Shown: positions 1-31,995 of the stretch, in pieces
How the letters are laid out: each line of letters starts with the position of its first letter
Position numbering within the stretch: the stretch's first letter is position 1
Assembly (NCBI GenBank): GCA_963205525.1
Contig: CAUJJP010000181.1
Coordinates: 1-31,995, forward strand
Reading direction: 5' to 3'
Origin: Pseudomonadota bacterium
GTDB lineage: Bacteria > Pseudomonadota > Gammaproteobacteria > Burkholderiales > Burkholderiaceae
Length of the DNA: 31,995 nt
Position numbers and translations under genes: made by a program
Notes under the pieces: model-generated
What the model was told of the DNA's origin: nothing
What the model saw: the letters and a program-made list of their open reading frames with translations, nothing else
Database searches by the model: none

Positions 1-528
1 GAAGGACTGCGCCCGGGCACCACCGTCGAGGGCATCAAGGACATCCGCCCGGCGCTGCCCGGTGGCGTGGTCACCGCCGGCAACGCGAGCCAGTTCAGCG
101 ACGGCGCCGGCGCCTGCGTGGTGGTCGACGAGGCCTTCGCCAGCCGGCGCGGGCTGCAGCCGCTGGGCCGCTTCCTGGGCTTCGCGGTGGCCGGCTGCGA
201 ACCCGACGAGATGGGCATAGGCCCGGTGTTCGCGGTGCCCAAGCTGCTCGCCCGGCTCGGGCTGAAGGTCGACGACATCGATCTCTGGGAGCTCAACGAG
301 GCCTTTGCGGTGCAGGTGCTGTACTGCGCCGACCGGCTGGGCATCCCGATGGAGAGGCTGAACGTGAACGGCGGTGCGATCGCACTCGGTCACCCCTATG
401 GCGTGAGCGGCCAGCGCCTGACCGGGCACGCCCTGATCGAGGGCCGTCGCCGCGGCGCCAAGCGCGTGTGCGTGACCATGTGCATAGGCGGCGGCATGGG
501 CGCGGCCGGCATCTTCGAGGTCTTGTAG
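1..528 (+). CDS. Thiolase family protein (acetyl-CoA acyltransferase), 5' end missing
   Basis: The frame is open from the first base, so only the C-terminal 175 residues are present. Thiolases make or cleave 3-ketoacyl-CoA in fatty acid beta-oxidation or in acetoacetyl-CoA/polyhydroxyalkanoate metabolism. Visible signatures are [22 protein letters not shown] with the catalytic His of the GHP motif, and [10 protein letters not shown] near the end, whose Cys is the second catalytic cysteine. The N-terminal half with the acyl-carrying cysteine lies outside the window. The next gene, an oxidoreductase, follows after 122 nt, so the two may be co-transcribed. The family is certain; substrate chain length (FadA-like or acetyl-CoA acetyltransferase) cannot be decided from this part. 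Confidence 0.93.
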
Positions 529-578
529 CCGGCCCCCGCATCCCGGGCGGCAGCCCGACGCAGCCGGCGGCGGGCGAC

Positions 579-623
579 GGCCCGCAAGGCCCGGAAGGCC
601 CGGAAGCCCCGGAAGCCCCGGAA
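579..623. repeat. Five-copy 9-bp tandem repeat
   Basis: Five head-to-tail 9-bp units lie in the gap between the thiolase and the oxidoreductase: one ggcccgcaa, two ggcccggaa and two gccccggaa. The array ends about 10 nt before the ribosome binding site region of the oxidoreductase. It looks like a slippage-generated minisatellite. Confidence 0.8.
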
Positions 624-650
624 TTCTCAATAGGGCTCAGGAGGCCCGCG

Positions 651-1673
651 ATGACGACCCTGACGAACCAGCAGATCCTGCTCGTGCAGCGCCCGCAGGG
701 CGCTCCCACGGCCAGCAACTTCAGCCTCGTGAGCACGCCGGTGCCTGCGCTGCAGGAGGGCCAGGTGCTGGTGCGCCAGCTCTGGCTGAGCCTGGACCCC
801 TACATGCGCGGGCGCATGAACGAGGGCCGCAGCTACGCCGCACCGCAGCCGCTCGGGGAGGTCATGGGCGGCGCCACCGCGGGCGAGGTGCTGGCCTCGC
901 GCCACCCCGGCTACGCGGTCGGCGACCCGGTGGTCGGCATGGGCGGCTGGCAGCTCTACAGCGTGGTCGACGGCGGTGCGAGCGGCCTGCTGCGCAAGGT
1001 CGACACGCGCCAGGTGCCGCTGCAGGCCTATCTGGGGGCGGTGGGCATGCCCGGCGTCACCGCCTGGTACGGGCTGACGCAGATCATCGAGCCCCAGCCC
1101 GGTCAGACCCTGAGCGTGAGCGCCGCCAGCGGCGCCGTCGGCTCGGCCTTCGCCGCCCTGGCCAAGGCGCGCGGCTGCCGGGTGGTGGGCATCGCCGGTG
1201 GGTCGCAGAAGTGCGCCTACGCGGTGGACGAACTGGGTTTCGACGCCTGCATCGACTACAAGGCGCACCCCGACCTGCAGAGTCTGGCGCGCGCGCTCGC
1301 CCAGGCCTGCCCGGACGGCATAGACGGTCACTTCGAGAACGTCGGCGGCACCGTCCTGGACGCCGCCATGCTGCGCATGAAGCCCTTCGGCCGCATCGCC
1401 CTGTGCGGCATGATTGCCGGCTACAACGGTGCGCCGCTGCCGATGGCCAACCCGGCGCTGCTGCTGGTGTCGCGCCTGTTGCTGCAGGGCTTCATCGTCA
1501 GCGAGCACATGAACCTGTGGCCGGCGGCGCTGCAGGAGCTCGCCGCCTTGTACGCCAGCGGCAGGCTGCGCCCGCGCGAGACCATCGCCGAAGGCCTGGC
1601 GGCCGCGCCCGAGGCCTTCTTCGGCCTGCTCGCGGGGCGCAACTTCGGCAAGCAGCTCGTCAAGCTTGCCTGA
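651..1673 (+). CDS. NADP-dependent oxidoreductase, MDR/zinc-free (CurA/leukotriene B4 dehydrogenase-like)
   Basis: A 340-residue protein, the usual length of the medium-chain dehydrogenase/reductase group that reduces alpha,beta-unsaturated ketones or aldehydes with NADPH. The N-terminal GroES-like part contains LSLDPYMRGRM, typical of the CurA/PTGR branch. The Rossmann part has SAASGAVGS (nucleotide-binding loop), GIAGG and the ENVGG motif. No zinc-ligand cysteines of alcohol dehydrogenases are seen. The ATG at 651 is preceded by CAGGAGG (639-645); the open frame reaches back into the thiolase but lacks homology there. It follows the thiolase in the same direction, consistent with a role in lipid or aldehyde metabolism, but the substrate is unknown. 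Confidence 0.92.
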   Translation: MTTLTNQQILLVQRPQGAPTASNFSLVSTPVPALQEGQVLVRQLWLSLDPYMRGRMNEGRSYAAPQPLGEVMGGATAGEVLASRHPGYAVGDPVVGMGGWQLYSVVDGGASGLLRKVDTRQVPLQAYLGAVGMPGVTAWYGLTQIIEPQPGQTLSVSAASGAVGSAFAALAKARGCRVVGIAGGSQKCAYAVDELGFDACIDYKAHPDLQSLARALAQACPDGIDGHFENVGGTVLDAAMLRMKPFGRIALCGMIAGYNGAPLPMANPALLLVSRLLLQGFIVSEHMNLWPAALQELAALYASGRLRPRETIAEGLAAAPEAFFGLLAGRNFGKQLVKLA

Positions 1674-1695
1674 GTCAGGCCCTGAGCACCGCGCC

Positions 1696-2133
1696 GTGGA
1701 CTGGACCTGGCAACGCTTCCACGGCCTGAGCGTGGACGACCTGTACGACGCGCTGGCGCTGCGCAGCCGCGTCTTCGTGCTCGAGCAAGGACCCTACCTG
1801 GACGCCGACGGCCTGGACCGCCAGGCCTGGCACCTGCTGGGGCGCGACGCGGCCGGCGTGCTGCAGGCCTGTCTGCGCGTCGTCGACCCCGGGGTCAAGT
1901 ACGCCGAGCCTTCGATCGGCCGCGTGGTGGTCGCGCGCGAGCAGCGCGGCACCGGGCTGGGTCGGCGCCTGGTGGGCGAGGCGCTGGCGCGCAGCGATTC
2001 CGTCTGGCCCGGGCGCGGCAACCGCATCAGCGCCCAGGCGCACCTGACGCGCTTTTATGCCGGCTTCGGCTACCGTCCGGTGGGAGATGTCTACCTGGAA
2101 GACGACATCCCGCACCAGGAGATGCTGCGCTGA
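1696..2133 (+). CDS. GNAT family N-acetyltransferase, ElaA type
   Basis: A 145-residue acetyltransferase. The start of the domain (WTWQRFHGLSVDDLYDALALRSRVFVLEQ) is the typical ElaA opening, and the acetyl-CoA loop is REQRGTGLGRRLV, followed by AQAHLTRFYAGFGY and DDIPHQEM near the end, also characteristic of ElaA. I chose GTG at 1696 because it matches where the family begins. A TTG at 1666, overlapping the oxidoreductase stop by 8 nt, would add 10 residues and cannot be excluded. Neither start has a strong ribosome binding site, suggesting translational coupling with the gene before. The acceptor substrate is unknown. Confidence 0.88.
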   Translation: MDWTWQRFHGLSVDDLYDALALRSRVFVLEQGPYLDADGLDRQAWHLLGRDAAGVLQACLRVVDPGVKYAEPSIGRVVVAREQRGTGLGRRLVGEALARSDSVWPGRGNRISAQAHLTRFYAGFGYRPVGDVYLEDDIPHQEMLR

Positions 2134-2160
2134 TCTGCGGCCGACCGGCGACGCCTCCGT

Positions 2161-2204
2161 GATGGGACGGTGATGGGCCGGTGATGGGCCGGTGATGGGC
2201 CGGT
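2161..2204. repeat. Four-copy 11-bp tandem repeat
   Basis: Four tandem 11-bp units, one gatgggacggt and three gatgggccggt, occupy the gap between the acetyltransferase and tex. They lie about 80 nt before the tex start and may affect its leader. No binding-site identity is recognised. Confidence 0.85.
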
Positions 2205-2283
2205 GCCTGCCCGGTGGCGGGTGCCCGGCGGCGGGTTGCGGCGCGCTTACACTCGCGCCCTTTTGCTGTATCCCCCGATAGCC

Positions 2284-4605
2284 TTGGACAAGATCCTGCA
2301 CCAGATCGCGGCCGAACTGCAGGTCCGGCCAGCCCAGGTGAAGGCCGCGGTCGAGCTGCTCGACGGCGGCGCCACCGTTCCCTTCATCGCCCGCTACCGC
2401 AAAGAGGCCACCGACGGCCTGGACGACACCCATTTGCGCACGCTGGAGACCCGGCTCGCCTACCTGCGCGAGATGGAGGAGCGCCGCGCCGCGGTGCTGC
2501 AGAGCATCGAGTCGCAGGGCAAGCTCGGTCCCGAGCTGCGCGCGGCGATCGAGGCCGCGCCCACCAAGCAGGAGCTGGAAGACCTCTACCTGCCCTACAA
2601 GCCGCGCCGGCGCACCAAGGGCATGATCGCGCGCGAGGCCGGGATCGAGCCGCTCGCCGACCGCTTGTTCGCCGACCCGGCGCTCACCCCGCTGGCCGAG
2701 GCCGCCGCCTTCGTCAACGCCGAGGCCGGATTTGCCGACGCGCACGCGGTGCTCGACGGCGTGCGCGACCTGCTGGCCGAGCGCTGGGCGGAGGATGCGG
2801 CCCTGGTCGGCAGCCTGCGCGAATGGCTGTGGGCCGAGGGCCGGCTGCACAGCCGGCTCGCCGCCGGCAAGGACGGCGAGCACAAGGACGCGGCCAAGTT
2901 CCGCGACTACTTCGAGTACGACGAGCCGATTGCGCGCGTGCCCAGCCACCGCGCGCTGGCGGTGTTCCGCGGTCGCAGCCAGGAGTGGCTGGACGCCAAG
3001 CTGGTCGTCGACGAGGAGCTGGTCGCCGGCCAGCCGACGCTGGCCGAGGGCCGGATCGCGCTGCACCTGGGCTGGCGCCACCAGCAGCGGCCGGCTGACG
3101 ACCTGATCCGCAAGACCGTGGCCTGGACCTGGAAGGTCAAGCTCAGCCTGAGCCTGGAGCGCGACCTCTTCAGCCGGCTGCGCGAGCAGGCCGAGGAGGT
3201 GGCGATCAAGGTCTTCGCCGACAACCTGCGCGACCTGCTGCTGGCCGCACCGGCCGGCGCGCGCGCGGTGATGGGGCTGGACCCGGGCATACGCACCGGG
3301 GTCAAGGTGGCGGTGGTGAGCGCCACCGGCCGCGTGCTGGAAACCGCCACCGTCTACCCGCACGAGCCGCGCCGCGACTGGGAAGGCAGCCTGCACACCC
3401 TGGGCCGGCTCGCGGCCAGCCACGGCGTGCGCCTGATCGCGATCGGCAACGGCACCGCCAGCCGCGAGACCGATGCCCTGGCTGCCGAGTTGATCAAGCG
3501 CCTGGCCAAGGCCGCGCCCGAGCACGCGATCGACCGTCTGGTGGTCAGCGAGGCCGGCGCCTCGGTCTATTCGGCCAGCGAGTTCGCGAGCCAGGAGCTG
3601 CCGGAGCTGGACGTGAGCCTGCGCGGCGCGGTCAGCATTGCGCGCCGGGTCCAGGATCCGCTGGCCGAGCTGGTGAAGATCGACCCCAAGAGCATAGGCG
3701 TCGGCCAGTACCAGCACGACGTGAACCAGAGCGGCCTGGCGCGCAGCCTGGACGCGGTGGTCGAGGACTGCGTGAACAAGGTCGGTGTCGACCTCAACAC
3801 CGCCAGCGCGCCGCTGCTGGCGCGGGTGGCGGGACTGAGCGCGGGGGTGGCGGCCTCGGTGGTGCGCTGGCGCGATGCCCACGGCGCCCTCCGCGACCGC
3901 CGTCAGCTGCTGGAAGTGAGCGGCCTGGGGCCGCGCACCTTCGAGCAATCGGCAGGCTTTCTGCGCATCCGCGACGGCGACAACCCGCTTGACGCCACCG
4001 GCGTCCACCCCGAGACCTATCCGCTGGTCGAGCGCATCCTGGCCGCCACCCAGCGCCCGATCGGCGAGCTGATGGGGCGCGGCGAGCTGCTGCGCGGCCT
4101 GGATGCGAAGGGCTTCGCCGACGCCCGCTTCGGCGCCGTGACGGTGAAGGACATCCTGGCCGAGCTGGAGAAGCCCGGGCGCGACCCGCGGCCGGACTTC
4201 GTCGTCGCGCGCTTCAACGACGGCGTGGAGGACATCAAGGATCTGCAGCCGGGCATGCTGCTGCAGGGCACGGTGAGCAACGTCGCCCAGTTCGGTGCCT
4301 TCGTCGACCTGGGCGTGCACCAGGACGGTCTGGTGCACGTGAGCCAGCTCGCCAGCAAGTTCGTCGCCGACGCGCGCGAGGTGGTGAAGACCGGCGACAT
4401 CGTCAAGGTGAGGGTGCTGGAAGTCGACCTCGCGCGCCAGCGCATCGCGCTGAGCATGAAGCTGGATGCACCTGCGGCGCGCGCGGGCGACGACAACCGC
4501 TACCGCGCCGCCGGGCGCGACGAGCGCGCGCGCGGGGGGCCGCCTCGGGGGACGGCGCCGCAGGGTGCGCTGGCGGCTGCCTTTGCGCGCTTACAAAAAC
4601 GCTGA
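2284..4605 (+). CDS. tex: Tex family RNA-binding transcription accessory protein (S1 domain)
   Basis: A 773-residue protein, the normal length for Tex. Tex is a cytoplasmic nucleic-acid-binding protein connected to transcription and RNA handling. In order are the helical N-terminal region ([19 protein letters not shown] is diagnostic), a YqgF/RNase H-like domain beginning at [11 protein letters not shown], the helix-hairpin-helix part ([20 protein letters not shown]), and a C-terminal S1 domain ([30 protein letters not shown]) followed by a basic tail. The open frame extends upstream to 2203, but the family start falls at TTG 2284 ([12 protein letters not shown]), directly after ATAGCC. TTG as start would be unusual but fits homology. 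It is followed by the thrS leader and a new promoter. Confidence 0.95.
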
Positions 4606-4616
4606 GCGGCCGGCCT

Positions 4617-4645
4617 GCGGTGAGGCCTACCGTCCTGGCTACAAT
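4617..4645 (+). promoter_or_regulatory. Candidate promoter of the thrS operon
   Basis: TACAAT at 4640-4645 matches the sigma-70 -10 consensus in 5 of 6 bases. The -35 region about 17 nt upstream (around GCGGTG, 4617-4622) is weak. Transcription would start near 4652, which gives a leader RNA of about 180 nt carrying the Thr-rich peptide and the terminator. Inferred from sequence only. Confidence 0.5.
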
Positions 4646-4691
4646 CGGCCCCTTCGATGACCAGACAAGAGCAGGAAAGGCACGACGGGTT

Positions 4692-4733
4692 ATGACACCG
4701 CGGACTACGCGCTCCTTTTTCACCGGGACCTGA
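4692..4733 (+). CDS. Thr-rich leader peptide of thrS (attenuator peptide)
   Basis: A 13-codon open frame, MTPRTTRSFFTGT then TGA, in the thrS leader. Five of its 13 residues are threonine (ACA, ACT, ACG, ACC, ACC), far above chance. AGGAAAGG at 4673-4680 lies 11 nt before the ATG. It ends 51 nt before an intrinsic terminator that sits directly in front of thrS. This is the layout of ribosome-mediated attenuation: a ribosome short of charged Thr-tRNA stalls in the peptide and the RNA folds to avoid termination. The peptide itself probably has no function after translation. The frame is too small to be proven without experiment, but composition and position agree. Confidence 0.75.
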   Translation: MTPRTTRSFFTGT

Positions 4734-4783
4734 TTCCCGCAGCCGCGCGCGCACGTCCACACCCTTCGCATCCTCTGACGACC

Positions 4784-4813
4784 AAGCGCGGCCTGTACCG
4801 CGCTTTTTCTTTT
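4784..4813 (+). terminator. Intrinsic terminator/attenuator in front of thrS
   Basis: A perfect 8-bp stem (4784-4791 with 4798-4805, AAGCGCGG/CCGCGCTT) with a 6-nt loop runs into TTTTTCTTTT (4804-4813). It stands 16 nt before the thrS ATG, inside the operon leader, so it can only make sense as a conditional terminator. GCCGCGC at 4742-4748 can pair with 4786-4792 to form a competing antiterminator. CGCGC at 4708-4712, within the leader peptide codons, can pair with 4747-4751. Confidence 0.85.
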
Positions 4814-4829
4814 CCTGCAGGAGATACGC

Positions 4830-6737
4830 ATGATCCAGATCACGCTGCCCGACGGCTCGCAACGCGCCTTCGAGGGCCCGGTCACGGTGGCCCAGGTGGC
4901 GGCCTCCATCGGCGCCGGACTCGCCAAGGCCGCGCTCGGCGGCAAGGTCGACGGCCGGCTCGTCGACCTCGGCCACTTGGTCGAGCGGGACGCCCGGCTG
5001 GCCATCGTCACCGACAAGGACGCCGAAGGCCTGGAGATGATCCGCCACTCCACCGCCCACCTGCTGGCCCACGCAGTCAAGGAGCTCTTTCCCGACGCGC
5101 AGGTCACCATCGGCCCGGTGATCGACAACGGCTTCTTCTACGACTTCAGCGTCAAGCAGCCCTTCACGCCCGAGGACCTGACGGCGATCGAGGCGCGCAT
5201 GGCCGAGCTGGCGAAGAAGGACGAGCCGGTGCTGCGCCGCGTGCTGCCGCGCGACGAGGCGGTGGCCTACTTCAAGGGCCTGGGCGAGCACTACAAGGCC
5301 GAGATCATCGAGAGCATCCCGGCGAAAGAAGACGTGTCGCTGTACCGCGAAGGCGCTTTCGAGGACCTGTGCCGCGGCCCGCACGTGCCCAGCACCGGGC
5401 GGCTGAAGCACTTCAAGCTCATGAAGGTGGCCGGCGCCTACTGGCGCGGCGACCACCGCAACGAGATGCTGCAGCGCATCTACGGCACCGCCTGGGCAAG
5501 CAAGGACGAGCTGCAGAAGTACCTCACGATGCTGGAGGAGGCCGAGAAGCGCGACCACCGCAAGCTCGGGCGCGAGCTCGACCTGTTCCACCTCGACGAG
5601 CACAGCCCGGGCACGGTGTTCTGGCACCCCAGGGGCTGGACGGTGTGGCAGCAGGTCGAGCAGTACATGCGCGCGGTCTACCGCGACAACGGCTACCACG
5701 AGGTCAAGGGGCCACAAATCCTGGACAAGGCCTTGTGGGAGAAGACCGGCCACTGGGACAAGTACCGGGAGAACATGTTCACGACCGAATCGGAGAAGCG
5801 CGACTACGCGCTCAAGCCGATGAACTGCCCCGGCCACATCCTGATCTTCAAGCAGGGCATCAAGAGCTACCGCGACCTGCCGCTGCGCTATGGCGAATTC
5901 GGCCAGTGCCACCGCAACGAGCCCACCGGCGGGCTGCACGGCATCATGCGCGTGCGCGGCTTCACGCAGGACGACGGCCACATCTTCTGCACCGAGGACA
6001 TGATCCTGCCCGAGTGCGTGGCCTACACCGCGCTGCTGCGCAAGGTCTACGCCGACTTCGGCTTCCACGAGATCCTGTACAAGGTGGCGACGCGGCCGGC
6101 GGCGCGCATCGGCTCCGACGAGGTCTGGGACAAAGCCGAGGCGGCGCTGATGCAAAGCCTGGAGCGCGCCGGCGTGCGCTACGTGGTCGCGCCGGGCGAC
6201 GGTGCCTTCTACGGGCCGAAGATCGAGTACACGCTGAAGGATGCGCTCGGCCGCGAATGGCAGTGCGGCACCATGCAGGTCGACTTCTCGATGGCGCAGC
6301 GGCTGGACGCCGAATACGTGGCTGAGGACGGCAGCCGCCAGCACCCGGTGATGCTGCACCGGGCCATCGTCGGCAGCCTGGAGCGATTCATCGGCATCCT
6401 CGTCGAGCAGCACGCCGGCGCCTTGCCGGCCTGGCTGGCGCCCGTCCAGGTGGCGGTGGCGCCGATCACCGACGAGCAGGCAGACTATGCCGCTTCCGTC
6501 GTGAAAATGCTGCAAAAACAAGGAGTTAGGGTCTCGAGCGATTTGCGCAACCAGAAAATCACGTATAAGATCCGCGAGCTTTCTTTGCAGAAGCTCCCGT
6601 ACATCCTCGTCGTCGGCGACAAGGAAAAGGCCAACGGGACCGTTTCCGTGCGCGCCCGGGGCAACCGGGACCTCGGGGTCATGCCGCTCGACGACTTCGC
6701 GCTGAAGCTCGCCGAGGACATCGCCCGCAAGGTCTGA
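4830..6737 (+). CDS. thrS: Threonyl-tRNA synthetase
   Basis: A 635-residue class II synthetase that charges tRNA-Thr. The N-terminal TGS domain spans about residues 1-62. The editing domain has the HSTAHLLAH motif, with its His pair at H73 and H77. The catalytic core shows MNCPGHI (zinc Cys), [21 protein letters not shown] (class II motif 2 and zinc His) and [22 protein letters not shown] (motif 3). The C-terminal anticodon-binding domain ends the protein. AGGAG at 4819-4823 is placed 6 nt before the ATG. It is first in the operon with infC, rpmI and rplT, as in most proteobacteria. Regulation is probably by Thr attenuation in the leader. Confidence 0.99.
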
Positions 6738-6764
6738 TCGCCCCGCCGCGCCTTGTTTTTTCTC

Positions 6765-6790
6765 GGCGCCGCCGCGGCCTGGGCGGCGCT
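6765..6790 (+). promoter_or_regulatory. Hairpin immediately upstream of the infC ribosome binding site
   Basis: An 8-bp perfect GC stem (6766-6773 with 6782-6789) with an 8-nt loop ends 3 nt before the AGAGGTG ribosome binding site of infC. It follows TTGTTTTTTCTC, but the T-run is on the wrong side for a terminator in this direction. It may influence infC translation or RNA processing; the function is inferred. Confidence 0.45.
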
Positions 6791-6806
6791 CGAAGAGGTG
6801 TCAACC

Positions 6807-7355
6807 ATCGCTACCTTCATGGACCGCCGCATTCCGAATGCGGAGCGCAAGCACCGGCTGAACCGGGAGATCATGGCGCCGCAGGTGCGCCTGAACGGGG
6901 TCGAGAACGAGCCGCTGGGCATCGTGCCCACGCTCGAGGCGCTGCGCATGGCCGGGGAGCTGGACGTCGATCTGGTCGAGATCGCCGCCACCGCCGATCC
7001 GCCGGTGTGCCGCCTGATGGACTACGGCAAGTTCAAGTACCAGGAGCAAAAGCGCGCCGCGGAGGCCAAGGCCAAGCAGAAGGTGGTCGAGGTCAAGGAG
7101 GTCAAGTTCAGGCCCGGGACCGACGAGGGCGACTACAACATCAAGATGCGCAACCTGCGCCGCTTCATCGCCGACGACGGCGACAAGGGCAAGGTGACGC
7201 TGAGGTTTCGCGGCCGCGAGATCACGCACCAGGAGATCGGCATGCGGCTGCTCGAGCGCATCCGCGACGAGCTGGCCGACGTGGCCGTCGTCGAGCACAT
7301 GCCCAAGCTCGAAGGCCGGCAGATGATCATGGTGCTCGCGCCACGGCGCAAGTAA
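6807..7355 (+). CDS. infC: Translation initiation factor IF-3 with an AUC start codon
   Basis: A 182-residue IF-3, which binds the 30S subunit and discriminates against non-standard start codons. The N-domain contains [14 protein letters not shown] and [26 protein letters not shown]; the C-domain contains [24 protein letters not shown] and ends in [11 protein letters not shown] place the start at ATC 6807: AGAGGTG at 6794-6800 lies 6 nt before it, the ideal distance. The first in-frame ATG, at 6819, would be 18 nt away from that site. A non-AUG start on infC is well known (AUU in Escherichia coli) and lets IF-3 repress its own synthesis. An upstream TTG at 6753 would add unconserved residues. 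Confidence 0.95.
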
Positions 7356-7370
7356 GGGATACGAAGAATG

Positions 7371-7448
7371 CGTGGGGTCGGTCGGTCGCCGGCCCCGCGT
7401 TCCAAGCCGCTGCAGGCCGTCAAGCACCACCTCGGTGGTCGCCTGCAG
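7371..7448 (+). promoter_or_regulatory. Structured rpmI leader, candidate L20 autoregulatory region
   Basis: The 116-nt gap between infC and rpmI contains two hairpins. The first pairs 7371-7377 with 7393-7399. The second is strong: an outer 8-bp stem (CTGCAGGC 7410-7417 with GCCTGCAG 7441-7448) encloses an inner stem ACCAC/GTGGT (7426-7430 with 7435-7439) capped by a CTCG tetraloop. It ends 12 nt before the AAGGAG site of rpmI. In Escherichia coli ribosomal protein L20 binds RNA at this same operon position to repress rpmI-rplT, so this is a natural candidate for the same role. The binding itself is inferred. Confidence 0.55.
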
Positions 7449-7471
7449 GGGTACTACAGCAAGGAGCAGTC

Positions 7472-7675
7472 ATGCCCAAAATGAAGACCAAGAGCAGCGC
7501 GAAGAAGCGTTTTCGCGTCCGTCCGGGTGGCACGGTCAAGCGTGCCCAGGCGTTCAAGCGCCACATCCTGACCAAGAAGACCACGAAGAACAAGCGCCAC
7601 CTGCGTGGCGCCGTCAACGTGCACGAGACCAACATGGGCCACATCGCCGCGATGCTGCCCTTCGCCGGTCTCTGA
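7472..7675 (+). CDS. rpmI: 50S ribosomal protein L35
   Basis: A 67-residue, very basic protein beginning [14 protein letters not shown] and containing [24 protein letters not shown], the classic L35 sequence. It is part of the large ribosomal subunit. AAGGAG at 7461-7466 precedes the ATG by 5 nt. It is placed between infC and rplT, as in the conserved operon, and is separated from infC by a structured leader. Confidence 0.99.
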
Positions 7676-7702
7676 CTTCACAGACGGACAAGGAGAACAC
7701 GC

Positions 7703-8059
7703 ATGCCTCGCGTCAAACGTGGTGTCACCGCCCACGCGCGTCACAAGAAGATCCTCAAGCTCGCCAAGGGCTTCCGGGGTCGCCGCAAGAACGTCTTCCG
7801 CATCGCCAAGCAGGCGGTGATGAAGGCCGGGCAGTACGCCTACCGTGACCGCCGCACCCGCAAGCGGGTGTTCCGCCAGCTCTGGATCGCGCGTATCAAC
7901 GCCGCGTCGCGCGAGCTCGGCGTCACCTACAGCAAGTTCATGGCCGGCCTGAAGAAGGCCAACATCGGGCTGGACCGCAAGGTCCTGGCCGACATGGCGG
8001 TGAACGACCCGGCTGCCTTCGGCAGCATCGTGGAAAAGGTGAAGGCCCAGCTCGCTTGA
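7703..8059 (+). CDS. rplT: 50S ribosomal protein L20
   Basis: A 118-residue L20, an early assembly protein that binds 23S rRNA. It begins [24 protein letters not shown] and contains [32 protein letters not shown] at 7690-7695 serves as ribosome binding site. It lies 27 nt after rpmI, in the same transcript. In enteric bacteria L20 is also the translational repressor of rpmI-rplT, which fits the structured leader before rpmI here. Confidence 0.99.
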
Positions 8060-8069
8060 CCTCGCCGCG

Positions 8070-8163
8070 CCGGGCGCCAGCCCGGCCGGTGTCGAGCCCT
8101 GTCGGCGCGCAAGCGCCGGCATCGCACTTCAAGGCCGTCACCTCGAGACGGCCTTTTTTCTTT
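8070..8163 (+). terminator. rplT-pheS intergenic hairpins with intrinsic terminator
   Basis: Three successive hairpins occur: CCGGGC/GCCCGG (8070-8085), CGGCGC-GCAA-GCGCCG (8103-8118) and a 9-bp AAGGCCGTC/GACGGCCTT stem (8131-8139 with 8147-8155). The third is followed by TTTTTT and a T-rich run to 8163. This is an intrinsic terminator 26 nt before pheS. It either ends the ribosomal-protein transcript in part or acts as an attenuator for pheST. I see no Phe-rich leader peptide before it, unlike pheM of Escherichia coli. Confidence 0.8.
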
Positions 8164-8188
8164 CTCTCGATACTCTTTCGCCGCCACG

Positions 8189-9244
8189 ATGTCCGAACTC
8201 CAAGCCCTGGTCGACGCCGCACAGGCCGACTTTGCCGCCGCTGCCAGCGCCGCCGCGCTGGAGGATGCCAAAGCGCGCTACCTCGGCCGCGCCGGCCGCG
8301 TGACCGAGCAGCTCAAGGCGCTGGCCACCCTGGCAGCGGACGAGAAGAAGGCGCGTGGCGCCGAGATCAACCAGGCCAAGCAGCGTATCGAGGCCTTGCT
8401 GGGCGAACGTCGCGATGCGCTGGCCGCCGCCGATCTGGAGCGCCAGCTGCAGGCCGAGGCGCTGGACGTCACGCTGCCCGGCCGCACGCGCGGAACCGGT
8501 GGCCTGCACCCGGTGAGCCGCACCATCGAACGCATCGAGGCCATCTTCGGCTCGATGGGTTTCGACGTCGCCGACGGCCCCGAGATCGAGACCGACTGGT
8601 TCAATTTCACGGCCCTGAACAGCCCGGAGAACCACCCCGCGCGCTCGATGCAGGACACCTTCTACGTCGACCTGAAGGACGCCGAGGGCCGGCCGCTGAA
8701 CCTGCGCACCCACACCAGCCCGATGCAGGTGCGCTATGCGCGCGCCCATGTGGCGCGTCACGCGGCGGCGCTGGCGCGCGGTGAAACCATCCCCGAAATC
8801 CGCGTCATCGCCCCCGGCCGCACCTACCGGGTCGACAGCGACGCCACCCACTCGCCCATGTTCCACCAGTGCGAGGGGCTGTGGATAGGCGAGAACGTCA
8901 GCTTCAAGGACTTGAAGGCGGTGTTCTCCGACTTCCTGCGCCAGTTCTTCGAGACCGACGAACTGACGGTGCGCTTCCGGCCCTCGTTCTTCCCCTTCAC
9001 CGAGCCCTCGGCCGAGATCGATCTGGCGTTTGCCGACGGGCCCTTGAAAGGCCAGTGGCTGGAGGTGGCCGGCTCCGGCCAGGTGCATCCGAACGTGGTG
9101 CGCAACTTCGGCCTCGACCCCGAGCGCTACATCGGTTTCGCCTTCGGCATGGGGCCGGACCGGCTGACCATGCTGCGCTACGGTGTGAGCGACCTTCGTC
9201 TGTTCTTCGAAAACGACCTGCGTTTCCTGTCCCAGTTCAAGTAA
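8189..9244 (+). CDS. pheS: Phenylalanyl-tRNA synthetase alpha subunit
   Basis: A 351-residue class II synthetase alpha chain that forms the alpha2-beta2 enzyme with PheT and holds the catalytic site. The N-terminal coiled coil (about residues 1-90) binds tRNA. Core signatures are [54 protein letters not shown] (motif 2), and [22 protein letters not shown] (motif 3). The ATG at 8189 gives the normal N-terminus; the ribosome binding site is poor. pheT follows after 11 nt, so the subunits are co-translated. Confidence 0.99.
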
Positions 9245-9255
9245 AGCCGAGCGCG

Positions 9256-11673
9256 ATGCAATTCCCCGAATCCTGGTTGCGCGAGTTCTGCAACCCCCCG
9301 CTGGACAGCGCCGGCCTGGCCGAGCTGCTCACCATGGCCGGCCTCGAGGTCGAGCACACGCGGCCGGTGGCGCCGCCGTTCAGCGGCGTCGTGGTGGCCG
9401 AGATCCTGGATGCCCAGCCGCACCCGCAGGCCGATCGCCTGCGCGTGTGCCGGGTCGGCATCGGCGGTGGCGAGCCGCTGCAGATCGTCTGCGGGGCGCC
9501 GAATGCGCGCGCCGGCATCAAGGTGCCGCTGGCCACTGTCGGCGCGGTGCTGCCGCCGGCCCAGGGCGCGCCGGACGGCAAGCCTTTCACCATCGCGGTC
9601 GGCAAGCTGCGCGGCGTGGAGAGCTTCGGCATGCTGTGCTCGGCGCGTGAGCTGCACCTGTCGGAAGACCATGGCGGCCTGCTCGAGCTGGCTGCCGACG
9701 CACCGCTGGGGGCGGACCTGCGCCAGCACCTGAAGCTGGACGACACCCTCTTCACCCTCAAGCTCACGCCCAACCTGGCGCATGCGCTGTCGGTCTACGG
9801 CATCGCGCGCGAGGTCTCGGCGCTCACCGGTGCGCCGCTCGTGACGCCGGAGATCGCCCCCGTGGCGCCGACCCACGACGCCAGGCTGCCGGTGCGCGTG
9901 CTGGCGCCCGACCTGTGCGGGCGCTTCTCCGGCCGCGTCGTGCGCGGCGTCGACACGCAGGCGAAGACGCCGGTCTGGATGGTCGAGCGGCTGGCGCGCT
10001 GCGGACAGCGCAGCATCTCGGCACTGGTCGACATCTCCAACTACGTGATGTTCGAGTTCGGCCGGCCTTCGCACATCTTCGACCTCGACAAGATAGACCG
10101 CGAGCTGGTGGTGCGCTGGGGCATCGCCGGCGAGCAGCTGGAGTTGCTCAACGGCAGCACGGTGGAGGTCGACGCCACGGTGGGCGTGATCGCCGACCCC
10201 GCCGGTGTCGAGTCGCTGGCCGGCATCATGGGCGGCGAGCACACCGCGGTGTCGGATGCCACGCGCAACGTCTACGTCGAGGCCGCGTTCTGGTGGCCGG
10301 ATGCGGTGGCGGGACGTTCGCGCCGCTACGGCTTCGCCACCGACGCCGGACACCGTTTCGAGCGTGGCGTCGATCCGGCGCTGACGGTGGCCCACGTCGA
10401 GCGCATCACGGCGCTCATCCAGCAGATCTGCGGTGGCGAGCCCGGACCGATCGACGACCAGATCCTGCGCTTGCCGCCGGCCACGCCGGTGACGCTGCGG
10501 GTGGCGCGCGCCTCGCAGGTGATCGGCATGCCGCTCACCCAGGCGCAGTGCGCGGGCGTCTTCCGCGGCCTGGGACTGGCGTTCGAGGAAGGGCGCGGCA
10601 GCATCACCGTCACCCCGCCGTCGTGGCGCTTCGACCTGCGGATCGAGGAAGACCTGATCGAGGAGGTGGTGCGCATCGTCGGCTACGACAAGCTGCCTCG
10701 CAGTGCGCCGCTGGCGCCGGTGAGCGCGCGCCGCCAGCCCGAGCAGCGGCGCAGCGTGCATGCCGTCAAGCACGCCCTGGCGGCGCTGGACTACCAGGAA
10801 GCGATCAGCTTCAGCTTCGTGCAGGCGCGCTGGGAGCACGAACTGGCCGGCAACCCGGACCCGATCCGCGTCCTCAATCCGATCGCCGCCCCGCTGGCGG
10901 TGATGCGGTCCAGCCTGATCGGCAGCCTGATCGACGTGCTGCGCCACAACCTGGCCCACCGCGCCACCCGGGTCCGGGTGTTCGAGACCGGCCGTGTGTT
11001 CCGCCGCGACGCGAGTGCGATCGACGGCGAGATCGCGGTCGCCGGCATCGACCAGCCGCGCCGCATCGCAGCCCTGGCCTGGGGTCCGGCGCAGGCGCTG
11101 CAATGGTCGGCCAAGGAGCGCACGGTCGACTTCTACGACATCAAGGGCGACCTGCAGGCGCTGCTCGCGCCGCGCCGGCCGCGCTTCGTTGCCGACGTGC
11201 ATCCGGCGCTGCACCCGGGCCGCTGCGCGCGGGTGGAGATCGACGGCTGCGCGGTCGGCTTCGTCGGCGAACTGCATCCGCGCTGGCGTCAGGCCTATGA
11301 GCTGCCTTCGGCACCGGTGCTGTTCGAGCTCGAGCTGGACGCCGTGCTGGCGCGCCCCTTGCCGGCGCCGCAGCTCCTGCCGCGCCAGCCCGGTGCGGTG
11401 CGCGACGTCGCACTGGTGGTCGCCGAGGCGGTCGCGCACGACGCCTTGATCGCCACCCTGGCCGATGATCCACTGGTGCAGCGCGTGACCCTGTTCGACA
11501 TCTACCGGCCGACGCAGCCCGGCGCCGGTCTGGCGGCCGGCGAACGCAGCCTGGCGCTGCGGCTGGAGCTGCTGGATCCGGCGGCGACGCTGACCGACGA
11601 GCGCATCGACACCGTGGTGGCGGCGGCACTGGCGCGCGCCCGGCAGGCACATGGGGCCAGGCTGCGGGCCTGA
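9256..11673 (+). CDS. pheT: Phenylalanyl-tRNA synthetase beta subunit
   Basis: An 805-residue beta subunit that binds tRNA-Phe and carries the editing site. It starts at the ATG giving MQFPESWLREFCNPPL, the family N-terminus; the open frame extends back into pheS but that part is a shadow. The tRNA-binding (EMAP/OB) domain lies around residues 39-150, with HPQADRLRVCRV and IVCGAPNARAG. The B3/B4 editing domain (LVDISNYVMFEFGRPSHIFD, SLAGIMGGEHTAV), the B5 domain, the inactive core and the C-terminal FDX-anticodon-binding domain (LPRQPGAVRDVALVV) follow. ihfA begins 12 nt later. Confidence 0.99.
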   Translation: MQFPESWLREFCNPPLDSAGLAELLTMAGLEVEHTRPVAPPFSGVVVAEILDAQPHPQADRLRVCRVGIGGGEPLQIVCGAPNARAGIKVPLATVGAVLPPAQGAPDGKPFTIAVGKLRGVESFGMLCSARELHLSEDHGGLLELAADAPLGADLRQHLKLDDTLFTLKLTPNLAHALSVYGIAREVSALTGAPLVTPEIAPVAPTHDARLPVRVLAPDLCGRFSGRVVRGVDTQAKTPVWMVERLARCGQRSISALVDISNYVMFEFGRPSHIFDLDKIDRELVVRWGIAGEQLELLNGSTVEVDATVGVIADPAGVESLAGIMGGEHTAVSDATRNVYVEAAFWWPDAVAGRSRRYGFATDAGHRFERGVDPALTVAHVERITALIQQICGGEPGPIDDQILRLPPATPVTLRVARASQVIGMPLTQAQCAGVFRGLGLAFEEGRGSITVTPPSWRFDLRIEEDLIEEVVRIVGYDKLPRSAPLAPVSARRQPEQRRSVHAVKHALAALDYQEAISFSFVQARWEHELAGNPDPIRVLNPIAAPLAVMRSSLIGSLIDVLRHNLAHRATRVRVFETGRVFRRDASAIDGEIAVAGIDQPRRIAALAWGPAQALQWSAKERTVDFYDIKGDLQALLAPRRPRFVADVHPALHPGRCARVEIDGCAVGFVGELHPRWRQAYELPSAPVLFELELDAVLARPLPAPQLLPRQPGAVRDVALVVAEAVAHDALIATLADDPLVQRVTLFDIYRPTQPGAGLAAGERSLALRLELLDPAATLTDERIDTVVAAALARARQAHGARLRA

Positions 11674-11685
11674 GGAGGGATGGTG

Positions 11686-12057
11686 ATGAGTGAGCACGAC
11701 GAACACGCGGCCGGCGCGCGCCCGGTCATCCTGCCTTCGCTGGAGACGCCCACGCTCACCAAGGCCGACCTGGCGGAGCTGCTGTTCGACCGCCTGGGCC
11801 TGAACAAGCGCGAATCCAAGGACATGGTCGAGGCCTTCTTCGACATCGTCCACAGCGCCCTGGTCACGGGCGACGACGTCAAGCTCTCGGGCTTCGGCAA
11901 CTTCAACATCCGGCGCAAGGCACCGCGCCCGGGGCGCAACCCGCGCACCGGCGAGGCGATTCCCATCAAGGCCAGGCAGGTCGTTACCTTCCACGCCAGT
12001 CACAAGCTGAAGTCACTCGTGCAGGGCGACACAGTGGCCGCAGACGACTTCGAGTAA
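11686..12057 (+). CDS. ihfA: Integration host factor subunit alpha
   Basis: A 123-residue DNA-bending protein of the HU/IHF family that pairs with IHF beta and bends DNA at specific sites. The core is [30 protein letters not shown], followed by [26 protein letters not shown], which contains the beta-arm and the intercalating Pro. I chose ATG 11686, 6 nt after GAGGAGGG (11672-11679); ATG 11680 and GTG 11683 overlap or touch that site. The N-terminus is about 20 residues longer than the 99-residue enteric protein (acidic and Ala-rich), as in many Burkholderiales. The position right after pheT is conserved. Confidence 0.97.
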
Positions 12058-12091
12058 AGTCTGGAAGATCGCCTCGATCCCATTGATTTGA

Positions 12092-12508
12092 ATGGAGAAT
12101 CCGCTCCCGCCGATTCCCGCCAAGCGCTACTTCACGATCGGTGAGGTGAGCGAGCTCTGCGGCGTCAAGCCCTATGTGCTGCGTTACTGGGAGCAGGAGT
12201 TCACGCAACTCAAGCCCATGAAGCGCCGCGGCAACCGGCGCTACTACCAGCACCACGAGGTGCTGCTGGTGCGACGCATCCGCGAACTGCTGTACGACCA
12301 CGGCTTCACCATCAGCGGCGCGCGCAACCGGCTGACCGACCTCGGTGCACTGGCGCCGACCGCCGAGGACGCGAGCGAGATTGCAGACGCAGCGCGCGCT
12401 GCGCAGGAAGCCCTGCCGCCGATTGCAGCAGCCGCTGTCGCGCACGCGCTCGACGCACGCCAGCTGCGAGCCGAACTCGAAGCCATCCAGGCCTTGCTGC
12501 GGGTCTGA
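12092..12508 (+). CDS. MerR family transcriptional regulator
   Basis: A 138-residue protein with a MerR-type winged helix at residues 11-80: KRYFTIGEVSELCGVKPYVLRYWEQEF, then RRGNRRYYQHHEVLLVRRIRELL. The C-terminal half is Ala-rich and helical, with no cysteines placed for metal binding, so a metal sensor is unlikely. A MerR-like gene directly after ihfA is common in beta- and gammaproteobacteria, and its target is generally unknown. The gap to ihfA is 34 nt, so it is probably in the same transcript. The ribosome binding site is weak. Confidence 0.93.
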   Translation: MENPLPPIPAKRYFTIGEVSELCGVKPYVLRYWEQEFTQLKPMKRRGNRRYYQHHEVLLVRRIRELLYDHGFTISGARNRLTDLGALAPTAEDASEIADAARAAQEALPPIAAAAVAHALDARQLRAELEAIQALLRV

Positions 12509-12567
12509 TTGCGAAGGCCTTCTTCGGGAGGCGGGCGTGATCGCGGGAGGGAGCCGCGCGCTCAGGC

Positions 12568-12573
12568 TATACT
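12568..12573 (+). promoter_or_regulatory. -10 box of the tRNA-Pro promoter
   Basis: TATACT lies 11 nt before the tRNA and is followed by GCGCGC, the GC-rich discriminator typical of stable-RNA promoters. No good -35 hexamer is visible at the expected distance. Confidence 0.6.
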
Positions 12574-12583
12574 GCGCGCTTCA

Positions 12584-12661
<78 letters not shown>

Positions 12662-12668
12662 ATGAAAT

Positions 12669-12702
12669 CAACGGGTTAGCTCCGCAAGGAGCTAGCCCGT
12701 TG
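12669..12702 (+). terminator. 15-bp hairpin with GCAA tetraloop after tRNA-Pro
   Basis: The arms 12669-12683 and 12688-12702 pair over 15 positions (one T-G wobble) around a GCAA tetraloop, starting 8 nt after the tRNA. Placement suggests a tRNA terminator or processing structure. A proper T-tract is missing (TTGTCACG follows), so this is not a textbook intrinsic terminator. Confidence 0.7.
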
Positions 12703-13138
12703 TCACGTCTGGCGAGGACGCCACCGTCTGGTTGCCGTTCAGATGCCGTTCGCCGCTGGCTTTCGGGGTGCTTCCCCCGGCCCAATCCCGGCCTCACCGT
12801 GGGCATAACCCGGTCCCCACGCACGAGCGCTCAATCGCGCTGCGAACGACCCGCGATACTGCGCGCTTGGGAGTGGCTGTGCCCGGGGCCGCAGCCGTTG
12901 TGTTGTGTCCACGTTTGCGCTGGGTGTGCTTTGTCATCGGCGGCGCTGGCGTTCATGGCGTTGACCCGGCAGCCCGCGCCGGCTCTGTGCAGGCCAGCGG
13001 TCGCGCACGTCCTCGTGCTATCGCCATCGGTTGCGTCCTGGTGTATCCGACCGCTGGCCTGTGGTCGTAGACCGGGTCGGTTGTCCTCGGGCGCGGCAAG
13101 CGGAGTACGTGTCCAATCATCAAGAAGATCAGGGTGAG
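12703..13138. other. Gene-poor stretch between tRNA-Pro and the borosin-like precursor
   Basis: No convincing gene is present. The open frames crossing it (the longest from 12613 and 12732) have Arg/Pro/Ser-rich translations, no recognisable domain, and one begins inside the tRNA. The stretch presumably contains the promoter of the following operon; TTGTCC at 13081 with TACGTG at 13106 is at best a weak candidate. It may be degenerate insertion material next to the tRNA. Confidence 0.5.
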
Positions 13139-13357
13139 ATGGCGAAGCTGCTTGATCTGATGCGAAAGCTCGGCAGCGATGCCGCGTTGAACAGCGAGTA
13201 CGAGAGAAGCCCGGACGCGGTGATCGGCCGCTGGGGACTGTCTGCCGATGAACGCTGCGCCCTGCTGGCGAAGGACTACGACGCGATCAAGCGCCTCACC
13301 GGTCTGGAAGACGGGCAGTTCGCCACCAACCACACCGTGCGCGCCTACGACCAGTAG
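13139..13357 (+). CDS. Putative split-borosin precursor peptide (LigA-like fold)
   Basis: A 72-residue protein, MAKLLDLMRKLGSD... ending in FATNHTVRAYDQ. Residues about 4-55 (LMRKLGSDAALNSEYERSPDA, then VIGRWGLSADERCALLAKD, then AIKRLTG) have the helical pattern of the LigA-subunit-like domain. Bacterial split borosin precursors use this domain to dock on their backbone N-methyltransferase. The last 12-17 residues lie outside that domain and are the candidate core peptide. AGGGTGAG (13131-13138) precedes the ATG. The gene ends 33 nt before a protein with a borosin-type methyltransferase domain, which is the main reason for this call. The alternative is an orphan LigA-like domain without RiPP function. 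The family fold is seen by eye, not by search; methylation is inferred. Confidence 0.72.
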   Translation: MAKLLDLMRKLGSDAALNSEYERSPDAVIGRWGLSADERCALLAKDYDAIKRLTGLEDGQFATNHTVRAYDQ

Positions 13358-13390
13358 GCGAGTGGGCGGCCCGGGGCATCGAGCGCCGAC

Positions 13391-15886
13391 ATGTGCCGTT
13401 CCTGGCTCATCGCGCTGCTGTGGCTGGCTGGCATGCCGGTACTTGCCAGCGAGGCGCTGGAGCCGCAGGTTGCAGAGATCGAGCGGCTCGGTGTGGCGGC
13501 GCAGCGGCGCGAGGTCGAGGCCAAGATCCACGCACTGTCCCCCCAAACCGAGGCGCTGAGCCGGGAACAAAGGCAGCGCGTGGAGTACGTGCGCCTGCGC
13601 ATGGTGGGGCTGTCGGGCAACGAGATCGGCGCGGTCGCTGGCTTCAAGGTGCTGCTGCAGGAGGACCTCCCAGCGGCGCTGCGCATGCGTGCCTACGGCA
13701 CCGCCATCAGCCTCGCGGCGAATGTCGAGGAGTGGTCGCGGGCGTTCGGCTGGCTCGACGAGGCGCTGGCTCATCTGGACGAGGCACCGCAAGAGTCGGC
13801 GCGGCTGCTCGGCGTCGCAAGCTACGTGCACACCCTGGTCGGAGAGATCGGCAAGGCACGCGAGTTCGCGCTGCGCGAACTGGCCCTGGTCGAGAAGGGC
13901 GACGACGAACGTGCCCGCTGCATCGCCCTGAGCGACATCGCGATGGCCGAGGATCACGCGCGCAAGTTCGGCGAAGCCGAGCGTTGGCGCCGGCGCCAGA
14001 TCGAATCCTGCAACCGTGCGGGCGACATCATCTTCACCGCCAACGGCAAGTACGGGGTCGGGAAGATGCTGGCCGCGCAGGGGCACCACGAGGAGGCGCT
14101 GGGCTGGGCCGGGCAGGCGCTGGCGGATTTCGAGAAGGCCGGTTTCTCCGCAGGCGAGTGGAGCGCGCGGCTGGTGCTGGCCGGCAGCCTGATCGAGACA
14201 GACCGCGACCTCGATCGCGCCGGCCGGCTGCTGGGCGATGCCCTGCGCTACTACCGCCGACAAGAGGCCGATCTCGCGATCGCAGAAACCCAAGTGCTCC
14301 TGGCACGACTGGCCGAGAAGCGGGGCGATCTCCCTGGCGCACTGGCGCACCAAAGGCAGGCAGCCGCAGCGACGGCGTCTGCCGAGAGCGATGCGCGCGA
14401 GCGGCGGCTGGCCTATCTGCAAGTGCAGTTCGACACCCGCCTGAAGGAGCAGCAGATCGCGCTGCTGGAAGCGGAAAAGGAACTGGCCGCGCTACAGGTC
14501 ACGGCGACGCAGCGCCGCCAGTGGCTGATGTGGGTAGGCATGGGCGGGCTGCTGCTGACGGCGCTCCTCCTGTCGCTCCTGCTGCGGCGTTCGATCCGCG
14601 AGCGCCGACGCTACCGCTGGCAGTCCGAGCACGATGGCCTGACCCGCCTCTACAACTATCAGCAGGTGCGCAGGCTGGGCGAGGCCGCGTTCGCGCGGGC
14701 ACGCAGGCGAGGGTGGCCGTTCACCGCCATCGTCGCCGACGTCGACCGGTTCAAGGATGTGAACGACCATCACGGACATGCCGCCGGGGATGAGGCGCTG
14801 CGCTCGCTGGGGGCGTGGATCGCCGAGGTCGTCGGCGACCGCGGCATTGCCGGGCGCAGTGGCGGCGACGAGTTCACCATCCTGATCGAGGACGGCGCAG
14901 AGCAGGCCGAGGCGCTGCTGCAAGGGCTGCGCGAACGGATCGCGCCGATCCAGGTGTTCGGCAAGACGGTGCAGTTCAGCATCAGCTCCGGCGTGTGCGA
15001 GGCTGACGAGCAAGCGAGCACGCTGGAGCAACTGCTGCACGAGGCCGACCGGGCGCTGTACCGTGCCAAGCACGGCGGACGCAACCGCGTGGTACGAGCC
15101 GGCGGCGAGGCGCCAGGCTCGGATGGGCAGGCGCGCCTGGTCGTGGTGGGCAGCGGGATCGAGTTCGGCCGCCACGCCAGCGAGCGCTGCCTGTCAGAGA
15201 TCCGTGCGGCCGAGGTCGTGTTCTGCCTGGTGGATCCCTTCGCGCTGGCGATGATCCAGGGCTTGCGGCCAGACGCGATCAACCTGGGCCAGCACTATGC
15301 GCCCGGCAAAGACAGGCGCGAGACCTACCGCGAGATCGATGCCCGCATCATGGCCGAGCTGCGGGCCGGCAAGCACGTGTGCGCCGTCTTCTACGGTCAT
15401 CCGGGCGTGTTCGCCGACGTGCCCCACGCGGTGGTGCGCAAGGCGCGCGCCGAAGGGATCCCGGCGCGCATGGAGCCCGGGATCTCGGCCGAGGCCTGCC
15501 TCTACGCGAACCTCGGGCTGGACCCCGGCCGGCGCGGTGTGCAGTCGATGGAGGCGACCCATTTCCTGGTCTACGACCGCCAGCTCGACAGCGCCGGTCT
15601 GGTGCTGCTGTGGCAGGTGGCGCTGGCCGGCGACCTGACGTGCACACGGCTTCACGCCGAGCGCGAGGGCCTGCAGGCATTGGTGGACAGGCTGCTGCTC
15701 TGGTATCCGCCCGAGCACCAGGTGATCCTGTACGAAGCGGCGCGGCTGCCGATCCAGCCCCCGCGCATCGAGCACCTGGCCTTGCGCGACCTGCCCGAGG
15801 CCAGCTATGCCGAGTACACGACGCTGGTGATCCCGCCGCTGGGCGAGCTCGAGGAAGAGGTAGCGCTCGAGCCCGGAGGAGATTGA
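13391..15886 (+). CDS. TPR-like sensor / GGDEF / borosin-type alpha-N-methyltransferase fusion
   Basis: An 831-residue protein with an unusual domain order. Residues 1-20 are a signal peptide (cleavage after VLA), 21-375 a helical TPR-like periplasmic region, 378-400 a membrane helix. Next come a coiled linker and a GGDEF diguanylate cyclase with DVDRFKDVNDHHGH and an intact SGGDEF (491-495); the RxxD inhibitory site is absent (GDRG). Residues about 581-831 are a tetrapyrrole-methylase-fold domain with VVVGSGI and VCAVFYGHPGVF. Y636, R642, Y646 and Y668 have the exact spacing of Y66, R72, Y76 and Y98 of OphMA, the fungal borosin enzyme. GISAEACLYANLGLDPG follows. The protein would place the methyltransferase in the cytoplasm behind a periplasmic sensor. 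The adjacent precursor is its likely substrate. The ribosome binding site is weak, so coupling with the precursor gene is possible. Confidence 0.9.
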   Translation: MCRSWLIALLWLAGMPVLASEALEPQVAEIERLGVAAQRREVEAKIHALSPQTEALSREQRQRVEYVRLRMVGLSGNEIGAVAGFKVLLQEDLPAALRMRAYGTAISLAANVEEWSRAFGWLDEALAHLDEAPQESARLLGVASYVHTLVGEIGKAREFALRELALVEKGDDERARCIALSDIAMAEDHARKFGEAERWRRRQIESCNRAGDIIFTANGKYGVGKMLAAQGHHEEALGWAGQALADFEKAGFSAGEWSARLVLAGSLIETDRDLDRAGRLLGDALRYYRRQEADLAIAETQVLLARLAEKRGDLPGALAHQRQAAAATASAESDARERRLAYLQVQFDTRLKEQQIALLEAEKELAALQVTATQRRQWLMWVGMGGLLLTALLLSLLLRRSIRERRRYRWQSEHDGLTRLYNYQQVRRLGEAAFARARRRGWPFTAIVADVDRFKDVNDHHGHAAGDEALRSLGAWIAEVVGDRGIAGRSGGDEFTILIEDGAEQAEALLQGLRERIAPIQVFGKTVQFSISSGVCEADEQASTLEQLLHEADRALYRAKHGGRNRVVRAGGEAPGSDGQARLVVVGSGIEFGRHASERCLSEIRAAEVVFCLVDPFALAMIQGLRPDAINLGQHYAPGKDRRETYREIDARIMAELRAGKHVCAVFYGHPGVFADVPHAVVRKARAEGIPARMEPGISAEACLYANLGLDPGRRGVQSMEATHFLVYDRQLDSAGLVLLWQVALAGDLTCTRLHAEREGLQALVDRLLLWYPPEHQVILYEAARLPIQPPRIEHLALRDLPEASYAEYTTLVIPPLGELEEEVALEPGGD

Positions 15887-15904
15887 ACCTAGATCCGGCA
15901 GTTG
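15887..15904 (+). repeat. Left terminal inverted repeat of the MITE-like element
   Basis: This 18-bp sequence is the perfect reverse complement of 16104-16121. It starts at the base after the stop codon of the methyltransferase fusion. Confidence 0.9.
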
Positions 15905-16103
15905 GACGCGCCCGAGCGGGCTGCGCTGCGGTGCGCTGGCAAGGCGCGACGACGCGGCGGGCTGTAGCCCGCGAGGAGGAGCAACACCGCCAGCGCGCCG
16001 CAGCGTGGCTCGATCGGGTGCGTAGCGGGTTCACCCATGAGGTGGTCGGCGTCGACGCCACAAGTGCTTGAAAACACTGGGGAATCCTGCCCAGAAGAGC
16101 GGT

Positions 16104-16121
16104 CAACTGCCGGATCTAGGT
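16104..16121 (-). repeat. Right terminal inverted repeat of the MITE-like element
   Basis: This is the perfect inverted copy of 15887-15904. Downstream of it up to 16213, the minus strand has a short frame (about 16208 down to 16122, LYTIDSDRKAVGC...) that could be a gene remnant cut by the insertion. It is too short to call. Confidence 0.9.
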
Positions 16122-16213
16122 GGAATCTCAGGTCCATGTCCTGCATGTCCTGCTGCTGCAGCCCTTCGCAGCCGACGGCCTTGCGATCGCTGTCGATGGT
16201 GTACAGCACAAAT

Positions 16214-16247
16214 CTGTTGTTGCATACAGTACTGGATATGAATACAG
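16214..16247 (+). promoter_or_regulatory. Two adjacent LexA (SOS) boxes
   Basis: CTGTTGTTGCATACAG (16214-16229) fits CTGT-N8-ACAG exactly. CTGGATATGAATACAG (16232-16247), within TACTGGATATGAATACAGTT, matches 16 of 20 positions of the LexA consensus TACTGTATATATATACAGTA. The boxes are 2 bp apart and end 5 bp before a strong ribosome binding site, so they should repress whatever is transcribed from here until DNA damage. The AT-rich stretch stands out in this GC-rich sequence. Confidence 0.85.
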
Positions 16248-16265
16248 TTGCGAAAGGAGGTTGCC

Positions 16266-16349
16266 ATGAAGCACGTCTTTCGCCAGCACTACCACCCGCC
16301 GGTCCAGCTGCTGCCGTTGTGGCTGCAGCGTCTGTGGGCCTGGTTCTGA
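16266..16349 (+). CDS. Putative SOS-controlled 27-residue microprotein
   Basis: ATG at 16266 follows AAAGGAGG (16253-16260), one of the best ribosome binding sites in the window, at 5 nt spacing. The 27-codon frame begins MKHVFRQHYHPPVQ and ends LLPLWLQRLWAWF. The N-terminal half is rich in His and basic residues; the C-terminal half is hydrophobic with three Trp. Two LexA boxes directly upstream indicate damage-inducible expression. The size and amphipathic tail recall small SOS membrane peptides such as TisB, though there is no sequence likeness I can claim. It could also be a leader peptide of a lost downstream gene. Start and translation are well supported; function is unknown. Confidence 0.6.
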   Translation: MKHVFRQHYHPPVQLLPLWLQRLWAWF

Positions 16350-16385
16350 GCGCCCCAGGGTTGGGCTGCGCCCAGCGCTCGCTGA

Positions 16386-16420
16386 AGTGAAGAGCCCTTG
16401 GGGTGCCCCGGCGCTTCACT
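16386..16420 (+). terminator. Hairpin after the SOS microprotein
   Basis: AGTGAAG (16386-16392) pairs with CTTCACT (16414-16420), with an inner GGGG-TG-CCCC (16400-16409). It lies 36 nt after the microprotein stop and may end its transcript. No T-tract follows. From 16421 to 16509 I see nothing else. Confidence 0.45.
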
Positions 16421-16509
16421 GGCGCTCGCCCGCCCTCGGAACCGCTGGGATCGACGGAGCAATCCCGGTGATCAGGGCCGGTGGCTTAGGCGCCCGCTTC
16501 GGCCCCTGT

Positions 16510-16995
16510 TCATGAGGGCATGAGCGGGTCGCCCGCGGCCTGGAGGTGGCGTTGCAAGCCGGCCTCGCCGCTGCGCATCACCGCCCTGTGGTTCCAGCGG
16601 AACAGCGGCGCCAGCAAAGGCGCCAGCCAGCGCATCCAGCGCCGCTGCAGGCTCACCCGCCAGACGTAGGTGACGTCGGTGAATGCCGGCTCGGCGCGCA
16701 GCAGCCACAGGCCTTCGCCGTCGAGTTGACCGCGCGAGCGGGCGCGGATGCGCTGGTGGTGCAGCGATTCCAGCCCTTCGACCTCGATCTCCAGGCGGTA
16801 GGGCAGCCGGGTCGACCAGGCGATGCACCGCACCGTGCCCACCCCGTCGGACCCGCCCTCTTGCAGCGTGCGCACTTCCCTGACCTCTGGCCACCAGCGC
16901 GGCCAGGACGGCGGATCGACGAGCGCCGACCACACGCGGTCCACCGGCGCATGGATGCGCCACTGGCTGACCAGGTCGAAGTGGGCCGAGCGCAT
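16510..16995 (-). CDS. SRPBCC family protein (polyketide cyclase/START-like)
   Basis: A 161-residue single-domain protein of the SRPBCC (Bet v 1-like) hydrophobic ligand-binding fold. The opening FDLVSQWRIHAPVDRVWSALVDPPSWPRWWPEVREVR is the family hallmark, and the C-terminal long helix (RWNHRAVMRSGEAGLQRHLQ) closes the ligand cavity. No catalytic residues can be assigned. The gene follows a second SRPBCC gene by 15 nt on the same strand, so the two form a short operon. The ligand is unknown. Confidence 0.9.
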   Translation of the reverse strand: MRSAHFDLVSQWRIHAPVDRVWSALVDPPSWPRWWPEVREVRTLQEGGSDGVGTVRCIAWSTRLPYRLEIEVEGLESLHHQRIRARSRGQLDGEGLWLLRAEPAFTDVTYVWRVSLQRRWMRWLAPLLAPLFRWNHRAVMRSGEAGLQRHLQAAGDPLMPS

Positions 16996-17010
16996 GCCCA
17001 GGCACCCGGT

Positions 17011-17502
17011 TCAGGCGGCGGCCGGTCGGACGCCGGCCACCGGGTAGCCCAGGTCCTCGATGTCGTGCTTGTCCTGGCGTGCCGCGCTGCGCAGCTCGCG
17101 CCCGAGCTGCCATTGGAGCAGCGGCCGCAGCAGGGCGCCCACCAGCGGCGGCAGCGGCAGGCGCACGTCGATCTGCACCTCGGTGCCGTCACGGCCGGCG
17201 TGGCGTCTGGGCTGGAAGCGAACGCGCAGGCTGCCGCCACGGTTGAAGCCCTCGACGGCGCGGTCCTCGATGCTGCCGTCCGCGTGCAAGCGGCGCTCGA
17301 AGACGTCGCGCTGGCGCAGCCCGAGCAGCCGGACCTCCTGCAGGTAGCGACTCACCAGCGGATCGCGGCGCAGCACCTCGAAATGCAGCTTCGGGTGGAC
17401 GTTGCGCCGGATGTGGTGGTCCAGGTCTGCAAATTGACGCCGCACGGTGTCCGGCGGCGCGGCAATCCATTCGCGGTGGCTGGCCTGGGCAAAGCGTGGC
17501 AT
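17011..17502 (-). CDS. SRPBCC family protein (second, divergent copy)
   Basis: A 163-residue protein with SRPBCC-type layout: SHREWIAAPPDTVRRQFADLDHHI at the start, a beta-rich middle (LHFEVLRRDPLVSRYLQEVRLLGLRQRDVFERR) and a long C-terminal helix (PLVGALLRPLLQWQLGRELR). I start it at ATG 17502, which has AGGAGG 6 nt upstream on the minus strand; the longer open frame to 17805 overlaps the divergent cupin gene and is not supported. It is the first gene of the two-gene SRPBCC operon and faces the cupin-ECF operon across 139 bp. It is only distantly similar to its neighbour. Function is unknown. Confidence 0.82.
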   Translation of the reverse strand: MPRFAQASHREWIAAPPDTVRRQFADLDHHIRRNVHPKLHFEVLRRDPLVSRYLQEVRLLGLRQRDVFERRLHADGSIEDRAVEGFNRGGSLRVRFQPRRHAGRDGTEVQIDVRLPLPPLVGALLRPLLQWQLGRELRSAARQDKHDIEDLGYPVAGVRPAAA

Positions 17503-17582
17503 GGCGGACCTCCTGCCATGGCTACGTCCCGCCGCGACCGGCGGATGCACTCGCAAGGGCTGGTCGCTGCGGCCGGCGGCGC

Positions 17583-17611
17583 TTGACCCGGTCGCGGGCA
17601 CGGACTTGAAT
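17583..17611 (+). promoter_or_regulatory. Candidate sigma-70 promoter of the cupin-ECF operon
   Basis: TTGACC (17583-17588) and TTGAAT (17606-17611) are 17 bp apart and about 30 bp before the cupin ATG. The -35 is near consensus and the -10 is moderate. An ECF-type autoregulated promoter was looked for but not recognised. Confidence 0.5.
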
Positions 17612-17641
17612 CTGCATGGTCGCTCTCCCCGTAGCCCCGTC

Positions 17642-18067
17642 ATGGACTCCCCCGTCCTCTGCGATCCCAGCGCCGCGACACCGACGCTGTCGACGACGAT
17701 CCGGCGCCGCCTGATGGAGCGCGTGGCCGATGCCGACACCTCGCACCTCACCATCGGCGCCGGCGAGGACGGCTGGAAGCCCTTCGCTGCCGGTGTCCAG
17801 ATCAAGCCGCTGCGCCGGCAGGGCGAGGTGCTGTCCTACCTGCTGCGCCTGCAGCCGGGCGCCAGGCTGCCGCCGCACCGGCACCCGCTGGACGAGGAGT
17901 GCGTGGTCCTGTCGGGCCGGCTGCAGGTCGGCACGCGGACCGAGGTCGGCCCCGGTGGCTACCACCTGGCGCTGGCCGGTGCGCTGCACGCGACGATATG
18001 CAGCGCGGGCGGGGCGACGATCTTCCTGCGCGGCGCGGTTCCGGATGCCAGCCAGGTGCTGGCCTGA
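17642..18067 (+). CDS. Cupin domain protein (ChrR-like)
   Basis: A 141-residue protein with a single cupin barrel. The metal-binding motif is PPHRHPLDEECVVLSG (HxH and Glu), with the second-motif His in GGYHLALAGALHATI. It closely resembles the C-terminal cupin of ChrR-type anti-sigma factors, which sense singlet oxygen or organic hydroperoxides. The N-terminal zinc anti-sigma domain (HxxxCxxC) is absent. The ATG at 17642 is chosen from the conserved start; the ribosome binding site is poor. It lies 40 nt before the ECF sigma gene, suggesting a sensor or accessory part of that sigma circuit. Confidence 0.88.
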   Translation: MDSPVLCDPSAATPTLSTTIRRRLMERVADADTSHLTIGAGEDGWKPFAAGVQIKPLRRQGEVLSYLLRLQPGARLPPHRHPLDEECVVLSGRLQVGTRTEVGPGGYHLALAGALHATICSAGGATIFLRGAVPDASQVLA

Positions 18068-18107
18068 AGCCATGTCTCATGTGATGGGCAGCCGATCGAG
18101 GGTCAGC

Positions 18108-18854
18108 ATGACGACGATCACCGACACGCCCGAGGACCCGGCGGCGGCGCCGATGGACGACGATGCGCTGTTTCCAGACGAGGTCGGCGATGCCGATGCG
18201 CCCCACGGCGACGCCGATGCGCCTGACGGCGAGGCGGACGGGCAGCCTGAGCCCGCAGCCGCCAGCCACGCCGTGGCGCGCGTGCCTGACGCGCAGCTGG
18301 CAGCCTGGATAGACGCCATCGTCGGGCGCGACGAGCGCGCGCTGGCGGCGCTGTACGACGCCACCTTCGCCAGCGTGTTCGGGCTCGTCAGGCGCATCGT
18401 GCGTGACCGCGCCACCGCCGAGGAGGTGGTGGAGGACAGCTACTTCCAGGTCTGGCGCCAGGCGCCGCGCTTCGACCCCGCGCGCGGCCATGCGCTGGGC
18501 TGGCTGCTTGCGATCGCCAGGTCGCGCGCGATCGATGCGCTGCGCCGCGGCGCTCGCTTCCAGCACGAGGCGCTCGACGAGGACAAGGCCTGCGAAGTCG
18601 CTGGCGATGACGCCGCGGCCGACGAATTGCTGGCGCTGGCGCGTCGGCGTGCCGATCTGCACCAGGCCCTGATGCTGCTGGGGGCGCAGCCGCGTCAGCT
18701 GGTTTCGCTGGCCTTCTTCCGTGGCCTCTCGCACGAGGAGATCGCGCAGCAGACGCAGATCCCGCTGGGCACCGTCAAGTCGCAGATCCGACGCGCCATG
18801 CTGTCCCTGCGCAGCAGCCTCGGCGAACACGGCGGACGGGTCCAGGCTGCCTGA
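18108..18854 (+). CDS. ECF-type RNA polymerase sigma factor
   Basis: A 248-residue sigma-70 family protein. Region 2 is LYDATFASVFGLVRRIVRDRATAEEVVEDSYFQVWRQAPRFDP, and region 4 is LSHEEIAQQTQIPLGTVKSQIRRAMLSLRSSL. The first 60 residues are an acidic, repetitive extension (DADAPHGDADAPDGEAD) not found in typical ECF factors of about 190 residues. I use ATG 18108, which has GAGGGT 6 nt upstream; ATG 18072 would add 12 residues. It lies between two cupin genes, the arrangement of the RpoE-ChrR group that drives photo-oxidative stress genes. Assignment to that ECF group is inferred from context. Confidence 0.92.
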   Translation: MTTITDTPEDPAAAPMDDDALFPDEVGDADAPHGDADAPDGEADGQPEPAAASHAVARVPDAQLAAWIDAIVGRDERALAALYDATFASVFGLVRRIVRDRATAEEVVEDSYFQVWRQAPRFDPARGHALGWLLAIARSRAIDALRRGARFQHEALDEDKACEVAGDDAAADELLALARRRADLHQALMLLGAQPRQLVSLAFFRGLSHEEIAQQTQIPLGTVKSQIRRAMLSLRSSLGEHGGRVQAA

Positions 18855-18892
18855 GCCCCGTCCCACCCACCCACGGAAAACCTGCACCGACC

Positions 18893-19837
18893 ATGGCCCG
18901 CGAATCCTTGCCAGACCCGCTGCCCGCAAGCGGACCGGACCCGAGGCCGGAAGCGGGGGCAGACCCGCGGGCAGAGCGCCTGCCGGTCGAGATCCTGGCG
19001 CCCTCCGATCCGGTCGAGCGCGACTTCGAGCCACTGTTCGGCGAGCCCTTCGCCAGCGCCTATACGGAGCAGCCGGCGGCGGCCGATGCCACCGTGTCGC
19101 AGGCCGCGGACGCCGCCTTGCCGGCCGCGCTGCGCAGCCGCCTGCTCGGGCGCGCCGCGGCCTCGCGTGCAGCGGCGGCGCCGATGTTCACCACCCGCAC
19201 CGGGCGGCTCGCGGCGTCGGCGCTGGCGCAGGGGGTGGGTGCCCGAACCCTGTACCAAGCCGCCGAACCCCGGCGCCCCGGCGAGCCGCATCGGGCCCGG
19301 CTGATCGACTTCGCTGCCGGCAGCCGTTGGGATGGTCCCGGCACCGGCCTGCAGCGCGAGTGGCTGCTGCTGCAGGGCAGCGTGCGCATCGGCGGTCGAC
19401 CGCTGCAGGCGCGCGACTACCGGATCGATCCGGCAGGGGTGGTCGCCGGTCCACTGGAGAGCGAGCACGGTGCCAGGCTCTTCCTGCGTGAGTCCGCGTT
19501 GCCGGTGGGCGCTGCGGTCTCGGCCTGTCTGGTGCGCGATGCGGACGCCGGCTGGCCGCCCTACGCACCCGGCATCCGGCGCCGCGTGCTGTGGCAGGCG
19601 GGCGGGCAGGCGGCCATGCTCTACCTGGCCGAGCCGGGTGCGGCGATCCCGCTGCACCGCCATGGGCACGACGAGGAGTGCCTGATGGTGCAGGGCGAGC
19701 TCTTCCTCGACGACGAACTCCTGCAGGCCGGCGACTACCAGCTCGCGCCCGCGGGCAGCAGCCACCGCCTCACGCAGACCGACACCGGGGTCGTGATCTA
19801 CGCCCACGGCGACCTGGACCTGCAGTTCGTGGCCTGA
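18893..19837 (+). CDS. Two-part cupin protein, probable ChrR-like regulator of the ECF factor
   Basis: A 314-residue protein. Residues 1-100 are Pro/Ala/Asp-rich and have no HxxxCxxC zinc motif. Residues about 95-205 resemble a cupin fold without metal ligands. Residues about 215-314 form a cupin with PLHRHGHDEECLMVQG and SSHRL, giving an HxHxxxE...H metal site. ChrR anti-sigma factors have a zinc domain then a cupin; here the zinc domain is replaced. If this is the anti-sigma factor it must hold sigma differently. It follows the ECF gene by 38 nt. It could instead be a dioxygenase-like enzyme. Confidence 0.85.
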   Translation: MARESLPDPLPASGPDPRPEAGADPRAERLPVEILAPSDPVERDFEPLFGEPFASAYTEQPAAADATVSQAADAALPAALRSRLLGRAAASRAAAAPMFTTRTGRLAASALAQGVGARTLYQAAEPRRPGEPHRARLIDFAAGSRWDGPGTGLQREWLLLQGSVRIGGRPLQARDYRIDPAGVVAGPLESEHGARLFLRESALPVGAAVSACLVRDADAGWPPYAPGIRRRVLWQAGGQAAMLYLAEPGAAIPLHRHGHDEECLMVQGELFLDDELLQAGDYQLAPAGSSHRLTQTDTGVVIYAHGDLDLQFVA

Positions 19838-19902
19838 GGACGGCCGTCGAGCGCCGCCACGCGGAGCTGGGCCGCGGCAGGCCCGCCCGCGCTTTGCCGG
19901 CG

Positions 19903-22617
19903 TCAGCGTGACCGATCCGCCGTCGCGGCTGCGGCGCCCCGCGCGCGGCGCGGTAGCTGCAATCGCAGCACCGTGCCGGCGCCGGGGTGGCTGTCGACCT
20001 CTATCGTCCCGCCCAGGGGACCGGTCACCAGGTTGTGCACGATGGCCAGCCCGAGCCCGCTGCCGCCGCTGCCCAGCCGGGTGGTGAAGAAGGGCTCGAA
20101 CACCCGGCCCAGATCCTGCGGCGCGATGCCGCAGCCGTCGTCGGCCACCTCGAGCGTGACCTGGTCGTCATCGGTCGTGCGGGCGACGAGGCGCACGCGG
20201 CCACCTTCGCGATCGCCGAAGGCGTGCACCACGGCGTTGTGCACCAGGTTGGTCAGCACCTGGGCCAGCGCACCCGGGTAGCTGTCGAGCTCGATGCCGG
20301 CGCCGCCTGCCTGGGCGAGCTGTACGCCGGTCTTGCGCAGAGAGGGCTGCATGGTGAGGACGACCTCGGCCATCAGCTCGCCGAGGTCGAAGCGGCGCCG
20401 CTGGCCGCTGGTCTGGTCGACCGCGATCTGCTTGAAGCCCTGCAGCAAGGTGGCGGCGCGCTGCAGGTTGCGCAGCGCGATCACGCTTCCCTCGTCGACC
20501 TGGGCCAGGAAGGCTTCGAGCTCGCTGCGGCGCAGCCCGGCCGCCAGGCGCTCGTGCAGCGCGGCCAGCCGCTCCTGCAGGGTGGAGGCTGAAATCAAGG
20601 CATTGCCGATCGGTGTGCCCAGCTCGTGCGCCACCCCGCCCACCAGCTGCGCCAGCGAAGCCAGCTTCTCCGACTGGATCAGCCGGTCCTGCGTCGCGCG
20701 CAGGTCGTCCAGCGTGCGTTGCAGTTGCGCATTGGCTTCGCTGAGCCTGGCCGTGCGCTGCGCGATGCGCTGCTCGAGCTCGGCGTTCAGACGCCTCAGG
20801 TCTTCCTCCAGTGCGCGCTGGGTGCTCACGTCCTGCAGTGCGTAGACGATCAGGGACTCGCTGCCGACCTCGATCAGGGCCGGGGTCAGCAAGGCACTGC
20901 GCTGCCGCCCCTGGGCGCACAGGAGCCGGATCTCCTGCGTCGGCTGCTCCCCGCCGTGGTCGAGGTGGTCGACGAAGCGGCGGCGCTCGCGCGGATCGGC
21001 GAACAGCGTGATCCCCGTCTGCGGCCCGAGCCGGCGGCCCAGGATGTCCGTCCGCGGGTAGCCCAGCAGCTGCTCCCAGGCCGCGTTCAGGTCCAGGTAC
21101 TCGAAGTCGTCGCCGTGCCGGCGCAGCACCGCCAGCGCCACCGGGCTGGACTGGAAGAAGCTGTTGAACTTGTGCTCGCTGGCCTGCAGCGCCGCCTGCT
21201 CCTGCTTGCGGGCCGTGATGTCGATGTCCATGCAGGCGAACCAGCGCTGGCCGTCGGGCCCTGGCACCGCGAAGGTGGTGGACAGCAGCCACAGCGGCGG
21301 CGTGTCTGGCTTGCGCAGCTGCAGCTCGTGCGGTGGTGTCGGGCGCCCGCTGTGCCCGATCTCGGCCAGCATGGCGAGGAAGTCGCGCTGCTGGTCCGCA
21401 TCGAGGATCAGCTCGTCGAGGCGGCGGCCGATCGCCTGCTCGCGGCTGTGGCCGAACAGGGCGCTGGAGGCCGGGTTCCAGTCCACCACCCGACCCTCGG
21501 CGTCGTAGAGCTGGATCGCGAGCGCGGGGGCGTTGTCCACCACCGCGCGAAGCATGTGCTCGCGGTCCTGGATGCGCTGCGCCATGCGCGCGAGGTCGGC
21601 GTCCAGGCGCGCCAGCTCGTCGAGCTCGGCCTGTGGTCCCGCGGGCGGCTGGTAGCGGCCGTCCGCCACCGCCGCGGCGTAGGCAGTGCTGCGTTCGAGC
21701 TGTGCCGTCACGCGCCTGGACAGCCGGTGCAGCGCGAGCAGCCCGAACAGTGCCGCCAGTGCCAGTGTGCTGCCGGTGACGACGATGGCGGCGCGCGGCG
21801 GCGCGCTGGCCACCGCCAGCGGCTGCGCCGCGACCACGACCCAGCCCAGCCGCTGCGCCGGCAGCGCCGTGCCCTGGAAGTCCTCGCCCTCGTAGCTGAA
21901 GCGGGCGAACAGCTGGCGATTGGCCAGGGCAGCGGCCACCGGAGGCAGGGTGCGCAGGTTCACGCGCTGGCGCGCCGCCTCCATGCGAGGGGCTGCCACC
22001 ACCTCGCCCTGGCTGTCCACCACCACCACCAGCAGACCGTCGTCGCGGTTGGCGCGCAGGGCGCGGCCCGCCACGCGCTCGACCGCCAGCTCGGCGACCA
22101 GGGTGCGCGTGCCCGCCGCCAGCGCAAGCGCCACCACCGGCTGCGCGTGCACCGGCGACAGGTACTTGGCGCTCCAGGTCGGTCCGCCGTGGCGGCGCGC
22201 CTCGTGCAGCACCGCGAGGCCGGAGAAATCGTTGCCGCGCCATTCCTCGGTCTGCCCGGCCTGCGCGCCGGCCAGCCCGAGGGCCACGATGCGAAAGTTC
22301 TCGTCGACGAGGTAGAGGTTCTCGAACAGCGTGCCGCCGGCCAGCATGCGCATCAGCGCCTCCAGCGCAGGGCGGTCCAGGCGCTCGACGGCGGCCACGC
22401 CGGCAAGCCCCTGCAGCAGGGCCTCGGCGTTGTTCAGCTGGGCCTCGACCTGGCGCAGGGTGAGCCAGACGATGCGTGTCTGCTCGCGTTCGGACGCCTC
22501 GCGCATCTGCGGCAGCTGCCAGCCCGCCATCAGCAGCGCCGCCGCCACGGTGGCGACCGCCAGCACCTGTGCGAAGACGAGCAGCAGCCGCTTGCGCAGC
22601 GAGTGAGTTCGCTTCAC
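19903..22617 (-). CDS. Double-PAS membrane sensor histidine kinase
   Basis: A 904-residue kinase. It has a first membrane helix at about residues 10-30, a large periplasmic sensor (about 31-275, dCache-like layout), a second membrane helix (AAIVVTGSTLALAALFGLLAL), a HAMP-like linker, and two PAS domains (from VVDNAPALAIQLYDAEGRVVDWNP and from FFQSSPVALAVL). A coiled coil leads to the HisKA box GGVAHELGTPIGN with H664. The ATPase domain has NLVHNAVVHAFGD, ADDGCGIAPQDLGRVFEPFFTT and GSGLGLAIVHNLV. The start is GTG 22617, overlapping the stop of the binding-protein gene as GTGA, so the two are coupled. Its partner is probably the REC-EAL protein two genes upstream. Confidence 0.95.
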   Translation of the reverse strand: MKRTHSLRKRLLLVFAQVLAVATVAAALLMAGWQLPQMREASEREQTRIVWLTLRQVEAQLNNAEALLQGLAGVAAVERLDRPALEALMRMLAGGTLFENLYLVDENFRIVALGLAGAQAGQTEEWRGNDFSGLAVLHEARRHGGPTWSAKYLSPVHAQPVVALALAAGTRTLVAELAVERVAGRALRANRDDGLLVVVVDSQGEVVAAPRMEAARQRVNLRTLPPVAAALANRQLFARFSYEGEDFQGTALPAQRLGWVVVAAQPLAVASAPPRAAIVVTGSTLALAALFGLLALHRLSRRVTAQLERSTAYAAAVADGRYQPPAGPQAELDELARLDADLARMAQRIQDREHMLRAVVDNAPALAIQLYDAEGRVVDWNPASSALFGHSREQAIGRRLDELILDADQQRDFLAMLAEIGHSGRPTPPHELQLRKPDTPPLWLLSTTFAVPGPDGQRWFACMDIDITARKQEQAALQASEHKFNSFFQSSPVALAVLRRHGDDFEYLDLNAAWEQLLGYPRTDILGRRLGPQTGITLFADPRERRRFVDHLDHGGEQPTQEIRLLCAQGRQRSALLTPALIEVGSESLIVYALQDVSTQRALEEDLRRLNAELEQRIAQRTARLSEANAQLQRTLDDLRATQDRLIQSEKLASLAQLVGGVAHELGTPIGNALISASTLQERLAALHERLAAGLRRSELEAFLAQVDEGSVIALRNLQRAATLLQGFKQIAVDQTSGQRRRFDLGELMAEVVLTMQPSLRKTGVQLAQAGGAGIELDSYPGALAQVLTNLVHNAVVHAFGDREGGRVRLVARTTDDDQVTLEVADDGCGIAPQDLGRVFEPFFTTRLGSGGSGLGLAIVHNLVTGPLGGTIEVDSHPGAGTVLRLQLPRRARGAAAATADRSR

Positions 22618-23750
22618 TGGACGAGCACGAAGCGGCCGCCGCTGACGCGCGTCATGTACACCGGCCGCGCGGCCTCGCCCCAGCCATCGAAGGCCAGGGT
22701 CTGCTGCAGGCCCTCGAACTCCCGCAGGCGCAGCAAGGTGGCGGCCACGGACTCGCCGCTGCCTTGCTCGCGCAATGCGCGCAGCGCGATCGTGGCGGCG
22801 TCGTAGCCGGCGGCGGCGGCAAAGCCGGGGCTGCGGCCGAAGCGCTCGCGAAAGGCGTCGCGGAAGGCCAGGTAGCGCGGCGCGCGGCTGTCGCGGTCCA
22901 GGAACTGGGTCAGCGTGATGCCCTCGACGGCGGCGCCGCCCAGGGTCAGGAATTCCTCCGTCGCCGACCACTCCGAGGTCAGCACCGGCAGCGCCGGCGC
23001 GAACTTGCGCAGCGCCTGCGCCAGGCGGGCCGCGTCCACCGCGTTGCAGATCAGCAGCACCGCGTCCGGGCGGCTCGCCAGCGCGCGCTGCGCCACTGCG
23101 GGCAGCGCCAGGCTGGGGCTGAAGACATAGGCCTGCTCGTCGACCACCTGGCCGCCGTGGCGGGCGATCTGGGTGCCGAAGCCCTGGGCCCAGGTCTGGC
23201 TGTAGGCGCGGTTGCCGTCGTCGCGCAGGATCGCGAAACGGCGCAGCGCGGTGTGGCCGGCAAAGTACTCGGCGGCGCTGCGCGCGTACTGGTCGACCGA
23301 GGAGACGATGCGAAAGAAGTGGTCCTGGCGCCGACTGAGCTCGTTGGTCGTCACCGTCGGCGACAGCAGCAGCACGTCCAGCTCGGCTGCCAGCGGCAGC
23401 AGGGCGACGGCGATCGAGCTCGTCATCGGGCCGACCACCAGGCGATGCCCGGCCGCCGCGGCGGCGCGCAAGGCCTCCTGTGCGCGTGCCGGGTCCTGCT
23501 GGTCGTCGTAGACGTCGAGCTGCCACGGCTGGCCCTGCGCACTGGCTTGTTCGACGGCCAGCTGCACACCGTCGCGTCCGCCGACGCCGAGGTCGGCGGC
23601 GCGTCCGGTGAGGCCGCCCAGAAAGGCCAGGCGCCGGATCGGTGCGGCACAACCGCCGAGTCCGCCCAGCGTACCCCCTAGCCCAATGGCAAACCCGGAA
23701 CACGCCGCCAGCTGCATCCCGCACGCGGTCAGCCAGCGGCGGCGCTTCAC
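22614..23750 (-). CDS. Periplasmic solute-binding protein, branched-chain amino acid type
   Basis: A 378-residue type I periplasmic binding protein. After a signal peptide (VKRRRWLTACGMQLAACSGFAIG) there is a possible lipobox (LGGC) near residue 33. Family features are FLGGLTGRAADLGVGGRDGVQLAVEQ, VVGPMTSSIAVALLPLAAE, LLSPTVTTNELS, and ATIALRALREQG near the end. There is no ABC permease or ATPase next to it; instead it sits between a response regulator and a histidine kinase with 4-nt GTGA overlaps on both sides. This suggests it delivers a ligand signal to the kinase rather than importing it. The ligand is unknown. Confidence 0.92.
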   Translation of the reverse strand: MKRRRWLTACGMQLAACSGFAIGLGGTLGGLGGCAAPIRRLAFLGGLTGRAADLGVGGRDGVQLAVEQASAQGQPWQLDVYDDQQDPARAQEALRAAAAAGHRLVVGPMTSSIAVALLPLAAELDVLLLSPTVTTNELSRRQDHFFRIVSSVDQYARSAAEYFAGHTALRRFAILRDDGNRAYSQTWAQGFGTQIARHGGQVVDEQAYVFSPSLALPAVAQRALASRPDAVLLICNAVDAARLAQALRKFAPALPVLTSEWSATEEFLTLGGAAVEGITLTQFLDRDSRAPRYLAFRDAFRERFGRSPGFAAAAGYDAATIALRALREQGSGESVAATLLRLREFEGLQQTLAFDGWGEAARPVYMTRVSGGRFVLVQ

Positions 23751-25990
23751 GGCTGGCCCCCGGCGTGTGCCTGCAACCACTCGCGCAGGGCGTCGTCGGC
23801 GAGCGGCCGGGCGAACCAGAAGCCCTGGCCTTCGGCCACGCCCAGCGCCTGCAGATGCTGCGCCACGGCGGCGGTCTCTATGCCTTCGGCGATCGTGCGC
23901 AGGCCGAGCTTGTGGCCGAGCGAGGTGATCATCTCGGCGATCGGCGATTCGCCCCGCGTCTCGATCTGGTGCACGAAGCTGCGGTCTATCTTCAGGCGGT
24001 CGATCGGCAGCTCCGCCAGGTAGCTCAGCGAGGAATAGCCGGTGCCGAAGTCGTCCAGCGCGACCGACACGCCTTCGGCGCGCAACGCGGTGAGCTTGTT
24101 GCCCACCGTGTCCAGGCCCAGCATGGTCAGCGACTCGGTGATCTCCAGCTCCAGCTGCGCGGCGGGCAGCTGGTGCCGGTCGAGTGCGGCGAGCACGCGG
24201 GCGACGAAGTCGTGTTGCTGGAACTGGGCCACCGAGACGTTCACCGCCACTCTGGGCGGGGCCAGTCCATCGGCCGCCAGTGTCCGCATGCACAGGCAGG
24301 CGCTGTCCAGCACCCAGTCGCCCAGCGGCAGGATCAGCCCGGACTGCTCGGCCACCGGAATGAACTCGGTCGGCGGTACCAGGCGGCCGTCCTCGGTGCG
24401 CCAGCGCATCAAGGCCTCCATGCCGACCACGCCCCCGCTGGCCAGCTCCAGCTGCGGCTGGTAGACCACGAACAAGCGGGTGGCGGCGAACGCGGCCTGC
24501 AGATCCGACAGCAGCCTGGCGCGGCTGCGCGCCTGCTGGCCCAGGCTGGGCGTGAAGACGGTGAAGCGCCCGCGCTCGTGGCGCTTGGCGTGCTTGAGCG
24601 CGATGCTCACGTCCTTCAGCCAGCCCGACCCGTCCTGTACCCCCGGCACCAGGGTGGCAAAGGCGCTCGTCACCGACAGCTGCTGCGGCTGGCCTTGCAC
24701 GATCAGCGGCTCGGCGACGGTGGCGGCCACCTGCTGCGGCTCGATGCAATCGGCCGGGCCGAGCAGGCCAAAGGTGTTGCTGTTCATGCGCGAGACCACG
24801 ACCCGGGCGCCGAAATGGGTCTGCAGGCGCTGTGCGTAGGCGCGCAGCATGGCGTCGCCGTAGGCGTGGCCCATGAGGTCGTTGGTGGCGCCGAAGTCGT
24901 CCACGTCCAGCAGGGCCAGCGCGCTCAGGCTGCCGTTGTCCAGCGCCTGGCCGATGAGCTCGATCAGCCGCGTGCGGTTGGGCAGGCCGAGCAGGGGGTC
25001 GGCATAGGCCTGGCGGCGCAGCCGCCGCAGCAGGCCGGCCTGGCCGACCAGCGCCGCGATGTGGCTGCCCAGCGCCTGCAGCAGCGGCTGGCGGGTGCTC
25101 GAGGCCTCCGGCGCCGCAGCGATCCAGATCGCCAGCGCCTGCCCGTCGTAGGCTCCCAGGTACAGGGCGTCGCCGCCGCCATCCTTGCATGCCACGCTGC
25201 GCCTGTCTTGCACCGCCTGCAGCAGTGCGGCGCCGATCTGCGGTGGCAGGTCCGCCAGCGGCAGCCCGTACAAGGTGGCGTAGCGGCCCGCGGCGGCGGC
25301 GACCTGCGCCTGTTCAGGCGTCGCGCCGGCGCACACGAGCGCGTCCGTGGCGCTGCCCAGCAGGGCGCCAAAGCGTTCGAGCACGCCGTCGGCCAGCACC
25401 TGCAGGTCCTCGGCGTCCATCAGCTCGCGCCCGGACTGAACGATCAGCTCCAGCCCGCGGCGGCCGTCCTCGATGGTGCGGATCTGCTGGTAGGAACGCA
25501 GCGCCGTCACCACCGTGGTGAGCAGCCGGCGGTGCGTGAGCTCGGTCTTGCTGCGGTAGTCGTTGATGTCGTAGCGCAGCACCGATTCGTGCTCGGGCGC
25601 ATAGCCCGGCTGGCCGGTGCGCAGCACGATGCGGGTGGCGGCGAACTCGGGCTTCGCGCGCAGCTCGGCCACCAGCGCCAGGCCAGCGGCCTCGGTCTCC
25701 ATCACCACGTCCAGCAGGATCAGGGCGAGGTCCTTGCAGCGCTGCGCCAGCGCGCGTGCCTCGGCGGCGGAATAGGCACTGAGCAGCTCCAGCGGCCGGC
25801 CGAGCAGCACCTGGCCATCGAGCGCGAAGCGGGTCGCCTGGTGCACGTCGGGGTCGTCGTCGACCACGAGCACCCGCCACGGAGGCGCCGCCTGCGCCTG
25901 CGCCGGGCCGGCTTCGGGCTCGTCGACGAAGGTGAGCGTCGGGTCGGACTCGGGCATCGCGGCGGGGATGAATCTGTCCGCGGCCATCAT
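23747..25990 (-). CDS. Response regulator REC-DUF3369-(degenerate GGDEF)-EAL, c-di-GMP phosphodiesterase
   Basis: A 747-residue protein. The REC domain (about 38-165) has the acidic pocket VVDDDPD and phosphoacceptor D94 (ILLDVVM). A DUF3369-type domain follows (about 165-330; ELTHRRLLTTVVTALRSYQQIRTIEDGRRGLELI). The GGDEF domain is degenerate: the motif reads NSNTF (403-407), so cyclase activity is excluded. The EAL domain is intact: MEALMRW (E525), EITES, DDFGTGYSSLSYL, IDRSFV and AEGIET. It should hydrolyse c-di-GMP when phosphorylated by the kinase of the operon. It starts at ATG 25990 (or 25987). The gene is first of the three-gene signalling unit and overlaps the binding-protein gene by 4 nt. 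Confidence 0.95.
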   Translation of the reverse strand: MMAADRFIPAAMPESDPTLTFVDEPEAGPAQAQAAPPWRVLVVDDDPDVHQATRFALDGQVLLGRPLELLSAYSAAEARALAQRCKDLALILLDVVMETEAAGLALVAELRAKPEFAATRIVLRTGQPGYAPEHESVLRYDINDYRSKTELTHRRLLTTVVTALRSYQQIRTIEDGRRGLELIVQSGRELMDAEDLQVLADGVLERFGALLGSATDALVCAGATPEQAQVAAAAGRYATLYGLPLADLPPQIGAALLQAVQDRRSVACKDGGGDALYLGAYDGQALAIWIAAAPEASSTRQPLLQALGSHIAALVGQAGLLRRLRRQAYADPLLGLPNRTRLIELIGQALDNGSLSALALLDVDDFGATNDLMGHAYGDAMLRAYAQRLQTHFGARVVVSRMNSNTFGLLGPADCIEPQQVAATVAEPLIVQGQPQQLSVTSAFATLVPGVQDGSGWLKDVSIALKHAKRHERGRFTVFTPSLGQQARSRARLLSDLQAAFAATRLFVVYQPQLELASGGVVGMEALMRWRTEDGRLVPPTEFIPVAEQSGLILPLGDWVLDSACLCMRTLAADGLAPPRVAVNVSVAQFQQHDFVARVLAALDRHQLPAAQLELEITESLTMLGLDTVGNKLTALRAEGVSVALDDFGTGYSSLSYLAELPIDRLKIDRSFVHQIETRGESPIAEMITSLGHKLGLRTIAEGIETAAVAQHLQALGVAEGQGFWFARPLADDALREWLQAHAGGQP

Positions 25991-26056
25991 ATGCCGCGCG
26001 CCGCAGATTGCGCAGTCCCCGCAGACCGGGTGTCGCGGGCGGCGCCGACGGGTGGG

Positions 26057-27079
26057 TCAGTCCGGGTTGCCGACCAGCGCCCAAAGGCGGTAGGGCCAGA
26101 AGCCCTCGTCGGCCAGGATGCGCTGGTGCAGTTCGGCCGGCGGGAAGCCGGACACCCGCCTCGTTTCCCGGCACAGGTGGGACTGGTCGGCATAGCCGCT
26201 TTGCAGTGCCAGCGCGCTCCAGTCCGGCGTGTTCGTGGCCCGGTTGGCGGCGACCTCGAAGAAGGCGTGCTCGGAGCGCCCCAGGCCTTGCAGCCGGCGC
26301 TGGGTCTGGCCGGTCCAGCGCTTGATGCGGCGCTCGGTCTGGCGCAGGCTGCGTCCCAGGCCCGAGCTGGCCGCGCGCAGCGCCAGCGCCTGCGACCAGT
26401 CTCGCACCTGGTGGCTGCCGGTCCAGCCCGCAGCCGGGCGCGCGGCCTGCCAACGCGGCAGCAGGAAGGTTTCCAGGCAGGCGACGCGCGCCTCGTCGTC
26501 GGCGGCGGTCTGCACCCGGGCCACCAGATCCAGCCAGTCCTCGTCCAGCAGCTCGGCGGCGGGCACGATGCGGTCCACCAGGGCGCCGGCATCCAGCCCG
26601 GTCAGAAGGCTGAAGGCCTCCGGCATCAACAGCAGCATGAAGGCGTGGATGGGGCCCGGGTTCCAGCTCACGGTGGCGCGCGTGAAGGGCCCGCACACGC
26701 TGGCCGGGGCGATGCGCAGGCGTGCGGCGGGCTCGCCAGGGTCGCCAGGGTGGCCAGGGTGGCCAGGGTCGCCGGGACCGGTGGGCGCCAGGCCATCGAC
26801 CTCGCAATCGCCCACCAGGTACCACAGCAGGGCGCAGCTCGGCGAGGCCGGGAAGTGGTTGCAGCGCTGCGCCGGCTGCAGCGCCACGCCGCGCGTGTCG
26901 CGCGCGATCACGCCGCGCACGCAGGCGGCCAGCGCGGGGCGCGGCAGCCACAGATCCGAACGCGCCGCGCTGAGGGCCGGGGCTGCGGCCGAACGCGCCG
27001 CGTTGAGCGTCGGCGCTGCAGCCGATGTCTGCGGCCTGAGCCGGTACAGGTGGCGATGGGTCATCGGTGTCGGAATCAT
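26057..27079 (-). CDS. AraC family transcriptional regulator
   Basis: A 340-residue regulator. The N-terminal effector region (about 40-230) is of the DUF6597/AraC sort, with LWLPRPALAACVRGVI and VCGPFTRATVSWNPGPIHAFMLLLMPEAF. The C-terminal AraC helix-turn-helix domain (about 240-335) has SERxxKRWTG-like text (TERRIKRWTGQTQRRLQGLGR), followed by ALQSGYADQSHLCRETRRVSGFPPAEL. Two in-frame repeat arrays lie in the N-terminal part: an 11-residue duplication and a GDPGHPGHPGDPGEP tract. It faces the ABC operon across 66 bp and may control it, or the signalling operon that follows it after 66 nt on the same strand. Confidence 0.92.
   Translation of the reverse strand: MIPTPMTHRHLYRLRPQTSAAAPTLNAARSAAAPALSAARSDLWLPRPALAACVRGVIARDTRGVALQPAQRCNHFPASPSCALLWYLVGDCEVDGLAPTGPGDPGHPGHPGDPGEPAARLRIAPASVCGPFTRATVSWNPGPIHAFMLLLMPEAFSLLTGLDAGALVDRIVPAAELLDEDWLDLVARVQTAADDEARVACLETFLLPRWQAARPAAGWTGSHQVRDWSQALALRAASSGLGRSLRQTERRIKRWTGQTQRRLQGLGRSEHAFFEVAANRATNTPDWSALALQSGYADQSHLCRETRRVSGFPPAELHQRILADEGFWPYRLWALVGNPD
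26733..26777. repeat. 9-bp tandem repeat inside the AraC gene
   Basis: Five 9-bp units (two tcgccaggg, two tggccaggg, one tcgccggga) encode a Gly-Asp/His-Pro tract in the effector domain of the AraC regulator. Copy-number change would keep the frame. Confidence 0.85.
26958..27023. repeat. 33-bp tandem duplication inside the AraC gene
   Basis: Units 26958-26990 and 26991-27023 differ at only a few positions and encode duplicated 11-residue segments (AAPTLNAARSA, AAPALSAARSD) near the N-terminus of the regulator. Confidence 0.85.
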
Positions 27080-27145
27080 TCAAGACAGCCCGGCCGCGCC
27101 TGCCCAGAATCCAGCGCCATGGCGGAAACCGGAGGAAGGACGCAG

Positions 27146-27847
27146 ATGTTCCCTGTCAGTCTACGCAAGCTGCACAAGAGCTACCGGCTGGGCAGCGTGG
27201 AGGTGCCGGCGCTCGCCGGCCTGAGCCTGGACATTCGGCCCGGGCGCTTCACCGTGCTGTGCGGGCCCTCGGGCAGCGGCAAGACCACGCTGCTGAACAT
27301 GATGGGCTGCATAGACCGGCCGGACGCGGGCGAGGTCTTGATCCAGGGCCGGCCGGTGCAGGCGCTGGGCGACGATGCGCTGTCGGACCTGCGCGCGCGC
27401 GACATCGGTTTCGTGTTCCAGCACTTCAACCTGCTGCCGGTGCTCAGCGCCTGGGAGAGCGTGGAGTACCCGCTGCTGCTCGCCGGCGTGGCGCGCGAGG
27501 AGCGCCGTGCGCGCGTGCAGGCGCTGCTGCAGGCGGTCGGGCTGGCGGACCGCGCCCGGCACCGCCCGGGGCAGCTCTCTGGCGGTCAGCGCCAGCGGGT
27601 GGCGATTGCGCGCGCACTGGCCTGCGAGCCGGCGCTGGTGCTTGCCGACGAGCCCACCGCCAACCTCGACAGCGTGACCGGCGCCGAGATCATTGCCCTC
27701 ATGCGCGCGCTGCAGCGCAGCCGAGGGGCCAGCTTCGTGTTCTCCTCGCATGACCCGCTGGTGCTGGCGCACGCCGACGACGTGGTCCGGATCCGCGACG
27801 GCCGCATCGAGTCGGTCGAGCAGCGCGACGCCGGGAGCGCCTCATGA
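27146..27847 (+). CDS. ABC transporter ATP-binding protein, LolD/MacB type
   Basis: A 233-residue ATPase. Walker A is GPSGSGKTT (40-48); the Q-loop is in FVFQHFNLLPVLSAWESVEYPLLL, diagnostic of the LolD/MacB/FtsE group. The signature is LSGGQRQRVAIARAL (144-158), Walker B ends in D168-E169 (LADEPTANLDS), and the H-loop is SSHDP. I start at ATG 27146, with GGAGGAAGG (27131-27139) 6 nt upstream; ATG 27119 lacks a ribosome binding site. The stop overlaps the permease start as ATGA. These transporters use ATP to move substrates from the periplasmic face of the inner membrane (mechanotransmission) rather than across the cytoplasmic membrane. Confidence 0.96.
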   Translation: MFPVSLRKLHKSYRLGSVEVPALAGLSLDIRPGRFTVLCGPSGSGKTTLLNMMGCIDRPDAGEVLIQGRPVQALGDDALSDLRARDIGFVFQHFNLLPVLSAWESVEYPLLLAGVAREERRARVQALLQAVGLADRARHRPGQLSGGQRQRVAIARALACEPALVLADEPTANLDSVTGAEIIALMRALQRSRGASFVFSSHDPLVLAHADDVVRIRDGRIESVEQRDAGSAS

Positions 27848-29349
27848 ACCTGTGGCGGCTCGCACTGCGCAACCTGCTGCGCAACCCTCGGCGCTCGCTC
27901 GCGACGCTGGCGGCGATGGTGGTCGGGCTGAGCGCGATCATGCTCTTCGGCGGCTACCGATCGAACATCCTGTACGGTCTGGAGACCGGCTTCGTGCAGT
28001 ACAGCGGCCACCTGCAGGTGCAGCGCCGCGGCTACTTCGCCGAGGGCAGCGACAACCCGGGCGACTACGGCATCGCCGGTTATGCGCAGATCGTCGATGC
28101 GATCCGGCGTGACGCGCAGCTCGCACCGGCGCTGCGCCTGGTCACGCCCACCCTCATGTTCGGCGGCATCGCCAGCCGGCCTGCGTCGGGCCAGACGCGT
28201 TCGGTGCTCGCCAGCGGCGTCGTGGCCGACGAGTACAGGCGGCTGCAGCAGTGGAACGACTACGGCGTCGTCAGCTACGCCCAGCCGCTGGCGCTGGAAG
28301 GCGCAACCGAGAATGCGGTGGTCATAGGCACCGGGGTGGCGCGCAAGCTGCAGCTGTGCGCGCGGCTGGCGGTGGCAGACTGCGTGCCGGCATCCACCAC
28401 AGCATCCACGACAGCACCCACGGCAGCACCCACGGCAGCCGCCGCGGCTGCAAGCGCTGCCGGCACTGCCCCCGCCCTCCAGCTCGGCACCCCTGCCGAC
28501 ATGCCCGCCGCCATGCCCGCCGCCATGCCGGCCGCCATGCCTGCCGACCTTGTGGCGCTGGCCGGCACGCAGGAGCAGGGGGCGGCAAACCCCGGCTCCG
28601 ACGCCCGCATCGAGATGCTGGTGGCCAGCGCGCGCGGCGCGCCCAACGTCGCTGGGCTGCAGGCGCTGAAGGCGATCAACCTCGGCATCAAGGCGATCGA
28701 CGACGTCTACATGGCGATGCACCTGGCGCAGGCGCAGCGCCTGCTGTACGGGCGCCAGCCGCCGCAGGTCACGGCCATCATCGTGCAGCTGCAGCACACG
28801 GCGCAGCTGCCTGCCGCACAGGCGCGGCTGCAGGCATTGCTGGAACGCGATTTCGCGGCCCAGGATCTGGTGGTGCTGGACTTCGCCACCCTGAACCCGA
28901 TGTTCGGCCAGACCAACGAGTTCATGGCCTCGATGTTCGGCTTCATCGCCCTGCTGATCGCGGTCATCGTGCTGTTCACGGTCGCCAACACCATGGGCAC
29001 GGCGGTGGTGGAGCGCACGGTGGAGATCGGCACCCTGCGCGCGGGCGGCATGCGCCGCGGCGCCGTGCGGCGCCTGTTCCTGTGCGAGGCCTTGCTGCTC
29101 GCGCTGGCCGGGGTGCTGGTCGGGCTCGTGGTGGTGGCAGTGCTGGCGGCCCTCATCAACCACAGCGGCTGGGCCTGGACGCCGCCCGGCTATGCCTATG
29201 CCTACCTGGTGCTGGTGCGGGTGTGGGACGACGCCGCGCTGCTCGCCGGTTGCATCGCCGGCCTGTTCGCCGTCACCCTGGCGTCGGCCTGGTGGCCGGC
29301 GCGGCGTGCAGCGCGGCTGCCTATCGTGGAGGCTTTGCGCCATGCCTGA
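27844..29349 (+). CDS. ABC transporter permease, FtsX/MacB type
   Basis: A 501-residue permease. The first membrane helix is in RNPRRSLATLAAMVVGLSAIMLFGGYRSN. A long periplasmic domain (about 35-350) follows, then three helices near the end (FGFIALLIAVIVLFTVANTMG, LLLALAGVLVGLVVVAVLAALI, CIAGLFAVTLASAWWPARRAARL). TVANTMGTAVVERTVEIGTLRAGGMRRGAVRRLF is the FtsX signature. The periplasmic domain contains an unusual low-complexity insert of about 60 residues made of two 12-bp repeat arrays (28390-28437 and 28501-28548). There is no MacA-like adaptor; instead a LolA-like protein follows, so the system may move lipids or lipoproteins. Confidence 0.95.
   Translation: MNLWRLALRNLLRNPRRSLATLAAMVVGLSAIMLFGGYRSNILYGLETGFVQYSGHLQVQRRGYFAEGSDNPGDYGIAGYAQIVDAIRRDAQLAPALRLVTPTLMFGGIASRPASGQTRSVLASGVVADEYRRLQQWNDYGVVSYAQPLALEGATENAVVIGTGVARKLQLCARLAVADCVPASTTASTTAPTAAPTAAAAAASAAGTAPALQLGTPADMPAAMPAAMPAAMPADLVALAGTQEQGAANPGSDARIEMLVASARGAPNVAGLQALKAINLGIKAIDDVYMAMHLAQAQRLLYGRQPPQVTAIIVQLQHTAQLPAAQARLQALLERDFAAQDLVVLDFATLNPMFGQTNEFMASMFGFIALLIAVIVLFTVANTMGTAVVERTVEIGTLRAGGMRRGAVRRLFLCEALLLALAGVLVGLVVVAVLAALINHSGWAWTPPGYAYAYLVLVRVWDDAALLAGCIAGLFAVTLASAWWPARRAARLPIVEALRHA
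28390..28437. repeat. 12-bp tandem repeat in the permease gene (Ala-Ser/Pro-Thr-Thr array)
   Basis: Four 12-bp units (gcatccaccaca, gcatccacgaca, and two gcacccacggca) encode Ala/Ser/Pro/Thr in the periplasmic domain. The array is in frame. Confidence 0.85.
28501..28548. repeat. 12-bp tandem repeat in the permease gene (MPAA array)
   Basis: Four 12-bp units (two atgcccgccgcc, then atgccggccgcc and atgcctgccgac) encode MPAA-MPAA-MPAA-MPAD in the periplasmic loop of the permease. Confidence 0.9.
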
Positions 29350-30166
29350 GGCGATCTCCATGAACCATGCGCACGGCCGCCTGCCGACCCGCCGGGCGCT
29401 CGGTCGCTGGCTCGCGCTCGGGCTCACCCTTGCGCTGGGCCGCGGCCGCGCCGCCGAGGCCGACCCGCAGGCGCTGCTGGTCGCGAGCGACGCGATCCGT
29501 AACCCGGGCTTCTCCTTCGGTCTCACCAACACCCTGGTCGAGTACCGCCAGGGCAGGCAGACCGAGACCAGCCAGCTCGCCGTCTACTCGCGCCCAGACG
29601 AGCAGGGCGGCCAGTTCCGCAGCCTGGTGCGCTACCTGGCACCGGCGCGCGACGCCGGCAAGCTGATCCTCTTCAACGGCCGCGACCTGTGGTTCTACGA
29701 CCCCGCCAGCCAGGCCAGCATCCGCCTGTCGCCGCAGCAGCGGCTGCTCGGCCAGGCGTCCAATGGCGACGTGGTGACGGTCAACTTCGCGCGCGACTAC
29801 CGTGCCAGCGAGGCCGCGCCCGAGTCGGTGAAGGACGGCGACCGCCAGCTGCGCGAGGGCCTGCGGCTGCTGCTGCGGCCCGCCGGCGACGACGCCCAGT
29901 ACGGGCGCATCGACATGTGGCTGGACCGCAGCAGCCGCGAACCGATCAAGGCGCTGTTCCACGCCGACAGCGGCGGCCTGCTCAAGACCGTCTACTACCG
30001 GCGCTACCAGGAGGTGTTCGGTGTCCGGCGGCCGACCGAGATGGTGATCATCGACGGCGTCGACCCCGGCTGGGTGACCGTGATGCGCTACAGCGACTGG
30101 CGCCGGCGTGAGGTGCCGCTGCAGTGGCTGCAGCGCGACTACCTGCCGCGCTTCAGGCCCGAATGA
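29342..30166 (+). CDS. Outer membrane lipoprotein-sorting protein (LolA/LolB-like)
   Basis: A 274-residue secreted protein of the LolA-like beta-sheet fold. A signal peptide lies in residues 1-42 (RRALGRWLALGLTLALGRGRAAEA). Family text is LVASDAIRNPGFSFGLTNTLVEYRQG, LFNGRDLWFYDPASQASIRLSPQQRLLGQASNGDVVTVNF and PTEMVIIDGVDPGWVTVMRYSDWR. The ATG at 29342 overlaps the permease stop by 8 nt and has GGAGG 9 nt upstream; ATG 29360 is an alternative. Proteins of this group accompany ABC or RND exporters and are thought to carry hydrophobic cargo through the periplasm. It overlaps the next gene by ATGA. Confidence 0.9.
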   Translation: MPEAISMNHAHGRLPTRRALGRWLALGLTLALGRGRAAEADPQALLVASDAIRNPGFSFGLTNTLVEYRQGRQTETSQLAVYSRPDEQGGQFRSLVRYLAPARDAGKLILFNGRDLWFYDPASQASIRLSPQQRLLGQASNGDVVTVNFARDYRASEAAPESVKDGDRQLREGLRLLLRPAGDDAQYGRIDMWLDRSSREPIKALFHADSGGLLKTVYYRRYQEVFGVRRPTEMVIIDGVDPGWVTVMRYSDWRRREVPLQWLQRDYLPRFRPE

Positions 30167-31419
30167 TGCGCGCCGGATGCGGGGTGCGCGCGCTGCTGCT
30201 GGCGCTGCTGGCCGCAGCCGCGGCGCTGGCGCATGCCGATGACGATGCGGCACTGGAACTCGCCGATCAGGCCGTGGCGCCGCCGCAGGTGGCGCGCGAG
30301 TGGCGCGCATATGCGGAGCTCGCGCGCAGCGCAGGCACAGCGCGGGATTCACCGGAGTTGCCGGAGTCGCGGCTGGCGCTGGAGTGGCGGCTGGAGCGCA
30401 GCGTGGCGGCGTCCTGGCGTCTGGTCTGGGGCAGCCACCTGGACCTGCGCTCGCGGCCGCCCGCGGGCATGGACCACGCCATCCACACCCTGGAGGAGCT
30501 CTATCTCAGCGCCGCGCCCGCGCCCGGGCTGGTGCTGGACCTGGGGCGTGTCAACCTGCGCAGCGGCGTCGCCCTGGGCTACAACCCGAGCGATTTCTTT
30601 CGCGCTGGGGCGCTGCGCTCCTACATCGCCACCGACCCCGCCAGCCTGCGCGAGAACCGCCAGGGCAGCGTCATGCTGCGCCTGCAAAGGTTCTGGGACG
30701 GCGGCTCGCTGGCCCTGGCCTGGTCGCCGAGGCTGCAGGACCGCAAGCCGGGCGCAGGCGGCTGGGACCCGGACTGCGGCGCCACCAACGCGCGCCACCG
30801 GCTCTGGCTGGCCGCCAGCCAGCGCCTGAGCGAGCGCTTCAGCCCGCAGTGGCTGGCGATGTTCGAGCAGGGGCGTCCGCCCGGCCTGGGACTGAACCTC
30901 AGCGGCCTGCTCGGTCCGGCCACCGTGGCCTACCTCGAGTGGACCGGATCGCGGCGCGCGCCGCTGCTGGACGCGGCGGCGGGTGAGGCCTGGCGCAGCC
31001 AGTGGACGGCCGGGCTCACGCACACGCTGCCGAACCGCCTTGTCCTGAGCGCCGAGTGGCAGCACAACGGTCGCGGCCTGGACGCCGACGCCTGGCGCGC
31101 CCTGCGCCTCGGCTCTCTGCAGGCCTACGCGGCAGCGCGCAGGCTGGCCCTGGACGCGCAAGACCCGCCGACGCGGGAGGCACTGTTCCTGCGCGCCGAC
31201 TGGAACGATGCGCTCGGCGGCCGCCTGGACCTGGCCGCCATGTGGCAGCTCGACGCCACCGACCACAGCCGCCGCCTGTGGCTGCAGGCCCGCCACCGGC
31301 TGGCCGGACCGGCCGGCCCGAGCCTGATCGCGCAGGCCCAGCGCAGCCGCGGCGCGCCGCTGACCCAGTACGCCGACCGCGGCTGGCTGTGGGAGCTGGC
31401 CGTGCGGCAGGATTGGTAG
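30163..31419 (+). CDS. Putative outer-membrane beta-barrel protein, last gene of the ABC operon
   Basis: A 418-residue protein with a signal peptide (MMRAGCGVRALLLALLAAAAALAHA). The rest consists of alternating polar/hydrophobic stretches with many Arg and Trp residues and ends in VRQDW, an aromatic C-terminus as in BAM-assembled barrels. Segments such as WRLVWGSHLDLRSR, LYLSAAPAPGLVLDLGRVNLRSGVALGYNPSDFF resemble DUF1302 or alginate-export-type barrels. The start ATG 30163 overlaps the previous stop (ATGA). It would complete an envelope-spanning pathway with the ATPase, permease and LolA-like protein. The family name is uncertain. Confidence 0.8.
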   Translation: MMRAGCGVRALLLALLAAAAALAHADDDAALELADQAVAPPQVAREWRAYAELARSAGTARDSPELPESRLALEWRLERSVAASWRLVWGSHLDLRSRPPAGMDHAIHTLEELYLSAAPAPGLVLDLGRVNLRSGVALGYNPSDFFRAGALRSYIATDPASLRENRQGSVMLRLQRFWDGGSLALAWSPRLQDRKPGAGGWDPDCGATNARHRLWLAASQRLSERFSPQWLAMFEQGRPPGLGLNLSGLLGPATVAYLEWTGSRRAPLLDAAAGEAWRSQWTAGLTHTLPNRLVLSAEWQHNGRGLDADAWRALRLGSLQAYAAARRLALDAQDPPTREALFLRADWNDALGGRLDLAAMWQLDATDHSRRLWLQARHRLAGPAGPSLIAQAQRSRGAPLTQYADRGWLWELAVRQDW

Positions 31420-31500
31420 GCCTCGCCTGCAGCGCGGCCAGGAATGAATCGGAACGGGCCCGCGCGCGGGGTTGGCTTGCTCAGCCGGGGGGTTGGCGCA

Positions 31501-31540
31501 GAGGACCATGGGCTGACGCTGAGGACCATGGGCTGGCGCT
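31501..31540. repeat. 20-bp tandem duplication upstream of the toxin-antitoxin genes
   Basis: Units 31501-31520 and 31521-31540 are identical except for one base (gaggaccatgggctgacgct against ...ggcgct). The duplication ends 7 bp before the palindromic operator candidate. Confidence 0.85.
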
Positions 31541-31546
31541 TGTCCG

Positions 31547-31578
31547 GATGACTGCAACTTCGTACGATTGCAGTCATC
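31547..31578 (+). promoter_or_regulatory. Palindromic operator candidate of the toxin-antitoxin operon
   Basis: GATGACTGCAA (31547-31557) and TTGCAGTCATC (31568-31578) form a perfect 11-bp inverted repeat with a 10-bp spacer, 26 nt before the antitoxin start. VapB/FitA-type antitoxins bind such palindromes, in complex with the toxin, to repress their own operon. This is most likely the operator. Confidence 0.7.
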
Positions 31579-31603
31579 GAATGCGAATGGTGGAGGGTGA
31601 ATC

Positions 31604-31858
31604 GTGGCGATCCTGACGGTCCGGAACGTTCCCGAGGAGGTGCATCGCGCCTTGCGCGTGCGGGCGGCCCGGCACGGTCGCAGCACGGAAGCAGAAGTGC
31701 GCGAGATTCTGGCGACTGCGGTCAAGCCGCAGCAGCGCGTGCGTGTGGGCGAAGCCCTGGCCGACATCGGCCGCAAGATCGGCTTGACCGACGAAGACGT
31801 CGCTGTCTTCGAGACCGTGCGCGACAAGACGCCGGCCGAGCCCCCGCGCTTGGACTGA
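31604..31858 (+). CDS. FitA/VapB-like antitoxin (ribbon-helix-helix)
   Basis: An 84-residue protein with an N-terminal Arc-type ribbon-helix-helix: AILTVRNVPEEVHRALRVRAARHGRSTEAEVREIL. This is the FitA pattern. The C-terminal part (VGEALADIGRKIGLTDEDVAVFETVRDKTPAEPPRLD) would wrap around the toxin. The start is GTG 31604, with GGAGG (31592-31596) 7 nt upstream. It binds DNA as a dimer and neutralises the PIN toxin encoded next. Unlike most such pairs, 55 nt separate it from the toxin, filled by a palindromic insert. Confidence 0.93.
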   Translation: MAILTVRNVPEEVHRALRVRAARHGRSTEAEVREILATAVKPQQRVRVGEALADIGRKIGLTDEDVAVFETVRDKTPAEPPRLD

Positions 31859-31911
31859 GAGCCTGTGAAGACATGACTCATGCGGGCATGATGCATATCT
31901 TCACAGGCTCT
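31858..31911. repeat. 54-bp palindromic insert between antitoxin and toxin
   Basis: Arms AGAGCCTGTGAAGA (31858-31871) and TCTTCACAGGCTCT (31898-31911) are perfect 14-bp inverted copies. Between them TCATGC-GG-GCATGA makes a further nested palindrome. CTGA stands at both ends (31855-31858 and 31910-31913), which looks like a target duplication. In RNA it would form a very stable hairpin between the two genes. Confidence 0.8.
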
Positions 31912-31913
31912 GA

Positions 31914-31995
31914 ATGATCGTCCTCGACACCAACGTCGTCTGCGAGGCGATGAAGCCGCAGCCAGACGCGGCGGTGATGGCGTGGCTGAACGAGC
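31914..31995 (+). CDS. PIN-domain toxin (VapC/FitB type), 3' end missing
   Basis: The first 27 residues begin MIVLDTNVVCEAMKPQPD, the N-terminal strand of PIN-domain ribonucleases with the first catalytic Asp (LDTN). The gene runs off the end of the window. Together with the FitA-like gene before it, it makes a type II toxin-antitoxin pair; the FitB or VapC substrate is RNA, in known cases often tRNA. I see no separate ribosome binding site outside the palindrome, so translation may be weak or coupled. Confidence 0.9.
   Translation, partial: MIVLDTNVVCEAMKPQPDAAVMAWLNE

Follow-up and report, generated by a model that had tools for sequence, protein, structure and literature searches.

A split-borosin precursor gene beside a TPR-GGDEF-methyltransferase fusion gene, a candidate peptide signalling cassette

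The gene pair and the architecture of the fusion protein

Two open reading frames separated by 33 nt lie on the same strand of the window (the whole stretch of DNA analysed, 31,995 nucleotides), at the positions given for them in the preliminary description (Table 1). The first encodes a 72-residue protein, P0001, and the second an 831-residue protein, P0002. Two settings for the pair were considered and rejected. A tRNA-borne island was discounted on finding no second copy, within the window, of the terminal 12 to 18 bases of the upstream tRNA-Pro gene, and a plasmid-borne unit on finding 80% of P0002 in one place in 0 plasmid records; plasmid nucleotide matches to positions 11900-16500 of the window extended over just 64-80 bases, at the tRNA.

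Table 1. Features of the locus, with positions in the window
Feature	Position	Strand	Basis
tRNA-Pro(GGG), upstream of the gene pair, context only	12585..12661	+	
P0001, precursor-like small protein, SonA type, 72 aa	13139..13357	+	SonA match, profile match, homologues
Borosin-binding domain, P0001 residues 3-54, five predicted helices	13145..13300	+	AlphaFold2, Foldseek
Predicted core FATNHTVRAY, P0001 residues 61-70, expected methylation region	13319..13348	+	Conservation; SonA alignment
P0002, TPR-TM-GGDEF-methyltransferase fusion, 831 aa	13391..15886	+	Pfam, homologues, predicted structure
Predicted signal peptide, P0002 residues about 1-20	13391..13450	+	Hydropathy peak 6-23
TPR alpha-solenoid sensor, P0002 residues 24-310, predicted periplasmic	13460..14320	+	Predicted structure, homology
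Transmembrane segment, P0002 residues 377-399, inside long predicted helix 314-413	14519..14587	+	Hydropathy, predicted structure
GGDEF diguanylate cyclase domain, P0002 residues 413-566	14627..15088	+	PF00990 E 6.9e-34
GGDEF motif	14861-14875	+	Within GGDEF domain of P0002
SonM-type alpha-N-methyltransferase domain, P0002 residues 581-820	15131..15850	+	SonM match, PF00590, Foldseek
Catalytic codon starts: Y636, R642, Y646, Y668	15296, 15314, 15326, 15392	+	

The arrangement previously proposed for P0002, an enzyme joined to a signal peptide, a TPR region, a membrane helix and an intact GGDEF domain, was recovered by Pfam, hydropathy and the predicted structure. Of the 114 fused sequences of full length, 111 have a hydrophobic stretch at the N terminus and all 114 have the transmembrane hydrophobic segment. 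The TPR region shares homology with the sensor domain found in unfused relatives and consists of predicted helix pairs (pLDDT mostly 85-96); the Pfam TPR_12 match (8.5e-5, 23.1 bits) falls under the 30.1-bit cut-off. Both the GG(D/E)EF motif and the metal- and nucleotide-binding residues are present in the GGDEF domain, and nine catalytic-site positions are invariant in 120/120 listed fused sequences, the motif itself reading GGDEF in 118 and GGEEF in 2. P0002 is a predicted diguanylate cyclase with intact catalytic residues, expected to synthesize c-di-GMP. The RxxD I-site was found in 0/120 of the listed fused sequences and in 73/82 of the unfused relatives. This product-inhibition site is common in diguanylate cyclases and is not required.

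Assignment of the enzyme and precursor to the split borosins

The motifs VVVGSGI, VCAVFYGHPGVF and GISAEACLYANLGLDPG, noted earlier, are present in P0002. A PDB sequence search with the methyltransferase domain returned SonM chains at E 4e-67 (116 identities over 244 aligned residues) and OphMA chains at 2.5e-40; the Pfam TP_methylase family (PF00590) matched at 1.7e-17. Residues Y636, R642, Y646 and Y668 align with SonM Y58, R67, Y71 and Y93, which are the catalytic residues according to the available text of PMC8429565. The 6/4/22 spacing of the four residues is, as first described, identical to that in OphMA (Y66/R72/Y76/Y98), and the same residue numbers occur in titles of PDB entries for OphA mutants. 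None of the four varies in 120/120 aligned proteins, namely that of the window and 119 listed homologues; the listing comprised the best 120 of 316 P0002 homologues under a length rule that left out stand-alone methyltransferases, and the alignment excluded P0003, the protein of the window itself.

The small protein matched SonA at E 1.5e-5 by sequence search and at E 1e-11 with a 28-sequence profile, and 163 homologues were found at E ≤ 0.001. AlphaFold2 predicted helices at residues 3-13, 15-23, 25-32, 36-43 and 47-54 (mean pLDDT 72.8), and the top 29 Foldseek rows obtained with this model were SonA chains throughout (best E 0.011). LigA, the family named in the earlier label, scored just E 0.018 in Pfam, under the cut-off. 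Residues 61-70 are disordered in the model. Across P0001 and 120 listed close homologues this core is conserved (F61 in 120/121, T63 in 112/121, N64 in 117/121, H65 in 121/121 and Y70 in 119/121). At the 33 fused loci NH is kept in 23, and the others vary, for example YANNTTIKAY. SonA is methylated at L63 and I65 (PMC11285071, as far as its text was available), and these residues would correspond to T63 and H65 of P0001 by ungapped extension of the alignment.

That a different tetrapyrrole methylase happens to lie beside an unrelated LigA-like gene is extremely improbable. Pfam does name TP_methylase and, weakly, LigA, but the best precorrin methylase in the PDB search reached just 0.005, the catalytic residues are conserved, and P0001 matches SonA by both profile and predicted fold. 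Placement of the C-terminal part and the small protein with SonM and SonA, and not with another methylase family, together with the neighbourhoods of relatives, supports the original proposal of a split-borosin enzyme and precursor. The locus has a SonM/OphMA-homologous enzyme, the four catalytic equivalents and a separate, adjacent precursor with a predicted five-helix domain and C-terminal core. Type IV in the strict sense has a stand-alone methyltransferase of ∼263 residues; here the domain forms the C-terminal end of an 831-residue protein, although many unfused relatives do stand alone. The methyltransferase very probably modifies the tail of the small protein.

Gene neighbourhoods of homologous methyltransferases

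The neighbourhoods of homologous methyltransferases were compared using 139 listed matches, from which 30/31 fused-type and 89/108 unfused rows were taken further, and 37 stretches from a further listing of 62 rows. A same-strand precursor lies upstream at 33/33 fused loci, including that of the window. For 156/172 unfused methyltransferases at labelled loci, a TPR sensor is encoded on the same strand no more than 3.5 kb away, a count drawn mostly from chosen relatives, with near-identical genomes included and one locus (L273) repeating another (L210). The 16 without a sensor in reach comprise two at contig ends, one with a divergent sensor and 13 others. In 82 of the 89 unfused Lysobacteraceae loci, the flank examined holds a downstream GGDEF gene in the same orientation, in 81 of these with the homologous TPR domain. 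A GGDEF gene within 3 kb was found downstream on the same strand in 78/84 cases and on the opposite strand in 11/84, and upstream in 5/87 and 1/87, respectively. A search with SonM gave a TPR sensor at 30/30 of the loci listed, and a complete TPR-GGDEF gene directly follows the SonA gene where the enzyme is 92% identical to SonM (L277, 338-2125).

This linkage is not universal. In a class-wide draw, just 4 of 10 methyltransferase carriers had the TPR sensor beside the gene (the genome of L002, and L184-L186), and the other six had no adjoining sensor (L187-L192). The TPR family was carried by 57/149 genomes, all 57 of them methyltransferase-positive, in line with a sensor dedicated to this system.

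The output of the sensor is exchanged between GGDEF and a hybrid histidine kinase, with precursor and TPR domain kept. Pfam identified the kinase in L185, L186, L243 and L244; in L239, L241, L242, L245 and L246 it was detected with a profile constructed from L185 and L186. The fused proteins form one clade (support 0.97), the sister group of which (support 1.0) has the gene order precursor, TPR-kinase, methyltransferase. In L053, L081, L212 and L245, sensors occur in tandem, with one precursor apiece, and share a single methyltransferase. When TPR sensors away from a methyltransferase gene were considered, 3/8 had their own precursor and 5/8 had none detectable; true unlinkage of the former is uncertain because two of the three (L283 and L286) are close to the end of a contig. 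In 76 of 77 single-set loci, core divergence gave a partial correlation of 0.187 with the TPR domain (1/499 permutations as high), 0.214 with GGDEF (0/499) and 0.031 with the methyltransferase (154/499), small values that fail to distinguish TPR from GGDEF and come from a kind of test inflated by relatedness and gene adjacency.

Neighbouring genes were examined by Pfam because ORF clustering was crowded with shadow ORFs. The 22 neighbouring proteins of 12 cassettes included no shared exporter and no shared partner, and the sole transporter among them was a ShlB-type outer-membrane secretion protein, beside L142 only. Peptidases near the cassettes differ between loci (M1, aspartyl and S66). In L121 and L127 an S66 LD-carboxypeptidase is encoded upstream; the crowded ORF clustering places its cluster at 13/33 fused loci.

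These observations bear on whether the methylated peptide is an ordinary RiPP natural product, secreted as a bioactive compound, with the TPR-GGDEF part sensing some other input and tying production to biofilm state. The family was named and studied as RiPP biosynthesis in the available text of PMC8429565, the cores of unfused relatives are variable and mostly hydrophobic with acidic tails, and the core also varies at about 10/33 fused loci. Nevertheless, the conservation of the core in close homologues, the lack of a shared exporter in the neighbours sampled, the pairing of sensor with precursor in tandem loci and the restriction of the TPR family to methyltransferase carriers in the 149 genomes make such a product improbable. 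Because many relatives in other bacteria keep the same parts as neighbouring genes, methylation of the small protein is likely, and its predicted role is that of the sensor's own signal, not of an antibiotic.

A candidate signalling mechanism and comparison with known systems

The genes may form a signalling cassette in which the methylated tail acts on the TPR sensor, as its ligand or regulator, and thereby sets c-di-GMP, a reading that we favour tentatively and place just short of probable. Residues 3-54 of P0001 would dock on the methyltransferase as in SonM-SonA, and backbone nitrogens around residues 61-70 would be methylated. The TPR domain would sit on the periplasmic side, where the tail, or a fragment of it having crossed the membrane via general machinery, would bind; the GGDEF dimer would then be switched through the long helix 314-413. 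In the fusion, a single protein would combine the sensor with the maker of its own signal. The step in which the tail serves as ligand of the TPR sensor is itself plausible, if not quite probable. Most unfused cores are hydrophobic and the tail of P0001 is not, which counts against it. No secretion signal was obvious by eye in the precursors, and this, with the lack of a shared exporter among the 22 neighbouring proteins, counts against passage of a tail to a periplasmic TPR domain.

GGDEF domains act as dimers, and a cytoplasmic switch is a somewhat unlikely alternative in which the small protein stays inside and its docking or methylation at the C-terminal methyltransferase dimer reshapes the GGDEF dimer or kinase next to it; SAM supply or precursor level would then set c-di-GMP. 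The linker from the GGDEF end at 566 to the methyltransferase start at about 581 is short, the precursor is without a visible secretion signal, and SonM-SonA is a dimer of heterodimers (PMC8429565, available text). Against this, the methyltransferase is a separate protein in unfused relatives, the TPR domain is kept as the output is swapped, and the three precursor-bearing sensors noted above lack a methyltransferase gene within the sequence examined, two being near contig ends.

Returning to the peptide as ligand, split borosins of the SonM-SonA kind could more generally be peptide signalling systems, in which a backbone-N-methylated peptide is the dedicated signal of a family of membrane TPR receptors, each with its own precursor, the methyltransferases being shared, and in which receptor and enzyme have fused in Luteimonas- and Rubrivivax-type bacteria; this wider proposal is put forward with reserve. 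Receptor output in such systems would be c-di-GMP or a phosphorelay. Should TPR receptors prove to bind these methylated peptides as ligands, what has been presumed a class of natural products would instead be a signalling system, and c-di-GMP signalling would gain a ribosomal, backbone-methylated input.

The RRNPP peptide-pheromone receptors (Rap, PlcR and PrgX) are cytoplasmic proteins of Gram-positive bacteria with DNA-binding or phosphatase outputs. They resemble P0002, by description only, in having a TPR solenoid that is proposed here also to read a peptide. By contrast, P0002 has a predicted signal peptide and membrane helix, and Pfam finds GGDEF and methyltransferase domains and no HTH; the output in relatives is GGDEF or kinase. 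OphMA and the other fused fungal borosin methyltransferases are homologous enzymes with identical Y/R/Y/Y spacing, but OphMA carries its own core, whereas here core and enzyme are encoded separately and the additional domains belong to a signalling receptor.

The preliminary description knew of no described system with this fusion. The full domain set was found here, but a GGDEF domain already appears among the borosin architectures in the Figure 1 legend of PMC11395268, the text on which this comparison rests; because this GGDEF-bearing borosin type is in print, the GGDEF link alone is probably not new. No description of the precursor/methyltransferase/TPR-sensor pattern was found in the literature searched, and papers beyond it may mention it; nor was a function of bacterial split borosins found stated in the portions of published text searched.

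The closest known system is SonM-SonA, the type IV split borosin of Shewanella oneidensis (PMC8429565), which has a homologous methyltransferase with the same catalytic and most lock residues, and a homologous five-helix precursor with a C-terminal tail. It differs in that the window joins sensor and methyltransferase in one protein, with the gene order precursor, then fusion; in that the tail here is ATNHTVRAY, whereas the SonA core is hydrophobic; and in that the GGDEF domain of the window is without the RxxD site. Given that its enzyme and precursor are solved and that a receptor gene adjoins them in a close relative, S. oneidensis is a ready test case.

Architecture of the locus and its relation to SonM-SonA

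The locus encodes a small precursor-like protein (P0001) followed by a fusion protein (P0002) carrying TPR, membrane, GGDEF and methyltransferase parts; pheS, an IHF/HU-type gene, a MerR-type gene and tRNA-Pro lie upstream of the pair. The AlphaFold2 model of P0002 had a mean pLDDT of 77.8, with the TPR part mostly at 85-96. Given that the methyltransferase stretches 712-732 and 742-756 fell below 50, sequence evidence outweighs the model for that domain.

Coordinates of features in the window and in related loci
Feature	Position	Strand	Remark
P0001 gene, 72 aa	13139-13357	+	reading frame
P0002 gene, 831 aa	13391-15886	+	reading frame; 33 nt after P0001 gene
P0002 hydrophobic segment	residues 6-23		N-terminal
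P0002 TPR solenoid	residues 24-310		predicted structure
P0002 single long predicted helix	residues 314-413		contains membrane segment 377-399
P0002 GGDEF domain	residues 413-566
P0002 methyltransferase	residues 581-820		C-terminal
ECF-type sigma factor, then ChrR-type cupin protein	17730-19837	+	likely sigma/anti-sigma pair
Response regulator, DUF3369 + GGDEF + EAL	23747-25990	-	second c-di-GMP protein of the window
L277 GGDEF gene	338-2125		at the locus 92% identical to SonM
L144 precursor-like protein	5851-6333	+	beside sensor-less methyltransferase
L121 S66 LD-carboxypeptidase gene	4319-6268	-	immediately upstream of precursor, same strand
L127 S66 LD-carboxypeptidase gene	8868-9908	-	immediately upstream of precursor, same strand

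The preliminary description had proposed a borosin methyltransferase and a separate split-borosin precursor, and both assignments are supported by sequence and predicted fold. In a PDB sequence search, the methyltransferase of P0002 matched SonM chains with E 4e-67 and OphMA chains with 2.5e-40, whereas the best precorrin methylase match reached only 0.005. Alignment with SonM gave 116 identical residues out of 244. SonM Y58, R67, Y71, Y93, F99, E146, W166 and Q167 are all retained and E173 corresponds to D748; these nine SonM residues have roles in catalysis or the top and bottom locks (PMC8429565). P0001 matched SonA with E 1.5e-5 as a single sequence and 1e-11 as a profile. Its AlphaFold2 model (mean pLDDT 72.8) shows five bundled helices and a free tail; the SonA leader is likewise described as a five-helix bundle (PMC8429565). 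SonA chains filled the first 29 Foldseek rows, with TM-scores to the query of 0.53-0.71 and a best E of only 0.011. SonA is methylated at L63 and I65 (PMC11285071), which fall on P0001 T63 and H65 by ungapped extension of the alignment; T63 and H65 are candidate methylated sites. Among P0001 and its 120 homologues listed, chosen by similarity, the tail was as strongly conserved as the fold (H65 121/121, F61 120/121, N64 117/121, T63 112/121). NH persists at 23 of the 33 fused loci that were fetched; elsewhere the tail varies, with examples such as YANNTTIKAY and AIQVTITAY.

Sensor genes beside unfused methyltransferases

The strongest new evidence comes from unfused relatives. In Lysobacter penaei (L002), methyltransferase, precursor and TPR-TM-GGDEF are separate neighbouring genes. 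The methyltransferase was present in 132/395 Lysobacteraceae genomes, and 89 of 108 listed unfused loci were examined. A same-strand GGDEF gene lay downstream within the fetched flank in 82, 81 of them with a homologous TPR domain (the L083 frame is broken); none was found there in the other seven, two of which are at contig ends. The position of the sensor gene is specific: within 3 kb, a GGDEF gene was downstream on the same strand at 78/84 loci, compared with 11/84 downstream opposite, 5/87 upstream same and 1/87 upstream opposite. Precursor-like proteins were detected at 113/122 fused and unfused loci by a lenient iterated profile (E <= 0.05).

A class-wide draw found the methyltransferase in 10/369 genomes. 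A TPR sensor adjoined it in four, namely the L002 genome, L184 (GGDEF output), L185 (kinase + GGDEF) and L186 (kinase), and no TPR sensor was found beside the gene in the six weaker matches (L187-L192); the rule therefore covers SonM-like enzymes, not every borosin methyltransferase. In the family of genome G741, 47/118 genomes gave matches, and 35 of 37 stretches fetched carried a same-strand TPR sensor, the exceptions being L227 (sensor divergently oriented) and L238 (no sensor). With SonM as query, 61/247 genomes matched, and all 30 loci returned had a same-strand TPR sensor alongside. One locus, 92% identical to SonM and with a closely similar SonA, continues with a complete GGDEF gene (Pfam E 3.6e-38; TPR repeats below the Pfam cut-off). 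Overall, 205 methyltransferases, mostly chosen relatives rather than a random sample, comprised 33 fused and 172 unfused, 156 of the latter having a same-strand sensor within 3.5 kb. Two methyltransferase genes stand in tandem within one sensor locus at L216, L237 and L239. The protein at L144, with several YFCxxxTPE-like core repeats, looks like a multi-core borosin precursor.

The TPR sensor appears, from sequence searches, dedicated to methyltransferase carriers: the TPR domain of the unfused sensor L091 was present in 57/149 Lysobacteraceae genomes, all 57 methyltransferase-positive. Five carriers without a TPR match were found among genomes up to G150, G025 alone being confirmed within the 149-genome sample. 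Three (G025, G046, G137) have no sensor gene at the methyltransferase locus; G113 and G117 are of the fused type, and their TPR domains may be too distant for the query.

Sensors and precursors also recur together. The gene order is methyltransferase, precursor, sensor, precursor, sensor at L053, L081 and L212, and precursor, sensor, methyltransferase, precursor, sensor at L245. Two or three successive precursors precede one TPR-GGDEF gene at L101, L080, L106, L157 and L226. Eight sensors lie apart from a methyltransferase gene. A precursor of its own adjoins each of L283, L284 and L286, of which L283 and L286 are near contig ends, where a break in the assembly may account for the separation; no precursor was detectable near the other five, the TPR-GGDEF sensors L282, L287, L289, L293 and L294. 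Across 76 single-set loci, the partial correlation of core divergence was 0.187 with TPR (1/499 permutations as high), 0.214 with GGDEF (0/499) and only 0.031 with the methyltransferase (154/499), a pattern suggestive of core divergence tracking the sensor, not the methyltransferase.

Conservation and origin of the fusion

A search with the P0002 methyltransferase gave 316 matches; it accepted proteins of similar total length only, so stand-alone methyltransferases could not appear. GGDEF and TP-methylase domains occur together in each of the 120 matches listed, whose names come from Rubrivivax, Luteimonas and Pseudoxanthomonas, among others. Four methyltransferase catalytic residues and nine GGDEF active-site positions were invariant in 120/120 aligned fused proteins (P0002 and 119 others). 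The cyclases differ in that these fused proteins have GGDEF in 118 and GGEEF in two, with an RxxD product-inhibition site in 0/120, whereas unfused relatives have GGEEF in 82/82 and RxxD in 73/82. The ORF cluster of the S66 LD-carboxypeptidase spans 13/33 fused loci.

All 33 fused proteins grouped as one clade (support 0.969) when methyltransferase domains were placed in a FastTree phylogeny rooted at its midpoint, with L185 and L244-L246 as sister group (support 1.0). These four loci all start with precursor, TPR-kinase and methyltransferase, followed at L185 by a TPR-GGDEF gene and at L245 by another precursor with a kinase; Pfam identified the kinases of L185 and L244. An operon of this kind could have yielded the fusion by read-through. 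Just 2/299 genomes in the family of the Rubrivivax genome G001 carried the methyltransferase (G001 and one with L193, which lacks a sensor), which fits horizontal transfer into Rubrivivax.

Proposed function and comparison with known systems

The explanation to which we commit is that precursor, methyltransferase and TPR sensor form a signalling cassette. By analogy with the solved SonM-SonA case, P0001 would very probably dock on the P0002 methyltransferase and be methylated. The modified tail might then regulate the TPR sensor, a more tentative step proposed because the genes are linked, the sensor outputs are swapped and precursors pair with sensors. Topology is the main gap: the TPR domain is predicted on the outer side of the inner membrane, no export signal was visible in P0001, and Pfam analysis of 22 neighbouring proteins from 12 cassettes gave no exporter or protease common to the loci; a ShlB-type secretion protein and peptidases of the M1, aspartyl and S66 types were seen, in one or two loci apiece. 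A cytoplasmic switch acting via the methyltransferase dimer is a serious rival to the signalling cassette.

Literature searches for borosin with tetratricopeptide or c-di-GMP and for TPR-GGDEF phrases found no paper, and a search for SO1480 found no mention, the one paper it gave naming SO1478 and SO1479 alone. The TPR-receptor pattern, kinase outputs and precursor-sensor pairing did not turn up in the literature searched. The preliminary description had treated fusion of the enzyme to a signal peptide, TPR region, membrane helix and GGDEF domain as absent from described systems. That novelty is weaker than it supposed: the one source found with borosin and GGDEF (PMC11395268) lists GGDEF among borosin architectures in a figure legend, so that a GGDEF link is likely already known.
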